A DNA stretch of 64,000 nucleotides from Vicinamibacteria bacterium (lineage in GTDB: Bacteria; Acidobacteriota; Vicinamibacteria; Fen-336), in the NCBI GenBank assembly GCA_035570235.1, contig DATMML010000052.1, positions 1-64,000 on the forward strand, read 5' to 3'. The translations under genes and the position numbers were made by a program. The notes below the pieces were generated by a model. That model ran no database searches, had not been told where the DNA came from, and worked only from the letters and a program-made list of their open reading frames with translations. Shown piece by piece: positions 1 through 64,000 of this stretch; positions within the stretch are counted from its first letter, which is position 1, and each line of letters starts with the position of its first letter.

Positions 1-1868
1 CGTCCCACCCAAGTCGTGTTCTCGCGCACGGGCTCCAGCCGGCCCCGCAGGCGGGCGATCTCCGTCCCCTCCAGGCGGATGACGACCTGCCCCCGGATCC
101 GGTCCACGTCGACCTCGCAGGCCTGGAACCGGCGGGGCTCGATGGCGACGGGGGGAGACTCCTGTTCGGGGCCTTGCGCGGGCTGCAGAACGAAGCTCCA
201 TCGGCCCGGCCCTACGGCCCGGGCCCAGACCACGTCGTGCGCCTCGACGAAGCCGGAACTCAGCAAGGGCTCCCGCTCGGCCGCCGCCCGCTCGGGGAAC
301 GCGATCCGCATCCGGGCGATGTTGCGGCCGTCGCGCACGAGGAGCCGGCCGAGCCCGACCCGCAGGGGCTCTGCGCGGCGCTCCAGCGAGCGGAAGAGCT
401 CCGGGTTCTCCAGCCGAAGCGTGCCGTCGTACCCGGTCAGGCTCAGGGCCACGTTCACGAGGCAGGCCCAGGCCATGGTGAGCGCGCCGACCGCACGCAG
501 GGCCAGGCGGCGGCGGCCGCTCCAGCGCTGGTCGGCCAGGAACCAGAGCAGGAGAGCGAGCACGATCAGGAAGCTTATGAAGTCGACCTGGTATCGCATG
601 CTGGCGATTGGCGCTACCACGCTGGTGAGGACAGGGAGCCCGACCCCGACCCCGAGGAGCAGAAGCATCCTCTGGCGGAGGAGGGGGAGCCCGGGGACGG
701 GCACGCCCCGGAGGAGCCAGGGGGCGGCGACGAGGATGAGCAAGTAGGGGGAGTGCAGGAGCAGTCCCGCATTTGGGTCGGGACCCCAGTAGCTGTGGGG
801 CAGCGTTCCCGGATACCACCGATCCAGGAAGAAGCACGGAAACTCCAGGCTCATGGCGAGGGGAGCCACGAAGTAGAAGTAGAGACCGGGGACGAGGCCC
901 CGGATCTCGTACCAGGGCAAGGGATCGTGGCCCACGAGCTGATAGCGCAGCCCGAACTCCGTAAAGGAGCCGAAGCGGGCATAGTTGTAGAGAACGACTA
1001 GAAGAAGACAGCTGCCCAGGGGGGCCAGCGTGACGAGCGCCCTCACCCAGAGCCGACCCCCGGCCGTGCGGAGGGCCGGCCAGGCGAGCAAGAGGATGAG
1101 CGGTGCCACGAGCAGATGGTTCGGCCGGCTGGCCACGGCCAGGCCGAGGAAGAGACTCCCACCAACGATCCGCGCCCAGGGCCGCGCGGCGGGCCCCGCG
1201 GGCGCCGTCGTCATCAGGTAGGCGCTGCCCAGGAGGAAGAAAGAGCCGGCCGTGATCGCGACCTGATAGACCTCCACGCCGCGGAGGATGAAGGGGCAGA
1301 CGTTGACGCAGCCGAGCACCAGCACCCCCGCCGTCTGCATCCACAGGGGGGTGGCGGGAAGGAACCTGCGCGTGAGGTGCCTGAGCAGACCCATCGCGAA
1401 CAAGAAGCTGCCCGAGGCGAAGATCGTGGCGGCCAGGCTCTCCGGCAGGTCGCCGAGGCCCAAGAGGCGCCAGGGAACGAAGAGGGTGACCGCGGGGCCG
1501 GCCCCGAAGTAGAGGTAGTACTTGCCGTGGTAGAGCGACGCGTCGTGCAGTCGGTAGTGCGCATTTTTGCCCCAATGGTAGGGCTCGGTGATCTCGAAGA
1601 GCCCCCGATCCGGCTCGACCAGCAGGTGCAGCTGCCCCCGAAGGAAAGCGCGGGTGAGGAGGTTGTAGTAGCCTTCTTGCGGCCGACCCAGGCCGAAGGG
1701 CAGGCCGTTGGAAGCGGTCCAGGCGTAGAACCAGGGGACGAGGACGCACACGGCGGCGACCGCCACCGGCCCCAAACGGATCGACTGTCCCGACCCGTTC
1801 CGGCGAGGGGCCCGTGAGTCTGCCGCCGGTTCTGGATCGAGAGAGGGGGGAACGTCAGGGGCCGGCAT
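1..1868 (-). CDS. Polytopic membrane protein, GT-C-like; 3' end outside window
   Basis: Reading leftward from the ATG at 1868-1866, the frame stays open to the window edge and gives at least 622 residues, so the C-terminus is missing. Residues 1-31 are a Pro/Arg/Ser-rich leader. About ten hydrophobic segments alternating with short loops follow, and the last ~150 visible residues are soluble. The first large non-membrane loop is rich in acidic and aromatic residues (EPDRGLFEITEPYHWGKN), as is common in GT-C-fold enzymes that use lipid-linked sugars. I cannot assign a named family. It points away from the 2189 gene, so the two are divergent. Membrane location is well supported; the transferase role is inferred only from the layout. 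Confidence 0.75.
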   Translation of the reverse strand, partial: MPAPDVPPSLDPEPAADSRAPRRNGSGQSIRLGPVAVAAVCVLVPWFYAWTASNGLPFGLGRPQEGYYNLLTRAFLRGQLHLLVEPDRGLFEITEPYHWGKNAHYRLHDASLYHGKYYLYFGAGPAVTLFVPWRLLGLGDLPESLAATIFASGSFLFAMGLLRHLTRRFLPATPLWMQTAGVLVLGCVNVCPFILRGVEVYQVAITAGSFFLLGSAYLMTTAPAGPAARPWARIVGGSLFLGLAVASRPNHLLVAPLILLLAWPALRTAGGRLWVRALVTLAPLGSCLLLVVLYNYARFGSFTEFGLRYQLVGHDPLPWYEIRGLVPGLYFYFVAPLAMSLEFPCFFLDRWYPGTLPHSYWGPDPNAGLLLHSPYLLILVAAPWLLRGVPVPGLPLLRQRMLLLLGVGVGLPVLTSVVAPIASMRYQVDFISFLIVLALLLWFLADQRWSGRRRLALRAVGALTMAWACLVNVALSLTGYDGTLRLENPELFRSLERRAEPLRVGLGRLLVRDGRNIARMRIAFPERAAAEREPLLSSGFVEAHDVVWARAVGPGRWSFVLQPAQGPEQESPPVAIEPRRFQACEVDVDRIRGQVVIRLEGTEIARLRGRLEPVRENTTWVG

Positions 1869-2188
1869 GCGCTCTTCGGTCTTCGGGCTCGGCAACGGCC
1901 TATTGTCGATGAGGGGGCCAAGGTTTCCAAGCGGATGCCCGTTCATAAGAGCGGACGGGCTCGTCGCCCCCGGGAGCGGCTGGACCTCGGCCTATGGTCG
2001 AAGCAGCCGGCGATTCTTCCCGGGGGTATCGTTGACAACCCCCTCGGCAAGAAGGAGTATCACGCGAGTTTGTCCCTGTCTCGCATTCCCGGCATGCCCC
2101 CGCCCCCCCCTTTCTCCTATGGCAGAGTCTCGTCCGGCTCTGCGGCGTCTCCCGTCGAACCCCTGATCTCGTCGCCCCGGGGTCGAAA
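1869..2188. other. Divergent intergenic region
   Basis: This stretch separates the leftward membrane protein from the rightward small gene and glycosidase. It contains C-rich runs near 2098-2110 and no convincing coding frame. Promoters for both directions are expected here, but I see no clear -35/-10 pair. Confidence 0.5.
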
Positions 2189-2542
2189 CTGACGCCCGAG
2201 CGGACAGCGGGCAAGATCCAGGCCGCCCGCGCGATTGCGGTTTCGGCCGACCTGATCCAGCTCGGCCTGTTTCCGATCTTCGGGGAAGGGGTTCTCTCTC
2301 CCTGGAACGACGCCCTCGACGTGGTGGTGGCCCTCGTCCTCATGCGCCTCTTGGGCTGGCATTGGGCTCTGCTGCCGAGCCTGGTGGCGGAGATGGTGCC
2401 GGGCTTGAATCTCGTTCCCACCTGGACCGCGGCTGTGCTCTTCATCACCCGCGGAGGTGCGGAGCCGGCGCCGCCCGCTTCACTCCCGGGGGGCACGGAT
2501 GCGGAAGCCCGCGCCGGGCGGGACGACCTCCGGAAGCCATGA
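2189..2542 (+). CDS. Small hydrophobic hypothetical protein, start uncertain
   Basis: The frame encodes about 117 residues. It has an amphipathic N-terminal part ([20 protein letters not shown]), a hydrophobic middle ([20 protein letters not shown]) and a charged tail. It lacks an ATG: the frame opens after a stop at 2033-2035, a CTG lies at 2189, and the first GTG (2321) would cut off the helix-rich first third. Its stop overlaps the glycosidase ATG by the ATGA at 2539-2542, which supports translation coupling. The segment [16 protein letters not shown] looks like a membrane-embedded hairpin. I do not recognise a function. The start codon is a guess. Confidence 0.5.
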
Positions 2543-5160
2543 GCGAGGAAGATCGGCTGGCGGAGAGCCGGGCCCGCAAGGCACACTGGAAGCGATGGGG
2601 CCCCTATCTGGCGGAGCGCCAGTGGGGGACGGTCCGCGAAGACTACAGCCCGGACGGCTCCGCCTGGGACCATTTCCCTTTCGACCACGCCCGCTCCCGC
2701 GCCTACCGCTGGGGGGAGGACGGTCTGGGCGGGATCTGCGACAGCCATCAGCAAGTCTGTTTCGCGCTCGCCCTCTGGAACGGTCGTGACCCCTTCCTGA
2801 AGGAGCGCCTATTCGGCCTCGGCGGGCCGGAGGGGAACCACGGCGAGGACGTCAAGGAGTGCTACTTCTACCTCGACTCGACGCCCACGCACTCCTACAT
2901 GAGATACCTCTACAAGTATCCCCAGGCGGAGTTCCCTTACGCCTGGCTCCGCGCGGAGAACCGTCGCCGGGACAAGAAGAGCTTCGAGTTCGAGCTCCTG
3001 GACACGGGCATCTTCGAGGATGACCGGTACTTCGACGTCTTCGTGGAGTACGCGAAGGCGGCCCCTGCGGACCTCCTCGTCCACATCGAGATCGTGAACC
3101 GCGGACCGGACCCCGCCACCCTGGACCTCCTGCCGACGGTCTGGTTCCGCAACACCTGGTCCTGGGGGTCCGGGGAACGCCGGCCCCGGATTCGGTCAGA
3201 GGGCGAGACCCTCACTTTCGAGCACCCCCGCCTGGGCGCGTACTGGCTCGCCTGCGAGGGCCGTCCGTCCTTCCTCTTCACCGAGAACGAGACCAACCGG
3301 CGGCGGCTCTGGGGGGTGGAGAACGAGTCGCCCTATGTGAAGGACGGCATCAACGACTACATCGTGCAGGGGTCGGCGGAGGCCGTGAACCCGGCCGGCC
3401 GGGGTAGCAAGGCGGCCGCGCGCTACCAGCTGAAGCTGGAGCCCGGGGGTTCGACCGCGGTCCGGTTGCGCCTGGCCTCCTCTCCCGCACCGGGGGAGCC
3501 CTTCGGCCCTGGGTTCCAGGAGACGCTGGCCCGGCGGCGGGAGGAGGCCGACGCCTTCTACGCCCAGCGGACTCCGGGCGGCCTCTCCGCGGACGCGCGG
3601 AACGTGCTGCGCCAGGCCTTCGCGGGCCTCCTCTGGAGCAAGCAGTCCTACAACTACGACGTGACCCGCTGGTTGCACGGGGACCCCGCGGGGCCGGACC
3701 CACCCCCGGAGCGTCGTCGGGGGCGGAACCACGAGTGGACCCACCTCTACAACTCGGACGTGATCTCCATGCCGGACAAGTGGGAGTACCCCTGGTACGC
3801 GGCCTGGGACCTGGCCTTTCATTGCATTCCCCTGGCCCTCGTGGACCCCGACTACGCCAAGGAGCAGCTGATCCTGCTCCTGCGTGAATGGTACATGCAC
3901 CCCAACGGCCAGCTTCCCGCCTACGAGTGGGCATTCTCGGACGTGAATCCCCCCGTCCACGCCTGGGCGGCCTGGCGCGTCTACAAGATCGACAAGAAGC
4001 GCCAAGGCAAGGCGGACCGCAACTTCCTGGCCCGGGTCTTCCAGAAGCTGCTCCTCAACTTCACATGGTGGGTGAACCGCAAGGACGCGGAGGGCAACAA
4101 CGTCTTCCAGGGCGGGTTCCTGGGCCTCGACAACATCGGAGTCTTCGACCGGAGCGCGCCTTTGCCCACGGGCGGCCACATCGAGCAGTCCGACGCCACG
4201 AGCTGGATGGGGATGTACTGCCTCAACATGCTGGCCATCGCCTTGGAGTTGGCCCGCGAGGATCCCGTCTACGAGGACGTGGCCAGCAAGTTCTTCGAAC
4301 ACTTCGTCTACATCTGCCGGGCCATGAACGACATCGGGGGGGAGGGGCTCGAGCTGTGGAACGCGGAGGACGGCTTTTACTACGACGTCCTGCACCTGCC
4401 CGGGGGTCGCCACTTCCCGCTCAAGGTGCGCTCCATGGTGGGTCTCATCCCGCTCTTCGCGGTGGAGATCCTGGACTCGCACATGGTGGACCGCCTGCCC
4501 GGCTTCAAGCGGCGCATGCAATGGTTCCTGGAGAATCGGCCCGACTTCGCGGTCCAGGTGGAGATCGCCACCGGCCCCTCCGGAGTCCGCCGCTTCCTCT
4601 CCCTGGTGAACCGCGACCGTCTCCGCAAGGTGCTGGGATACCTCCTGGACGAGAATGAGTTCCTCTCTCCCCACGGGATCCGCTCCCTTTCCCGTCATCA
4701 CCGCGACCACCCCTACGTGCTGCACCTGGACGGAATGGAGCACCGCGTGGACTACGAGCCGGCGGAGTCCCAGACCGGGGTCTTCGGGGGGAACTCCAAC
4801 TGGCGGGGCCCCGTCTGGTTCCCCGTCAACTTCCTCCTCATCGAGTCCCTCCAGAAGTTCCACCACTTCCTGGGCCGCTCCTTCACCGTGGAGTTCCCCA
4901 CCGGCTCCGGGCGCAAGCTCGACCTCGGGGAGGTGGCGGGGGAGCTCTCCCGGCGCCTCACCCGCATCTTCCTGCGCGACGCGCGGGGGCGGCGTCCCCT
5001 GTACGGGGGCACCGAGAAGTTCCAGACCGACCCCCATTTCCGCGACCTCATCCTCTTCTCCGAGTACTTCCAGGGAGATGACGGGGCGGGGCTAGGGGCC
5101 AGCCACCAGACCGGATGGACGGGCCTCGTGGCCAAGCTCATCCAGCAAAGCGGCGAATAA
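2539..5160 (+). CDS. GH63-like (MGH1-type) glycoside hydrolase
   Basis: This 873-residue protein matches the layout of bacterial GH63-type glucosidases: an N-terminal beta-rich part (about 1-370) followed by an (alpha/alpha)6 barrel. Conserved-looking barrel segments are [20 protein letters not shown] and the following [12 protein letters not shown] (about residues 400-430), which includes an Asp in the usual general-acid position, and [18 protein letters not shown] (about 745-765). No signal peptide is visible, so it probably acts in the cytoplasm on alpha-glucosides or glucosylated compatible solutes; the substrate is inferred. The ATG at 2539 overlaps the stop of the preceding small gene, and a small membrane protein follows 17 bases downstream, so the three may be co-transcribed. 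Confidence 0.85.
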
Positions 5161-5177
5161 CAAGGAGAGTGGATCCC

Positions 5178-5501
5178 ATGTCCAACGGCAACACCATCCA
5201 TAAGCCCGACGCCAATCCCGTCCTGGCCCTCGTCCTGAGCGTGCTCCTCGTCGGCCTCGGGCACCTCGTTCCCAACGGCCAGCAGCGCAAGTTCCTCTTC
5301 AACCTCCTGGCCACCCTGGCCGGGACCTGCGCCTGCCTCGTGCCCGGGATCGTGATCGCGGTCTTGAGCATCATCGATGCGTACCAGACCGCCCTGCGCC
5401 TGCAGAACGGCGAGACCATCCCCGAGAACGAGTACACTTTCGCGCCCTACTTCAAGGTCGTGAAGATAATCGATAAGACCGCCACCTGCTCCGGGGCCTA
5501 A
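5178..5501 (+). CDS. Small two-helix membrane protein, TM2-like
   Basis: The product is 107 residues. Two hydrophobic segments (ALVLSVLLVGLGHLV and a Gly/Cys-containing one around CACLVPGIVIAVLSIIDAY) are joined by a short polar turn, NGQQRKF. That layout and the IDAYQ end of the second helix are typical of TM2-like proteins. The ATG at 5178 is preceded by a good ribosome site (AAGGAGAG, 5162-5169). A longer in-frame start at 5115 lies inside the glycosidase gene and is less likely. The function is unknown. It lies 17 bases downstream of the glycosidase and probably shares its transcript. Confidence 0.75.
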   Translation: MSNGNTIHKPDANPVLALVLSVLLVGLGHLVPNGQQRKFLFNLLATLAGTCACLVPGIVIAVLSIIDAYQTALRLQNGETIPENEYTFAPYFKVVKIIDKTATCSGA

Positions 5502-5898
5502 AGCGCGTCGTGCCGTCCCGGGATCCGCGCCCCCTAGGATCCGGCTCCGCGCGGTGCGGTTGTCGGTCGGGGGTCAGGAAAATTGATTCGCGTCGGAGAA
5601 TTGGAGACGAGACACGCGACTGGGGTGCGATCCACGAGGCGCTGCCCGGTAAGCCCGGCGCGACTCGTCAACTGCTCCTCGAGCGCAATGGAAATCGAAT
5701 CAAGGTCCCGGCCAGAGTGACGGCTCTTCATCTCTGACGAAAGCTCATGGTCGCGATGCTTGTGGTGGCCATGATCTCGAGCGACAGCTCGTCGGTTCTC
5801 CGCCCGCCCGGGCACGGCCGGGGAGGATGTGCTAAAATCCTCTCTGAGCCGCGTGGGCTATCCAGGCCCCTCCACGAGCCCGAGAACGAGGGTGTCCG
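5502..5898. other. Intergenic region
   Basis: About 400 bases hold no convincing coding frame. The only recognisable element is the extended -10-like motif near its right end, listed separately. I see no terminator hairpin after 5501. Confidence 0.5.
5830..5838 (+). promoter_or_regulatory. Putative extended -10 element (TGCTAAAAT)
   Basis: The motif TGCTAAAAT lies 61 bases before the GTG of the 5899 gene and matches an extended sigma-70 -10 (TGnTAnAAT). No good -35 is visible. Similar motifs precede the genes at 44156 and 55559 in this window. Confidence 0.35.
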
Positions 5899-6216
5899 GT
5901 GACCAAGCCCGTGGCCGTTCAGTACCTGGGCTTTCACTCCACGGCCGAAGCCCGCGAGTACACGCTGCGGGTGGGGGGGGGAGACGAGTCGCGCGACTTC
6001 ACGGTCTTGATCCCCCACACCGCGTTTGCCGCCCGCCGCGCACGCTACCAGGACGCGCCCGACATCTGCTTCTCCAAACTGCAGCGAGAGCTGGCCGCCA
6101 ACGCCGACCTGCTGCCGGCCGAGTTCGTAGTGACGGAAGCCGACCTTATCGGCTACCGGGAATCGCAGACGCGGAGGACCGAGCGTCGGCCCCGGGCTCC
6201 CAAGGTCCCGCGCTGA
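5899..6216 (+). CDS. Conserved-looking hypothetical protein, 105 aa
   Basis: The GTG at 5899 opens a 105-residue soluble protein. It has a beta-rich first half (VAVQYLGFHSTAEAREYTLR, then FTVLIPHTAF) and a charged helical second half ending in an Arg/Lys/Pro-rich tail. No membrane segment or catalytic motif is seen. A run of nine G at 5973-5981 sits inside the coding sequence, where slippage would shift the frame. It converges with the ABC exporter, with only five bases between the stops. I do not recognise a family. Confidence 0.65.
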   Translation: MTKPVAVQYLGFHSTAEAREYTLRVGGGDESRDFTVLIPHTAFAARRARYQDAPDICFSKLQRELAANADLLPAEFVVTEADLIGYRESQTRRTERRPRAPKVPR

Positions 6217-6221
6217 TCCGG

Positions 6222-8000
6222 TCAGCCCGCGGTGACTAGGCGGGCGGGCGCATCCCCGATCCTCCGCTCCCCGATCTGCTGTCGCCACATCGCGTAGTAG
6301 AGCCCCTTCTCCTCCAGCAACTCCGCGTGGCGTCCCGACTCCACGATTCGCCCCCGCTCGAGCACGAAGATCCGATCCGCGTGCAGGATGGTGGAGAGTC
6401 GATGGGCGATGAGCAGGGTCATGACGTCCCGGGACCGCGCCACCTCCCGTATGGTCCGGCTGATCTCCTCCTCGGTCAGGGAGTCGAGGGAGGAGGTGGC
6501 CTCGTCGAAGAGAAGCAGGTGGGGCCGGCGGAGGAGAGCGCGGGCGATGGAGAGCCGCTGCTTCTCGCCCCCTGAGACCTTGACTCCCCCTTCCCCGATG
6601 ACGGTGTCGAGCCCGCGATCGGCCCGGGCCAGGAGGCTGTCGCAGGCGGCCTTGGAGAGGACCTCCCGGCACTCCGCGTCGCTGGCTCCCGGACGCACGA
6701 AGAGCAGGTTCTCGCGGATGGTGCCCGAGAAGAGCTGGGGATCCTGGGTGACGAGGCCGATGCGCTCGCGGAGGGTGTCGAGGTCCACCCGGGGGCCGGG
6801 GTGGCCGTTGTAGAGGATGCGCCCGCGCTCCGGCGTATAGAGGCCTACGATCAGCTTGACGAGGGTGGTCTTGCCTGCCCCCGAGGGTCCCACGAAGGCG
6901 ATGGTCTCGCCGCGCTCAAGAGCGAAGGACACGTCGACGAGGGCGGGGGCGGCCGCGGCCTGATGGGTGAAGCCCACCCCTTCGAAGGAGAGGTGCGTCA
7001 GGGCGGCGACGGCGATGGGGTCGGCGGGCCGGGGCTCCTCCGGGGTCTCCAGGATGCTCTGGAAGTTGCGGAGGGAGACCTCGGTCTCCCGGTAAATGTT
7101 GATTACGTTCCCCAGCTCCTGCAGGGGGCCGAAGATGAAAAATGAGTAGATGAAGAGGGAGAAGAACTGCCCGACCGTGATCTCCCGGGCGAAGATCAGG
7201 TAGAGCATCAAGAACATGATGCTGGTGCGCAGGGCGTTGACCGCGGTGCCCTGGATGAAGCTCAGGCCGCGGAGGTAGCGCACCTTCTTCAGCTCCAAGG
7301 AGAGGATCTTCTCGGTGGTGGCGTTGAGCCGGTCCACCTCCTGGCTGGCCAGGCCCAGGCTCTTCACGAGTTCGATGTTCCGCAGCGACTCCGTGGTGGC
7401 GCCGGCGAGGGCGGTCGTCTCCGCCACGATGACCCTCTGCACCTCCTTGATCTTGCGGGAGAGGACCGAGCTCAGGATGCCGAGCAGGGGCACGGTCAGG
7501 AAGTAGACGGGGGCGATGATCCAATGCACGCTGAAGGCGTAGATCACAACGAACACGATCCCCACCAGGGAGGTGAAGAGGACGTTGATGGCGGCCGCGA
7601 TGAGCTTCTCCACGTCCGAGCGGACCTTCTGCAGCTTGCCCAGGGTCTCCCCGCTGCGTTGGTCCTCGAAGACGGCGTAGGGGAGGGAGAGCGAATGGCG
7701 GATGCCGTCCGAGTAGAGCTGGGCCCCTAGGCGCTGGGTGATGACGTTGACGAAGTAGTCCTGGAAGTTCTTGGCCACCCGGGAGACGAGGGCCACCCCC
7801 ACCGCCGCCGCCAGCAGGAGGCTCACCCCCCGGAAGAACTGGCCGGTGGTGTACTCCTGGTAGCGGGTCGCGTAGCCGTCGATGACGTAGCGGAAGATCA
7901 GGGGGTCGAGCAGGGAAAAGATCTGGTTGATGGCGGCGAGGAGCAGGGCCACCGCCAGGAGGCTCCAGTACTGGCGCAGGTAGGCGAAGAGCAGTGTCAT
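6222..8000 (-). CDS. ABC exporter, fused permease and ATPase (MsbA-like half-transporter)
   Basis: The 592-residue protein has a six-helix ABC exporter domain (about 1-310) followed by an ATPase domain. Walker A is GPSGAGKTT (about 375), the signature is VSGGEKQRLS (about 475), Walker B is LLLFDEATSSLD (about 500), and the switch His is in IAHRLST (about 530). All key residues are intact. Half-transporters of this type export lipids, polysaccharide precursors or peptides; the substrate is unknown. The ATG at 8000 overlaps the stop of the upstream membrane-protein gene (ATGA, 7997-8000), so the two are translationally coupled. The upstream extension of the same open frame is only a shadow of that neighbour. 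Confidence 0.92.
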   Translation of the reverse strand: MTLLFAYLRQYWSLLAVALLLAAINQIFSLLDPLIFRYVIDGYATRYQEYTTGQFFRGVSLLLAAAVGVALVSRVAKNFQDYFVNVITQRLGAQLYSDGIRHSLSLPYAVFEDQRSGETLGKLQKVRSDVEKLIAAAINVLFTSLVGIVFVVIYAFSVHWIIAPVYFLTVPLLGILSSVLSRKIKEVQRVIVAETTALAGATTESLRNIELVKSLGLASQEVDRLNATTEKILSLELKKVRYLRGLSFIQGTAVNALRTSIMFLMLYLIFAREITVGQFFSLFIYSFFIFGPLQELGNVINIYRETEVSLRNFQSILETPEEPRPADPIAVAALTHLSFEGVGFTHQAAAAPALVDVSFALERGETIAFVGPSGAGKTTLVKLIVGLYTPERGRILYNGHPGPRVDLDTLRERIGLVTQDPQLFSGTIRENLLFVRPGASDAECREVLSKAACDSLLARADRGLDTVIGEGGVKVSGGEKQRLSIARALLRRPHLLLFDEATSSLDSLTEEEISRTIREVARSRDVMTLLIAHRLSTILHADRIFVLERGRIVESGRHAELLEEKGLYYAMWRQQIGERRIGDAPARLVTAG

Positions 8001-10273
8001 GGGTTTGCAAGCCTCCGGATCTGGATCTCGTCCACGCCGAGGGCGAGCGCGGGGGGAGGGCTGAGCACGACGGTCGCGAGCCCGGGGGGTAGCGAGGTCT
8101 CGACCTTCAGCTCGGTCCGGCCGTCCAGGGGCAGCACGAGCTGGGGCCCGGCCTCGACCGCGGACCGGACCGTGCGGTGATCGAAGTCGTCGGGGGTGAG
8201 GAAGACGGTCAAGGCCTGTCCGCCCGGCGCGGGCGGGTAGGGGCGGAGCTTCAGACTGAGCTCTACCCCGGTCTCGATCGGCGAGTAGAGGATCAGCTTC
8301 GTCCGTCCCCCTTGGATCGTGAACCGGGGCGGGCCCGGGACTCTCTCCTCGACCGGGCCGCCGGGGTTCACGACGTGTATGAGGAGCGGCCGCTCGGAGG
8401 GAAGCAGGCGGGCAAAGCCACCCCCCAGGCTCTCGAACCCGCCCGTTTGGAAGGGAATGAAGCCGCAGAGGAGGGGGACGACCCCCGCCTCGCCGATCCG
8501 GCCGAGCAGCTCCCGGTAGAGCGCAGCGCCCCCCTTGGGGTGGAGGCCGATGGACGGGCTCTCCGTCCAGTCGCCGACGATCGGCCGTGGGTAAGCGAGC
8601 AGGGCGGTGTAGGGGGCGAGCCAGCGGTGCGCGCTGACCGGCCGCCCCACCACCAGAAGGGTGCCCGGGGGCAGCTCCCGGATCCGGCGCTGCACGACCC
8701 CCGCCTCCGCGAGCGGCCGTTCCGCCCGGATGATCTCCCTCATGCTGAGCCCGAGCGACTCGCTCCAGGCTCCGTGCACCCAGAGTGAACTCAGGGGCAC
8801 GGCCAGGAAAAGAGCGGGCGCGAGGCGCGGGCCCCGAGAGCGCAGGAGCTGCCGGAGGGCCGCCACCTGAAAGAGGAGCACGAAGGGAAAGGCCCACTGC
8901 ATCAGCTTGAAGACGTTCCAGGTGTGGCCGATGAGGCCGGTCCAGGGGTCGTGGACCCAGAGCGCGTAGTAGGCAAGGGCGCCGGCGAAGGCGAGGGTCG
9001 CCGCGGCCAGCACCCGGGCCCGCGGTTGCCGCCATGCGTGGAAAAGCCCCGCCACCGTCAGGCCCAGGCCCAGCGGGGCGAGGGCCGCGAGCGCGGCGCT
9101 CAGGAAGGGAACCCGTACGCTTGTCGCGTGAAGGCCGAGGACCCGCACGCCCATGGCGAACTCCAGGAACTGGAGGACGCTCAACGAAACGTGGCCCCCC
9201 GCATCGGAGCCCGCGAAGCGGAAGAGACGCCCAACGGCTCCCCGAAGGTCGGGGAACCCCAAGATCAAGACCAGCAAGACGATGATCCCTAGGTGGGCCA
9301 GGGTCCGCCGAGGCGGGCCGTGGCGCCGGGCCCGCATAGAGCAGGCGGCGGCGTAAGCGATCCCGGCCGCTCCCAGCGCGGGGACGAGCGGCAGGTAGAC
9401 GTTCAGGAGAAAGGCCGCGAGCAGGGCCACCAGGATGGCGGTGTTCAGCCGCCAACGCCGCTCGTGGATGCCGCGGGCCAGCACGGCCAGAGCCAGGAGC
9501 AAGGCGGGCAGCGCGCAGGTCTGCTGCAGGAAGCCGTTGTGATGCCCCCAGTAGCCCGGGTGAGCCATCACCGCGAAGGCCAGGCTGGCTCCCCCGGCCC
9601 AAGCGTGCCCCCACAGGAAGACCCAGCGCGCCACCACGAAGAGAGCGGCCGTCTGGAGGACCATCCCCCAGGCACTGACCGCCGGATACACCAGCAGGGA
9701 GAGGGGGGCCCCCGAACCCGCCTGCACGAGGGCCAAGAAGTGCGCGATCCCCAGGGGATAGCCCTCCTGCTGCCACAAGAACGGAATCGCCGTGACGGGC
9801 GAGGCGGGGTCCCAGAGGCACGGGCTCCCGAAGCCGTGGGTCTGCAGCCACTCGCTGAAGGCGCAGTACGTGTAGGTGTCGTTGCCGATCGAGAACCCGC
9901 CCGTCCGCAGCACGGGCAGAAGTGAGACGAGGGCACTCGCGAGCGTCACCCCCAGGAGCCCCGCCCAGGCGGAAGCCGGGCCGCGGGGCCGGAAGACCTC
10001 GAGGAGGGCTCGTCGGTAGGCACAGACCTCGAGCAGAACCAAGTGCAGGGCGGCCAGGACGAGCGCGATCACGGGGGCGGGCAAGCCGAGGAGGGAGAGC
10101 CAGCCGAAGCCAAGCGTCAGAAGTGCGGTCCCCAGAACGGCGGAAGCGGCGGCGCCCGCGGGAGTGAGCGGCCGGAGCAGGTCGAAGCCCAGGCTGCCCG
10201 TGAGGAGGCGCCCGGAGACGAAGGAGGCAACGCCCACGGCGCCCACGATCAAGAGGGAGCCGGAGAAGGTCAT
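7997..10273 (-). CDS. Large polytopic membrane protein with C-terminal soluble domain
   Basis: The product is 758 residues. It has about twelve hydrophobic segments over the first ~480 residues, a motif-like early loop (FSIGNDTYTYCAFSEWLQTH, about 130-150) with an Asp, and a C-terminal soluble part of about 250 residues ending in predicted beta strands. The layout resembles GT-C glycosyltransferases or polysaccharide-assembly membrane proteins, but no named family is recognised. It is the middle gene of a leftward set: M23 peptidase, this gene (51 bases later), and the ABC exporter (4-base overlap). The set could be an envelope-assembly unit; that is inference. Confidence 0.75.
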   Translation of the reverse strand: MTFSGSLLIVGAVGVASFVSGRLLTGSLGFDLLRPLTPAGAAASAVLGTALLTLGFGWLSLLGLPAPVIALVLAALHLVLLEVCAYRRALLEVFRPRGPASAWAGLLGVTLASALVSLLPVLRTGGFSIGNDTYTYCAFSEWLQTHGFGSPCLWDPASPVTAIPFLWQQEGYPLGIAHFLALVQAGSGAPLSLLVYPAVSAWGMVLQTAALFVVARWVFLWGHAWAGGASLAFAVMAHPGYWGHHNGFLQQTCALPALLLALAVLARGIHERRWRLNTAILVALLAAFLLNVYLPLVPALGAAGIAYAAACSMRARRHGPPRRTLAHLGIIVLLVLILGFPDLRGAVGRLFRFAGSDAGGHVSLSVLQFLEFAMGVRVLGLHATSVRVPFLSAALAALAPLGLGLTVAGLFHAWRQPRARVLAAATLAFAGALAYYALWVHDPWTGLIGHTWNVFKLMQWAFPFVLLFQVAALRQLLRSRGPRLAPALFLAVPLSSLWVHGAWSESLGLSMREIIRAERPLAEAGVVQRRIRELPPGTLLVVGRPVSAHRWLAPYTALLAYPRPIVGDWTESPSIGLHPKGGAALYRELLGRIGEAGVVPLLCGFIPFQTGGFESLGGGFARLLPSERPLLIHVVNPGGPVEERVPGPPRFTIQGGRTKLILYSPIETGVELSLKLRPYPPAPGGQALTVFLTPDDFDHRTVRSAVEAGPQLVLPLDGRTELKVETSLPPGLATVVLSPPPALALGVDEIQIRRLANP

Positions 10274-10324
10274 GGAACCGCGTGTGCCTTTCCCCCGGGG
10301 CGGGGCCGCCGGGCGTCTACGATG

Positions 10325-11710
10325 TCACGGCTCGAAGGGCAACGCCGACCCCAGCTTTCCCACCAGGCGGTCGTGAATCCAGTGGGGGTCCCACCACTCG
10401 TTCGGGTTCACAGGCAGCCCGCCCAGGAGCATGGTGAAGTGCAAGTGGTCGCCGCCCGCCAGGCCGGTGGCCCCGGTTCGCCCGAGGGTCTGCCCCCGCT
10501 CCACCTCCTGGCCTTTCGTGACGTCGATGACGGAGAGGTGGCCGTATAGGCTCATGAGCCCGTACCCATGGTCGATGACCACCGAGTTGCCGTAGATGCC
10601 AAAGTACCGCGCGAGCACCACCACCCCGTGGTTGGCGGCGGGGACGGGCGTCCGGTGGGTGACGGCGAGGTCGAAGCCCAGATGATACTGGTGGTCCACC
10701 TCCTGGCCGCGGTATACGTAGGTGCGCCGGTCCGCAAAGGCGGACATGACCTTTGCCTTGGGCATGGGCAAGAAAGGCCGCTTCCAGAGGAACCGCGGCG
10801 CACTTCCCTTGGCCAGGGCCTTGAGCTCCTCCGCGTTGGCCTGGCGAAGATCGCGGTTGATGACCAGGAACGTGTCGAACAGATCCTCCCGGTCGCGGAG
10901 ACTGGGAGTGTTGCTCCTGATCTCGGGCACCACTTTCCTCAAGAAGGAGTCGCTGATGGGCAGCCGCGCCTTGCTGAAGGGCTTGGGGGTAAAGCGGTCG
11001 ACGAAGGCCAGCTCGGAGGCATTGCCGACGTCGTCCACCACCTTGAGGCGGACCTGCTCCCGGTCCTTGAGATCGTAGGGCACGGCCCAGAGCGCGAAGC
11101 GGTCCTGCGGTCCCCCGCCCGGGAGCGGGAAACCGGGGAACCACCATTCCCCCACCCGCACGCCGTCCTCGACGGCCGTCTCGCCCGCACGGTACACGAC
11201 CGCCTCCGCGCCGCCCTGGGCGACGTAGTGCTGGCTGGAGACTACGGCCAGGGAGGGAGGGGTCAGGCGGACAGGTAGCCTCAGCTCCTCCACCACCGGC
11301 GCCGGGTGACGCAACCAGGCTCCCACGCGAAGGGCGGTGGCGCGGAGGATGGCCTCCCCCGCCTGCAGGTCCTTCACGGTGTCCGTTCCCACCTCCACCT
11401 TGATCTCATCTCGTTCCGTGCGCGGCCCCCAGAAGGTCCAAGGCGCCTGAGGCGTGTAGGTCCGCCGGGCCAAGACGAGCGTGCGGTCCCCCTGCTTGAG
11501 CTCCAAATGCACGGAGCTCAATCCCCGCCCGCCTTCTTCGGCGGTGAGTTGCACCACCGTCCGTCGGCCTAGGGCGGGCCGGTCCGCCCGAAGGGTGAGC
11601 TTGGGGAGCGGTCCCACGCGGAGGGCGATGATGGCGCCGGCGCTCACAAGCGCGGCCAGGGCGAGGCCAAGCAGGAGCCTGGGAAAAGCGCTTGCCCGGC
11701 CGCGGCTCAT
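10325..11710 (-). CDS. M23-family metallopeptidase, membrane-anchored
   Basis: The 461-residue protein starts with a short basic stretch and one hydrophobic anchor (LLLGLALAALVSAGAIIAL), so the rest lies outside the inner membrane. A beta-rich region of about 290 residues precedes a C-terminal LytM/M23 domain. That domain has the zinc motifs HLGFD (HxxxD, about 343) and HLH (about 423) and the typical GNSVVIDHGYGLMSLYGHL segment. The metal ligands are complete, so it should be an active peptidoglycan endopeptidase, or a regulator of one. It is the first gene of the leftward set with the membrane protein and ABC exporter. Confidence 0.9.
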   Translation of the reverse strand: MSRGRASAFPRLLLGLALAALVSAGAIIALRVGPLPKLTLRADRPALGRRTVVQLTAEEGGRGLSSVHLELKQGDRTLVLARRTYTPQAPWTFWGPRTERDEIKVEVGTDTVKDLQAGEAILRATALRVGAWLRHPAPVVEELRLPVRLTPPSLAVVSSQHYVAQGGAEAVVYRAGETAVEDGVRVGEWWFPGFPLPGGGPQDRFALWAVPYDLKDREQVRLKVVDDVGNASELAFVDRFTPKPFSKARLPISDSFLRKVVPEIRSNTPSLRDREDLFDTFLVINRDLRQANAEELKALAKGSAPRFLWKRPFLPMPKAKVMSAFADRRTYVYRGQEVDHQYHLGFDLAVTHRTPVPAANHGVVVLARYFGIYGNSVVIDHGYGLMSLYGHLSVIDVTKGQEVERGQTLGRTGATGLAGGDHLHFTMLLGGLPVNPNEWWDPHWIHDRLVGKLGSALPFEP

Positions 11711-11862
11711 GGCGTGCCTCTCATCGGTGCCCGGGCCATCTAGCGATCATAGCGCACGAGCGGCCCCGGGGCCGTGTCCCGCGGGCCAGGGAGGTCTCCC
11801 GGCTCGCCCTTCGCGGGCGGAGAGTGGCTCCTTTCCGAAGCGCGAAGATGGACCGGAGTCGC

Positions 11863-12033
11863 TCAGGAGGGGGGCAGGGCCTCCAAGACCCGGGCACAGA
11901 AAGCAGCGATCGCGGCCTGCTCGCTGACCGGGGTGTCGATGAACGAGGCCCGCTCGAGGGCGTGACGCAGGAGTCGCACCTCCCGCGGGTCCAGGACTAG
12001 GCGCACGAGGTCAGCGTCGCGCTCGATCTTCAT
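11863..12033 (-). CDS. Small hypothetical protein, 56 aa
   Basis: The ATG at 12033 begins a 56-residue acidic, helix-rich protein (KIERDADLVRLVLDPREVR, then LLRHALERASFIDTPVSEQ). It has a strong ribosome site, AAGGAGAG, five bases upstream. Its ATG overlaps the stop of the oxidoreductase remnant (ATGA), and the ribosome site is made of the last codons of that remnant. The function is unknown. The good ribosome site and protein-like composition argue that it is real. Confidence 0.5.
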   Translation of the reverse strand: MKIERDADLVRLVLDPREVRLLRHALERASFIDTPVSEQAAIAAFCARVLEALPPS

Positions 12034-12365
12034 GGTCTCTCCTTGGAGGCGGCATGGCGGCTCATGGGGGGCAGAGGTGCGGGGGCGACCAGAGAGGCCA
12101 TGTTCGTGATGTGGCCCCGGCCCAGCGCCACCATGCGCGCCGCCGCGCGTGCGTGGATCACGCCCATGGCGTCGACGTCGACGATCAGGTCCGCGTAGGC
12201 GAAAGGCGCGAGGTGAGAGTCGAAGGCCCGCGACTCCTCGTGGAGCTTAGCGTCCTCGGGGGTCGTGGCCGCTGGGGGGTGGCCGGCGCCGGGGGGCACC
12301 CCGACGACCGTGCACCCGCCGCCGTTCGCGGTACCGGTCGAGATCGTCGCATGGGATGCGGTCAA
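12030..12365 (-). pseudogene. Short-chain dehydrogenase remnant
   Basis: A 111-residue frame contains a stretch (residues about 55-108, bases 12042-12203) that follows the SDR pattern DVNxxGVIxxxxAxxxxMVxxGRGHIxNxASxxxxxPxPxxxxYxASK. Here it reads DVDAMGVIHARAAARMVALG, then RGHITNMASLVAP and MSRHAASK. The N-terminal Rossmann glycine motif is absent and the catalytic Tyr of YxxxK is replaced by His, so no active enzyme can be made. The first 50 residues are not SDR-like. I read it as a decayed fragment whose end supplies the ribosome site of the next small gene. Similarity is by eye only. Confidence 0.45.
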
Positions 12366-12532
12366 CCACCCTCCGTGTGACCGCGTGGCCCTCGCCGCGC
12401 AACCTCTGGGAGTCTAACCCTGTTCGGCGTCGATCAGCGAAACCTGTGATCCCTGATCCCGGGTGATCACGATCAGGTGAACTTGCCGCGCGCCGCTCAG
12501 TTGTGACAATCTTGATCGACCCGAGGGACCGA

Positions 12533-12661
12533 TTGATCGACCGCGCTCGCAAGCCGATCCTGATCACGAGTGGCGCCGGCGCTCACTTCGACCTCCGTGC
12601 CCGAACGCCCCTCGAAGAGAGGCTCCGCCGCACCGTCGGGTGGTACCGGTCCACGTGTTGA
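12533..12661 (+). pseudogene. Sugar epimerase/dehydratase remnant with internal deletion
   Basis: A 42-residue frame from TTG 12533 reads RKPILITSGAG, like the epimerase start KPxLITGGAGFIG. It then jumps to DLRARTPLEERLRRTVGWYR, like the common C-terminus RTPLEEGLRRTVxWYR. The ~270 residues between the two are missing. Its stop at 12659-12661 overlaps a TTG of the following methyltransferase. It looks like the deleted scar of an epimerase gene once co-transcribed with that methyltransferase. Recognition is by eye; the fragment is short. Confidence 0.35.
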
Positions 12662-13458
12662 AGTACCCGGACCCGGGAAGCAGCACGGAGGATTTGTACG
12701 ACCTCGCCTACCGGTGGGGCTGGGAGACACCCGAGCTGCGGGAACTCGTCTACCTCTGCTACAAGACGCCCGACCTTTCCGACAATGCCCGACGTTACTT
12801 CGCGAGCGAAGAGCTCCGCGAAGCCGTGCGGATCCTGTCTGAGCTCTCCCACCCACCGTCCAGGGATTGCCGGATCCTCGACTTTGGCTGCGGAAATGGC
12901 GTGGCTTGCTACGCCCTGAGCCGCTCCGGGTACCGGGTCCTGGGGGTCGACGCGTCGGAAGGGGAGCTGGCCGGGCTGGGGGCCGCGCGCAAGGTTCGCG
13001 GGCTCGACGGTGTCGACTTCACCGTCCGAGCATCGCGAGGGACGAAGCTGGATCTCGAGGACGCCACCTTCGGTGTCGTCTGGTTACGGGAGGCGCTCCA
13101 CCACATCCAGGACCTACCGGGATTCCTGGCCGAGGCGGCGCGGATCATCGAGCCGGGAGGAGTCATCTGCTGCCTGCGCGACGTGGTCGTCTGGAACGAA
13201 GAGCAGCGTGCGGATTTCTTTGCCAACCACCCCTTCCATCCCATAACGAACGACGAGGGGTGTCATGCCCTCGGCGCGTACCTGGACGCCTTCGACGCTA
13301 GCGGTCTCGATGTCGTGCGGCTGCTCGAGCCTTACAGCTCGCCGATCAACACCTACCCGGACCCCTTCCGGCCCGGAGTGGTGTTCAACCCCGAAGCGGC
13401 CCGGCAGCGGAAGTCCGGATATGACCTCTACTCATTCTTCGCCCGCAAGCCCCAGTAG
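12640..13458 (+). CDS. Class I SAM-dependent methyltransferase
   Basis: The 272-residue protein carries motif I as ILDFGCGNG (about residue 80), the acidic end of strand 2 as VLGVDAS, and the later motifs VVWLREALHHIQD and IIEPGGVICCLRD. This is the standard small-molecule methyltransferase fold. The start is uncertain: GTG 12640, GTG 12655 and TTG 12658 are all in frame, and the TTG overlaps the epimerase-remnant stop. No strong ribosome site separates them. The substrate is unknown; placement at the edge of the glycan island suggests sugar methylation. It converges with the next gene, with 19 bases between the stops. Confidence 0.85.
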   Translation: MVPVHVLKYPDPGSSTEDLYDLAYRWGWETPELRELVYLCYKTPDLSDNARRYFASEELREAVRILSELSHPPSRDCRILDFGCGNGVACYALSRSGYRVLGVDASEGELAGLGAARKVRGLDGVDFTVRASRGTKLDLEDATFGVVWLREALHHIQDLPGFLAEAARIIEPGGVICCLRDVVVWNEEQRADFFANHPFHPITNDEGCHALGAYLDAFDASGLDVVRLLEPYSSPINTYPDPFRPGVVFNPEAARQRKSGYDLYSFFARKPQ

Positions 13459-13477
13459 TCCACCTCCAGAACGGCTT

Positions 13478-14977
13478 TCAGTAGTTGACGGGGGTGAACC
13501 CGGTACCGCCAAAGGCGAACGAGGCGGTCGTGCCCGTCGTCGACTGCTTGATGAACCAGAGCCCGCTGGCCTGGTGGTAGACGGCGATGTCCGCCTTCCC
13601 GTCGCCGTCGTAATCCGCGGGCACGGGGGTATAGGCTGAACCGCCGAAGCCCTGCACGATGTTGGGCGCCCCGCTCGAAGGCCGGATGTACCAGAGGCCA
13701 CTCGCCGGGTTATAGACGGCGAGATCGGCCTTGCCATCGCCGTCGTAGTCGCGGGGCACGGGCACGAACCCGGGGCCGCCAAAGCCGGTGGAGGTAACCG
13801 AGCCCGTCGAAGACTGCTTGATGAACCAGAGCCCGCTGGCCTGGTGGTAGACAGCTAGGTCCGTCTTTCCGTCTCCGTCGTAGTCCTTCGGCACGGGGGT
13901 GTAACCGGTGCCCCCGAACCCGACGTTGCCGACCGTGCCTCCCGTCGTGCTCGTCGCGATATACCAGAGCCCGCTGGCCTGATGATAGACAGCGAAGTCC
14001 GTTTGTTGGTCCCCATCGTAGTCGGCGGGCACCGGTGTGAAGCCGGGGCCCCCGAAGCCGGCTGAGTAGGTCGCCCCGGTCGAAGACTTCCGGATGAACC
14101 ACAACCCGGAGCTCTGGTGGTAGACCGCTACGTCGGGGTAACCGTCCCAATCAAAGTCACCCGACACGGGGGTATAGCCCATGCCCCCATAGCCCACCGA
14201 GAAGGTCGCCCCGGTCGAGGACAGCTTTCCGTACCAGAGGCCGCTCGCTTGGTGATAGACGGTGGGGTCCGCACGGAGGTCGTAGTCGAAGTCTTCCCCC
14301 CCCTGGCCAAGGCGCGAGCCGGGCGGCTTGGCGCCGATGAAGATACCCTCGCTCGGGAAAGCCCAAGGATCGCCCGATCCGTCGATGGCCTGGACGGCCG
14401 CCTGGAGATACGTGCTGGTCGCGATGCCGCTCATCTGCTGGAGAGAGCGCAACGGGAACTGGATCTCCATGCGATAGCCCACGGGCAGGGGCCAAGGCCC
14501 CAGGTGTTGAGGATCGGCAGAATCAAGGGTCCAGCCGTAGGTCCCCTGGCTCACCGCCTGTGGGCACCCGATCAAGTTGATTGTCGCGCCGGAAGGGGAG
14601 TAACCGTAGCAGTAGACAGGGTGTCCGGCGCTTATCTCGAATTGTGTAGACGGTGGGAGCAACACCTCTATGTGCACGAAGGTGCTTGCGCAGGCGTTGC
14701 CGGTCGTACCCACGAACACATGGGCGTAATAGACATCACCGACGCGGGGGTAGGTGACATCGATGTTGCCTATCCAGCCGACGAACTGGGAGGTCTCGGT
14801 CTCTACCGTTCCCGTGATGCAATTAAGGTGCGAGGTAGAGCTGAGAGCGCCGTCCAGCCACTGCCGCGACGGGCCTGCCCCATAGGGTCCAGTGGCGAAG
14901 GCGTCTGAAGCCGCGAGGAATCCCAGGGCTGCGATCAGTAGCCCGAGGAGCTTATGACCGACGAGACGACTGGACAT
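13478..14977 (-). CDS. Secreted protein with six FG-GAP/VCBS-like repeats (copy A)
   Basis: The product is 499 residues. It has a signal peptide (about 1-28, ending near SDAFA), a unique domain of about 200 residues containing Cys pairs, and then six tandem ~45-residue repeats to the last residue (229-499). Each repeat has a DxDGDGxxD calcium loop, an AVYHxxSGLWFI core and a GFGGxGYTPVP end. Such repeats fold as beta-propeller blades that bind calcium. The function of the N-terminal domain is unknown. The protein should be extracellular or on the cell surface. Three other proteins here end in the same module (24657, 35558, 44156). Confidence 0.85.
   Translation of the reverse strand: MSSRLVGHKLLGLLIAALGFLAASDAFATGPYGAGPSRQWLDGALSSTSHLNCITGTVETETSQFVGWIGNIDVTYPRVGDVYYAHVFVGTTGNACASTFVHIEVLLPPSTQFEISAGHPVYCYGYSPSGATINLIGCPQAVSQGTYGWTLDSADPQHLGPWPLPVGYRMEIQFPLRSLQQMSGIATSTYLQAAVQAIDGSGDPWAFPSEGIFIGAKPPGSRLGQGGEDFDYDLRADPTVYHQASGLWYGKLSSTGATFSVGYGGMGYTPVSGDFDWDGYPDVAVYHQSSGLWFIRKSSTGATYSAGFGGPGFTPVPADYDGDQQTDFAVYHQASGLWYIATSTTGGTVGNVGFGGTGYTPVPKDYDGDGKTDLAVYHQASGLWFIKQSSTGSVTSTGFGGPGFVPVPRDYDGDGKADLAVYNPASGLWYIRPSSGAPNIVQGFGGSAYTPVPADYDGDGKADIAVYHQASGLWFIKQSTTGTTASFAFGGTGFTPVNY
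13481..14293 (-). repeat. Six-unit FG-GAP repeat array (A)
   Basis: Six units of about 135 bases encode residues 229-499. Unit 1 is the most divergent (DFDYDLRADP in place of DYDGDGKTDL). Confidence 0.85.
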
Positions 14978-15598
14978 GGTTCCCTCCTGGAGGGACCCCC
15001 GCTCCCAATGCAGGGTTTTGGTTTCCCAGCCGCTTGGAGCGTCTGGATTCGTGGTTCCCTTGACACGGAGTCGCTCAAGAGCCCTTCCACATCGATGAGC
15101 TCAGGCCTTCCCCTATATGGACACGCGCCAAAACAGGAGAAACTCGCTCATAAGAATTTGCAATTGACCCCCGCCTGCCTGACGTTCGACTAATGTCTGG
15201 CCGATTCCCCGGTAGGCCGCCCCCATCCCGTCGTCCAATTGGCTGACCTGAGCTGCTTCTAGGCGAAACACCCGAATATGGGGCCCCCCTCGTCTGCCCC
15301 CTGATGGCGAGAGCCGAACCCTGCTACTCCCCGTTAGCCCCGGCCTGGGCCCGCCTACTGGCCCCGGAGTTGTGACAGGACCGGCCCTGAGGCAGCCGAG
15401 TACGCGGTAAAGCCTGCGCCTCGGTCAGGTATCGACCGGGGCCGGATCTCGCCCGCCGAGTGCTTATCGACTTGTGCCGGTCTGTTGCTGCCGTATACTT
15501 CAGTAACGCGAGACGTTTCTCTCGAGAAGGACGCGCCAACTCGAGAGAGAGCGATGCCGTTCAGGCTTCTGGGGGATTGCCTCCACGAGGGGAGCATC
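14978..15598. other. Divergent intergenic region between copy A and the glycan operon
   Basis: About 620 bases hold no convincing gene. A possible -10 (TATACT, 15494-15499) and a hairpin (15518-15548) lie before the first glycosyltransferase. The region is richer in A/T around 15100-15190 than its surroundings. Confidence 0.5.
15518..15548 (+). promoter_or_regulatory. Hairpin in the presumed leader of the glycan operon
   Basis: A perfect 9-base inverted repeat (TCTCTCGAG and CTCGAGAGA) with a 13-base loop lies about 20 bases after a possible -10 (TATACT at 15494-15499) and 50 bases before the ATG at 15599. No U-tract follows, so it is more likely a leader structure or an operator than a terminator. 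Confidence 0.35.
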
Positions 15599-16555
15599 AT
15601 GTCTGCAGCCGCTCCGTTGGTCAGTGTCGTTATTCCCAGTCTCAACCAGGGGAGATATGTCGGGGCCGCGATCGACAGCATACTCAAGCAGGACTACCCG
15701 AACATCGAGACGATCGTGATCGACGGAGGGTCCGCTGACAACACCGTGGATGTCCTCAAGAGCTACCAGGGAAGAATTGTTTGGAAGTCCGACAAGGACC
15801 GCAACATGACGGAGGCGGTCACCAAGGGAATTCGCCTCAGTCATGGCGCTTACATCAAACCTCTTGCCTCTGATGAAGTCCTTTACGAAGGCGCGATCAC
15901 GCAACTGGTCAACGCGGCTCGCTCTGCACAAGCCGCGGTGGTTGTGGGAAACGGCTCTATCATCGATGAGGCCTCTAATGACGTGGCGCCCATTGACAAC
16001 GGATCCGGCCTTACCCTCGAGGAGGTAGTAACGCTGGTGAGGAAGATGCCTTTGGCGTGCTCCCTGTTCGAGAGGCGGATCTTCGAGGAGTTCCCTTTGG
16101 ACGAGGACCTATCGTTGCTGTGGGACTTCGATCTCTGGGTGCGAGTCTTTCCGCGTGTCAAGATCGCTTTTATCTCTCAAAAGATCGGGAAATGGCGGCG
16201 TCACCCAGAAGCAAAGTCGGTCATGCTGGAGGTGGCTGACCAGATACTCGTGGAGAGAAGACACGTCTTGGACAGGTTCTTTTCGGCGAACCCCGACCAT
16301 CGTCACCTCCGAAAGCCCGCCTACGTCGGCGCGTCTTGGGACTGGGCGTTGGTGCACATCAACGCGACAAGGGTGCGGGAAGCCATGACCATGCTGCGCG
16401 CGTGTTTCGGAAGAGCACCGCTGGCGACGCTTTCCTACGACAAGGGCATCATTCCTCGGGCCATCTATGTGATGACGAGAAAACGGTTGGCAAAGCCGAT
16501 GGCAACAGCAACCCCGCTCGGACAGTCCGCGGTGCGAGAACGAATTCCGCAGTGA
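15599..16555 (+). CDS. Glycosyltransferase family 2
   Basis: The 318-residue protein begins with the classic GT-A entry VSVVIPSLNQGRYVGAAIDS and VIDGGSADNT. The usual DxD region is LASDE, and DLWVRV follows in the acceptor part. The ATG at 15599 has an AGGGGAG ribosome site. A longer frame from 15485 crosses the leader hairpin and is unlikely. It transfers an activated sugar in the cytoplasm; donor and acceptor are unknown. It is the first gene of the rightward operon with Wzm/Wzt. Its codons are visibly richer in A/T than those of its neighbours, which hints at separate acquisition. Confidence 0.88.
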   Translation: MSAAAPLVSVVIPSLNQGRYVGAAIDSILKQDYPNIETIVIDGGSADNTVDVLKSYQGRIVWKSDKDRNMTEAVTKGIRLSHGAYIKPLASDEVLYEGAITQLVNAARSAQAAVVVGNGSIIDEASNDVAPIDNGSGLTLEEVVTLVRKMPLACSLFERRIFEEFPLDEDLSLLWDFDLWVRVFPRVKIAFISQKIGKWRRHPEAKSVMLEVADQILVERRHVLDRFFSANPDHRHLRKPAYVGASWDWALVHINATRVREAMTMLRACFGRAPLATLSYDKGIIPRAIYVMTRKRLAKPMATATPLGQSAVRERIPQ

Positions 16556-16562
16556 GGAGCTG

Positions 16563-17912
16563 TTGACCTCCAAGTCGACCCCTCTTCGCATCGCCATCAA
16601 CGCACAACTAGCGCCGGCGTGGGGAACGGGAGGAATCTACGGCATCCTCACCGGTCTGGTTGCCGCGTTGGGGCAGCTCACAGACGGGCCCGAGGAATAC
16701 GTGGTGATCGGCCCCCGAGAGGATCCGGAGTGGTTGGCGCCTTACCTGGGCCCTAAGCAGCGAATCCTCCCCGGGCCCGCGCCACGCGACCTCTGGCCGG
16801 CGATCAAGAGCTCCCTCGGGCCCTTGCGTCCTCTGGCCGGGCGGGCTTGGAGGGCCCTGCGTGGGTCCCCTCCCCCCCCGGCCCCCGCCCTCGTTCCTCA
16901 CCTGCAGGTCTCCAACGGCTTTTATGAGCGACTCGGGTGCGGGGTCATCCATTTTCCGTCGCAGGCGCTGACCCTTTGCGCCCTCCCCATGGTCTACAGC
17001 CCCCATGATCTGCAGCACCTGCACTATCCTGAATTCTTCTCGCCCACGGACATCGCCGCGCGCGAGGAGGTCTACCCCTTGGCCTGTCGCGTCGCCCACA
17101 CGGTAACCGTCGCCGCGCAGTGGGTGAGGGACGACGTCGAGAGGCACTACCAGATTTGCCGTCGCAAGCTCGCCGTGATTCCCTGGGCGGCCCCGACCGT
17201 CTTCCAAGAAGCCGCCTCCGAGGAAGTGCGGGCGAGGGTTCGTGATAAGTACCAACTGACGGAGCCGTTCGCATTTTTTCCCGCTGCCACCTGGCCCCAC
17301 AAGAACCACCTGCGACTCCTTGAGGCTGTCGCCCTGCTCCGGGACCGCCACCGCCTCGTCGTACCGCTCCTTTGTTCCGGGAGCCAGCTCGAAAGGCATT
17401 GGCCAGCCATCGAAGAACAGCAGCGGGCCCTCGGTCTCGTGGAACAGGTCCGCTTTCTGGGCGGTGTCCCGGCCCGCGAGGTGCGCGCGCTCTACTCCCT
17501 GGCCCAATTTACCGTCTTCCCGAGTCTGTTCGAAGGCGGGGCTCTGCCCCTCTTGGAGTCCTGGCTGGAGGGCACCCCCGTGACCTGCGCACGGTCGACA
17601 ATGCTTCCGGAGCTCGCGGGCGCGGCCGCCCTGCTGTTCGACCCGAACTCTCCCGAGGCCATCGCAGGGGCGATCGCCGCCATGGCCAAGGATCCCTCGC
17701 TGCGCGCGGACCTCTCTCGAGCCGGGCGCGAGCGGCTTCGTGAGTTCACCTGGGAACGCACGGCCAAGACTTATCGCGCCGTCTACCGCAAGGCTGCCCG
17801 GCGAGCGCTCAACGAGGAGGATCGCGCTCTCCTCCAGGTGGCCTCCGGGGAGAGCGATCACGGACGTTCGGCAATGCCGCGGCCAGGCCAATCCTCGACG
17901 GTCGCGAACTAG
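16563..17912 (+). CDS. Glycosyltransferase family 4 (GT-B)
   Basis: The 449-residue protein has a GT-B fold. The N-terminal half contains MVYSPHDLQHLHYPEFFSP. The C-terminal half contains AATWPHKNHLRLLEAVALL (about 240) and the nucleotide-sugar E-x7-E motif in FPSLFEGGALPLLESWLEG (about 320-338). The start is TTG 16563, shortly after a GAGGAG ribosome site. A longer N-terminal half than usual includes a Pro-rich loop near residue 100. It is the second gene of the operon, seven bases after the GT2, and is probably a chain-building transferase for the exported glycan. Confidence 0.88.
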   Translation: MTSKSTPLRIAINAQLAPAWGTGGIYGILTGLVAALGQLTDGPEEYVVIGPREDPEWLAPYLGPKQRILPGPAPRDLWPAIKSSLGPLRPLAGRAWRALRGSPPPPAPALVPHLQVSNGFYERLGCGVIHFPSQALTLCALPMVYSPHDLQHLHYPEFFSPTDIAAREEVYPLACRVAHTVTVAAQWVRDDVERHYQICRRKLAVIPWAAPTVFQEAASEEVRARVRDKYQLTEPFAFFPAATWPHKNHLRLLEAVALLRDRHRLVVPLLCSGSQLERHWPAIEEQQRALGLVEQVRFLGGVPAREVRALYSLAQFTVFPSLFEGGALPLLESWLEGTPVTCARSTMLPELAGAAALLFDPNSPEAIAGAIAAMAKDPSLRADLSRAGRERLREFTWERTAKTYRAVYRKAARRALNEEDRALLQVASGESDHGRSAMPRPGQSSTVAN

Positions 17913-18011
17913 GGATTCGCTGAGGAGCTCAGGCCGGCTCGTGAGGATCTCGACGCCGCAAGTCGTGCAGACGAACGCCATGTTGCCATCGCCAATTGAC
18001 GCGGGTACTCG

Positions 18012-18866
18012 ATGGCGACTCTGATTACCCCCCGCGCCGACCGCGTGTGGCGCTTCCTCAATCCCTTTGGCTTCTCCCGAAGCCTCTGGGGCCACCGCAA
18101 TCTGATCCTTCAGTTCACGGTGCGTGAGGTTCAGGGGCGCTACAAGGCATCGTCGCTGGGGCTCTTCTGGTCCTTTCTCCACCCCCTCCTGCTGCTCCTC
18201 ATCTACACGTTTGTCTTCGGGGTTGTCTTCCGAGCCCGATGGCCCCATTTGCGACGGACGGGCGACCTTGCCGAGTTCGCCCTTGTGCTGTTCTGTGGGC
18301 TCATTCCCTTCAACCTTCTGGCCGAGTGCGTGAGCCGCGCCTCGAGCCTGGTCGTCGCCGTCCCCAACTACGTGCGGAAGGTTCCATTCCCGCTTGAGGT
18401 CCTGCCCGTCAGCGCAGTGGGCTCGGCCTCCTTCCATGCGGCCATGAGCTTGGTCGTGCTCGTTGTCATGCGCCTGGTCACCCAAGGAACGATCGCGCCC
18501 ACGCTGGTCCTGCTCCCCTTGGTGGTCATCCCGCTCCTCTTCCTGTGCCTGGGCCTAACCTGGTTCATAGCGAGCCTGGTCGTGTTCATCCGGGACCTGG
18601 GCTACGTGGTGCCGCTAGCCCTTCAGGTGCTGCTCTTCGCCACGCCGATCTTCTACCCGCTCGACGCGGTCCCCGAACGCTTCCAGCCGATGCTGCGTGG
18701 AAACCCATTGGCCCTGATTATTGAGGACTTCCGCCGTGTGGTCCTGTGGGACCTTCCGCCCGACTGGGGCCGGCTCACGGGCTCTGCGTTGGTTGGGGCG
18801 GCGGTCATGCTCCTCGGGTACGCGTGGTTCATGAAGACCAAGCGCGGTTTTGCCGACGTCCTCTAG
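18012..18866 (+). CDS. wzm: ABC-2 polysaccharide exporter permease (Wzm)
   Basis: The 284-residue protein has six membrane segments and the ABC-2 signature layout. The amphipathic entry FTVREVQGRYKASSLGLFWS is followed by a first helix in HPLLLLLIYTFVFGVVF, and the C-terminal loop has FYPLDAVPERFQPMLRGNPL. It forms the channel that carries undecaprenyl-linked polysaccharide across the inner membrane, paired with the ATPase encoded 258 bases downstream. The ATG at 18012 gives the usual family length. Confidence 0.92.
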   Translation: MATLITPRADRVWRFLNPFGFSRSLWGHRNLILQFTVREVQGRYKASSLGLFWSFLHPLLLLLIYTFVFGVVFRARWPHLRRTGDLAEFALVLFCGLIPFNLLAECVSRASSLVVAVPNYVRKVPFPLEVLPVSAVGSASFHAAMSLVVLVVMRLVTQGTIAPTLVLLPLVVIPLLFLCLGLTWFIASLVVFIRDLGYVVPLALQVLLFATPIFYPLDAVPERFQPMLRGNPLALIIEDFRRVVLWDLPPDWGRLTGSALVGAAVMLLGYAWFMKTKRGFADVL

Positions 18867-19124
18867 CCCAGCGGTCGGCCGGGTCGGTCGCGGCCGACGA
18901 ACGGGGGACTCCGGACGTCCGGGATCGCTTCCCGGCGTTCTCTCCACAAGGAGAGCACTTCGTCAGATCCTTGGTCGTGAAGATCGAAAGTCGAACGCTC
19001 GCTGCGGGGGCGGCATCGGGACGTAACCCGACGCCGCCACGATCGCACCCTTCTACAGTGGATTCGCCTGTAGTCGCGATCGCCCTCTCCTCTGGGTTCG
19101 GCGGCGTGACCTAGTCTTGCCCTT

Positions 19125-20567
19125 ATGAGATCATCGCCGACGATGGCCTCGGAGCCGATGATCGGCGTGAGAGTGGCGGCCGAGCCCGCGGTTGCAGCCC
19201 AGGGAACGCTCGCGCTCACCCTGCGTGACGTCGGAAAAGCGTATCGGATCTACGACCGGCCCCAGGACAGGCTGAAACAGATGATACTCGGCCGCTTCGG
19301 ATGCAGCTGGGGCCGAGACTTCTGGGCCCTCCGCGGCGTTTCCTTCGAGCTGCGTCGTGGCGAGGCCATGGGTGTCATCGGGCGCAACGGGAGCGGCAAG
19401 AGCACGCTCCTCCAGATCCTCGCTGGGATCCTCGCGCCCACCACGGGTGAGGTGCGGGTACCCGGCCGCGTGGCCGCGCTGCTTGAGCTGGGCAGCGGCT
19501 TCAACCCCGAGTTCACGGGTCGGGAGAACGTCTTCCTCAACGGCGCCATCATGGGCCTCGGCCATACTGAGATGAAGCGCCGCTTTGACGAAATCGCTGC
19601 CTTTGCCGACATCGGGGAGTTCATCGATCAGCCCGTCAAGCTCTATTCGAGTGGAATGTTCGTCCGCCTCGCCTTCGCCGTTGCAACCAGCGTTCAGGCG
19701 GATGTCCTCCTGATCGACGAAGCCCTCGCCGTCGGCGACGTGTTCTTCCGGCAGAAGTGCTACCGCCGCTTGGAGGCCCTCCGCGATGGCGGCGCCTCCA
19801 TCATGCTCGTCTCGCATGCCGTCAGCGAGATCGAGGAGTTTTGCCGATGCGCCCTGCTGCTCCATCACGGCGACGTAGTGTTCCAAGGATCCGCGGCCGA
19901 GGCCGTCAAGCGCTACTACCTCGTGGAGCAGCAAGAGCGCCTCGTGGAAGCGCCGCCTGCCCTGCCCCGGGGCGCGGTGCCGCAAGAGTACGAGAGCGAG
20001 CGTCTAGAATGGCCCGAGCCCGCAGCCTTCCTCGACCTCACCGGGGTCGCGCAAGTCTCGAATGGCTGGGCGCGCTGTACCGGGGTGGCGCTATGCGACG
20101 TGCAAAGACGCGCCTGCCACGCCTTCCGGCAGGGAGAGCTGGCCCTCTTCTTCTATGAAGTCGAGATCTTGCGCGACATCGAGGCGCCAATCGGAGGGGT
20201 GGTAATCCAAAACTCGAGAGGGGTGATCGTCCACGGCAAGAACACGCTGCAGTACGACTCGATGGTGCCACTCGCCGTCCCTCAGGGCACCCGTTTGAGG
20301 TTCCGTCAGGAGGTCACGCTGGACATCTTCCCGGACGAGTACACCTTCGAGATTGGCATCGCCACGATCTCTCGTCGAGACTACGACTTAAGGGCCGCTT
20401 ACGCCCACGACGATCTCTACGCAAGGGTGACCCGGATCTGCGTGTTGCCCGCCGTGGGTCGGTTCGGGGTCGCACTCAACGCGCCCAGCAGACCGATCCA
20501 GCTGCGCCATCACGGCGTTGCCAATCTGGCGGGGAGGTGCCAGGTAGCGGTCGCGAACGGAGGCTGA
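19125..20567 (+). CDS. wzt: ABC polysaccharide exporter ATPase with glycan-binding domain (Wzt)
   Basis: The 480-residue protein has an N-terminal ATPase: Walker A GRNGSGKST (about 86), signature YSSGMFVRLAFAVA (about 175) and Walker B VLLIDEALAVGD (about 195). A C-terminal domain of about 170 residues with the Wzt-C pattern follows (VIQNSRGVIVHGKNT, then LDIFPDEYTFEIGIATI). In E. coli O8/O9a this domain recognises the modified non-reducing end of the glycan, often a methyl cap, so that only finished chains are exported. Long Wzt forms usually go with such capping, and a methyltransferase follows directly. The start may be ATG 19125 or 19143; neither has a strong ribosome site. Confidence 0.92.
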   Translation: MRSSPTMASEPMIGVRVAAEPAVAAQGTLALTLRDVGKAYRIYDRPQDRLKQMILGRFGCSWGRDFWALRGVSFELRRGEAMGVIGRNGSGKSTLLQILAGILAPTTGEVRVPGRVAALLELGSGFNPEFTGRENVFLNGAIMGLGHTEMKRRFDEIAAFADIGEFIDQPVKLYSSGMFVRLAFAVATSVQADVLLIDEALAVGDVFFRQKCYRRLEALRDGGASIMLVSHAVSEIEEFCRCALLLHHGDVVFQGSAAEAVKRYYLVEQQERLVEAPPALPRGAVPQEYESERLEWPEPAAFLDLTGVAQVSNGWARCTGVALCDVQRRACHAFRQGELALFFYEVEILRDIEAPIGGVVIQNSRGVIVHGKNTLQYDSMVPLAVPQGTRLRFRQEVTLDIFPDEYTFEIGIATISRRDYDLRAAYAHDDLYARVTRICVLPAVGRFGVALNAPSRPIQLRHHGVANLAGRCQVAVANGG

Positions 20568-20750
20568 GCGGGCGAGCCAACGGATTTGGGGCGGGAGCCC
20601 GGCCAGACGTGGTCGTCGACGGGAAACCGCTCCGTTTCGGGCCACGTCCGGAGTCTCTCCAACGCTCTACCGCTCTTGGCTCGAGGCCATCTCCAGCTGG
20701 CGGGTCAAGGCGTCTTCCGCCCGCTCTTGGGCCCGCCCTTCGGAGGGTCG

Positions 20751-21506
20751 ATGCAGCGTAACCCGTCGGTGACGTTCCATCGCAAGGTCCAGTGGTTCGA
20801 CCCCGTGCTCATGACGGCGGGCGCCGTGATTCGGCTTGCCGCGCGCCCACCCATCCTGCGGGCCGTTCTCTCAACATTGGGTGTCCTTCAGCCCGACGAC
20901 TATCTCGAGTTCGTGACCGAGTACATTTCGCGCGGCACGGAGCGGCTCGGCGAGAGCTGGGGATATGCGGATCTCCTGACCGTCCTCCAGGCGGCGGCCT
21001 CCGTGCTGGAGCCGGAGGCCTACCTCGAGATCGGAGTGCGAAGGGGGCGGAGCCTGTCCGTGGTCGCCGCCGCCTGTCCCACCGCCGACCTCTACGGCTT
21101 CGACTTGTGGATCCCGAACTACGCCGGGATGCAGAATCCGGGACCCGAATTCGTGCGCACCGAGCTGTCCCGCGTGGGCCATCGCGGCCGGCTCACCCTC
21201 GTTACGGGCGAGTCGCAGCAGACCGTTCCCGCGTTCCTCGCTGATCACCCGGAACTCTACTTCGATCTCATAACCGTCGACGGCGACCATGCGGCCTCGT
21301 CTGCCACCCAGGACTTGCGTAACGTCCTCCCGCGCTTGAAGCTCGGCGGGGTGGTCGCCCTCGACGACATCGCCCACCCCCAGCACCCGGAGCTGGCCCG
21401 CTGCTGGGAGGAGGTCGTGGCGAGCAACCCCTCTTTCGACACCGCCCGCTACTCCGAACTCGGCTACGGGGTCGCGGTGGGCGTGAGGCGACGCTCAGAC
21501 CCGTGA
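20751..21506 (+). CDS. Class I methyltransferase (Methyltransf_24-like)
   Basis: The 251-residue protein carries YLEIGVRRGRSLSVVAAACP (motif I, about residue 90), YGFDLW (strand 2), FDLITVDGDHAASSATQDL and LGGVVALDDIAHPQHPEL. This is the typical Methyltransf_24 or cephalosporin-hydroxylase-like pattern with an Asp/His site. The ATG at 20751 is preceded by CGGAGGG. It lies between Wzt and the epimerase, and its stop overlaps the next start (GTGA). A role in modifying or capping the exported sugar is likely but inferred. Confidence 0.82.
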   Translation: MQRNPSVTFHRKVQWFDPVLMTAGAVIRLAARPPILRAVLSTLGVLQPDDYLEFVTEYISRGTERLGESWGYADLLTVLQAAASVLEPEAYLEIGVRRGRSLSVVAAACPTADLYGFDLWIPNYAGMQNPGPEFVRTELSRVGHRGRLTLVTGESQQTVPAFLADHPELYFDLITVDGDHAASSATQDLRNVLPRLKLGGVVALDDIAHPQHPELARCWEEVVASNPSFDTARYSELGYGVAVGVRRRSDP

Positions 21507-22420
21507 AAAGGAAGGTCCTGATCACCGGGGCCAGTGGGTTCATCGGCGCCCGGTTGTGGGAGCGGCGAACCGCCCTCGGTGACGAGGTTGTGGCCTGCGT
21601 GACCTCGGAGCCTCCGAATTGGGCTCCCCTGTCCGGGAGCCGCCACCGACTCCGCCTCCCGGAAGGCGACATCGGCCGCATTCTCGCGGAGGAGCGGCCA
21701 GAGCACGTTGTACACTGCGCGGGAAGCTCGTCCGTCGCGGATTCCGTTCGGAATCCGACGGCAGACTTCGAGAAGAACGTGACCGTCACCGAACACCTGA
21801 TAGGGGCGGTGGCCGCCTGCTCCCCACGCTCCAAGGTCACTTTCGTGTCGAGCGCGGCCGTTTACGGCGACCCCGCCCGCCAGCCGATCGACGAGCGCGC
21901 GCTACCGGCGCCGATCTCGCCGTACGGCGTCCATAAGCTCAGGGCAGAGACCGCCTGCCGGGAAGGGCACGACCGCGAGGGAGTGCCGTTGGCGATCTTG
22001 AGGATTTTTTCCGGCTACGGCCCGGGCCTTCGCAAGCGACTACTCTGGGACATCTACCAGCAGTGGCTGCACTCCGCGCGGGTGTCCCTCTATGGCAGCG
22101 GTGAGGAAACGCGGGACTTCATCTATGCTGACGATATCGTCGAGGCAATCGGAGTGGTGATGGAGGCCGCACCTTTCCGCGGGGAAGTGTTCAACGTCGC
22201 TTCGGGGCGCGAGACGTCGGTGCGGGCGGCCGCTCGCCTCCTCCTCGAGGCGCTGGGGGGCGACAAGGAGCTCGAGTTCAACGCACAGGTCCGCCCCGGC
22301 GACCCGCGGCGGTGGCAGGCGGATGTGGGGGCCATCCAGGCCCTGGGCGCCAGGCCGGGGGTAGCGATCGAGGAAGGGATCCAGCGCTACGCGCGGTGGC
22401 TCCGGGCCGGAGCAGGGTGA
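21503..22420 (+). CDS. NAD-dependent sugar epimerase/dehydratase
   Basis: The 305-residue extended SDR has the NAD motif GASGFIG at residues 9-15, the catalytic Ser in FVSSAAVYGD, and the YxxxK pair in SPYGVHKL (about 141-145). All catalytic residues are present. The C-terminal part (DFIYADDIVEAI, FNVASGRETSVRAAA, then RPGDPRRWQADV) matches NDP-sugar 4-epimerases and dehydratases. It would make a nucleotide sugar for the glycan. The GTG start overlaps the methyltransferase stop by four bases, and the next gene starts four bases after its stop. Confidence 0.9.
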   Translation: MKRKVLITGASGFIGARLWERRTALGDEVVACVTSEPPNWAPLSGSRHRLRLPEGDIGRILAEERPEHVVHCAGSSSVADSVRNPTADFEKNVTVTEHLIGAVAACSPRSKVTFVSSAAVYGDPARQPIDERALPAPISPYGVHKLRAETACREGHDREGVPLAILRIFSGYGPGLRKRLLWDIYQQWLHSARVSLYGSGEETRDFIYADDIVEAIGVVMEAAPFRGEVFNVASGRETSVRAAARLLLEALGGDKELEFNAQVRPGDPRRWQADVGAIQALGARPGVAIEEGIQRYARWLRAGAG

Positions 22421-22424
22421 GAGG

Positions 22425-24467
22425 GTGCGAGTAGGCATTCCTCTAATCCAAGCCGACCTCTCGGGCGCGGGGGGTTGGATCGCCGGTCTCTACTACGTTC
22501 GGAACTGCCTGAGTGCTCTGGCCACCCTCCCCGAGCGCGCGAGGCCCCGCGTCACCGTCTTCCGGCCCTCCACCCTCCGGGAACCCCTGCTCCTACCCGA
22601 GCACGCTGGCCGCTCGGCGTGGGTCAGCGAAGTCGTGGTGCCCGTGGAGGCGCTGGAGGGGGTTGGCTCTGCTCTCCAGGAGATTTACGACCGCCACCCC
22701 TGCGATGTGGTCTTCCCCGTCTCCAGCTTGCCCCTGGCGGTGATGCCCGCGGGCGCGATCGGATGGATACCGGACTTCCAGCACCGACACCACCCCGAGT
22801 TCTTCGCCGAAGGGGAGCGTCGCGAGCGCGAACTATTCCAGTCCTTCCTCCTTGCCTACTGCAAGCGCATAGCCTGTAGCAGCCGGTCAGTCCTGAACGA
22901 CGTGCAGCGCTTCTACCCAGACTTGAAGGCCAAAGGCGTGCTCCTCCGCTTCCCCGCCACTCTTCCTCGGCAATCCCTAGTGGGAGCGCCGGCCTCGGCA
23001 CTCCTCGGCCGGGGCATCCATCGGAAGTACGCTTATCTGCCCAATCAGTTCTGGGTGCACAAGAACCACCGGACGGTGTTCGAAGCGTGGCGGCTCCTCC
23101 ATGACCGCGGTCTGGACTGCCTGCTCGTGTGCTCGGGGGAGAGCTATGAGCATCGGCTTCCCGGCCATTTCGCCGAGCTTCAGGCGTATCTCGAGGACAA
23201 CGGCTTGCGTGATCAGGTGCGGATCCTCGGCTTTGTCGACCGAGCGGAGCAGATCCAGATCTACCGGGGCGCGAGCGTCGTGCTCCAGCCGTCTTTGTTC
23301 GAGGGCTGGAGCACGACCATCGAGGAGGCGAAGGCGCTCGGCAAGCCCCTGATCGTCTCCGACATTCCGGTTCACCGCGAGCAATGCGGGGCGCAGGCGC
23401 GCTACTTCCGCAAGGATGACCCCGGGGAGCTGGCCGACCTTCTTCAGGCGGGGTGGTCCCGGCTCCCCGAAGGGTACGACCCGGGAGCGGAGGCAAAGGC
23501 ACAAGGGCACGCGCGACGGCAGGCCCGCCGCTTCGGCGGAGAGCTGCTTTCCGCTTTCGAAGATGTCGCCCAGAATCGACAGGCCGGCGCGGCCGTGGCC
23601 GCCGAGAAGCGGTTGATGCAGCCTCTCGTCGTCGACCTGACCCGTAGGCTGCATGTGGTGGAGGCGGATCGGCGGGCCCGCCTCAAGGTTATCGGGCATC
23701 AAAGCGACGAACTGGCCCGCATTCCGGGCCTCGAGGCCGAGGTCGAGCTCCTGCAGACGCAGCTGGACGAACGTCTGGAGGTCATCGAGCGCCAAGGCGC
23801 GGAGCTTGGCCGCATCGCGACGCTTGAGGCGAACATCGGCTTCGTCCGAAAGCAGCTCGACGAGCGCCTAGAAGTTATCGAACGCCAAGCCGCAGAGCTC
23901 AGCCGCATCCGCGGGCTCGAGGCGGATGTGGCCTTCCTGGGTACGCAGCTCGACGAACGCCAAGAGGTTATCGAGCGCAAAGCGACCGAGCTCAGCCGCC
24001 TCCCCGCGCTCGAGGCGGACATGGCGTTCCTGCGCAAGCAGCTCGACGAGCGCCAGGAGGTCATTGGGCGCCAGGCCGAGGAGCTCGGCCGCCTCCCCGG
24101 GCTCGAGGCGGACATGGCGTTCCTGCGCAAGCAGCTCGACGAGCGCCAGGAGGTCATTGCCCGCCAGGCCGCGGGGCTCGGCCGCCTCCCCGGGCTCGAG
24201 GCCGATGTGGCGTTCCTGCGTACGCAGCTCGACGAGCGCCAGGCCGCGGGGCTCGGCCGCCTCGCCGAGCTGGAAGCCGAACAAGCGGGTTACCTGGAGT
24301 CGCTCCGCCAGCGAGACCGCCAGCTGGCCGAGCTCTCCGCCTTACTTGATGAGGCACGTCCCCGCACCCTACTCGGACTGACCTGGCCTAGGGAGGTGAG
24401 GCGGAGCCGCTTGGCGCTTGATCGGGCACGTGCGCTTCTCACCGAGGCCCTCCGGCGAGACGCCTAG
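22425..24467 (+). CDS. GT4 glycosyltransferase with tandem-repeat coiled-coil extension
   Basis: The 680-residue protein has a GT-B glycosyltransferase in residues 1-385, with KNHRTVFEAWRLL and the E-x7-E motif in PSLFEGWSTTIEEAKALGK. A long helical tail follows. Residues 420-628 consist of about 6.5 tandem 31-residue units of the type QLDERQEVIERQAxELxRLP plus GLEADMAFLRK, strongly heptad-like. The GTG at 22425 follows the epimerase stop by four bases. In Wzm/Wzt systems coiled coils attached to chain-building enzymes act as length rulers (WbdD in E. coli O9a, WbbB in Klebsiella O12). Such a role here is inference, but the context fits. A final ~50-residue basic segment ends the protein. Confidence 0.85.
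   Translation: MRVGIPLIQADLSGAGGWIAGLYYVRNCLSALATLPERARPRVTVFRPSTLREPLLLPEHAGRSAWVSEVVVPVEALEGVGSALQEIYDRHPCDVVFPVSSLPLAVMPAGAIGWIPDFQHRHHPEFFAEGERRERELFQSFLLAYCKRIACSSRSVLNDVQRFYPDLKAKGVLLRFPATLPRQSLVGAPASALLGRGIHRKYAYLPNQFWVHKNHRTVFEAWRLLHDRGLDCLLVCSGESYEHRLPGHFAELQAYLEDNGLRDQVRILGFVDRAEQIQIYRGASVVLQPSLFEGWSTTIEEAKALGKPLIVSDIPVHREQCGAQARYFRKDDPGELADLLQAGWSRLPEGYDPGAEAKAQGHARRQARRFGGELLSAFEDVAQNRQAGAAVAAEKRLMQPLVVDLTRRLHVVEADRRARLKVIGHQSDELARIPGLEAEVELLQTQLDERLEVIERQGAELGRIATLEANIGFVRKQLDERLEVIERQAAELSRIRGLEADVAFLGTQLDERQEVIERKATELSRLPALEADMAFLRKQLDERQEVIGRQAEELGRLPGLEADMAFLRKQLDERQEVIARQAAGLGRLPGLEADVAFLRTQLDERQAAGLGRLAELEAEQAGYLESLRQRDRQLAELSALLDEARPRTLLGLTWPREVRRSRLALDRARALLTEALRRDA
23682..24310 (+). 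repeat. 93-base tandem repeats encoding a coiled coil
   Basis: Units start at 23682, 23775, 23868, 23961, 24054, 24147 and 24240 (the last truncated). Units 4-6 are very similar at DNA level. The last unit reuses the bases at the start of its predecessor with an internal deletion, which indicates recent expansion and contraction. Confidence 0.9.
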
Positions 24468-24643
24468 AGTCCTTGACCTCGCCCAGGGCGATTCTCCCGA
24501 CCAAGGGAACTCTTGATCCCATGCCTTCTACGGAACAGGCTGGTGTTCAGTGAGTTATTGCTGATCGGTAATCGGGTGTGTGCGTCGTCACTTGACCTCT
24601 GTCAATCGACCGTTAACCTCGATGTGTCCGCCGTCTCCCCTCC

Positions 24644-24659
24644 AGGAGGACTTATTGTG
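24644..24659 (+). promoter_or_regulatory. Ribosome site and GTG start of the beta-helix gene
   Basis: AGGAGGA at 24644-24650 lies six bases before the GTG at 24657. This start gives a normal signal peptide, whereas the longer frame from 24513 has none in the right place. Confidence 0.65.
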
Positions 24660-27035
24660 CTGGGCGTGCGCCGAGCCGTAAAGATCCGGAGTGTCGGCAT
24701 CTTTCTCGCGATGGTCAGCCCGGCCTTCCCGGCCCGCGCGGCGACGTTCTGCGTGAGCACCACGGCTGAGCTCAACAGCGCGCTCACGACCGCCCAAGGC
24801 AACGGGGTCGACAATGCGATTCAACTCGTGCAAGCCACGTACACGGGTAGCTTCCTTTTCTCCGCCAACCACGGCTTGACCGTGGGCGGTGGCTACGCCC
24901 CGGGGTGCGGCTCGCGCGTCGTGAATCCTGCCAATACCGTCCTTGATGGCAACACCGTCGGTCAGACCCTACGCCTGTTCAGTACCGTTCCGGTGGCTTT
25001 TGCGGTCGACGGCGTCACCATCAAGAACGGTCGCGCACTCTCGACAACCGACCCCTCGACCATGAATGGCGGCGGGCTCTGGGCCGTCGCCGGCAACACG
25101 ACCCCGGGGGGAAGCGTCACCCTGACCAATAGCATCGTCACTGGCAACCAAGCCTACCAGGACGGGGGCGGGGTCTACGTCCTCAAGGCGAACACCGTCA
25201 CCCTGACCAACAACACCATCCAGAGCAACAGTTCCGGTTTTGGGGGCGGGTTCTATGCGGTTGAGTCCAAGAACATCACCCTCACTGGAAACACGATCAT
25301 GAGTAACACCGTCGCCTTCGCAAGTCCTCCTCCCGGCGGAGCTGGTATCTACGTGGACACCACTTATCCGCTCACGGGCGAAACGGGCAAGAGCTCAACC
25401 GTCACCCTGAAGCAGAACACGATCAGCTCCAACCAGGGGCAGGGAATGTTTGTCTTGGGGTCCCAAACCGGGCTCTCCACGGCCGCCGTGACCGTGGTGG
25501 GTAACAGCTTCGACCATAACAGCGCGGTCAGCGGGGGCGCAATCGCCATGAGCTACGGCGACACGTTCGTGGGCTCGCAGAACGTGTTCTCCAGCAACAC
25601 GGCCAGCAGCAATGGCGCTGGCCTAGCCTTTTTCTTTACCCACGTTGTGAGCCTGACCGACAACGTGATGTTCGCCAACATCGCCGGTGCCAATGGCGGG
25701 GGTTTCTATGCCCTCCAACAAAACACCCTGAATGTAATCAACAACACCCTCAGCGGAAACAGTGCCACCTCCGGCGCCTCGTTCGGAGGGGGTATCTGGC
25801 TCCGGCTCGTCGCCGACACCGACGTGGCCAACATCTACAACAACGTCGTCTGGAGCAACACGGCCGGCTCGGGGGCGTCCGGCGATCTGGCCATCGACAA
25901 CGACGGCAACACCAACGGTGTCTTTTCTCCCGTCAACCTGTTCAACAACGACTTCAACCAAGCGGCCAGCGGATTCTTCATCACCCAAGCCGGCTTCAGC
26001 ATCCCCCCCAGCAATCTGAACAACCAGGACCCGAAGTTCGTGAACGTCGCCGCTAACAACTACTCGCTTCAGGCCTCCTCGCCTTGCATCAACACGGGCA
26101 CCAACAGCGCGCCCGGCCTGCCCCCGCTGGACGGCGCCGGGTCCTTCCGGATCTCCGGCCCTGCGGTGGACATCGGCGCCTTCGAGTTCGGCGCCCTCGC
26201 GTACCATAAGCGGAGGCTCGTGGACTTTGACGGCGACCTCATCTCCGACATCACCGTCTATCACTCGGCGTCCGGGCTCTGGTACACGCGTCAGTCCTCC
26301 ACGGGGACGACGGTGTCGATGGGTTTCGGGGGGACGGGCTATACACCCGTGCCGGGAGACTACGACGGCGACGGGAAGACTGACTTTGCGGTGTTCCACG
26401 ATGCCACGGGGCTCTGGTTCATCAAGTACTCGTCGACGGGTGCGGTGGTGACGGTCGGATTTGGGGCCTCGGGGTACATTCCAGTTCCCGGGGACTATGA
26501 CGGCGACGGAAAGACAGACATCGCGGTCTACCACCCGCCGTCGGGGCTGTGGTTCGTTCAGCAGTCCAGCACGGGGACTACCTTCTCCATGGGCTTTGGG
26601 GGCACCGGCTATACGCCCGTGCCCGAGGACTACGATGGCGACGGAAAGACAGACCTCGCCGTCTACAACGCCAGCTCAGGCCTGTGGTTCATTCGCCCGT
26701 CGTCCACGGGAACGACTTTTTCGGTCGGGTTCGGTGGCTCCGGTTACACGCCGGTCGCGCTCGACTACGACGGGGACGGCCGGGCCGACATCGCGGTCTA
26801 CCATCCCCCCACCGGCCTGTGGTTCGTGCGGCAAACGACGACGGGGGCCACCTTCAGCCTCGGGTTCGGGGGTACCGGCTACGTCCCCGTCCAAGGCTAC
26901 TATGACGCGGACTGGGCACGGGGGGATCTGGCCGTCTACAATTCCGCCTCCGGCTTGTGGTTCATACGCCAGTCGTCCACCGGCACGACCTTCAGCCTCG
27001 GCTTCGGGGGTTCGGGCTTCACGCCCGTGAACTGA
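24657..27035 (+). CDS. Secreted parallel beta-helix protein with six FG-GAP repeats (copy B)
   Basis: The 792-residue protein has a signal peptide (about 1-28, ending PAFPARA). A right-handed parallel beta-helix follows (about 60-510), rich in NTVxxN and GGGxY turns (GGGLWAV, GGGVYVL, GGGFYAV). A choice-of-anchor-like end is next (SPCINTGTN to GPAVDIGAFEFG), then six ~45-residue FG-GAP repeats (523-792) ending in TPVN. The helix part resembles polymorphic outer-membrane or polysaccharide-binding proteins; no pectate-lyase catalytic motif is apparent. It lies 189 bases after the glycan operon and may be displayed with the polysaccharide. Confidence 0.85.
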   Translation: MLGVRRAVKIRSVGIFLAMVSPAFPARAATFCVSTTAELNSALTTAQGNGVDNAIQLVQATYTGSFLFSANHGLTVGGGYAPGCGSRVVNPANTVLDGNTVGQTLRLFSTVPVAFAVDGVTIKNGRALSTTDPSTMNGGGLWAVAGNTTPGGSVTLTNSIVTGNQAYQDGGGVYVLKANTVTLTNNTIQSNSSGFGGGFYAVESKNITLTGNTIMSNTVAFASPPPGGAGIYVDTTYPLTGETGKSSTVTLKQNTISSNQGQGMFVLGSQTGLSTAAVTVVGNSFDHNSAVSGGAIAMSYGDTFVGSQNVFSSNTASSNGAGLAFFFTHVVSLTDNVMFANIAGANGGGFYALQQNTLNVINNTLSGNSATSGASFGGGIWLRLVADTDVANIYNNVVWSNTAGSGASGDLAIDNDGNTNGVFSPVNLFNNDFNQAASGFFITQAGFSIPPSNLNNQDPKFVNVAANNYSLQASSPCINTGTNSAPGLPPLDGAGSFRISGPAVDIGAFEFGALAYHKRRLVDFDGDLISDITVYHSASGLWYTRQSSTGTTVSMGFGGTGYTPVPGDYDGDGKTDFAVFHDATGLWFIKYSSTGAVVTVGFGASGYIPVPGDYDGDGKTDIAVYHPPSGLWFVQQSSTGTTFSMGFGGTGYTPVPEDYDGDGKTDLAVYNASSGLWFIRPSSTGTTFSVGFGGSGYTPVALDYDGDGRADIAVYHPPTGLWFVRQTTTGATFSLGFGGTGYVPVQGYYDADWARGDLAVYNSASGLWFIRQSSTGTTFSLGFGGSGFTPVN
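26223..27032 (+). repeat. Six-unit FG-GAP repeat array (B)
   Basis: Six units of about 135 bases encode residues 523-792. Unit 6 has a degenerate calcium loop (YYDADWARGD). Confidence 0.85.
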
Positions 27036-27051
27036 GGTAGACTGTTCTCCC

Positions 27052-27726
27052 ATGAGATGCCGAGGCTTGGCCCTGGCCCTCCTTCTCCTCGGGGTGGGCC
27101 GCGCGACCGCCGAGGTTGACATCCACTCGGCCGGCGGCCGCGTGGACCTCCGGGTGAGCACGGCTCCCCTTTCCGATGTCCTCGATCGCCTCTCGCGGGA
27201 AACGGGAACGAAGGTCGTGTACGAAGGCCCTCCCCCCCGTCAGCTCGTTTCTGTTTCGCTCCAGAAGCGGACGCCGGTGGAGGCCGTCCTCAGCCTCCTG
27301 GAAGGCACGGGGATCAGCTTCGCCCTGCGGATGGATCCCAGCGGAACGGGGTGCCACACGCTCATCATCGTTTCCGCCCCCCAAGGAATCGCGACCACGG
27401 CCCCGCCCCCGGCGGCCCCGCCGCCAGAGATGGTTCCGCCGAATGCCGCCCCCGAGGAGAGCGTCCCCGCGGAGGCCTTCACCCCGCCCCCGGGGATGAC
27501 GGTCTCGCCGCCCCAAGTTGTGCAGCCCCCAGGTCAGCCCGGGAGCTCTCCGGAAGCCAAGGCCGTCCCCTTCCCACCGGGCTTCAACACCGCCCTGCCC
27601 AACTTCCAGAGCGGCCCGCCCATGCCCAGCGGGCCCGTCCTGCCGAGCGTTCCCGGAGGGCCGGGAAGCGCGCCCCGCGCCGGGCGGCCCCTCCTCGCTC
27701 CCGAGAAGGCGGAGCCGGATTCCTAA
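27052..27726 (+). CDS. Secreted protein with STN-like domain and Pro-rich tail
   Basis: The 224-residue protein has a signal peptide (LALALLLLGVGRATA, about 1-20). A ~85-residue domain follows with the STN/secretin-short-domain pattern (APLSDVLDRLSRETGTKVVY and RTPVEAVLSLLEGTGISFAL). The second half is a Pro/Ala/Gly-rich, low-complexity tail. STN domains occur at the start of secretins and TonB receptors, but here the domain stands alone. It may be an envelope accessory protein; the partner is unknown. It starts 16 bases after copy B, so it is probably co-transcribed. Confidence 0.75.
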   Translation: MRCRGLALALLLLGVGRATAEVDIHSAGGRVDLRVSTAPLSDVLDRLSRETGTKVVYEGPPPRQLVSVSLQKRTPVEAVLSLLEGTGISFALRMDPSGTGCHTLIIVSAPQGIATTAPPPAAPPPEMVPPNAAPEESVPAEAFTPPPGMTVSPPQVVQPPGQPGSSPEAKAVPFPPGFNTALPNFQSGPPMPSGPVLPSVPGGPGSAPRAGRPLLAPEKAEPDS

Positions 27727-27729
27727 GCA

Positions 27730-27855
27730 GCGGATGGGAAGACTGATTTAGCGGTAGACCATCCGCCGAGCGGGCTCTGGTTCGTGCGCTCGTCGCTCAA
27801 CGGAAGCACTCTCACGACCGGCTCCCGAGGCCCGGCCTTTAGACCCGTGAACTAG
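27730..27855 (+). pseudogene. Orphan fragment of the FG-GAP module
   Basis: Just after the stop of the STN gene, 41 codons read ADGKTDLAVDHPPSGLWFVR, then a GSRGPAFRPVN end and a stop. This is the last unit of a six-repeat protein with no start and no upstream part. The GFGG turn has become GSRG and the calcium loop is incomplete. The fragment overlaps the tail of the leftward GT4 gene by 17 bases. It marks a lost or recombined copy of the module. Confidence 0.7.
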
Positions 27856-29029
27856 ACCCGCGCCGTCGCCACCGGAGCCCGAGGAGGGTCCGACGGCACG
27901 GCCCGTAGACCCAGCGCTTCCAAAGGAAGTCGCGGTACTCATACGCGCGCGCCGCCTCCGAGAAAGCCCTAAGGTGCGCGCAAAGCTGGCGGTCCGCCGA
28001 GAACTCTCGGGCGCGCATCCTCCCCTTCGCCACCAGCTTCTCCCGGAGGTCCGCCTCGCACCAGACCCTCTCGATGGCGTCCGCCATGGAATCGGGCGAG
28101 TTGGGGTCGAAGAGCACGGCGGCATCACCGGTGACTTCTGGTACGGAGGTCGCGTCGGCGGCGGTGATGGGGCAGCCTGCAGTCATCGCCTCGAGCAAGG
28201 GGATACCGAATCCCTCGAAGAGGGAAGGGAAGACCAGCATTCGAGCGCGCCGGTAAAGGTAGGCGATCTCCTCGACCTGAACGTAGCCCAGCTGCGTGAC
28301 CTGCCTTCGGATGCCGTACTCAACCGCTTTGGCCTCCACCGGATAGCCGTTGGCGTTCGGGAACCCCGTCAGCACCACGTTGACGACCAGACCCTTTTTC
28401 TCTTTGAGTATCTTCAGGGCTCGCAGCAAGCCATCGTGATTCTTGTGCTTCCAGAAGTTAGCCGGATAAAAGACGAACTCTTCGGGGAGAGGCTCCGCGG
28501 GAGGACGCGCGATCTCCCCGCTGCGCTCAAATCGCCGGTCGGCGCTGATGGGCGCCACGATCACCTTCTCCGGCGGGAGGCCATGGTGCTGCACCATCGT
28601 TCGCTTCGAGAACTCCGATAGGGTGAGGACCCGGTCCGCCATGCGCGTCGACTCGGGAAAATGGAGGTCGCGCTCAAAGAGGTCCTCCTTCGTGAAAAAC
28701 TCCGGGTAGAAGACCTCCTGGATGTCGGGCAGCGAGACGACGGTCGGCTTCGGAAGCGGGCGTGGATAAAGGGCACTCAGGGGGCAGAAGTACAGATCGA
28801 TCTTGTCGAGGTTGGACAAGACCTCGCGCTGATCGGTCAGGAGCACCGCCCCCTCCTTCCAGCGCTCCGTGCCCAGGTTGGCCAGCTCGCCCGCGTTTTG
28901 CTCGTACCAGAAGAAAACGTACTGGTTCTCGGTGTCGTTCTCCAGAAGATTGCGGAAGAGGGTCAGGAAGTACTGCTTGATGCCGCCGATATTTGGCTGC
29001 AGCAAGAAGCAATTCACCCCGATTCGCAT
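27839..29029 (-). CDS. Glycosyltransferase family 4 (GT-B)
   Basis: The 396-residue protein starts MRIGVNCFLLQPNIGGIKQY, as GT4 enzymes do. It contains YPANFWKHKNHDGLLRALKI in the donor half and the E-x7-E motif in FPSLFEGFGIPLLEAMTAG. The ATG at 29029 has a GGAGG ribosome site. An in-frame ATG at 29062 overlaps the upstream stop (ATGA) and would add 11 residues. It is the last gene of the leftward glycan operon and is probably a rhamnosyl/mannosyl-type transferase, though the donor cannot be told from sequence alone. Confidence 0.88.
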   Translation of the reverse strand: MRIGVNCFLLQPNIGGIKQYFLTLFRNLLENDTENQYVFFWYEQNAGELANLGTERWKEGAVLLTDQREVLSNLDKIDLYFCPLSALYPRPLPKPTVVSLPDIQEVFYPEFFTKEDLFERDLHFPESTRMADRVLTLSEFSKRTMVQHHGLPPEKVIVAPISADRRFERSGEIARPPAEPLPEEFVFYPANFWKHKNHDGLLRALKILKEKKGLVVNVVLTGFPNANGYPVEAKAVEYGIRRQVTQLGYVQVEEIAYLYRRARMLVFPSLFEGFGIPLLEAMTAGCPITAADATSVPEVTGDAAVLFDPNSPDSMADAIERVWCEADLREKLVAKGRMRAREFSADRQLCAHLRAFSEAARAYEYRDFLWKRWVYGPCRRTLLGLRWRRRGSSSRV

Positions 29030-29058
29030 TCCGCGGCCTCCGGCGGGCAGCCCTTGGG

Positions 29059-30831
29059 TCATTGCACGGGTTGCAACACGATGGGCACGGGCCGGACCTT
29101 CCGGGCGACCAGGTTGATGTCGCGGCCCTCTTCTAGGCGCAGCACTTCGAAGCCGAGCTGTCCGAGGCAGTAGTGCACAACCTCCTTGGAGAGGAAGTAG
29201 AACTGGTGCGACGGCCTCGTCCCGCCATAGCACCAGGCGACTTCGTCCAGCAGCCGGGAGAAGCCCTTTTCCGTCGTGCAGGTCGCTACGGTCATGACCA
29301 TGTGGCCGCCGACCTTCAAGCTCGCCGCCGCGTTGAGCCAATATGCGATCAGAGTGTGTAGCTCCACGTGCTGCATCGAGTCGATGGAGAAAAACAGGTC
29401 GACTTCGCCCAATAGGCCCAGCCTCGCTACCGCCTCCTGGATCTCGTAGCAGTTGCCCATCTTCAGGAGCTCGAACTGCACCGCGCCCTTCCCCCCGTGC
29501 TTGGCGAGGCGGGCCTCGGCGAGCTTCATGAACATCTCCGAGACATCAAAGCAGAGTAGCTGGGCCACGCGGTCGACGACGCGCAGCGTGTACTTGCCGG
29601 AGCCGGGGCCGACCTCGACCGCCACCCCCCGGCCGTCGGGGGGGAGGCAAGGGTGCAGGAAGGAGGCAGCATAGGCATCCCACTCCGCCTCGGTACCCCA
29701 CTCGTCGCCGGGGTAAACGAGGTCGAGCCGGCCCTGGTTGGTGGGCTCGAGCTTGGCGTACGTCTCCCAGCGCTTGACGTAGTCATCCCAGTCGTCGGCG
29801 TAGCTTCTTGGCCTCTCCATGGCCCTCCCCTCGTCTCTGGTTCCGCGATTCTGGGCCGCCGGGGGGCGCCGCCGCTCCCGGTAGAGCCGCCAGCATTGAC
29901 GCATCACCCCGAGGCTCAGGCAGGTTGCGGCGAGCCACTCGCCGAAACACTCCGAGGGGCGGGTGTCCCCTTTCGCCACGCACCGCCAAAGCCGGAGGGG
30001 GCCTGCCAGCACGGAGGACAAGTGCCACTTCGCGGCGCCCCAGAGGAACGGTGCTTCCAGCCTCCGCACACCATCCATGACGACGATCTGGGTCATCCCC
30101 TCGATGAACTCGCGCTTGAGAACGTAGGGGAGGCGAAGCTTGCCTTCTCGGATCAAGTGTGTAGCGGCAGCCCGCGGCTCGTAGACGATGAGCCCCCCCG
30201 CCGCCCTCACCCGCGCCCCGAGCAGGCTGTCCTCACCCCCGAGCGCGAGGCGGCGTCCGGCCTTGAACCCTAGTTGCTCGCTGAAGCCGCCGAGGCGGAG
30301 GAGCTCCTCTTTGAGGATCGCGAAATTTGCACCCACGGGCAGGTCGGAGTCCGGGAAAGGCACGGCGTTCTCTCCGATGTCGTAGGTACCGAGAATCGTG
30401 ATCCGGCTTGACGGATACCACCGGGGCTTCGGCACCTCCCATTCGGGGAGGATTCTCCCCCCGACCATCGTGGGGGCGGGTTCTCGGGCGAACGCCTCCC
30501 GGTAGCCGGCGAGCCACCCGGCCCGGGCCTGGGCATCATCGTCCAGGAACGCGAGGATTCGCCCGGCCGCCTCTCGGGCGCCAACATTGCGCGCCTGGCT
30601 CAAGCCGAGGGTTGGGATCCGGAAGTACCGCAGGTGCGGCAGGGGTCCGAGGTGCTCCCGGATCCGGGACTCCAGCGGCCCATCCCCATCCTGGTCGATA
30701 ACCAGGATCTCGCAATCCGCCGAGCCATCCTCCACCACACTCCGGATCGCACGGAGGGCCAGCGTCTCTCGGCGGTACGTGCAGATGATCACGCTGATGA
30801 TGGGTGTCCCCCCCCGAGGGTCGCTAGACAT
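29059..30831 (-). CDS. GT2 glycosyltransferase fused to a class I methyltransferase
   Basis: The 590-residue frame joins two enzymes. Residues 1-310 form a GT2 domain: VIICTYRRETLALRAIRSV, DDD site in ILAFLDDDAQARAGW, and LALGGEDSLLGARV. Residues about 335-590 form a methyltransferase with motif I VAVEVGPGSGKYTLRVV, LLCFDVSEMF and VDLFFSIDSMQHVE. No stop separates them; an internal ATG (MERPRSYADDW, near 29820) could also start the second enzyme alone. A fused pair would add a sugar and methylate it or the chain end. The start overlaps the preceding GT2 stop by eight bases. Confidence 0.82.
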   Translation of the reverse strand: MSSDPRGGTPIISVIICTYRRETLALRAIRSVVEDGSADCEILVIDQDGDGPLESRIREHLGPLPHLRYFRIPTLGLSQARNVGAREAAGRILAFLDDDAQARAGWLAGYREAFAREPAPTMVGGRILPEWEVPKPRWYPSSRITILGTYDIGENAVPFPDSDLPVGANFAILKEELLRLGGFSEQLGFKAGRRLALGGEDSLLGARVRAAGGLIVYEPRAAATHLIREGKLRLPYVLKREFIEGMTQIVVMDGVRRLEAPFLWGAAKWHLSSVLAGPLRLWRCVAKGDTRPSECFGEWLAATCLSLGVMRQCWRLYRERRRPPAAQNRGTRDEGRAMERPRSYADDWDDYVKRWETYAKLEPTNQGRLDLVYPGDEWGTEAEWDAYAASFLHPCLPPDGRGVAVEVGPGSGKYTLRVVDRVAQLLCFDVSEMFMKLAEARLAKHGGKGAVQFELLKMGNCYEIQEAVARLGLLGEVDLFFSIDSMQHVELHTLIAYWLNAAASLKVGGHMVMTVATCTTEKGFSRLLDEVAWCYGGTRPSHQFYFLSKEVVHYCLGQLGFEVLRLEEGRDINLVARKVRPVPIVLQPVQ

Positions 30832-32008
30832 ATCGGTAGCGATACCGCTTGTTCCGGTAGGCCTTCACTATCTCATCCCAGCACCTGCGCAGAAGCGCGA
30901 ACGCCCTTGGCCCCAGGGCCAATGCCAGCAGGACGAGCCATGCCAGCGGATGCAGCCACATTCCCGGGCGGCCGACCACGGAGGCGCCGAGGAAGTGGTT
31001 GGCCTGCTCGCGGTTGCCCCTTTCCAGCGCGGTCAGGGCAGCCAGGAGGTAGGCCCTCCGCCCGCCCTCCCCGGACCTCCGCCGCAGCGCGGCGACATCC
31101 TCCGGAGGCAGGTCCCGCCAACGCTCGAAGAGCCTCGCTTCCGCCCCGCGCGCCACCTCGAAGTCGAGGCCGGCGTGGAGGGCGTGGTTGAAATGGAAGA
31201 AGGTAAAGTAGCGGGTCATGCTCCGGGGGGCGTTGTGGCGCCGGAAGATCTCCATGTTGTCGAGCCAGAAGACGGTCGGGCTGGAGAGGGACTTGGTGCC
31301 GACGATCATCCGGAACCTTCCCAGCTTGACCGGGATGTGGCAGAGCGAGAGGCCCGCGCTGCCCGCACGAAGCCAGAACTCGAGGTCCATCGAGTAGTGG
31401 AAGGTCTCGTCGAGCAGCCCGATTCGGTCGTGGACCCGGCGTCGCCAGAAGGTGGCTTGCTGCATGATGTAGTTCGTGAAGTCGTTCCACAGCGGGTGGT
31501 ACGACCTCAGAACCGAGTAGTCGTAGGGGCGCGAGAGCCATTCCCAGAGCAGCTTTCCGCGTTCGTCGATGACATCCCCGTCCCCATACACGAAGTCGTT
31601 CTGTGGGTGGTCGGCGAAGTGCCGGACCACCGCCGCGAAGCCACCGGCGATGTGCAGGTCGTCCGAGTTGAGATAGGAGAGGATCTCTCCGCGCGCCATG
31701 GCCAACCCCTTGTTGATGGCGTGGGTCTGCCCCCGATCCTTCTCCGACAGCCACCTGAAACTCACGCCCTGGCATCGGGGCTCAAAGGTCCCGCTCGCGA
31801 CCAGCTCCGCGCATCGTCGAATGATATCTACCGAGCCGTCCGTCGAGCCTCCGTCGATGACCAGATAGTCGATGAAAAAGTCGCCCGCCTGGGAGATCAC
31901 ACTGTGGATCGTCTCCTCGACAAACGCGGCGTGGTTCAGGCATGGAGTGACAACGGAAACGGTTGCAGGCGTGCCGCTCCCCGGTTTGGCGTCGCCGGAA
32001 TGGCTCAA
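30824..32008 (-). CDS. Glycosyltransferase family 2
   Basis: The 394-residue protein has the GT-A pattern VSVVTPCLNHAAFVEETIHS, VIDGGSTDGS, a metal site in LSYLNSDDLH, and QQATFWRRRVHDRIG plus MDLEFWLRA in the acceptor part. A C-terminal hydrophobic segment (PLAWLVLLALALGPRAFALL) may anchor it to the membrane. The start is TTG 32008, since no ATG lies in frame nearby. It is the second gene of the leftward operon, 235 bases after the GT-C gene. Confidence 0.88.
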   Translation of the reverse strand: MSHSGDAKPGSGTPATVSVVTPCLNHAAFVEETIHSVISQAGDFFIDYLVIDGGSTDGSVDIIRRCAELVASGTFEPRCQGVSFRWLSEKDRGQTHAINKGLAMARGEILSYLNSDDLHIAGGFAAVVRHFADHPQNDFVYGDGDVIDERGKLLWEWLSRPYDYSVLRSYHPLWNDFTNYIMQQATFWRRRVHDRIGLLDETFHYSMDLEFWLRAGSAGLSLCHIPVKLGRFRMIVGTKSLSSPTVFWLDNMEIFRRHNAPRSMTRYFTFFHFNHALHAGLDFEVARGAEARLFERWRDLPPEDVAALRRRSGEGGRRAYLLAALTALERGNREQANHFLGASVVGRPGMWLHPLAWLVLLALALGPRAFALLRRCWDEIVKAYRNKRYRYRYV

Positions 32009-32243
32009 GCGCGAACCAACGATCGGCTGAGAGTCTGGTCCAAGCTATCTTGAAGGCACCCGGACTCGCTTGAGCCTCCCCCTCGAGTAACCGCGGCCGC
32101 CGAGGGGTCGGTCACGCTCGCGCCGGAATGACGGAGCCGCTTCTTGAAGTGGATCGTGCTTGGATCGTCGGCCTTGTAGGGAGGCATCAGAGGCCGCCGG
32201 CTGACCAGATACGGGGGAGGGACCAAGCGTTTGCCCGCGACGA

Positions 32244-34082
32244 TTATAGCCCCGGCCCCACCGCGGTCGGAAGTCCTTGTCCCTGGTCGCCTTTGGCCTT
32301 ATCCAGCAGCATCCAACGGTCTCCCTCCAACCCTCCCATCCCGACGACGCGCCAGCCAGCCGACTCCGGGGAGGTGATGAACGGGCGGTGGAGGGTGTCC
32401 GTCTCCAGGTGTTTCCAGAGGTTCTCGTTGACATACAAGAGGGTGACTCCATGGGCGGCGAGAACGTCCGGAAGGGGGGCCGCCCCCTGCGCCTCGCTCA
32501 GGATTGAATAGTCGAAATTCAAGGCAGGGTCGCGCAGAAAGTCCCGCACTAAGTACCCGTTCAGCTCCATGACCCGCTCGTTGATCAGGAACCGCGTGGT
32601 CGGACGGCGAAAGACCTCGGCGAAGGGGGCCAGTCTCTCGTAAAGGGCCAGAAGAGGCCGTTCACCCGGCCGATAGAAAGTGCGGTACCGGTTGGGGGCC
32701 AGCCAGACGATGGTCACCATCATCAGCGGGACGAGGACCGGCCCACACTGCAGCCTCCGCCAGGGGCGCACCAGCACGAACAAGCACATGCCCGCCACTG
32801 CCATGAGAAATACGCCCTGGACGAAGAGATACGCCGGGCGCGGCCGCTGAGAGAGAAGGACCGCGGCCCCCACCGGCAGCACCGAAAACATGGCCCACCA
32901 AGCCCCTGCTCTCCGCCTCAGCCAGGCTTTCCACCAGTAGCGGCGCTCGCGCAAGAGCCGGTACGAGCCGGCCAAGAGGATCAGGCCGAGGCCGACGCTG
33001 GGAAGCAGTGGTCGAGGAGAGCCCAACTGCTGCGAGGGAGCGTAGTCGGGGTTGATCGTGCCGTGGGCCGAGTTGAAGAGGAGGAGCTGAAGGCCGGCGG
33101 GCGTGAGGCGAAGGTTCCAGAGGAAGTGTTCTGCCACCGCTTTCGGGTTCGCCCGCAACATCTGCGAGAGCGTGGGTCGTTCCTGGCCAAATGTCTCCTG
33201 CATCAAGTCGGTGCATTGCACCCAGGGGTCCTTCCTCCACTCCGGGTGACGCTGCTGGTAGCCAAACGCGAAAACCTGGCACATGTTCAGGACGTGCTTG
33301 TCATTAAGGCGGTAGTGGAGCGCCGGGAACTTGTAGACCGCGCGCGTGTACACCAGGCCGACGAGCGACCCGACCAACAGGATCGGAAGACCGTACGCCA
33401 ACGCGTAGACGGCGCCTCGCGTCCGCGCCACGGGCGGACATCGGAGCCGCGACCGCCATTCCCAGACCAGCCAGGACAGCGCCAGGACGGCGGTGGCAAC
33501 TATGTATTCATTGCGGACGAGGACCGAGGCGGCGAGAAAGACGCCCAGAGCAGCGCCGCGCGTCCAAGGGTTCCAACCCAGCGCGAGGATGAGCCAAGCC
33601 ACGAGGATGGGGATCACGGCAAACAGGTGCACGGTGAAGGTGGCGTCGAAGACGATGGGAAGGACCGCCCACCAGGCGGCGACGAGCCAGGCGATGCCCG
33701 GCGGCAGCAGCCGGCGGAGAAGGGCCAGGATGAGGACATCGAGTAGTAACACGATGAGAATCCGGTGAAGGGTGGTCGCCGCGTAGGGGTCGGTGGTTGT
33801 GAGGCGCATTACGGTTCCGAAGAAGGCCGCGTACAGGGGTGACCAGGCGATGTCGACCAGGGACCTGGTGAGCCAGAGGTAACCCTGGCAGTAGAAGGTA
33901 GCCTCGTCACCGGAGGTGAGGTCGCGGTATGACCAGATGCCCCACATCACCTTGGCCTGAAGCGCCAAGAGCGCCATATAGTAGAAAGAAGGGCGGCGAC
34001 CTAGGTCTTTGAGGGCCGATATCCAGGTCGGAGTGGCCCGAACTCCGGTGAGGCTCTCCCCCGAGCGATGATCACTCCCCAT
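32244..34082 (-). CDS. GT-C-like membrane glycosyltransferase
   Basis: The 612-residue protein has about ten hydrophobic segments, with an acidic first periplasmic loop (YRDLTSGDEATFYCQGYLW, about 50-70) of the type used by GT-C enzymes for lipid-phosphate sugars. The central loop has Cys residues (LNMCQVF, WVQCTDL), and a soluble C-terminal part of ~130 residues follows. It probably transfers a sugar from a polyprenyl-phosphate donor on the periplasmic side; the acceptor is unknown. It heads the leftward glycan operon, divergent from the 34402 methyltransferase. Confidence 0.78.
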   Translation of the reverse strand: MGSDHRSGESLTGVRATPTWISALKDLGRRPSFYYMALLALQAKVMWGIWSYRDLTSGDEATFYCQGYLWLTRSLVDIAWSPLYAAFFGTVMRLTTTDPYAATTLHRILIVLLLDVLILALLRRLLPPGIAWLVAAWWAVLPIVFDATFTVHLFAVIPILVAWLILALGWNPWTRGAALGVFLAASVLVRNEYIVATAVLALSWLVWEWRSRLRCPPVARTRGAVYALAYGLPILLVGSLVGLVYTRAVYKFPALHYRLNDKHVLNMCQVFAFGYQQRHPEWRKDPWVQCTDLMQETFGQERPTLSQMLRANPKAVAEHFLWNLRLTPAGLQLLLFNSAHGTINPDYAPSQQLGSPRPLLPSVGLGLILLAGSYRLLRERRYWWKAWLRRRAGAWWAMFSVLPVGAAVLLSQRPRPAYLFVQGVFLMAVAGMCLFVLVRPWRRLQCGPVLVPLMMVTIVWLAPNRYRTFYRPGERPLLALYERLAPFAEVFRRPTTRFLINERVMELNGYLVRDFLRDPALNFDYSILSEAQGAAPLPDVLAAHGVTLLYVNENLWKHLETDTLHRPFITSPESAGWRVVGMGGLEGDRWMLLDKAKGDQGQGLPTAVGPGL

Positions 34083-34401
34083 TGTTCCCCGACCGTATTG
34101 TGATAGTTAAGGTGCAGCGGCCCGGGCAGCTCACTCGCTGCAGGCCTCCGGGGTAACCCGAGGTCTTGATGCGACCTCCCTGGTCTAGCCGGAATGCAAT
34201 TCCCAAGGATTGTAGCGCGTAACGAAGAACACCACGGCAGGGGAGGTACGCCGGGCGCGCGATGGTGTGTCCGGACAACAATATATTGATGGCCCGAGTC
34301 GAAGGATTTTGGGGCGTGCTTGCCGGGAGGGGTAAGCCCCTTGGGAACCTTACTCATTCGAGTGGGGAGGGAACGTCAAGAACCGGCGGGGGGCGGGGGG
34401 T
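34083..34401. other. Divergent intergenic region with A/T-rich patch
   Basis: About 320 bases without a gene separate the leftward glycan operon from the rightward methyltransferase. An A/T-rich patch around 34275-34290 (AACAATATATTGAT) is the likeliest promoter area. I cannot assign -35 boxes. Confidence 0.45.
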
Positions 34402-35520
34402 ATGGGCCTTCACGACGCCCTAACACGGCTTGGCTCCCAGGCGCTGCTGTGGCTGAAGGGGCCATCTGCCCTGAAGAGCCCGGTGGTGTTCCTAGCCCTT
34501 TACGATGCTGATCCAGAGGGGTTGATTGAAGCCGTCATGCGCCTCTACGGCTCGAACCGAGACTACACTTCCCACTACGTGCACCAGCTTGTCCGACACC
34601 ACCGGGCGAACCCGCTTATTACCTTGTACCTCGAATCGGAAATGGGCGGCCTTGGGCGCGCACGCCAATTCTTGGATGCCCTCGCCGGGTCCTTCCACCG
34701 CCCGAATCTCTTCCGCGGGAAGCGCTGCCTGGACGTGGGAGCAAATGCGGGCCAGACTCTTCTCGCCTTTTGCGAGAGGGGCGCGCGGGCGGCGGTGGGA
34801 GTGGAGATTGACCAGGCGCGTTACGAGACCGCCCGGTTGAACCTGGATGGGGCCCGGGGCGAGGGATATCAGCTGGAGGTCTACAACAATGACATCCTGA
34901 ACGGCGCCTTCATCAGAACCTTGTCGACGTTCGACATCATCTTTTGTCTCGATGTCATTGAGCACGTACAAGACCCGCGGCTCCTGGTCCAGAACCTTTC
35001 CTCTTTGCTAGCCCAAGAGCCTGAGGGCTTCATCTATCTCAAAGTGGGCAACCCCCTCTGCTACAAGAACGTACTGGCCGAGCCTCACTACCAGATCCCG
35101 GGGCTCGTGCTCTTGCCCCACGCGCTGGCGAAGGTCTACTACCAAGCCTCCTTCCCCCACGACGGCCTCAACTACAGCGTCCAATCGTGGCATTCATACC
35201 TCGGCTACGAGGAGATGTTCCTGGGCGAGGGCCTCCATTGTCGACCCTTGTACGACTGTCACATCTACCTAAAAGACCTCGACCGGTATCTGCGTCTCGT
35301 GAAGCCCACTCTTGCGACCTTGAGCGCGTTCTGCGAGTGGAAGCAGATCGATTCCGGTCTGCGACAAGAAGTAGAGGCCCATGTGCGCGGCTACCTGGCG
35401 GAGCTCGTCGATGTGTTCGACCGGTACCGCGCCACGGGCGATCCCGCTCTGGACCGGCAGATTTGGCTCAAGTACTTCCCCGTAGACAGCGAGCTGATCG
35501 TCTCGCGCCATTCAGGGTGA
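34402..35520 (+). CDS. Class I methyltransferase
   Basis: The 372-residue protein has motif I CLDVGANAGQTLLAF (about 110-124), GVEIDQARYETA (strand 2), and FDIIFCLDVIEHVQDPRLLV followed by a Ser-rich helix. This is the pattern of UbiE/UbiG-like and sugar methyltransferases. It has an N-terminal helical extension of about 100 residues and a C-terminal helical part of about 80. It starts the rightward pair with the membrane/FG-GAP protein, 37 bases apart. A role in methylating a surface glycan fits the context. Confidence 0.82.
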   Translation: MGLHDALTRLGSQALLWLKGPSALKSPVVFLALYDADPEGLIEAVMRLYGSNRDYTSHYVHQLVRHHRANPLITLYLESEMGGLGRARQFLDALAGSFHRPNLFRGKRCLDVGANAGQTLLAFCERGARAAVGVEIDQARYETARLNLDGARGEGYQLEVYNNDILNGAFIRTLSTFDIIFCLDVIEHVQDPRLLVQNLSSLLAQEPEGFIYLKVGNPLCYKNVLAEPHYQIPGLVLLPHALAKVYYQASFPHDGLNYSVQSWHSYLGYEEMFLGEGLHCRPLYDCHIYLKDLDRYLRLVKPTLATLSAFCEWKQIDSGLRQEVEAHVRGYLAELVDVFDRYRATGDPALDRQIWLKYFPVDSELIVSRHSG

Positions 35521-35557
35521 TCCGGCGGTGACCCTGGGGGATCAGAGCCTTCTCTAG

Positions 35558-38350
35558 ATGCTGGGATTCCTTCCGGTCCTGTTCATCGTGGTGGCGTCCC
35601 TCGCGCTTGCGATTGAGGCCCGCGATAGAGAGGACAAAGTCGGGCTCCTCGAGACTGCCCTGATCGCATGCCTGCTCTCTGGTGCCTGGCTGACGGCCGG
35701 GACGGAACTGCTGAGTCTTGGGCACAAGCTCCAATTCGGATGGGTACTCGCTTGGTGGGCCGCTCCCACCGCCGCGCTCACGGTTTTCGTCTTCGGCCAG
35801 CGCAGACGCCTGTCGGCCTGGGTCTCGAAGCCGTCGGCGATCACGCCACAAACGCGATGGCTCGTCCTCTTGGGCCTGAGCGTTGTCGCCGCCGCCGGAC
35901 TGGTGGCCGTGTTGTCCCCCGTCAACAACTGGGACTGCCTCACCTACCACCTCCCGCGCCAGATCCACTGGATCCAGCAGCGCAGCGTGGCCTACTTCCC
36001 GGCCCGCAATATGCGGCAGGACATTCTGCCGCCCTTCGCTGAATTCGCGGGCACCCACCTCATGATCCTGTCCGGCGGCGACCGGTTTGCGAACCTCGTT
36101 CAGTGGTTCGCTTTGCCGATGAGCATGGCGGCCATCTCGCTGATCGCGCGAGACCTCGGTGGTTCTCCGTTTGCCCAGGCCCTCGGGGGCCTCCTGTTCG
36201 CCACCAATCCCGGTGTGTACATGTGGGCTACGAACGCCAAGAACGACCTCGTGCTCGCGGCCTGGCTCTCCTGCCTTGCGTGGCTGGTCCTGCGGACGCA
36301 TCTCGACCGCCGCTGCGGTCGGGGTCGGGCGGCGCTCATCGGGATCGCTCTCGGCCTGTCGCTCCTTACCAAGAGCACCGCGGTCTTTTTCGCGGCGCCT
36401 CTCTGCGCTCTCCTTGGCGTCGTCCTCCTGCTCCAGCACGGGCTTTCTAGCTGGAGACAAGCCGCCTGGATTGGAATGGCGGCCCTCCTGCTGAACGCCG
36501 GCTACTTCGTCCGCAACGAGCGATGGTTCGGCTCGCTGACGGGCCCCGTCAGCGTCGGAGAAGGCGGCTACGCGGTGTTCGCCCAGACCCGTGAGCCGGC
36601 CGCTCTCGTCTCAGGCGTCGTGCGGAACGTGGCCATGCTGTTGGGTACCCCCAGCCCGGCCGTGAACGGAGCGCTCACGAAAGCGGTCGCCGAGCTCCAC
36701 CGGCTGATCGGGTTCCCGCTGAATGACAGCCGTACCACCCTGCGCCCGGACATGGACTTCAGCGTGGGGGGCACCCTCTACGGCGGAGAGGATGTCATGA
36801 CGGCACCGCTCCACATGCTGGTCGCGCTCGTTGTTCCCATCGTGGCCGCCGTCAAATGGCGGGGGGCAGGGTCGCGCCTCGGTTGGGTGTTCCTGGCGCT
36901 GCCATACCTCGGATTCGTCGGGATAGCCGGCTCCCTCACGTGGAGCATCTGGAACGCGCGCTACTACATCCCCTTCTGGTGTCTGTGGGCCCCGGCGGCG
37001 GCCGTCGCGCTGGCGGCCACCTTCCAGGAGAAGCTGCTGACCGCGCTAGCGATGGTAGCGGGCTTGTCTCTGCTCCCGACCGTGCTTTGGAACCCGATTC
37101 GTCCCCTGCTTGGCCCCGACAGCATTATCACTGCGGACCCGCTCGAGGCGATGCTCCGGTACCGGACGTCGTTGATTCAACCTTCGCTGGATGTGGCTGC
37201 CTTGGCTCGACGGCTCGGGCCTGCGCGCGTCGGTTTCGCACTGACCGGCGACGACCTCGAATACCACCTCCAGAAGATGCTGCTCGAGGCCGTGAAGCCG
37301 GAGCCCACGCTCTCCTCCTTCAACGCGTTGGTACCGAGGGGTCTTCTGAAGGACGAGCCCATACCCGACCTCGCGGTGGTGGTCCAGGATCTGTCGGCCG
37401 AGATCGTCCATGCCGCGAGCGGCACCGTATTTCTCCCCGTGGCGGAGTTCCCGCCCTACCGGATCTACTTGCCCCAGGGCAGCCGGGCCGCGACGCAGTT
37501 GAGGGGAGAGATCGCTACCGCTCATCGTGACGCGGCTCACGACTTCGACGGGGATGGCAGGGCCGACTTCATCACGTTCGATCCCGATGCAGCCCTTTGG
37601 TGCATCCGCGGCTCCACCGCGGGCGAGTCCTGCCTCCAACACGGAGCGGCCGGGTACGAGCCGTTGCTCGGCGATTTTGACGGCGACGGCAAGACCGACT
37701 TGGCGGTGTTTCACGTAGCTACCGGTCTTTGGTTCATCCGGAACTCCTCGGACGGAAGGGTCGTCCAGATCGCTCATGGTGGCCCCGGTAGCGTGCCCGT
37801 TCCCGCAGACTACGACGGAGACGGCAAGACGGACCTGGCCGTCTTCTATCCGGCCGAAGGCCTCTGGTACATCCGACGATCATCGGACGGAAGGGTCGTC
37901 CAGATCGCTCACGGCGGCCCCGGCAGCGTGCCCGTTCCCGCAGACTATGACGGAGACGGAAAGGCGGACGTGGCCGTCTTCTATCCCGCGCAGGGCGTTT
38001 GGTACATCCGACGATCGTCGGACGGACGCGTCACCCGGGAGGAGTTCGGCGGGCGCGACTACGTTCCCCTGCGCGGCGACTTTGACGGCGACGGCAAGAG
38101 CGACCTGGCGGTTGTCGATCCCACCGGTCGCTACTCCTTCATTCGGGGCTCCCGGAACGGAGCGACGTCGACCTTTGACGTTCCCCGCAACATGGGCTGC
38201 ATGCCGGTCCCTGCCGACTACGATGGAGACGGCCGGACCGACCTCGCCTTCTACTGTCGGGAGAGTGGGATCTGGTGGGTGAGGTCGTCACGCAGCGGTG
38301 TCACGTTCACCCGGCGCTTTGGCGGTGCTAAGTTCATAGGCGTGAGATAA
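35558..38350 (+). CDS. GT-C-like membrane protein fused to six FG-GAP repeats (copy D)
   Basis: The 930-residue protein begins with about twelve hydrophobic segments (1-540). The first large loop has NNWDCLTYHLPRQIHWIQQR, a pattern typical of a GT-C/ArnT-like membrane family. A ~120-residue soluble linker follows, then six ~45-residue FG-GAP repeats (662-930) ending at the stop. Units 2 and 3 are nearly identical to each other. The repeats should face the periplasm or cell exterior. A membrane transferase carrying this module is unusual; the other three copies follow signal peptides. Possible roles are glycan binding or holding the enzyme near its substrate, both inferred. Confidence 0.8.
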   Translation: MLGFLPVLFIVVASLALAIEARDREDKVGLLETALIACLLSGAWLTAGTELLSLGHKLQFGWVLAWWAAPTAALTVFVFGQRRRLSAWVSKPSAITPQTRWLVLLGLSVVAAAGLVAVLSPVNNWDCLTYHLPRQIHWIQQRSVAYFPARNMRQDILPPFAEFAGTHLMILSGGDRFANLVQWFALPMSMAAISLIARDLGGSPFAQALGGLLFATNPGVYMWATNAKNDLVLAAWLSCLAWLVLRTHLDRRCGRGRAALIGIALGLSLLTKSTAVFFAAPLCALLGVVLLLQHGLSSWRQAAWIGMAALLLNAGYFVRNERWFGSLTGPVSVGEGGYAVFAQTREPAALVSGVVRNVAMLLGTPSPAVNGALTKAVAELHRLIGFPLNDSRTTLRPDMDFSVGGTLYGGEDVMTAPLHMLVALVVPIVAAVKWRGAGSRLGWVFLALPYLGFVGIAGSLTWSIWNARYYIPFWCLWAPAAAVALAATFQEKLLTALAMVAGLSLLPTVLWNPIRPLLGPDSIITADPLEAMLRYRTSLIQPSLDVAALARRLGPARVGFALTGDDLEYHLQKMLLEAVKPEPTLSSFNALVPRGLLKDEPIPDLAVVVQDLSAEIVHAASGTVFLPVAEFPPYRIYLPQGSRAATQLRGEIATAHRDAAHDFDGDGRADFITFDPDAALWCIRGSTAGESCLQHGAAGYEPLLGDFDGDGKTDLAVFHVATGLWFIRNSSDGRVVQIAHGGPGSVPVPADYDGDGKTDLAVFYPAEGLWYIRRSSDGRVVQIAHGGPGSVPVPADYDGDGKADVAVFYPAQGVWYIRRSSDGRVTREEFGGRDYVPLRGDFDGDGKSDLAVVDPTGRYSFIRGSRNGATSTFDVPRNMGCMPVPADYDGDGRTDLAFYCRESGIWWVRSSRSGVTFTRRFGGAKFIGVR
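37541..38347 (+). repeat. Six-unit FG-GAP repeat array (D)
   Basis: Units start at 37541, 37673, 37808, 37943, 38078 and 38216. The 135-base stretches running from within one unit into the next at 37755-37890 and 37890-38020 are nearly identical, which shows recent duplication. Confidence 0.88.
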
Positions 38351-40145
38351 GCGAGGTCGTCACCCTGTGCGTCGGTCCCGTCGAGAGGCTCGGCGGGCGG
38401 GGTAGGACGGTCTTGGAGAGGGCGGTGGGTCTGACGGCGACAGAGGGCTTGCTCCGGACAAGGACCCTTATTGCACGCGAGCCTTGGCGGTACCGAGGCC
38501 GACTACATCGGGAACGCTAGCGGATGTAACCCAGGGATCTCAGCCTGTCCATCGTCTCCTTGGCGAGGGTTTGGCCCTCAGCGTGGCCTACGCGGCCGGC
38601 CGTCTGGCGCCGAAGTGCTGCGTCCAGCATGGCGGCGAGCCGCGCGTAGCTTTGGGCGGCGCTCGACGACAGGAGATTGCGACGCTCACCGGGGTCGGCC
38701 TCGAGGTCGTAGAGTTCCCGCTTATCGGGGGTGAGTGGGATGAAGGCACGACCGTATTGGGAGACCGTGTCCGCTCGTATTCTCAGAGTGTACTTGAGGT
38801 GCTCCGAGCGCACGCTCTTTGCCTCGGTGTCGCCCGCCAGGGATTCGCTATAGGCGAAGCTCGGTGATCCCTGGGCCCGGCCTTCCCACCGGGCCCTCAA
38901 AGAAACCCCCTGCATCTGTGTGGTGGGGCCGGATAGACGGACGACATCGAGGATCGTCGGCATGACGTCCAATGCGCTCGAGACCGACCGCATGCGAGTT
39001 CCTGCGTGCTGCTCGCTCGGGAGCTTGACAATGAGCGGGACGCGGACGAGTTCGTCGAAGAGCGTGTGGCCATGGCAGTCGTAAAAGGAGCACCAATCCC
39101 CGGCGTCGAGCGCTCTTTCGCCCAGCTGTTCGCCATGGTCACTCGTGAGAACGATGAGCGTCCGCTCATAGAGGCCCCTGGTCTTCAGGAACCCGATAAA
39201 TTCGCCGACCCACCGATCCACGGCTCGGACTCCCCCCGTGTAGAGAGCATCGGAGACCACGGGGTCGAACGCCCCGAAGTCCTTGAGAATCTGGACCGCC
39301 CGCGGCGATTCCCGTTCACGAGGCAGCCTTTGGTAAGCACCTTCGATCTCTGCCGCTTTGCTGCGGGGAAGGACGTCCGCGAGGAAGGTCGTTTCAAAAT
39401 AGGGTGCGTGGACCTCGTAGGTATGCCAGAAGATGAAGAAGGGGCGATCCTTCTGGCCATCGATCCACGAGTACATCGTCCGCATGTCGCGGGAGTCAAG
39501 TTTGACCATAGACGTGTCGTAGACAGAAAAGCCCCGACCGAAGCCGATTTGTGGATCGACGCCGCCGCCCCCGGTGAAGGCTGCGGTAGCGAAGCCCTTG
39601 CCGGCAAATACCTCCGCCAGCGTCGTTCTCGAGGAGTTGAGCCTCTCGTACTCCCCGGGGCTGGCTCCCTGGATAACCTGCTTTATGCTCCTGATGGACG
39701 CGGTGACGCCGTGACTCGTGGGGTAGAGAGAGGTCAACAGGCTCATATGCGAGGGCGTCGTCCATGGGGCGGCGGCGATGTGCGCCTCGAAGAGTACTCC
39801 GTCGCGAGCGAGAGCGTCGATGTTCGGGCTTACAACCCGCGCCCTGTAGCCATAGCAGTTGAGGCGGTCCGCACGGAGCGTGTCGAGGGAGATGAGGACA
39901 ACGTTGACAGCGCCTCGACCCCCGCAGGAGGAAAGAACGAGTAAGAGAAGTGCGGCCGACGCCCTCCGCCCCGTGGCCCTTAGCCACGCAGATTGTAAGA
40001 CGGGCTTGGTAGCTAGACCCCTACCCGGCGCGTGCTCGGGGTCCGGGAGCCCGCCCGCTAGAACCGAAGGAGATGAGCCTGAACGAGGCCCCGGGCACAA
40101 AGAGCTGAATCGCTTGTTACTCCAACTCAGTTCCACTCCAGGCTG
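37853..40145. repeat. Tandem segmental duplication, copy 1
   Basis: This segment (end of copy D, intergenic DNA, sulfatase 1 and its upstream flank) matches 40797-42786. Shared landmarks are GGTCTGACGGCGACA downstream, the whole sulfatase gene, and upstream GGTCCGGGAGCC and CAGTTCCACT. The last of these is the 3' end of the collar-domain gene, which is intact only in copy 2. Confidence 0.75.
38517..40136 (-). CDS. Sulfatase-superfamily lipoprotein, Thr at catalytic position (copy 1)
   Basis: The 539-residue frame has a lipobox (LVLSSC, Cys71) and then an alkaline-phosphatase/sulfatase fold: LISLDTLRADRLNCYGY, PWTTPSHMSLLTS (124-136) and VLTSDHGEQLGE. Standard sulfatases have C/SxPSR there, with the Cys/Ser made into formylglycine; here the residue is Thr126 and the Arg is His130. 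Thr nucleophiles occur in the phosphotransferase branches of this superfamily, so the reaction may be phosphoryl or phospho-group transfer rather than sulfate release. The first ~50 residues lie in upstream DNA shared with copy 2, where that frame is broken, so the true start is probably closer to the lipobox. Confidence 0.82.
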   Translation of the reverse strand: MELSWSNKRFSSLCPGPRSGSSPSVLAGGLPDPEHAPGRGLATKPVLQSAWLRATGRRASAALLLLVLSSCGGRGAVNVVLISLDTLRADRLNCYGYRARVVSPNIDALARDGVLFEAHIAAAPWTTPSHMSLLTSLYPTSHGVTASIRSIKQVIQGASPGEYERLNSSRTTLAEVFAGKGFATAAFTGGGGVDPQIGFGRGFSVYDTSMVKLDSRDMRTMYSWIDGQKDRPFFIFWHTYEVHAPYFETTFLADVLPRSKAAEIEGAYQRLPRERESPRAVQILKDFGAFDPVVSDALYTGGVRAVDRWVGEFIGFLKTRGLYERTLIVLTSDHGEQLGERALDAGDWCSFYDCHGHTLFDELVRVPLIVKLPSEQHAGTRMRSVSSALDVMPTILDVVRLSGPTTQMQGVSLRARWEGRAQGSPSFAYSESLAGDTEAKSVRSEHLKYTLRIRADTVSQYGRAFIPLTPDKRELYDLEADPGERRNLLSSSAAQSYARLAAMLDAALRRQTAGRVGHAEGQTLAKETMDRLRSLGYIR

Positions 40146-40231
40146 GCCCTTTCCGGCCGATCGATGACTAGCGGGGTTGAAGCTGGTGCTAGGAGAAGGT
40201 GGTCCCCGTCGTCATCCAACCAGGACGCACT

Positions 40232-40561
40232 CTAACCAATGGTCGCCCCCGCGACTAGGGCCTGACCATCAGCGTCCCCACCATGCTGGGATGGATGGAG
40301 CAGTGGTAGGGGGAACATCCCTGCCACCCCCATCGCTAGGGGAGCGTTGTTCGTGCCAGGGTTGACGGAACCGGTGTCGTAGGCGCCGCCGTCTGCGGCG
40401 AGGAATAGCGTGCTCCGAACGTTGTTCAGCCAGAGAGGGTTCGAATAGCCGGGGCCCGGGTTGATGTCCTTCATTGGGTAGGCCGACTGGGCGCTCAGCG
40501 GGGCGGCGAGAATGAGAGACAGGCCTAGGGATGATGCGAGACCAACCAAGGGATGACGCAT
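40232..40561 (-). CDS. Truncated secreted protein resembling the start of ELW-repeat (hyalin-like) proteins
   Basis: The ATG at 40561 has a GAGAGGAGAGG ribosome site and gives 109 residues: a signal peptide (LGLSLILAAPLSAQS) and then YPMKDINPGPGYSNPLWLNN and STLFLAADGG. The latter follow the first repeat of proteins with ELWxxDGTxxGT repeats. The frame then drifts into unrelated sequence and stops after one repeat. It lies in the 650-base spacer between the two duplicated segments. It is either a short secreted protein or the truncated end of a longer gene. Confidence 0.5.
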   Translation of the reverse strand: MRHPLVGLASSLGLSLILAAPLSAQSAYPMKDINPGPGYSNPLWLNNVRSTLFLAADGGAYDTGSVNPGTNNAPLAMGVAGMFPLPLLHPSQHGGDADGQALVAGATIG

Positions 40562-41089
40562 GGGCCTCTCCTCTCGCTGAAGAGTGGAGACGTGGAGTAG
40601 GACCAAAGAGAGGGCCTGCCAAAGCCGGGATTCCCGTCCGCCCCATCTGGGGCGCCCACCGACTACTTTGCGCCCCATTTCGAAACCGGTCAAGGAGGCG
40701 CACAGGCGCACCCTAGAAATGTCACTGTGCGAAAACTAGGCAGGCCCCCTGACAGGGAAATCGGGAGGCGACATGGAAGAGTAGCGATCTTCCTCCGCGG
40801 AAGGCCTCAGGTACATCCGACGACTATCGGACCGGGGCGTGACGCGGGACGTGTTCGGCGGGCCAAGCGTCGTTCCCCGTTGCGGCGACTTCGACGGCGA
40901 CGGCAAGGGGACGACCTGGCGGTTGTCGAATCCCACGGATCGCTACCCGGAGCCACGGAGCCAGCGCGCGGCTACCGCGCCCTTCGAGAGGAGTGATGGG
41001 GTCTGACGGCGACACACGTCTGCTCGGTGAGGAGGACCCCTTATGGCACCCGAGCGGGGAGGTGGCGAGGCCGACCACATCCGGAAGCG
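40562..41089. other. Intergenic region holding a decayed module
   Basis: Between the ELW-like start and the end of sulfatase 2 there is no intact gene. Bases 40797-40945 are an FG-GAP fragment, listed separately. The rest, to 41089, matches the DNA downstream of sulfatase 1. Confidence 0.6.
40797..40945 (+). pseudogene. Decayed FG-GAP fragment from the duplicated copy D end
   Basis: The bases read EGLRYIRRLSDRGVTRDVFG-like, then CGDFDGDG, then a one-base disruption before a DLAVV-like stretch. This matches units 3-5 of copy D (around 37853-38130) with at least one frame break and the last unit missing. It has no start codon. It is the left end of duplicated segment 2. Confidence 0.7.
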
Positions 41090-42607
41090 TTAACGGACGT
41101 AGCCCAGGGACCTCAGCCTGTCAATCGTCTCCTTGTCGAGGGTCTGGCGCTCAGCCTGGCCTACGCGGCCGGCTGTCTGGCGCCGCAGTGCCGCGTCCAG
41201 CACGGTGGCGAGACGCTCCCGGGCAGGGTCGGCGTTCGGCAACAGGAGGTTGTGGGTCTCGCCCGGGTCAGCCACCAAGTCGTAGAGTTCTCGCGTGTCG
41301 GGCGCCGATGGGATGAAGGCGCGGCCGCTTTGGGCGACGGTTCCCGCTGGTATTCTCACGATGTACTTGAGGTGTTCCGAGCGCACACTCTTTGCCTCGG
41401 CATGGCCTGCTAGGGACTCGCTATAGGCGAAGCGCGGCGGTCCCTGTACGCCGCCTTCCCACCGCGACCGCAAGGACTCCCCCTGCATCTGGGTCGTGGG
41501 GCCGCGTACAGCGGCAACATCGAGAATCGTCGGCATCACGTCCACGGTGCTCGAGACCGATGGCACACGGACTCCAGCGTGCCGCTCTCCCGGAAGCTTG
41601 ACGATGAGCGGGACGTGGATGAGTTCGTCGAAGACCGTTTGGCCATGGCAGTCGTACCAGCTCGAATAGCACCAATCGCCGGCGTCGAGGGGCCTCTCGC
41701 CCAACTGTTCCCCATGGTCACTAGTGAGAACGATGAGTGTTTGATGGTAGAGGCCCTTCTTTTTCAAACTGTCCACAAACTCTCCGACCCACCGATCCGC
41801 GGCCCGGACTCCCCCGGTGTACAGCGCATCGGAGGCGACGGGGTCGAAGGCGCCAAAATCTCTCAGGATTTGGACGGGTTTGGCCGACTCCGGCTGTTCG
41901 GCCGGGGGCAGCCTTTGGTACGCGGCCTCGAGGTGGGCGGCTTTCTTGCGCGGAAGGACGTCGGCAAGGAACGTTGTCTCCAAGTAGGGTCCGTGGACCT
42001 GGTAGGTGTGCCAGAACAGGAAAAAGGGGCGATCCTGCTGACCATCGATCCACGAGCACATCCTCCCCACATTCTTGGTATTGAGCCGAAACATGGACGT
42101 CTCGTAAACGGCAAAGCCTCGATCGAAGCCGATCCGCGGATCGAGGGCCTTCCCGCCAGTGAAGGCGCCCGTTGCGAACCCCTCGCGGGCAAACACCTCG
42201 GCCAGCGTCGTCTTCGACGAAGCGAGTCTCTCGTAGTCGCCTGGCCGCTGCGTTGTGTGCATGACCTTGCTGATGCCTTCGAAAGACGCCGTGACGCCAT
42301 GGCTCGTGGGAACGAGTGACGTAAACAGACTCATGTGGGAGGGCGTGGTCCAAGGTGCGGCGGCGATGTGCGTCTCGAAAAGCACTCCATCCCTTGCAAG
42401 GGCATCGATGTTCGGACTCACAATCCTCGTCCGGTAGCCGTAGCAGTTGAGGCGGTCGGCCCGGAGCGTGTCGAGGGAGATGAGGACAACGTTGACCACG
42501 CCTCTAGGCGCGCACGAGGACAGAACGATGGAGAGTAAACCGACTAACGCGTTCCGACCCGTGCCACCTACCACGCAGATTGAACGACTGGCTGAGAAGC
42601 GAAACAA
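41090..42607 (-). CDS. Sulfatase-superfamily lipoprotein, Thr at catalytic position (copy 2)
   Basis: The 505-residue paralogue of the 38517 gene is co-linear with it throughout. It has a lipobox near IVLSSC (Cys32), LISLDTLRADRLNCYGY, and PWTTPSHMSLFTS with Thr87 in the formylglycine position and His91 replacing Arg. The Asp/His pair in VLTSDHGEQLGE is kept. All superfamily metal-binding regions seen in copy 1 are present, so both copies look functional. The ATG at 42607 gives a normal signal peptide. It lies 148 bases downstream of the collar-domain gene. Confidence 0.85.
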   Translation of the reverse strand: MFRFSASRSICVVGGTGRNALVGLLSIVLSSCAPRGVVNVVLISLDTLRADRLNCYGYRTRIVSPNIDALARDGVLFETHIAAAPWTTPSHMSLFTSLVPTSHGVTASFEGISKVMHTTQRPGDYERLASSKTTLAEVFAREGFATGAFTGGKALDPRIGFDRGFAVYETSMFRLNTKNVGRMCSWIDGQQDRPFFLFWHTYQVHGPYLETTFLADVLPRKKAAHLEAAYQRLPPAEQPESAKPVQILRDFGAFDPVASDALYTGGVRAADRWVGEFVDSLKKKGLYHQTLIVLTSDHGEQLGERPLDAGDWCYSSWYDCHGQTVFDELIHVPLIVKLPGERHAGVRVPSVSSTVDVMPTILDVAAVRGPTTQMQGESLRSRWEGGVQGPPRFAYSESLAGHAEAKSVRSEHLKYIVRIPAGTVAQSGRAFIPSAPDTRELYDLVADPGETHNLLLPNADPARERLATVLDAALRRQTAGRVGQAERQTLDKETIDRLRSLGYVR

Positions 42608-42755
42608 CTATCCGGCGTCAGCTCGAGGTCCGGGAGCCTGCCCGCTAGAAGCGAAGGATGTGAGTCTGAAGGAGACCCCGCGCGCGAAGGGCCGAAGCCG
42701 AACCTCCAAGCCTGGGTCAAAGAGACGGTTGGGTTCGGCGTGACAACGTGCGCCT

Positions 42756-43709
42756 TCAGTTCCACTTCACGCTTGCCGTGTCACAGATCCCCTGGGTGTT
42801 CTGGACGTTTACGAGAAACGTCGAGCGCTCGGCGCCCTCAGGGGTTGACTCGCTCCAGGGGTCGATCGCCCACGCCACGAACACACAGGGACCGGTAGGC
42901 ACGACCGAGGATTCCAGTGCTTGCGGCTCGAGCTTGGACCCCGGGGCGGGGGCGTGTTCGAATCGGAACACAAAATGACGTGCCTCGCTCCCCGTATTCT
43001 CGAGGGTCCATTGACAGGCGGTCCGTGCAGCGCAAGGCTGCATCCCGATCGTGCCCGCCTCCCGATCTCCATCCAATGACCGAGGGACCGCACACTCCGG
43101 CCCGCAGCCGGGAGGGTTGATGATCCAGGCCGCGACCTTCGCCCCGCTCTTCTTCGGCGAGACCACGGCATCCTTGTCGATGATGGTCGCGGACTTGAGG
43201 ATCTTGCCCTCGAGCCTTACCTCGACGTTCATCTTGTAGCCCGGGGGCAGGGTTAGACCCACTTCGGGCTTGGTGGCACCCGCGCCCCCTTCGGCTTTGA
43301 CGGCGTGAACGCCCGCATAAATGAAATGGCGCAGAGGTTGGCCGCCCGCCGGGGGTGTGTTGCCCCGGAGCTCGGGGACGCGGAAGGTCTTGGCGGCCGA
43401 GCTCCCGGCCGGACCCTCGCCGAGCACTGTGGCCAGGACGGGATAGGCGCTCACGTCGTAAGAGCGGCCGTCACACTCCAGCCAGCCCCGGCGGTTCAAC
43501 TCTTCGGTGATCCCTGCCCCCTCGGCCTTGCCGGGTGCGACGAAGGCCCGGATCTCGCCGACAATCCAACCCTCCTTCGATACCAGGGGAGGTCCTGGTC
43601 TGGCGGACGCGGGCTTTGTGGGTGGCACTGATTGCGAGGGCTGCGTCGCGCCAACCGCCGAGGCCAGCACGCAAAGCCAACCCGCCAGGGTCAGAGTGTC
43701 ACTGCGCAT
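42756..43709 (-). CDS. Secreted protein with phage tail-collar-like domain
   Basis: The 317-residue protein has a signal peptide (AGWLCVLASAVGATQ). A ~70-residue domain follows the tail-collar pattern: GEIRAFVAPG, GWLECDGRSYDVSAYPVLAT and FRVPELRGN. A C-terminal part of about 180 residues has two Cys pairs (PPGCGPECAVP, QPCAARTAC). Collar domains are best known in phage tail fibres but also occur in bacterial secreted proteins. No other phage gene is nearby, so a prophage is unlikely. ATG 43709 has a GGAGGG ribosome site; the frame start at 43787 lacks one. The last codons recur in the upstream flank of sulfatase 1. Confidence 0.75.
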   Translation of the reverse strand: MRSDTLTLAGWLCVLASAVGATQPSQSVPPTKPASARPGPPLVSKEGWIVGEIRAFVAPGKAEGAGITEELNRRGWLECDGRSYDVSAYPVLATVLGEGPAGSSAAKTFRVPELRGNTPPAGGQPLRHFIYAGVHAVKAEGGAGATKPEVGLTLPPGYKMNVEVRLEGKILKSATIIDKDAVVSPKKSGAKVAAWIINPPGCGPECAVPRSLDGDREAGTIGMQPCAARTACQWTLENTGSEARHFVFRFEHAPAPGSKLEPQALESSVVPTGPCVFVAWAIDPWSESTPEGAERSTFLVNVQNTQGICDTASVKWN

Positions 43710-44155
43710 CAACGTTCCCTCCGACGGGCCCCTGGCTTGAGCCAAGGTAGCCCGAGCCACAGCAGTCGACTCTTCCGTCGCCACCAATCATCTCATGGGC
43801 ACAACGACCGCATCGCCATACCCCGCCGTACGGCCGCCTGGTTGGAGGAGGCGGTACGTAGAGCGAGGGTGTGGGCCGGCACCGACCCATCAACTGAGGC
43901 CTTGAGCCGCCGCGGCCGGGGGGACGGGAGAGCCGGCTGTGGGAAGAACACCCGGCCCTCACGCGAGACCTGCTCGCTCCGGCTGCGGCCTCTCAGATCG
44001 TCTTCGCAACCAGCCCCCTCTAGCATTCTGACCTCTCGTACCACCTCGCGATAACCAGGATGACGGCGGTGAAGGGGGACCCATCTGGCAAGCCCGGACG
44101 TGCTACAATCGCCATCCCTCCGCCCCCATTCAAGATGGGAAGAAAGGCAGCTGAA
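43710..44155. other. Divergent intergenic region
   Basis: About 446 bases without a convincing gene separate the leftward collar protein from the rightward copy C. An extended -10-like element lies at 44101-44109. Confidence 0.5.
44101..44109 (+). promoter_or_regulatory. Putative extended -10 element (TGCTACAAT)
   Basis: TGCTACAAT lies 47 bases before the ATG at 44156 and matches TGnTAnAAT. No convincing -35 is seen. Confidence 0.4.
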
Positions 44156-46864
44156 ATGAGAACCGGAAGAACGACGATGGTCTTGGGGACGTTGTCGTTG
44201 CTTCTCCTTGGCGTCCTCGACGCTCAGGCCCAAAATCTCATTCAGAACCCGGGCTTCACCGGCGGCTTCAGCAACTGGACGATCATTCCTGGTGGGAACT
44301 ACACCGTAGGCTGGGACGGTACGGTTGGAAATGCCGCCCTTGGTGCGGCCCAGGTCACCCTTACGTCCCCGTCCACCACGGACTTCCTTGCCCTCAAGCA
44401 GTGCGTTCCGGTAAGCGGCTCTACGGTCTACGACGTGAGCGGGAGCGGTCGCTATCCCAGCGGGGTCTCCGTGGTACCTGACCTTGCCCTGCTCTTTTCC
44501 TACTTCACGGATGCGGCCTGCACCACCAGCGCTGGAGGGTCGGTGGATAGCCTTCAGCTGACAGGCAGCACAACTCCTGCCGACACCTGGGCGACCTCGA
44601 ACTTTCTACAGGGCATCACGACACCCAGCGGGGCCCACTTCGCGTTGCTCAGGCTCCGGTTCACGACACTCTCGGCCGGTAACTCGTCCGGATGGTTCGA
44701 CGACATCAGCCTTACCCCTACCCCCGTGGCGGACCTCTCGATCACGAAGACGGACGGGCATGAGTCCGCGGTCCCGGGAACGCAGATCACCTACACGATC
44801 GTGGCCTCGAATGCGGGACCGAGCGCGGCGAACGGCGCGACGGTGACGGACACGGTGCCGGGGACGATCACGGGCGTGACCTGGACATGTGTGGCGGCGG
44901 GCGGGGCGACGTGCACGGCGAGCGGGTCGGGGAGCATCTTCCAGGGCGTTAACCTGCCCATGGGAGGGTCGGTGACGTACAGCCTGACGGGTACGATAAG
45001 TCCTTCCGCCACGGGCACGCTCAGCAACACGGCGACGGTGACGCCGCCGTCCGCGGTGTTCGACCCGAACCAGGCGAACAATACCGCCACCGACACGGAC
45101 GCCCTAGTGCAGATGGGCGGAGCTTTGCCGGGGCCCCTTCCCCTGTTGCCGGGCAACAACTGGTGGAACCTCGACATCAGCGCTGCCCCCGTGGACCCGA
45201 ACTCGGCCAACTTCATCACCTTCATCGGCGGCTCCACGCCCGGGCATCCGGACTTCGGGGGAGACGTGTCCCTGGGCAGCGTTAAGATCTACGGGTTCCC
45301 CTACGCGGTGGTGAGCGGCACTCAACCCAAGAAAGCAGTTACGTTCGCGACCCCGGGGGAGAGCGACGGCGTCGACCACTCCAGCGGCCTGAGCTTCCCC
45401 TTCTACCCCATACCGGACCTGGCGATCACGCAGCCCCACTGGATCGAGGCGGGTGATCCCGGCAATGTAGACATCCGCAGTACCGATGACCGGCACCTGC
45501 TGATCGTGGACGCCGACAACAAGTACCTCTACGAGCTCTACAACGTCTTCTACGACACGGGCACCGCGCAGTGGCTGGCCGGCTCGGGGGCCTTCTTCGA
45601 CCTGAACAAGAACCACCGGCGGCCCGAGACCTGGACCTCGGCGGACGCCGCGGGGCTGGCCATGCTCCCGGGACTCGTCCGCTACGAGGAGGCCTTCGGG
45701 GCGGCGGAGATCGGGCACGCCTTCCGGGTCACGTTGCTCACCACGAATGGCTACGTCTATCCCGCGTCCCACTCGGGGGGATCGACGGGCGGCGCCCTTC
45801 CCATGGGGGCACGGCTGCGCCTCAAGGCGGGCAAGGACATCTCCTCCTTCACGCCCGAGGTGCAGAGGATCTTCCGGGCCATGAAGAAGTACGGCCTGAT
45901 CGTCGCCGACAACGGTACCAGCATGTACGTGAGCGGGACTTACGACACCCGCTGGGACAACAGCGTTCTCAACCCCGCTTTCGGCGCCCTGACCGCCAAT
46001 GACTTCGAGGTCGTCCAGCTCGGCTTCGGCGTCCCCACCGAGCTGAAGCTTGCCGATTTCGACGGTGACCGCCAAACCGACCTCGCCGCCTTCCAGTCGT
46101 CCTCGGGGCTGTGGTTCATCAAGCAGTCCTCCACGGGGACGACGACCAGTCTCGGCTATGGCGGCGCGGGGTATGTCCCGGTCCCTGCGGACTACGACGG
46201 GGACGGCAAAGCCGACATTGCGGTCTACCACCCGCCGACGGGGCTGTGGTTCATCCGGTCGTCCTCGACGGGGACCGACTCGGTGACGGGATTCGGGGGC
46301 TCGGGCTACGCGCCGGTGCGGGGCGATTTCGACGGGGACGGCAAGGCGGACCTCGCGGTCTTCCACGATGCGACCGGGCTCTGGTTCATCAAGAACTCGT
46401 CGACGGGGGCGGTGGTGACGGTGGGGTACGGGGGCACGGGGTACATCCCGGTTCCCGGCGACTACGACGGCGACGGCAAGACGGACATCGCCGTCTATCA
46501 CCCGCCCACGGGGCTTTGGTTCATCCGGAACTCGTCGACCCTGGCCACGACCACGGTCGGGTTCGGGGGCACGGGCTACACCCCGGTGCGGGGGGACTTC
46601 GACGGCGACGGCAAGAACGACATCGCGGTCTTCAACAATGCCAGCGGCCTCTGGTTCATCAAGCAGTCCCTGACCAACTCCGTCCTTACCCTTGGCTTCG
46701 GGGGGTCGGCCTACACCCCGGTGCCGGCGGACTTCGACGCGGATGGGCAGACCGACATTGCCGTCTACCACCAGCCCACCGGCCTTTGGTTCATCCGCCA
46801 ATCGACCACGGGGAACACGGTCAGCATGACCTTTGGCGGGCCGGGCTACGTGCCGGTGAACTGA
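44156..46864 (+). CDS. Secreted multi-domain protein with DUF11 and six FG-GAP repeats (copy C)
   Basis: The 902-residue protein has a signal peptide (TLSLLLLGVLDAQA), a carbohydrate-binding-like beta domain (LIQNPGFTGGFSNWTI, about 28-185), and a DUF11-type adhesin domain (DLSITKTDG, VTDTVPGTI, about 190-320). A ~300-residue domain follows (NNWWNLDISAAPVDPNSANF, then RPETWTSADAAGLAMLPGLV) that I recognise as a recurrent but uncharacterised secreted domain. Six FG-GAP repeats (634-902) end the protein. ATG 44156 gives the signal peptide. Extracellular adhesion or glycan binding is the best guess; enzyme activity in the middle domain is possible. Confidence 0.85.
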   Translation: MRTGRTTMVLGTLSLLLLGVLDAQAQNLIQNPGFTGGFSNWTIIPGGNYTVGWDGTVGNAALGAAQVTLTSPSTTDFLALKQCVPVSGSTVYDVSGSGRYPSGVSVVPDLALLFSYFTDAACTTSAGGSVDSLQLTGSTTPADTWATSNFLQGITTPSGAHFALLRLRFTTLSAGNSSGWFDDISLTPTPVADLSITKTDGHESAVPGTQITYTIVASNAGPSAANGATVTDTVPGTITGVTWTCVAAGGATCTASGSGSIFQGVNLPMGGSVTYSLTGTISPSATGTLSNTATVTPPSAVFDPNQANNTATDTDALVQMGGALPGPLPLLPGNNWWNLDISAAPVDPNSANFITFIGGSTPGHPDFGGDVSLGSVKIYGFPYAVVSGTQPKKAVTFATPGESDGVDHSSGLSFPFYPIPDLAITQPHWIEAGDPGNVDIRSTDDRHLLIVDADNKYLYELYNVFYDTGTAQWLAGSGAFFDLNKNHRRPETWTSADAAGLAMLPGLVRYEEAFGAAEIGHAFRVTLLTTNGYVYPASHSGGSTGGALPMGARLRLKAGKDISSFTPEVQRIFRAMKKYGLIVADNGTSMYVSGTYDTRWDNSVLNPAFGALTANDFEVVQLGFGVPTELKLADFDGDRQTDLAAFQSSSGLWFIKQSSTGTTTSLGYGGAGYVPVPADYDGDGKADIAVYHPPTGLWFIRSSSTGTDSVTGFGGSGYAPVRGDFDGDGKADLAVFHDATGLWFIKNSSTGAVVTVGYGGTGYIPVPGDYDGDGKTDIAVYHPPTGLWFIRNSSTLATTTVGFGGTGYTPVRGDFDGDGKNDIAVFNNASGLWFIKQSLTNSVLTLGFGGSAYTPVPADFDADGQTDIAVYHQPTGLWFIRQSTTGNTVSMTFGGPGYVPVN
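46055..46861 (+). repeat. Six-unit FG-GAP repeat array (C)
   Basis: Six units of about 135 bases encode residues 634-902. Units 2-4 are closest to units 2-3 of copy B (shared HDATGLWFIK and STGAVVTVG). Confidence 0.85.
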
Positions 46865-46883
46865 TCCTCAAGAACCTGACTTG

Positions 46884-46917
46884 CTCCGGGCTCACGGGCG
46901 TTGCCCCGGGCCCGGAG
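46884..46917 (+). terminator. Possible terminator after copy C
   Basis: CTCCGGGC and GCCCGGAG form an 8-base stem with an 18-base loop, starting 19 bases after the stop. The following bases (TGAGAGTCTTCTT) are only moderately T-rich, so the call is weak. Confidence 0.35.
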
Positions 46918-47230
46918 TGAGAGTCTTCTTGGCTTTAGGCGCGGCCTGCCCTGAGTTGAGCCGCCGGGAACGCAGCTTGCCCTGGCCACGACGGGGGTTC
47001 CGCTCCATCGCAGGCGTCAACGTTGCGCGTTCTGCCGGTGCTCGGGGCGCGGGGTGGCAATCACGTCGCGCCTGGCCAGCCGTCCCTCGCGATGTGCCCC
47101 TCCAAGGGTTCACCCGGGCGGTCTTCTTGCCGGCACCGAGAACCGAGCCTAGAAAGCGGTCTTAGGAGTCCAGGATTCGGTCCCGGGCGACAGCACGTCG
47201 CGGTCCGCTTTGCCCTGGGAGGCGCGGCGG

Positions 47231-47265
47231 CAAAAGTAAGGGCCGGAGTCGCCTCCGGCCCTTAC
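47231..47265 (-). terminator. Rho-independent terminator of the 47286 gene
   Basis: A perfect 13-base stem (47236-47248 with 47253-47265) and a four-base loop are followed on the minus strand by TTTT. It lies 20 bases past the stop of the leftward gene, as expected. Confidence 0.85.
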
Positions 47266-47285
47266 CCTAGGCTTCGTGAAGGCGT

Positions 47286-48800
47286 TTAGCGGCCGCCGGA
47301 GCGTCCGTTTTCGTCGTGATGATCGCCATCTCCATCGTCCTCGCTGTGGCCGACGTTGGTGCTGGCATCGAGGATGGCTTGATCCGCGTGCAAGCTTATG
47401 CGCCCGATGGTGCGGTAGTCGCCCAGGCCATTCTTGGGTTTGGGGGTGTGATAGCCGGCGAAGAAGACGGTCAGGTCACGATGGCCCGAGAGAGTGGCGC
47501 TCGGAGCATAGACCCGGCCGGCCAAGAAGCCGCTCGTTTGGCCGCCAACCGGCGTGGTCGCCGGAAAGGTGATGCTGGTGCCGGTGCCGCCGCCAAAGAC
47601 GGGCCGGCCGCTCGCATCCACGGTCACGGTATAAGGCATAGTGGAGAGGACCGGATTGTTGGGGCCGTTGACCACCTTCCAATTGAGAAGGTCGGTGGAT
47701 TCGGCGTAGCCAATGAAGCGGAAGGCGTCGGAGTCGCCGTCGATGCAGCCCCCGCCTGAGTAGAGCAGGCCGAACCGGCCCCCCTCCAGCTTGAGGACGG
47801 TGCCCGCCGTGGCCAGCCAGCGCGTGCCGGAAGCGGTGACGTCCGTCGGATCGTGCAAACCCAGGAGGGGGCCGTCATCCGTGAAGTGGACGCCGTCCGT
47901 CGTCTCGGCCAGGCGCAGGTAGGTGATGTCGTCGTTCACGCCCGTTCCAAAAAGGTTGTTCGCGTAATAGGGGGCCCAGTAGGTGTTGCACTGCTGGGAG
48001 GCGGGCAGCGCCGTCGGCCCCGTGATGTCCCCGTTGAGGATCTTCTGTTCGTAGATGATCTTCACGGGCCAGGTTCCGGGGACCACGCCCAGAATGCCAT
48101 CCGGGTTGATGAGGCCGTGGGTGTGGAACGCGATCTCGGGAAAATCGTTGGTGTCGGTGGGGCCGTCGTCGGCGGCGGGGGCGCCGTTCAGGGGCAAGCC
48201 CGGCTGCGGCGTCAGTTCGTGGATGTACAAGTCGTCGACGTCGATGTGGCCGACCGCGCGGTCCAGAGTGTAGAGGTAGGTGTGGCCGGCGATCTTGAGA
48301 ATGAACTGGTGGCCCTGGCCGTCATCGTCGCCGTTGTCGTCGTTGTTGCCGTCGTTCTTGTTGTCCTTGTCTCCGTCGGGGTCCTTCTGGAGCTGGTTGG
48401 GGCACGTGGGGCGAAGCTCGAGAACCTCCTGCTGGAAGTTCCAGGTGATCCCCGCGTCATCGGAAGAGGCGGCCACGACGGCCTCGTTGGTGTCCTTTGG
48501 GCGGTAGTCAAAGTAGCCCTGCAGGTGACGGCCATGGCCGTTGATGAACGGGAAGTAGTAGGGCTGCATGCGCTCGATCGCGGGGTTGGGGATCTGCTTG
48601 CCGTTCGCATCGCAATAGCCTGCGGACTTCAATCCCACGGCGGCGCCGGACTGTTCGAGCGTCCAGGGGCCGCCGCTCACATAGGTTTCCGTCGGGGCTC
48701 CGTTCCGCGTCCAGCGCACGTGGTCCTGCTGGGCCCAGGATGCGGGAGCCATGAGAATCAGGGGAACGAGGGCCGCGGCGGGGAATGGGACCTTGTTCAT
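47286..48800 (-). CDS. Secreted beta-propeller-like protein with Asp-rich insert
   Basis: The 504-residue protein has a signal peptide (AAALVPLILMAPASWA). It contains an Asp-box (SDDAGITW, 113-120), an Asp/Asn/Gly-rich insert (140-161) that is probably calcium-binding, and repeated GTWP/RWLATAG/GRFGLLYSGGG strands. This suggests a five-bladed propeller of the GH43/BNR type. No catalytic triad can be assigned by eye. ATG 48800 follows AAAGGA. The very acidic C-terminal tail (about 485-504, DDGDGDHHDENGR) is odd. It is monocistronic with its own terminator. It may bind or cleave a polysaccharide. Confidence 0.75.
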   Translation of the reverse strand: MNKVPFPAAALVPLILMAPASWAQQDHVRWTRNGAPTETYVSGGPWTLEQSGAAVGLKSAGYCDANGKQIPNPAIERMQPYYFPFINGHGRHLQGYFDYRPKDTNEAVVAASSDDAGITWNFQQEVLELRPTCPNQLQKDPDGDKDNKNDGNNDDNGDDDGQGHQFILKIAGHTYLYTLDRAVGHIDVDDLYIHELTPQPGLPLNGAPAADDGPTDTNDFPEIAFHTHGLINPDGILGVVPGTWPVKIIYEQKILNGDITGPTALPASQQCNTYWAPYYANNLFGTGVNDDITYLRLAETTDGVHFTDDGPLLGLHDPTDVTASGTRWLATAGTVLKLEGGRFGLLYSGGGCIDGDSDAFRFIGYAESTDLLNWKVVNGPNNPVLSTMPYTVTVDASGRPVFGGGTGTSITFPATTPVGGQTSGFLAGRVYAPSATLSGHRDLTVFFAGYHTPKPKNGLGDYRTIGRISLHADQAILDASTNVGHSEDDGDGDHHDENGRSGGR

Positions 48801-49043
48801 GGAATCATCCTTTCCGGTTTGTGCGAGATGCCCTGGCGACGGTCCGTCCGTCCCAGAGTGGGGAGAGTCTTTCTGGGCCGGGTGACAGCCAGGTGACGAG
48901 GCGGTCCCTTCCCCACGACATTCGGGGAGGTCGAACCTGGTGTGTGATGCGCCTCTCTCCAACCGGCCAGGGATCGCACGCCCGGAACTGTCTCTCGCCG
49001 GGTCGTGCCGGTGGGGGGGAAGGCCCGCTCGCGGAGGAGGGTC

Positions 49044-50804
49044 TTAGGGCGAGGTTCCGCCGGCCTCGGGGAGACTCGGCGTCGCCTGGGGCTGCAGGCG
49101 CACGAAGAGGAAATCGCGGTCCGGGCTCAAAAAGCCCTCTTCCCGTCCGCCCGCCGCCAGGGCCAGGCGCAGTCCTTCCCCCCCGTCCTCGTAGGCCTTG
49201 CGGTTCAGGATCAGTCCCGCGAAGCCGAAGCCCTCCAGCTCGCTGGCCATATGCTCCGGCGGGAGCTCCTCCACGCGGCGCTGCCACTCCTCCCGCGGCC
49301 GCCCTTTGTCGGAGCCGTAGCTGAAGCGGAGGCGGTCGGCAAAGAGATAGGGGCGGAGGTGCTCGTAGTCGACGGCCTTGCGGACGCGGGCCCCCTCCGG
49401 ATAGTCCACGACGGGGAGCATGAAGAGCATGGCTCCCGCGGGCAGCGCGGCCTCCAGGGACCGCACGAAGGCCCGGTCCGAGTCGATCGTCCGGCGAGCC
49501 TCCGCCACCTGTGCGGCCGGGCTCCCCGGGGGGCGCTGATCGAGAAGGGCCACGCCCGTGGCCAGCGCGGCCGCGAGTACGCTCCAGCCCCGCCGGCGCG
49601 CGAAGGGCGCTCGCGAAAGACGGCCCACCGACCACAGGAGGACGAGGGCCAGGATCCAGATGCTGTAGCGGCTGGTAGCCCGGAACCAGACGAAGCCGAG
49701 GGTGCCCAAAAGGCCGTTCATGCCACCGACAACGGAGTAGGCGAGGATCCAGGCCAGGGCGAGGAGGGCCGGGGGCACCGCGCCCCTCCTCCGTTGGAGG
49801 TGACCGCGGAAGGCGGAGACGCACATCCCGAGAAGCCCGAGCAGGCCGGCCAGGCCCAGGTAGGCCGAGCCCATCTCGCCCCGGTAGAGGGCTCCCTGCG
49901 CGTAGCCGGCGGCGAGGGGGTTGGGGAGAAGGCCCCATCCGGGCGCGGGCAGCAGGAGCTCGATGGGCTTCAAGGCATAGCGCTCCAGGTTCCCGTAGGG
50001 CCGGAGCAGGTTCGGGAGGCCTGGGCCGTGGGCGGCCCGGTAGGCGAGCATATTGGCGTTGTCGAGAAGGACGGCCCCCCCGAGCGCGAGGAGGAGCAGC
50101 CAGGGGCCGAGGGCGAGTCTCCGTTTCCCTCCGCGCAGGAAGGGGGCCAGGCCGGCGAGGGCGAGAAACTGGGCGAGGAGGCCCGCGTAGTAGATGTTGT
50201 GGAGCCCGGCCACCACCACCACGAGGAGGCCGATCCAGAACCGCGGGGAGGGGACGGGGATCCCCCGCGGGCTAAAGCCCCAGCTCACGACGAGGATCGC
50301 GAGGGGGATGGGCCAGCAGTAGCTCAGGGTGAGGTGGTCGAGCCCGCGGTAGAAGAGGAAGGGCGAGAAGGCGAACACCGCCCCCCCCGCCAGGGCCCAC
50401 TCCGGCCGGGCCCTGAAGTAGCGGGCCACGCCGTAAAAGGAGCAGCCCGCCAGCACGTGGGCGAGAAGGAGGACGAGGTTTGCGGCCGCGAAGAGGCCGA
50501 GGCCGCGGGCGAGCACGCCCGCGAGCCAGAGTTGGAGCTTGTGCTGTCTCAGGAAATCGTTCCAGTTCGCGCCGAAGGGCGCGTTCAGCTCGGGGACGGT
50601 GATAGGGACGAAGGGCACCACGTGGCCGTCTCGGGCGGCCTTCAAGGTGGCGAGGACGAACCAACCGTCGCCCTGATAGCTCACGGGGGTGGTCCAGGCC
50701 ACGCGGTTCGTGCGGCCGTAGGCGAGGCACCAGACGAGGGCGAGGCCGGCGGCGAGCAGGCCCGCCAAGAGCAGATCCCGCTTCCAGGCGCGGTGCGCTC
50801 GCAT
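49044..50804 (-). CDS. Polytopic membrane protein, GT-C-like
   Basis: The 586-residue protein has about ten hydrophobic segments over the first ~430 residues. The first large loop has SYQGDGWFVLATLKAARDGH and ELNAPFGANWNDFLRQHKLQ, with acidic residues placed as in GT-C enzymes. A soluble ~150-residue C-terminus follows. ATG 50804 comes 11 bases after the livH stop, so it is the last gene of the leftward liv operon or transcribed with it. The function is unknown; a lipid-linked sugar transferase is the best guess. Confidence 0.75.
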   Translation of the reverse strand: MRAHRAWKRDLLLAGLLAAGLALVWCLAYGRTNRVAWTTPVSYQGDGWFVLATLKAARDGHVVPFVPITVPELNAPFGANWNDFLRQHKLQLWLAGVLARGLGLFAAANLVLLLAHVLAGCSFYGVARYFRARPEWALAGGAVFAFSPFLFYRGLDHLTLSYCWPIPLAILVVSWGFSPRGIPVPSPRFWIGLLVVVVAGLHNIYYAGLLAQFLALAGLAPFLRGGKRRLALGPWLLLLALGGAVLLDNANMLAYRAAHGPGLPNLLRPYGNLERYALKPIELLLPAPGWGLLPNPLAAGYAQGALYRGEMGSAYLGLAGLLGLLGMCVSAFRGHLQRRRGAVPPALLALAWILAYSVVGGMNGLLGTLGFVWFRATSRYSIWILALVLLWSVGRLSRAPFARRRGWSVLAAALATGVALLDQRPPGSPAAQVAEARRTIDSDRAFVRSLEAALPAGAMLFMLPVVDYPEGARVRKAVDYEHLRPYLFADRLRFSYGSDKGRPREEWQRRVEELPPEHMASELEGFGFAGLILNRKAYEDGGEGLRLALAAGGREEGFLSPDRDFLFVRLQPQATPSLPEAGGTSP

Positions 50805-50815
50805 GGGAAGCGAGC

Positions 50816-51697
50816 CTACACCCGTTCCCTGAACTCGCGGCCCAGAAGGCCTTCCGGCCGGACCAGCAGGACCACCAGGATGACGAGGAAGGCGAGCGAG
50901 TTCTTGAACTCGATGGACAGGTAGGCTCCGGTCAGGCTCTCGGCCACGCCCAGGAGGAGCCCTCCCGCCAGGGCGCCGGGCAGGCTGTTGAGGCCGCCCA
51001 GGGTCGCGGCCGCGAATCCCTTCAGGAACGGGTCCAGCATGAAGAAGGGATCCAGGAAGACCTGGGCGGCCAGGAAGAGGCCCGCTACCGCGGCCAGGGC
51101 CGAGGCCAGACCCCAGGTCAGGGCCAGTACCCTTCGGACGGGCAGGCCCAGCGTCTGGGCCGCGGGCAGGTTCTCGGAGAGGGCGCGGAGGGCGAGTCCG
51201 AGGCGTGTCTTTTGGACGGCCAGGAACAGGAGGAGGGCCCCGAGAAGCCCGGTGAGGAGGGCAGCCAGGGAGAGGGGGCTCACCAAGATGGGCCCGAGGG
51301 CAACGGTCGCGCGGTCGGAGAGGGGAAACGGGAACCGCTCGGGCTCGGCCGGCCACCGGTACAGGACGAGCCCGTGGATGATCTGGGAGAGGGCGAGGGT
51401 GAGGATCAGCTGCGAGAACAGGGTTGCCCCCCGGCGCTGGGCGGGGACGAGGACGCCCAGGTAGAAGGCGACGGCCACGAGCGCCGAGGTCAAGAGGCCG
51501 CCTGCCGCCGCGACCGCGAAGGCGTGCCCGCTCCGGGCCAGGCTGAAGGTCACGAACGTGCCCAGGGTCGCGACCTCTCCATGGGCGAAATTCAGCACCC
51601 GCGTGCCGCGGTAGATGAGGACGAGACCGAGGGCCACGAGGGCGTAGAGGCTCCCGAGGGAGAGGCCGGCGATCAGGAACTGGAGGAGGCGGTCCAT
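50816..51697 (-). CDS. livH: Branched-chain amino-acid ABC transporter permease LivH
   Basis: The 293-residue permease has the LivH pattern: LSLGSLYALVALGLVLIYRG, VLNFAHGEVATLGTFVTFSL, TRLGLALRALSENLPAAQTL and a final RPEGLLGREF. About eight hydrophobic segments are present. The start at 51697 is five bases after the livF-livM stop. It forms half of the channel; the other half is the LivM part of the neighbour. The substrate may be a branched-chain amino acid or a related small molecule. Confidence 0.92.
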   Translation of the reverse strand: MDRLLQFLIAGLSLGSLYALVALGLVLIYRGTRVLNFAHGEVATLGTFVTFSLARSGHAFAVAAAGGLLTSALVAVAFYLGVLVPAQRRGATLFSQLILTLALSQIIHGLVLYRWPAEPERFPFPLSDRATVALGPILVSPLSLAALLTGLLGALLLFLAVQKTRLGLALRALSENLPAAQTLGLPVRRVLALTWGLASALAAVAGLFLAAQVFLDPFFMLDPFLKGFAAATLGGLNSLPGALAGGLLLGVAESLTGAYLSIEFKNSLAFLVILVVLLVRPEGLLGREFRERV

Positions 51698-51702
51698 GAG
51701 CT

Positions 51703-53487
51703 TCAGCGGAGGGGCCGGGCCTTGAAGTAGAGGGCGAGCTTCCGGCCGCGGCCGGCCAGGCCCAGGGGCTCGAAGAGCATCACGGCGAGCAGGGAGAGCC
51801 CGAATGTCAGGGGGACAAGCCAGCCCGCCCCCCCGAAGAGGCTGGGCAAGAGCACGACGAAGGCCGCGCCCAGGACCGATCCCTCCACGAACGTCAGGCC
51901 GCCCACCACCACGGCCACGAAGAGGTTGAGCGACTCTGTGATCGTGAAGCTCTGCGGCTCCAGGTGGCCCAGGAACTGAGCGTAGAGAGCCCCCGCCACC
52001 CCCGTATAGAACGACGAGATCGCGAAGGCCAGAAGCTTGTAGCGGACGAGGTCGATGCCGATGGCGACCGCGGCCACCTCGCTGTCGCGGATGGCGGCGA
52101 AGACCCGGCCCAGGTACGAGGAGACGATGTTGTAGGTGGCGGCCAGGAAGACCAGGAGCAGGGCCAAGTCCACGTAATAGGCGGAGTGGCCGCGCGAGAG
52201 GCCGAGGAGGGAGGGCAGGCGGGGCACGCTCAGCCCTTGGCGCCCCCCGGAAAGAAGGGGGGAGGCGGCCAGGATTTGATAGACAGCGATCCCGAAACCC
52301 AGGGTAGCGATGGCCAGGTAGGGACCCTTCAGACGGAGGGAGGGGAACCCCAGGGCGGCTCCGGCCAGCGCCGCGAGCAGACCCGCACCGGCAAGCGCGG
52401 CCAGGAAAGGCACTCCGGCCCGGCTCAGATGTCCGAAGGTGTAGGCCCCGATGGCCAGGAAGCCTGCTTGGCCGAAGGAGACCAGGCCGCACTGGCCGAT
52501 GAGGAGACCCTGGCCCAGGACCCCGATGGCGGTCAGCCAGATGATAGTGGCCCGCACGGTCCAGGAGTCGGGGCCGAGCAGGGGCAGGGCGAGGAGGGCC
52601 CCGAGCAGGAGGCCGAGCCCCAGCCGTGCCGAGCGCGTGGGGGCAAAGCGCAAGTCCTGGCCGGGGCTGTCGACGGGATTGGGGGTTCCGGGGTCAAGAA
52701 TCGCCCGCGCGGTCCCCTTGGGCTCCGCTCGGGGCAGAGCCACCGGCTCTTGAGGGGAGTCGGCTAGCCCCAGATAGGCGGTGCGCACGTCGCCCTTGGC
52801 CGCGAGGTCCAGAGGCGTTCCTTCGAGGGCGATCCGGCCCCCCTCAAGGATGGCCGCCCGCCGGGCGATCTTCAGGGCCAGGCGGGCGTTCTGCTCGACG
52901 AGCAGGATGGCCGTTCCCCCCTGGCCGATCTCGCCCAGGGCCGCGAACAAGGCCTCCGCGGCGGGGTGGGCGAGGTTGAGCGAAGGCTCGTCGAGGAGCA
53001 GCAGGCGGGGACGGCGGAGGAGGGCACGGCCCAGGGCCACCATCTGCTGCTGCCCACCGGACAGGGCCTCGGCCTGCTGGCGGGCGCTCTCCTTCAGGGC
53101 CGGGAACAAACGAAAGACGAAGTCCAGGTCCGCGGAGGCCTTGCTGCCCCTCCGGCCCCAGAGCCCCAGATCCAGGTTGTCGGCCACGCTCAGCTCGCGG
53201 AAGAGGCCCCGGTCCTCGGGAACGAAGGCGATGCCCAGGCGCGCGATCTCCTCCGGCGTTCGGCGCTCGATCCTCTCGCCCGCGAACTCGATCGTGCCTT
53301 TGTGGGGCTGGTCTCTAAGAAGACCCGCCACAGTGCGCAGGAGCGTCGTCTTTCCGGCGCCGTTCGGCCCCAGCACGGCCACGATCTCCCCCCGGTCCAG
53401 CTCCAAGGAGACCCCGGAGAGGGCGGCCAGACGCTCGAAGTAGAGCGTCTCCAGGTCGCGGATTCTGAGCAGGGGCGTCGAGCTCAT
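51703..53487 (-). CDS. livF-livM: Fused LivF ATPase and LivM permease
   Basis: The 594-residue frame joins two subunits that are usually separate. Residues 1-240 are LivF: Walker A GPNGAGKTT (about 40), LSGGQQQMVALGRALL and LLLLDEPSLNL. After a ~50-residue Pro-rich linker, residues about 285-590 are LivM: LLIGQCGLVSFGQAGFLAIG, PYLAIATLGFGIAVYQIL, AIRDSEVAAVAIGIDLVRYK and LTFVEGSVLGAAFVVLLPSL. All ATPase motifs are intact. The order LivF then LivM in one chain is unusual; fusions of LivM with LivG are the ones I know of. The start overlaps the livG stop by four bases. Confidence 0.88.
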   Translation of the reverse strand: MSSTPLLRIRDLETLYFERLAALSGVSLELDRGEIVAVLGPNGAGKTTLLRTVAGLLRDQPHKGTIEFAGERIERRTPEEIARLGIAFVPEDRGLFRELSVADNLDLGLWGRRGSKASADLDFVFRLFPALKESARQQAEALSGGQQQMVALGRALLRRPRLLLLDEPSLNLAHPAAEALFAALGEIGQGGTAILLVEQNARLALKIARRAAILEGGRIALEGTPLDLAAKGDVRTAYLGLADSPQEPVALPRAEPKGTARAILDPGTPNPVDSPGQDLRFAPTRSARLGLGLLLGALLALPLLGPDSWTVRATIIWLTAIGVLGQGLLIGQCGLVSFGQAGFLAIGAYTFGHLSRAGVPFLAALAGAGLLAALAGAALGFPSLRLKGPYLAIATLGFGIAVYQILAASPLLSGGRQGLSVPRLPSLLGLSRGHSAYYVDLALLLVFLAATYNIVSSYLGRVFAAIRDSEVAAVAIGIDLVRYKLLAFAISSFYTGVAGALYAQFLGHLEPQSFTITESLNLFVAVVVGGLTFVEGSVLGAAFVVLLPSLFGGAGWLVPLTFGLSLLAVMLFEPLGLAGRGRKLALYFKARPLR

Positions 53488-54236
53488 CCCTCTCCCAGGT
53501 AGGCCCGCGCCACCTCGGGGTGCCGCCGCACGTCCGCGGGCGTCCCCTCCGCGATCTTGACCCCCCGGTCAAGGGCGATCATGCGTCCAGCCAGACGCGA
53601 GGCCACGGGCAGATCGTGCTCCACGAGGAGGGTGGCGAGTCCGAGCCGGCCCCCCACCTCGCGGACACACCGCGAGACCTCCTCCTTCTCCTCCGCGTTC
53701 AAGCCCGAGAACGGCTCGTCGAGGAGGAGGAGCCGGGGCTCGGTGGCGAGGGCCCGCCCGAGTTCGACCCGCTTCTGCACCCCGTAGGGGCAGTCCGAGG
53801 CGCGGTGGTTGCGCCAGGCCTGAAGGCCCAGGAACTCGAGGATCTCCTCGCACCGGCGGCGTTGGCGGCGCTCCTCCTGGCGGCGGCGCAGGAGCGCGTC
53901 CAGGAGGCGGCGCTTGAAGTGCCGGTGGCGCCCGAGCATGAGGTTGTCGAGCACGGAGAGGCTCGGAAAGAGGCGCGAGTTCTGAAACGTGCGGGCGATG
54001 CCCAGCCCGACCACGGCGTGGGGGAGGACCCCGAGCAGGCTCTCCCCCGCGAACTCGAGGGTCCCCGAGTTGGCGCGGTAGAGCCCGGTGATGCAGTTGA
54101 AGAGGGAGGTCTTGCCGGAGCCGTTGGGGCCGATGAGCGCGAGCGCCTCCCCCTCCCCCAGGTCCAGGCTCACCCCCGCCAGGGCGTGGAGACCGCCGAA
54201 GCTCAGCCGCAGGTCGCGGACCCGGAGGAGGCTCAT
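53484..54236 (-). CDS. livG: ABC transporter ATPase LivG
   Basis: The 250-residue ATPase has Walker A GPNGSGKTSL, the LivG-specific GIARTFQNSRLFPSLSVLDN, a signature-region variant CPYGVQKRVELGRALA in place of LSYGQQR, Walker B LLLLDEPFSGLN and the switch His in LLVEHDLP. The degraded signature (PYGVQKR) is a common tolerated variant in this family. It powers the liv transporter together with LivF. It starts directly after the livK stop and overlaps livF-livM. Confidence 0.92.
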   Translation of the reverse strand: MSLLRVRDLRLSFGGLHALAGVSLDLGEGEALALIGPNGSGKTSLFNCITGLYRANSGTLEFAGESLLGVLPHAVVGLGIARTFQNSRLFPSLSVLDNLMLGRHRHFKRRLLDALLRRRQEERRQRRRCEEILEFLGLQAWRNHRASDCPYGVQKRVELGRALATEPRLLLLDEPFSGLNAEEKEEVSRCVREVGGRLGLATLLVEHDLPVASRLAGRMIALDRGVKIAEGTPADVRRHPEVARAYLGEG

Positions 54237-55427
54237 CTAGAAAAGGGGGGTGAAGCTCTGGTAGGGCGTGACCACGGTGAAAGATTCCTCGGCGGCGGGG
54301 CCCGCGCGCAGGAGGCGCACGCAGTTGAGGCCGTGACGCCGGCCGGGCCCGAAGGTGATGGGTGCGCTCAGGCCTTCCGGGGTCCAGCCCCGAACCCCTT
54401 CCAGCCCGGCCACGAACGACTCGCGGGTCAGTTCCCGGCCTCCCCGCCGCAGTCCCTCCACGGCCAGGCTCATGGCCGTGGCCCCGTTCAGGGCGAAGCC
54501 CTCCCGCCCCTTGAGCGTGGGGTCCTCTTGGAGGAGCACCTCAAGCACGCGGTCCGCCTCCGGCTCGCCCACCACGGACGCGGTGACGTCAAAGTAGGCG
54601 CCTTCCCACAACTCGCCCAAGAGGCGGAACATGACTTGGCGATCGCCCAGGGGAAAGGACGCAAAGACGAGGGGTCGATAGCCGGCCTTGGCCATCTCCT
54701 TCACCAGGCTCGCACCGTGGGTGGTGGTTGAGAAGAGGACGACCGCGTCGGCCCCCGCGTCCTTCATCTTCAGGGCATGGATGCTCATCTCGCGGTCCTG
54801 CAGCTCGTAGGGCACCTCCGCCACCAGAGAAGCCCCCACCATTTGCAAGCCGCGCCGCACCCCCACGAGGCCGTCCTTGCCGTACTCGTCGTTCTGGTAG
54901 AAGACCGCGATCTTGCGCGCCCCCCCCCGGGTTGCCGCCTGCTCGCCCAGGAACGCCCCCTCGCTCTCGTAGTCGGGATACACCGCGAACACCCGCTCGA
55001 GCTTGGCCGGGGGCTGCCTCGCCCACACTCGAGGGTTGCCGAAAGGGAAGACCACCGGTATGCCGGCCTCGGCCACGACGTCTTTGGTCGCATTCAGCAC
55101 CGCCGTGCCCGTCAGGCCGACGACGGCGAAGGCGGAGTCATTCATCTCGGTCAAGTTGGCCACCGCCCGACCGGGAAGATATCCGTCATCTTTCACCACC
55201 ACCCGGATCCGACGACCGTGGATCCCGCCCCCGGCGTTCACGTGCGCGGCCCAAGCCTGGGCGCCCCGCGAGACGGTGCCCCAGGCGGCGGCGGGCCCGG
55301 AAAGGGGGGCCGTCATCCCGAGGACGATTTCCTGGTCGCTGAGCCCGGGGACAGACGGCCTCGAACACGCGCCGGTGGCAGCCAGGAAGAGGGCCAGAGA
55401 GACGGTGGACGTCGCCTTCCTGGGCAT
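54237..55427 (-). CDS. livK: Substrate-binding lipoprotein LivK-like
   Basis: The 396-residue protein has a lipobox (LAATGAC, Cys21) and the periplasmic type I binding fold: IVLGMTAPLSGPAAAWGTVS, GGIHGRRIRVVVKDDGY, FAVVGLTGTAVLNATKDVV and IPVVFPFGNP. It delivers the solute to the LivH/LivM channel. It is the first gene of the operon livK-livG-livF-livM-livH. The 131-base gap to the divergent YfiT-like gene should hold its promoter. Confidence 0.92.
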   Translation of the reverse strand: MPRKATSTVSLALFLAATGACSRPSVPGLSDQEIVLGMTAPLSGPAAAWGTVSRGAQAWAAHVNAGGGIHGRRIRVVVKDDGYLPGRAVANLTEMNDSAFAVVGLTGTAVLNATKDVVAEAGIPVVFPFGNPRVWARQPPAKLERVFAVYPDYESEGAFLGEQAATRGGARKIAVFYQNDEYGKDGLVGVRRGLQMVGASLVAEVPYELQDREMSIHALKMKDAGADAVVLFSTTTHGASLVKEMAKAGYRPLVFASFPLGDRQVMFRLLGELWEGAYFDVTASVVGEPEADRVLEVLLQEDPTLKGREGFALNGATAMSLAVEGLRRGGRELTRESFVAGLEGVRGWTPEGLSAPITFGPGRRHGLNCVRLLRAGPAAEESFTVVTPYQSFTPLF

Positions 55428-55504
55428 GAGCTTCCTTCGCGGGCGGGTGCGTGCGGCCCGAGGGACGGGGCGGTTCGGGCGGATTATACGGGCGGCGACA
55501 GCGG

Positions 55505-55513
55505 GGCTACAAT
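55505..55513 (+). promoter_or_regulatory. Putative -10 element (GGCTACAAT)
   Basis: CTACAAT lies 46 bases before the GTG at 55559, between livK and the YfiT-like gene. It resembles the motifs at 5830 and 44101. Confidence 0.35.
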
Positions 55514-55558
55514 TTCTCTTCTGCGCCGTGGTCGGGGTGGAGGACTGGGAGGAGCGAC

Positions 55559-56089
55559 GTGACAGACGATCTGCGGTTTCCCATCGGTGACTTCCGGGCC
55601 CCCGCCACGACCACGGAGGCGGAGCGCGTCGCCCTCATCGAGCAGATCGAGGCGGTCCCGGCCCGATTCCGCGAGGCCGTGCACGGGCTGGGGCACGAGC
55701 AACTCGAGACCTCTTACCGCCCGGGGGGCTGGACAGTGCGTCAGGTGGTCCACCACGTGCCGGACAGCCACCTCAACGCCTACGTGCGCTTTCGGCTGGC
55801 TCTGACCGAGGACGAGCCCACCATCAAGCCGTACCAGGAAGACCGCTGGGCGGAGCTCTCCGATGCGCGGTCCGCCCCCCTTGAGCTATCGCTGGACCTG
55901 CTCGACGCGCTCCACCGGCGCTGGACGCGGCTTCTGCGCTCGCTCGCTCCCTCCGACTGGAAGCGCAGCTTCCGCCATCCCGAGCTGGGGCTCATGACCT
56001 TGGAGCGCACGCTCGCCCTCTACGCTTGGCACGGCCGGCATCACGTCGCCCACGTGACCTCTCTGCGCGACCGCATGGGCTGGCACTAA
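55559..56089 (+). CDS. YfiT/BstA-like DinB-superfamily metal-dependent hydrolase
   Basis: The 176-residue protein follows Bacillus YfiT closely: GGWTVRQVVHHVPDSHLNAY, LTEDEPTIKPYQEDRWAEL and YAWHGRHHVAHV. The three His that bind the metal (near His66 and in the HGRHH region near 158-165) are present. YfiT-type proteins are four-helix bundles, some acting as thiol (bacillithiol) transferases. The GTG at 55559 has a GGGAGGAG site. It is monocistronic and divergent from livK. Confidence 0.88.
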   Translation: MTDDLRFPIGDFRAPATTTEAERVALIEQIEAVPARFREAVHGLGHEQLETSYRPGGWTVRQVVHHVPDSHLNAYVRFRLALTEDEPTIKPYQEDRWAELSDARSAPLELSLDLLDALHRRWTRLLRSLAPSDWKRSFRHPELGLMTLERTLALYAWHGRHHVAHVTSLRDRMGWH

Positions 56090-56167
56090 GACCTCGAGTC
56101 CCTGACCTGCCCCGATGTGGGATGGCCACCTCTGGGCGGCGTCTCGCGATCGCGGCGCGCACCTCTG

Positions 56168-57427
56168 TCACTGCCTCAGCCGCTTCTCGTAGCTCTGTTC
56201 GTAAAGCTGCTTCCAACCCAGACCGATCCAGTCAAACGCCGGATCGTTCGCTTGCGCTTTTGGAGCCATGAACGTTCGCGTGGCGCGGCGGCCGTCAGGA
56301 AACGTGAAGATCATTGTCTGGCTTTGGATGGAATACGTACCTCGCTGCATGCGCGGATGCTCATAGAAGCGACTCGGCACGATCAATTGATCGGTCACGC
56401 CGTGGTCAATGAACGTGCCGTCCGGGAAAAACTGCAAGTATTGTCCGGCCACAGGCAGACCCCAAATGTACGTGCCAGAGAATCTCTTTCCGGTACAACG
56501 GCACATAGGGATGAAAGTGTCCGTACCCACGGGGGAGGTGGGATGCGCAGAGACCTCGTTGCGCGCCGCGACCTCACGGTTCGGCGGGTATCCTGGCCCC
56601 CGAAAATCCTGCCAGTCGATAATGATCTTGTCTCCGTCGGCCTGGTAGCGGCCGACCCAGTTCTTGTTCGTACTGCGGGCGTTGCGATAGGCGGTGAAAT
56701 CAAAGCCAATCATGCCTTCCTCAGGAATGTCCTTAACCACCCAGCCGTCCGGATTGAAATTCAGGCGCCGGACCTTCCGGTTCGGAATGTCGAACCCTAC
56801 GTAGATTCCGTCCAGCGCTCCTGCGGGCAAGGGGCGAGTCGTTTCGCTCGAGGTCGCGCCCGCTGCCCCCGATCTTGGCGGCGCGCCGGTTTCACCCGTC
56901 ACTACCTGCCCCGATGGACCAGGGGATGCTTGCGCTGCCAATGACCCGGGCGGCTCGTTTTGTCCGCCCACCGGACCGCCTAACGCCGCAATCAGCGTTG
57001 TCGCCGGCGCTGCGGCATTGGTATTCAACAGGCCTCCAGAATCGACATCGGCATCGTTCGAGAGCAGCCAAAAATGATAAATAGCCCGCGACGTTCTGAA
57101 CTCGGTGATGTTCTGCGGTTGGTTCACCAGGATCCATTGCTGGACTCCGGTGATCTCGGAGCGCGCAACTTGAAAGGAATGGCTCTTGTTCTTGTCCGGC
57201 CGTACGACGTCGTAGCGCACGCGGCTGGGGCCGATGTAGAGGTATCCTTTGCACACCCCGCCGAAATGGACGTGCGCCACGGGAAATCGCGCTTCGGCGC
57301 CTTGAGCGGTAGAGGCCGCATCGGCGGCCGGAAGGCTCTGTTGCCGCGCCGCCCCGGAAGGAGCTCCCGCCAGCCCTGACATCGTGGCCAAGACCGGCAC
57401 GTTCAAGACGATGGCTCGAATCCGCAA
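56168..57427 (-). CDS. Secreted hypothetical protein with two parts
   Basis: The 419-residue protein starts at TTG 57427 after a GGGGGGAAA site. A signal peptide (IVLNVPVLATMSGLAGAPSG) is followed by an N-terminal domain (VCKGYLYIGPSRVRYDVVRP, then VQQWILVNQPQNITEFRT) resembling a PH-like strand pattern. A Pro/Gly/Ala-rich linker and a C-terminal beta domain follow (IDWQDFRGPGYPPNRE, CRCTGKRFSGTYIWGLP, FFPDGTFIDHGVTDQLI). No family is recognised. The longer frame to 57790 overlaps the DinB gene and is unlikely. It lies about 100 bases downstream of the DinB gene. Confidence 0.7.
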   Translation of the reverse strand: MRIRAIVLNVPVLATMSGLAGAPSGAARQQSLPAADAASTAQGAEARFPVAHVHFGGVCKGYLYIGPSRVRYDVVRPDKNKSHSFQVARSEITGVQQWILVNQPQNITEFRTSRAIYHFWLLSNDADVDSGGLLNTNAAAPATTLIAALGGPVGGQNEPPGSLAAQASPGPSGQVVTGETGAPPRSGAAGATSSETTRPLPAGALDGIYVGFDIPNRKVRRLNFNPDGWVVKDIPEEGMIGFDFTAYRNARSTNKNWVGRYQADGDKIIIDWQDFRGPGYPPNREVAARNEVSAHPTSPVGTDTFIPMCRCTGKRFSGTYIWGLPVAGQYLQFFPDGTFIDHGVTDQLIVPSRFYEHPRMQRGTYSIQSQTMIFTFPDGRRATRTFMAPKAQANDPAFDWIGLGWKQLYEQSYEKRLRQ

Positions 57428-57531
57428 TTCGTTTCCCCCCGCGCAACAAAATCGGTCCTCTCTCGACCAACCCCCCCGGGCCCCCGCAGTCTTCCACGCG
57501 GAGCAGCGGCCACGGCCGGACGCGGACGGAG

Positions 57532-58008
57532 CTACGACCCCGACCACGAGCCCAGCAGCCTCCGGGCCTGGACGATCTGACCCAGATGGTAGGCGTTGTG
57601 ATCGGCCGCAAGCAGGATCTGGCGCAGGAGGGTGCGCCCCTCCCCGTGGGGAATCTTGGCGGTCAGGTCGCGTTGCGGATCGCGGATGAGGCCACCCAGC
57701 TCCTCCAGGTCGGCACGGAAACGCGAGACCGACGAGGACCACATGGCCTCGGTTGGCTCCGCGCGCGTCGGCCAATATCCCTGCGGCCATTCTGGAGACG
57801 TCCAGGCCGGATCGAGCGCGTAGCGCAAGATGTCCTCCTGCGCGATCCGTATGTGCTCAAATTCCTCCCAGACGGAGTGGATCTCGGCTTTTGGCCTCCG
57901 GGCCCGCAGCTCGGGCTCGAGCCCGGCCAAGGCTTTCTCGACCGTGACGTGGGCATGACCGCCGGTCAGGAGCTGTAGAAGCGCGAGCCGCAAGACCTGA
58001 TCGTCCAT
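57532..58008 (-). CDS. DinB-superfamily protein
   Basis: The 158-residue four-helix protein has WEEFEHIRIAQEDILRYAL and the HxxxH end of DinB proteins in LLAADHNAYHLGQIVQARR, with an upstream His in EEFEHIR. These give the usual three metal ligands. ATG 58008 has a GGGAGG site; the frame start at 58083 adds residues without one. Members are thiol-dependent transferases or metal-binding stress proteins. Two more superfamily members lie at 55559 and 58099. Confidence 0.8.
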   Translation of the reverse strand: MDDQVLRLALLQLLTGGHAHVTVEKALAGLEPELRARRPKAEIHSVWEEFEHIRIAQEDILRYALDPAWTSPEWPQGYWPTRAEPTEAMWSSSVSRFRADLEELGGLIRDPQRDLTAKIPHGEGRTLLRQILLAADHNAYHLGQIVQARRLLGSWSGS

Positions 58009-58098
58009 CCGGCACCTCCCTCGATATCTCTGGTGCGGGGAATCGGATTCAAAGGAACGGTTAGGAAGCCTTGAACATGGCATCGCCGGCGAGCACGC

Positions 58099-58953
58099 CT
58101 ACCCGACAATGGTCGTCATCCCCAGCACGTGAATTCCCAGGTCCTGGTCTCCATCGACTCGAACGTGGGCCACGGCCGCCTCCCGGGTGATTCCCTTGGT
58201 GAAGATGCGCCACGCGATCTCCTGCGGAATCGTGACCCCTGATGTTGGGGGGCCGGATGCCCGATCCCCGAGCCGCCACGAATTGCCCTCCCGATGGAGA
58301 AACCAGGTTCCCCCGCACTCTCCGGCGATGTCGAACCGCAGCCATGCTCCTTGATTGCGGACCACATCGCGGTAGGCATGGGGCAGTCCGCGCATGAAGC
58401 ACTCCAGCACCGGGTGATAGAGCTCGGGGGTCATGATTCCCGGCCGATCCACCGCCAACCGGATCTGTTGCTGATGATGCCATCGTTCGGTGAACTCGCG
58501 GGCGGTGTCGAACCAATTGGGCGAAGCCTCCTCGCCCGCCCAACTCACGGCAAATCGTGCGGGCGCTTGAGGGTCCAGCGACTGGTGAAACTCCGCGCTC
58601 TGGCGCGAGGCCATTTCCATCATGGAGATGAGAAGAGATGGGCTGAGGCGGCGATAGCACCGCACCCCCTCCTCGTTGAGCCGGTTGACGAGCGCAACGA
58701 GATCGGAGGGAGAGCGGATCTCTGCCGGCTCGGGCGCGCCGCCGTCGCGGACGATCGCGAGCTTGCGCAGTTGGGTGTCCAGGAGGTGGGCCGTGACATC
58801 CTTGACTTTCCACTTCGGGGAGATCGTCTGCTTCTCCCAGTCCTCCGGGGTGAGCCCGCGAAGGAGCTCGATCAGCCGAGCCTCGATGGTCGGGAAGAGA
58901 TGCGCGGTCAGGATGGGGCGGGGAGGCATGCCGTCTTGGCTCGTCGTGGCCAT
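58099..58953 (-). CDS. Maleylpyruvate-isomerase-like DinB-superfamily protein
   Basis: The 284-residue protein starts with a ~170-residue MDMPI/DinB domain (PEDWEKQTISPKWKVKDVTA, LLDTQLRKLAI, then FTERWHHQQQIRLAVDRPG with the metal His residues). A C-terminal SCP2-like part follows (AWRIFTKGITREAAVAHVRV). Homologues include mycothiol-dependent isomerases and many uncharacterised proteins. It lies 15 bases after the TonB-receptor gene in the leftward run. The substrate is unknown. Confidence 0.82.
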   Translation of the reverse strand: MATTSQDGMPPRPILTAHLFPTIEARLIELLRGLTPEDWEKQTISPKWKVKDVTAHLLDTQLRKLAIVRDGGAPEPAEIRSPSDLVALVNRLNEEGVRCYRRLSPSLLISMMEMASRQSAEFHQSLDPQAPARFAVSWAGEEASPNWFDTAREFTERWHHQQQIRLAVDRPGIMTPELYHPVLECFMRGLPHAYRDVVRNQGAWLRFDIAGECGGTWFLHREGNSWRLGDRASGPPTSGVTIPQEIAWRIFTKGITREAAVAHVRVDGDQDLGIHVLGMTTIVG

Positions 58954-58968
58954 GACTCTGCCCGCTTC

Positions 58969-61350
58969 CTAGAACTCGAGCCGCAGGCCGAGGCGGAACG
59001 CGCGCGGGGGCTCGATGGCCGTGGGCCGGCGGAAGGAGGGTCCGGTGGCCACATCCTCCTCCACCTCGTTCGCGGTGTCGAGGAGGTTGAAGGCCTCCAG
59101 CACCGCCGCGGTGCGAAAGCGCCCGATGGCGAAGCCCTTCTCCACCCGCGCGTCGAGGGTGAGGGTGTAGGTGAAGCGGGAGCGGCCGTTGGGGATGGCC
59201 TGCACCGCCTCCGGCCCCTGGTTGAGGGCGGGGGAGACGACCACGCGGGCGAAGGGTTGCCCGTCCTGGTAGCGGGCCGCGACGCCAAGGCGCACGTCGC
59301 CGGGGGCGTGGTACACCCCGGCGATCTTGAGGGTGTAGGCGCGGTCGAAGAAGAGCCGGCCTTGGGAGTAGGTCAGAGCGTTCGGGGTCTCCCCGAGCTC
59401 CCCGACCAGGCCGGGGTCATTTTCGGAGGCGCGGAAGCCGCGGTTGTCGCCGGGGCCCGCCGATTTGTAGGCCGTGGCCCCGAGCCGAAGGTACAGCCTT
59501 TCCCCCGCCTTCCCCTCGAGCGCGATCTCCACCCCCTCATGGAGCGCGCTTTCGCCCGGGGCGTTGGTGAGCTCATAGCGGTCCTGGCCGAAGCTCTGGG
59601 GTCGACGGTTGTAGATCGGGAGCAGCTGGCTGGGGGGACCGAGGATGTCGCCGCCGGGATCGGGCACCGTGAAGACGTCGTAGGCGGCGGGGGGGGCCCC
59701 GACGTTCACCGAGGCCAGGAGATCGTGATCGCGACGGTGGATGCCGAGGACCCGCGTCGTCCAGGACGGGCCGAGGCGCGCCTCGAGGCCGACGACCCAC
59801 TCGTCGGTGTGGGGTACCTTCAGGCCGGGGTCGATGGAGCCCAGGGCGCCTCCCGGCCCCACGCGGGCGATGAGAGGACCGATCTCGCCGGGGTCGAGGG
59901 CGTGGTTGCCGCTCGTGTCCTGCCAGCGGTAGACGAGCCCCTGGGGGGCGGCGGGGTCGCCGTAGGCGAGGAGGTCGAGCGACAGGCGGTGGCGGTAGCG
60001 GCCGTAGCCGGTGAAAAAGGACAGTCCGCCGTCCTCCCGCACGCGCCAACGGGCGGAAACCCGGGGTACGAGCCCCTGCCCGGTGATGCGGCCGGAGCTC
60101 CCCTCCGCCGCGCCCCGGGTGGACTCGAAGCGGAGGCCGGCTTCCACACCCAGCCGGCCAAAGGTCATGCTGTCCGCGGCATAGGCGGCAAGGTCCGTGG
60201 CCCGCCAGCGCGACTCGGGCCCCGCCCACCCGTAGTCCCAGACCCGGGCGGGCAGGCCGTCAACCGTCTCCGCGACGAGACCCGGGGGGCTCCCCGGTCG
60301 CGTCGACGCGGTCGATCGGGTCCCAGAAACGCCGAAGCGCAGGGCGTGCCCACCACCCGCGAAACGGCGCGGCGGGGGCTCGAGGCGAGCCTCCACTTGC
60401 GCGCGCTCGCGCGTGCTCTTGCCGTCGAAGAGCTGCTCCACCGGCCCCACCTGCAAGCGCTCCACGACCGCCGTCGGCGGCGGCCCCGGCGTCTGGGGCT
60501 CGAAGCGGCCCTGCACGTAGCCGCCGGTCAGCGACCAGCGCGTCCCCGTCGTCCGCTCCCAGGTCGATTGCAGCATCAGGAACCGGTCGTTCTGTGCGGC
60601 GTCGCCCCCGAACCGGGCCCGCCCCGCGTAGGGATGCTCGACGCCTTGCCCGGCGCCCAGAAAGCGCACCTCGTCGCGCGGGGTGGGCGTCCAGACCAGA
60701 TGCGTCAGGAGCGAACTCAACCGGCCCCCGAGGGGGGTGGGGTCCGACCCCTCGAGGCGCCCCGCGCGGACGAGGGATCCCGACAGGAGCAGGCCGAGCC
60801 GGTCCTTGGCGAGGGGTCCCTCCAGGAGGAGCTGGGCGCCGCGAAAGGAGTCGTAGCGGGCGACGGGGGGCGCCGTGCTCGAGGGGGAGGCTTGCCAGGC
60901 AACGGGCACGGCATCCGCGGAGAGCGTCCCGTGCCATGAGGTCCCCGGCCGGCGGGGCACGAGGCTCAGGGTCGCGCCCGGGCCGGCCTCCTCCACCGGC
61001 ATCAGGAAGGAGTCGAGGCTGACCTTCTGGAGGGCGAAGAGCTCGGGCTGGAGGAGGGGCGTGCCCGTCCGGCCGGGGTCGGTGATGTCCAAGTTGCCCA
61101 GGCGATAGGTGACCTGCGTCCAGGAACTGCCATGAACGCCCAGAAGGCCCGCCTCGCCCACGTAGAGGCCGCCGTTCTCGATGCGGTCCAGGATGGCGGT
61201 GGCCTCCACGGTCTCGAGGAGGGACCAGGGGCTGCCGCTCGAGGGGATGTCGCGCAGCACCTCTTGATCGAAGGTTGCCCCACCCCCCGCTGCTTCCGCC
61301 GCCGCCAGGAGGCCAGGGGCCAGGAGCACGGCCAAGCGCGGGGGGAGCAC
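58969..61350 (-). CDS. TonB-dependent-receptor-like outer membrane protein
   Basis: The 793-residue protein has a signal peptide (LAVLLAPGLLAAAEAAGG), a plug-like N-terminal part (EVLRDIPSSGSPWSLLETVE, then YVGEAGLLGVHGSSW) and a long beta-barrel of alternating strands ending in RLGLRLEF, with the terminal Phe typical of outer membrane proteins. It lacks the usual N-terminal carboxypeptidase-like domain of many Acidobacteria receptors. It starts at GTG 61350, 14 bases after the coiled-coil gene, so the two are probably co-transcribed. It may take up a glycan or metal chelate. Confidence 0.8.
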   Translation of the reverse strand: MLPPRLAVLLAPGLLAAAEAAGGGATFDQEVLRDIPSSGSPWSLLETVEATAILDRIENGGLYVGEAGLLGVHGSSWTQVTYRLGNLDITDPGRTGTPLLQPELFALQKVSLDSFLMPVEEAGPGATLSLVPRRPGTSWHGTLSADAVPVAWQASPSSTAPPVARYDSFRGAQLLLEGPLAKDRLGLLLSGSLVRAGRLEGSDPTPLGGRLSSLLTHLVWTPTPRDEVRFLGAGQGVEHPYAGRARFGGDAAQNDRFLMLQSTWERTTGTRWSLTGGYVQGRFEPQTPGPPPTAVVERLQVGPVEQLFDGKSTRERAQVEARLEPPPRRFAGGGHALRFGVSGTRSTASTRPGSPPGLVAETVDGLPARVWDYGWAGPESRWRATDLAAYAADSMTFGRLGVEAGLRFESTRGAAEGSSGRITGQGLVPRVSARWRVREDGGLSFFTGYGRYRHRLSLDLLAYGDPAAPQGLVYRWQDTSGNHALDPGEIGPLIARVGPGGALGSIDPGLKVPHTDEWVVGLEARLGPSWTTRVLGIHRRDHDLLASVNVGAPPAAYDVFTVPDPGGDILGPPSQLLPIYNRRPQSFGQDRYELTNAPGESALHEGVEIALEGKAGERLYLRLGATAYKSAGPGDNRGFRASENDPGLVGELGETPNALTYSQGRLFFDRAYTLKIAGVYHAPGDVRLGVAARYQDGQPFARVVVSPALNQGPEAVQAIPNGRSRFTYTLTLDARVEKGFAIGRFRTAAVLEAFNLLDTANEVEEDVATGPSFRRPTAIEPPRAFRLGLRLEF

Positions 61351-61364
61351 GGCGAAAGGGGGTC

Positions 61365-62309
61365 CTAGTGGGTGATCTTGGCGCGCGGGGGAGGGGGGGG
61401 CGGCGAGGAGGGCACGGCCGGACGTGCCGCCCGCACCGGGGGCGGCGCGTCCCGCACCGCCTCCCGCGTGCCGGCCAGGGAGCCGAGCTCCGCCTCCACG
61501 TCCTCCCCCAGGTTCCCCGGCACCAGGAGGTCTTGCTCCGCGGCCAGGATGTCCTCCATGTCGCGGACCCCACGCTCCGTCTCCTCCGCGGAGGAGACGA
61601 GGCCGTCCAGCTGCTCGGTGATCGTACGGGGGTCGCGCATGGAGAAGCTCTGGTCGCGCAGGAGCTGAAGCACTTCGAGGACGGTCTCCGTCTGGGCATC
61701 GATGAGCTGGCGGTTCTCCAGCGCCTTCTGGTAGCGCTCCAAGCGCTTCCCGAGCACAGTCCGGGTCTTGGCCTTGATCTGTTGGATGCGCTCGGGCCCC
61801 TGCGTGATCTCGCGGTCGAGCATGGCGATCCGCTCCTGGATCCGCTCCGGGTCGGTGGTGGAGAAATAGGCCTCATAGCGCGCCACCGAGTAGCGCATGC
61901 GCAGGAAGAAGGAGAGGAGGAACTCCAGCTTCTGGACCAGCTCTTCCAAGAGCATCCGTGACGAGGCGTCCAGGCCCTTGTAGTTCTCCCGAATCTCCCC
62001 GGCCAGGGTCTCGAGGCCGCGGTAGCGCTGGCGCTCCGCGTCCGGCAGGGCTCGCAGCATTTCCGAGACCTCTCCCTGCTTCTTGACCTGCTTCTCCTCC
62101 CGGTCCTCTTCCAACTCGCGGGCCTTGACCAGACGCTGGAAGCGGGGGCTTGAGGCCACGAGGGGGAGGATGGTGAGCTGCACGCCCGCGACCAGGATCA
62201 GGGGGAGCGCGCTTCCCGAGAGGAGGGCGAAGCCAAGCGCGGTGCCCAATGTGATGAGGTTGTACTGGCTCTTGAAGGCATGGGCGAGGTAGTTGGGTTC
62301 CTCGGTCAC
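61365..62309 (-). CDS. Membrane-anchored coiled-coil protein
   Basis: The 314-residue protein has one hydrophobic hairpin near the N-terminus (LITLGTALGFALLSGSALPL and LILVAGVQLTILPLVA). A long charged, helix-rich region (about 60-270) with coiled-coil character follows, then a Pro-rich C-terminus (PSSPPPPPPRAKITH). No enzyme motif is seen. It may organise or support the outer-membrane receptor encoded just downstream, but that is only suggested by the 14-base spacing. Confidence 0.75.
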   Translation of the reverse strand: MTEEPNYLAHAFKSQYNLITLGTALGFALLSGSALPLILVAGVQLTILPLVASSPRFQRLVKARELEEDREEKQVKKQGEVSEMLRALPDAERQRYRGLETLAGEIRENYKGLDASSRMLLEELVQKLEFLLSFFLRMRYSVARYEAYFSTTDPERIQERIAMLDREITQGPERIQQIKAKTRTVLGKRLERYQKALENRQLIDAQTETVLEVLQLLRDQSFSMRDPRTITEQLDGLVSSAEETERGVRDMEDILAAEQDLLVPGNLGEDVEAELGSLAGTREAVRDAPPPVRAARPAVPSSPPPPPPRAKITH

Positions 62310-62413
62310 GCTGGGCTCTCCGATCGCCCATAACCTACCACCGTTTCGGCGGTGACCGCACCCCCCGCACCCCCCGCCTTGACCGCGGGGCCGGCCCGGG
62401 CGTAGCTTGGCAC

Positions 62414-64000
62414 GTGCGCCCGGTTTCCAGCCGGCGGCTCATCCTCGGCTCCGGGCTCTGCGCCGCCCTGGGGGGGGTTGTCCTCAGCCTCGCGGGAGGG
62501 GACGTGCCTCCCTCGGTGGCGCCGACCTTCTTCACGTTGACGGTGGCGGGCCTTCTCGCGGGCCTCCTCGGCGCCCGCTCGGCCCCGACCCCGGATCCGC
62601 CCTTGGCCCCGACCCCATCCGCCGCGGACGCGAGGCCAGCCGACTCCCCAGGGGAGGAGGCCCCCCCCGCTTCCCCCCCCGGCGGGCCGGAGAGCCCGGA
62701 ACCAGGGGCGGCGGGCCCGCCCCTCGAGCCCCCGGCCCTCTCCCTGCTCCTGGCCCATGACGCCCTCGAGATCCAGGTCCGCGAGTTGAGCGCGGAGCTG
62801 GCGCTCAGCAAGGAAGCCCTTCTCCTGGAGGTCGCGCGTCGTCAGCAAGCGGAGGCGGAGCTCGGCAGCCTTTCCGACCAGGACCCGCTCACCGGCCTCC
62901 CCGGTCGCCGCCTCCTGAACGATCGTTTCTCGGTGGCGGTCGCGCATGCCATCCGGCAGAGGCAGAAGCTGGCCCTCCTCCTCCTCGACCTCGACGGTCT
63001 CGCCGAGATCAACGAGAAATGGGGACGCGGCGTGGGAGACGACCTCATCCGCAGCATGGGCGCCCTCCTGGAGCGCACCCTCCGCCAGGGCGACACCATC
63101 GCCCGTCTAGGGGGCGACGATTTCACGGTCCTCCTACCGGGAGTAAAGAAGGACGAAGACGTGGCCGTGATCGCGGAAAAGCTGCGCCTGGCCCTCCGCA
63201 ACCCCTTCAGCATCGGGGGGCGCGAACTGACCGCTACCGCCAGCATCGGGATCGCGCTGCACCCCGACGACGGACCCGACATCGAGAGCCTGCTCAGGTG
63301 TGCGCACATCGCCCTGGGGAGGGCCAAGGGGAAGGGGGGGGACTCCTACGACATCCACGCTCCCCGCTCCAGCGCGGTCGCGGCCGAGCGCCTGGCCCTG
63401 GAGAGCGCGCTGCGCAAGGCCCTCGTGCAGCAGGCTCTCTCCCTCGTCTACCAGCCCATCGTGGCCTGCGAGACGGGGGTCATCGTGGGGGTGGAGGCCC
63501 TGCTCCGCTGGCGCAATCCCGACCAGCAGACGCTGGCCGCGGCCGACTTCGTCCCCCTCGCCGACGCCACCGGCCTCTCCGTCCCCCTGGGCCAGTGGGC
63601 GCTGCGGAACGCCTGCTTGCAGGCCAAGGCCTGGCTGGACGCCGGCCACACCGGCATCGTGATCACGGTCAACGTGTCCCCCCGGCAACTCCAGCACCCG
63701 TCCCTGGTCAAGCTCGTGAAGCGCGCTCTGGAGGAGACCCGCCTGCCCGCCACCGCCCTGGAGCTGGAGGTCCCGGAGGCGGAGCTCGCAAGGAGCCCCC
63801 GGCACTCCATCGACCGCCTGGCCGAGCTCAAGGAGCTCGGGTTGCGCATCTCCATCGACGACTTCGGGGTGGGCGACTCCGTGCTCTCCCAGCTCCACCG
63901 CTATCCCGTGGACTCGCTCAAGATCGACGGGGCCGTCATCCGCGACATCGCGACCGACCGCAACCGGGAGGCGGTGGCCACGGCCGCCATCGCCCTCGCC
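62414..64000 (+). CDS. GGDEF-EAL protein (cyclic-di-GMP enzyme); 3' end outside window
   Basis: From GTG 62414 the frame stays open to the window edge (at least 529 residues). Two hydrophobic segments (residues about 8-60) anchor it, a Pro-rich linker and a short coiled coil follow, then GGDEF and EAL domains. The GGDEF site reads GGDDF (233-237), with the inhibitory RxxD five residues before it (R224-D227). The EAL site is intact: EAL at 361-363, IDDF at 481-484 and Lys503. The variant GGDDF may keep or lose cyclase activity, so phosphodiesterase activity is the safer prediction. It is divergent from the coiled-coil gene. Confidence 0.9.
   Translation, partial: MRPVSSRRLILGSGLCAALGGVVLSLAGGDVPPSVAPTFFTLTVAGLLAGLLGARSAPTPDPPLAPTPSAADARPADSPGEEAPPASPPGGPESPEPGAAGPPLEPPALSLLLAHDALEIQVRELSAELALSKEALLLEVARRQQAEAELGSLSDQDPLTGLPGRRLLNDRFSVAVAHAIRQRQKLALLLLDLDGLAEINEKWGRGVGDDLIRSMGALLERTLRQGDTIARLGGDDFTVLLPGVKKDEDVAVIAEKLRLALRNPFSIGGRELTATASIGIALHPDDGPDIESLLRCAHIALGRAKGKGGDSYDIHAPRSSAVAAERLALESALRKALVQQALSLVYQPIVACETGVIVGVEALLRWRNPDQQTLAAADFVPLADATGLSVPLGQWALRNACLQAKAWLDAGHTGIVITVNVSPRQLQHPSLVKLVKRALEETRLPATALELEVPEAELARSPRHSIDRLAELKELGLRISIDDFGVGDSVLSQLHRYPVDSLKIDGAVIRDIATDRNREAVATAAIALA

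Follow-up and report, generated by a model that had tools for sequence, protein, structure and literature searches.

We analysed a stretch of DNA of 64,000 nucleotides (the window) from a Vicinamibacteria bacterium, an uncultured member of the Acidobacteriota with a draft genome of 138 contigs (5.7 Mb). ORF D occupies positions 35558–38350 of the forward strand as a single open frame of 930 amino acids, from an ATG at 35558 to a stop at 38350 and with no internal stop codons. Pfam searches and an AF2 model (full-length mean pLDDT of 83) indicate a GT-C glycosyltransferase carrying a C-terminal six-bladed propeller. A methyltransferase gene on the same strand (34402–35520; Methyltransf_23, E = 1.8e-12) ends 37 nt upstream of the D start codon and is a possible operon partner. 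The window also encodes a polysaccharide exporter comprising a Wzm-like ABC-2 permease (18012–18866, + strand; Pfam ABC2_membrane, E = 3.1e-22) and a Wzt-like ATPase with a Wzt_C domain (19125–20567, + strand; Pfam ABC_tran and Wzt_C), together with glycosyltransferases of families 1 and 2, an NAD epimerase and methyltransferases; on this gene content, the locus is of the ABC-transporter (Wzm/Wzt) polysaccharide type. Divergently from the methyltransferase–D pair lies a gene for a 612-residue membrane protein (32244–34082, − strand) that looks GT-C-like by eye, with TSGDEATFYCQG after an early helix, and that has no Pfam or NCBIfam match. A phage tail collar domain protein (42756–43787, − strand) is also encoded inside the polysaccharide locus.

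The first 527 residues of D (35558–37138) form the membrane domain, as delimited by hydropathy, the model, the match to ArnT and the presence of PMT_2 in homologues. Three extra N-terminal helices precede a GT-C core of 11 helices, which brings the count to about 14 membrane segments rather than the approximately 12 given in the preliminary description. D itself scores 17.4–18.5 bits against Pfam PMT, below the cut-off of 22.7 bits; PMT_2 is matched by 8 of 11 D homologues, and several longer relatives score above the cut-off. The predicted fold matches ArnT (5ezm and 5f15; Z = 19.3, 410 residues, 4.0 Å, 14% identity), Pmt4 (Z = 18.0) and oligosaccharyltransferases, and EmbA–EmbB at a Z score of only 15.2. 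ArnT, which transfers a sugar in the periplasm from undecaprenyl phosphate, shares the GT-C core fold with D, but has no propeller and uses lipid A as its acceptor. The loop NNWDCLTYHLPR (residues 123–134; 35924–35959), previously singled out as GT-C-like, proved to be conserved—D126, H131 and R134 are invariant in an alignment of 11 homologues with identities down to 21%, and at least 90% conserved in an alignment of 43 rows. The loop lies between helices 97–119 and 176–199 and is the first one of the core on the extracytoplasmic side; its acidic residue Asp126 is the candidate catalytic residue. These observations support the assignment of the membrane half of D to the GT-C superfamily as a PMT_2/ArnT-like glycosyltransferase, on the basis of homology and modelling.

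Beyond the membrane domain, the model predicts a small soluble alpha/beta domain (residues 528–610; 37139–37387), at which unfused D homologues naturally terminate. It is followed by a disordered or flexible linker that marks the fusion point (residues 611–659; 37388–37534; encoded by unique DNA, with pLDDT < 50 over most of its length) and by the propeller (residues 660–930; 37535–38347). The loop carrying the catalytic Asp is established to face outwards in GT-C enzymes (see also PMC11127046), and counting helices from this loop places the C-terminal 420 residues of D outside, with the short loops richest in Arg and Lys falling inside. Given this count, the GT-C fold and the positive-inside pattern, a periplasmic location of the C terminus and propeller is well supported by inference, in agreement with the earlier expectation that the repeats face outwards; cytoplasmic placement, named beforehand as one of two refuting outcomes, is unsupported. 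The D module also has four cysteines that have no counterpart in the seven other copies in the genome; in the model, the pairs 682/692 and 881/900 each sit on neighbouring strands and would suit disulfides in an oxidising compartment. Taken jointly, the anatomy of D and the periplasmic placement of its tail are very probably correct.

The repeats of D exceed the curated cut-offs of two Pfam families, FG-GAP (E = 1.2e-27) and FG-GAP_3 (E = 3.9e-25). Each repeat of approximately 45 residues contains D-x-D-G-D-G (starting at residues 662, 706, 751, 796, 841 and 887) and most contain W-x-I/V, and the block ends exactly at the C terminus. Modelled alone, the module is predicted to form six blades (pLDDT of 88.2, pTM of 0.86). 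The final strand of the model completes the first blade and so closes the propeller, as in the PVL-type lectin AAL2 (PMC4483166). The module was said to be shared with three secreted proteins of the window, and it is—those of protein A (13478–14977, − strand; module at 13481–14305), protein B (24513–27035, + strand; module at 26208–27032), which has a beta-helix N-terminal part, and protein C (44060–46864, + strand; module at 46040–46861), which has a DUF11 N-terminal part, are 47–48% identical to that of D, with the same six repeats and the same C-terminal end. A short module-like fragment 3′ of B (27727–27849; a 42-codon frame) is possibly another relic. Four further carriers lie on other contigs (L139:5048–8569, L140:15666–17567, L141:8547–10907 and L142:5350–10137) and have varied N-terminal parts (by eye glycosidase-like, PQQ-propeller-like and DUF11-type; L140 is cut by a contig end); the D module is 47–50% identical to those of all seven other carriers, and, by eye, the carriers whose start is complete appear to be secreted. 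Compared with the other copies, the D module is poorer in Ser and Thr (11% versus 18–21%) and has the repeated Trp in five of six blades rather than in every blade, blade 5 lacking it. In a tree, it groups with the copies of the same genome, on a long branch outside the other seven (support of 82). Four of the eight carriers found in the genome fall within 33 kb (13478–46864) at the polysaccharide locus, which random placement would give with a probability of 5e-5 (a post hoc figure); the nearest relatives of the A and C modules lie elsewhere in the genome, on other contigs, and tandem copying is therefore not a ready explanation of the clustering.

Among solved structures, the closest match to the D module is UmbA4 (9oee), a six-bladed lectin propeller solved bound to teichuronic acid, a bacterial surface polysaccharide (PMC13274773). 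UmbA4 ranks first by profile (E = 1.8e-7), by Foldseek with the module alone (E = 6.2e-9) and by VIA (Z = 23.6, 273 residues, 2.9 Å, 23% identity), followed in VIA by PVL-type GlcNAc lectins (Z = 16.0) and then by TolB and Kelch folds (Z of approximately 14). With the full-length D model, UmbA4 fell outside the top Foldseek rows, yet was still first by VIA. Chain A of 9oee is labelled 'Secreted esterase', and we rejected its reading as an enzyme because the protein is the UmbA4 lectin (PMC13274773). UmbA4 shares with the D module the six-bladed propeller and the metal-site loops; unlike D, it is part of a secreted protein with trypsin-like and bulb-lectin portions in an antibacterial particle, not a membrane enzyme. 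Tyr551 of UmbA4, which is needed for activity (PMC13274773), aligns by phmmer with the repeated Trp of the module, under a numbering offset of 31 that we adopted because Tyr551 and Asn633 then both land on the right residue type. Of the two aromatic residues considered for sugar contact in UmbA4, Tyr551 and Trp668, only Tyr551 could be located on the module. This Trp may instead be structural, as it is kept in nearly every blade, whereas the pocket positions of UmbA4 diverge. With a fold match clearly above those to other propellers, the D module is predicted to be lectin-like.

Several lines of evidence indicate that D is one continuous gene and that the fusion is real. From the end of the GT-C part to the end of blade 1, the DNA occurs only once in the genome; partial matches set in only from blade 2 (the best-scoring is 77% identical over 99 bp), and exact words shared with the remainder of the window reach no more than 20 bp. 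GC content by codon position is even along D and continuous across the junction. With unique junction DNA and even codon composition, misassembly, the other refuting outcome named beforehand, is not suggested. An erroneous joining of two genes could be imagined in a draft of 138 contigs in which module repeats recur at several loci, but no repeat long enough for a misjoin spans the junction, frame and codon composition run through it, and a tandem duplicate ties the 3′ end of the module to the D locus, making such an artefact extremely improbable. This duplication copied the end of the D module together with the neighbouring sulfatase-family gene (38412–40109 versus 40982–42696, 77% identical; 80% in the block inside the module), leaving a duplicate of the module end and its downstream flank at 40740–41173 (+ strand; blastn and alignment) that has decayed through frameshifts and a deletion, whereas the copy within D is intact. 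The two sulfatase-family genes differ by a dS of 0.73 (74% protein identity), and the module end has therefore long lain beside such a gene. These tandem genes (38517–40136 and 41090–42607, − strand) apparently encode lipoproteins. The usual nucleophile motif of sulfatases is C/S-x-P-x-R; theirs reads T-T-P-S-H, and instead of formylglycine sulfatases the products may therefore be alkaline phosphatase superfamily members that act as phosphoesterases or phosphotransferases.

A real fusion might still be accidental, the GT-C gene having merged with the terminal part of a module gene, with the propeller tolerated but without a role. Its detection in one genome only, the long branch of the D module and the loss of Trp from blade 5 would all fit such an origin. 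However, all six metal-site motifs are intact, the duplicated module end has decayed when that of D has not, and blades 2 and 3 differ by a dN of 0.10 and a dS of 1.03 (dN/dS of about 0.1), although the signal is weaker and non-uniform between blades 3 and 4 (dN of 0.25, dS of 0.50; about 0.5). The decayed copy beside an intact D and the blade 2/3 ratio suggest that the module has been under selection as part of D, and we consider a tolerated accident unlikely.

A search for other GT-C proteins with C-terminal FG-GAP arrays, proposed along with the preliminary description, returned none. The tail is absent from D homologues at all 79 loci in named genomes (Cyanobacteria, Omnitrophota, Chloroflexi, Acidobacteriota, Flavobacteria and others; a few loci are cut by contig ends) and from the GT-C homologues in the family, class and phylum genome samples; an isolated D-x-D-type motif in an ORF truncated at the edge of a contig was not counted as an FG-GAP tail. 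Nothing similar to the fusion was found in viral contigs, plasmids gave matches to the module only (none covering most of D), and ten longer relatives have no other recognised C-terminal Pfam domain. The nearest relatives of D come from genomes corresponding to the metagenome-assembled genomes Acidobacteria bacterium ACD2, in which the protein ends without the module, and Vicinamibacteria bacterium ACD1, in which the frame is interrupted. Conversely, a polytopic N-terminal part was found on none of about 30 module-carrying loci in the phylum (some of them cut at the 5′ end). Secreted Acidobacteriota proteins have the same six-repeat FG-GAP module in the same C-terminal position as D, and a different family of the phylum (f38) is very rich in it; unlike D, these proteins are soluble and none of those sampled has a polytopic membrane part. 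Among 396 phylum genomes, GT-C homologues occur in 15, the module in 30 and both in 2, as by chance (P = 0.32). We found no account of an FG-GAP/GT-C fusion in the openly licensed literature that we searched. From the sequences searched, the fusion looks private to its source genome.

The layout of D has a counterpart in ORF12 (GT136) of Citrobacter youngae O1, which decorates a Wzm/Wzt-type polysaccharide with side-chain sugars in the periplasm; in vitro, its C-terminal CBM bound this polysaccharide in unmodified form, yet activity survived deletion of the CBM (PMC11127046). Compared by description, the two share a GT-C domain, a periplasmic, beta-rich domain that follows the final helix and a Wzm/Wzt-type locus, whereas ORF12 has 11 helices and an Ig-like C-terminal domain, and D approximately 14 helices and a propeller; because of this last difference, we cite ORF12 as an analogue only. 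The GT-C enzymes EmbC and AftD likewise have a C-terminal CBM that binds the acceptor glycan, and in the EmbA/B/C and AftD arabinosyltransferases the extracytoplasmic CBM contacts the acceptor polysaccharide (PMC11127046); these share with D the GT-C part and an extracytoplasmic C-terminal domain, and differ in having a non-propeller CBM and in acting on mycobacterial arabinan. Since D has the layout of ORF12 with a different C-terminal fold, we propose that it modifies an exported polysaccharide—the inner-membrane GT-C domain would take a sugar from a polyprenyl-phosphate carrier and, in the periplasm, attach it to the surface polysaccharide that the Wzm/Wzt locus makes and exports, while the propeller, of a calcium-binding type and on a flexible linker, would bind that polysaccharide and hold the acceptor near the active site. 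Such a role has been proposed for the CBMs of ORF12 and EmbC; in D, a lectin-like propeller would fill it. That the propeller probably holds the glycan that D modifies follows from the closest solved relative gripping a bacterial surface polysaccharide; we infer, for D, a lipid-linked sugar donor and a polysaccharide as acceptor and, for its copy of the module, the binding of calcium and of glycan. The idea that the module binds something the enzyme acts on, raised in the preliminary description, is partly supported and is the best-supported reading, given the UmbA4 lectin, the GT-C precedents and the export locus; of the two ligands then offered, a surface protein is a weaker candidate than a growing glycan.

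We consider this reading as a whole—a lipid-linked sugar passed to an exported polysaccharide, with the propeller holding the acceptor—to be evenly balanced between right and wrong. ORF12 works without its CBM (PMC11127046), and D homologues work without a propeller; the module Trp may be structural and is missing from blade 5 of D. The genome has no GtrA flippase, nor did the locus show a recognisable dedicated lipid-sugar synthase, its GT2 proteins matching many families only far below the cut-off. Propellers also bind proteins, and the main rival is that the module recruits D to a periplasmic or envelope partner (an exporter, enzyme or lipoprotein) rather than to a glycan. TolB, a six-bladed propeller with protein partners, and Kelch folds match the D module at a Z of 14, and the superfamily also includes integrin-type propellers (PMC8023676); the UmbA4 lectin nevertheless has a lead of over 7 Z units, and the matches ranked after it are lectins as well, making protein docking somewhat unlikely. 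D could instead glycosylate the Ser/Thr-rich loops of the module-bearing secreted proteins, its own module aiding the pairing, as the PMT family includes protein O-mannosyltransferases and the other seven modules exceed that of D in Ser and Thr. However, across genomes the GT-C homologues and the module proteins are found together no more often than chance predicts, which weakens any surface-protein substrate, and some members of the family have close homologues but no module at the threshold applied. We regard this alternative as very unlikely.

GT-C enzymes with a glycan-binding C-terminal domain are already known; what is new is a version with a lectin-like FG-GAP propeller, of which there is no other in the literature and sequences that we searched. 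If the propeller of D does capture the acceptor, GT-C enzymes would have gained acceptor-binding domains more than once and from different folds. Six-repeat FG-GAP propellers end many secreted Acidobacteriota proteins, and we found no account of their ligand; fusion to a likely polysaccharide-modifying enzyme offers a direct, testable guess at what that ligand is. More tentatively, and with considerable doubt on our part, the acidobacterial six-repeat C-terminal propeller may be an anchor that binds the surface polysaccharide of the cell itself, a role that D would reveal because the same module sits on an enzyme working on that polysaccharide. If so, the secreted proteins A, B and C, whose genes share the locus with D, would be held on the cell surface by the very glycan that D modifies.
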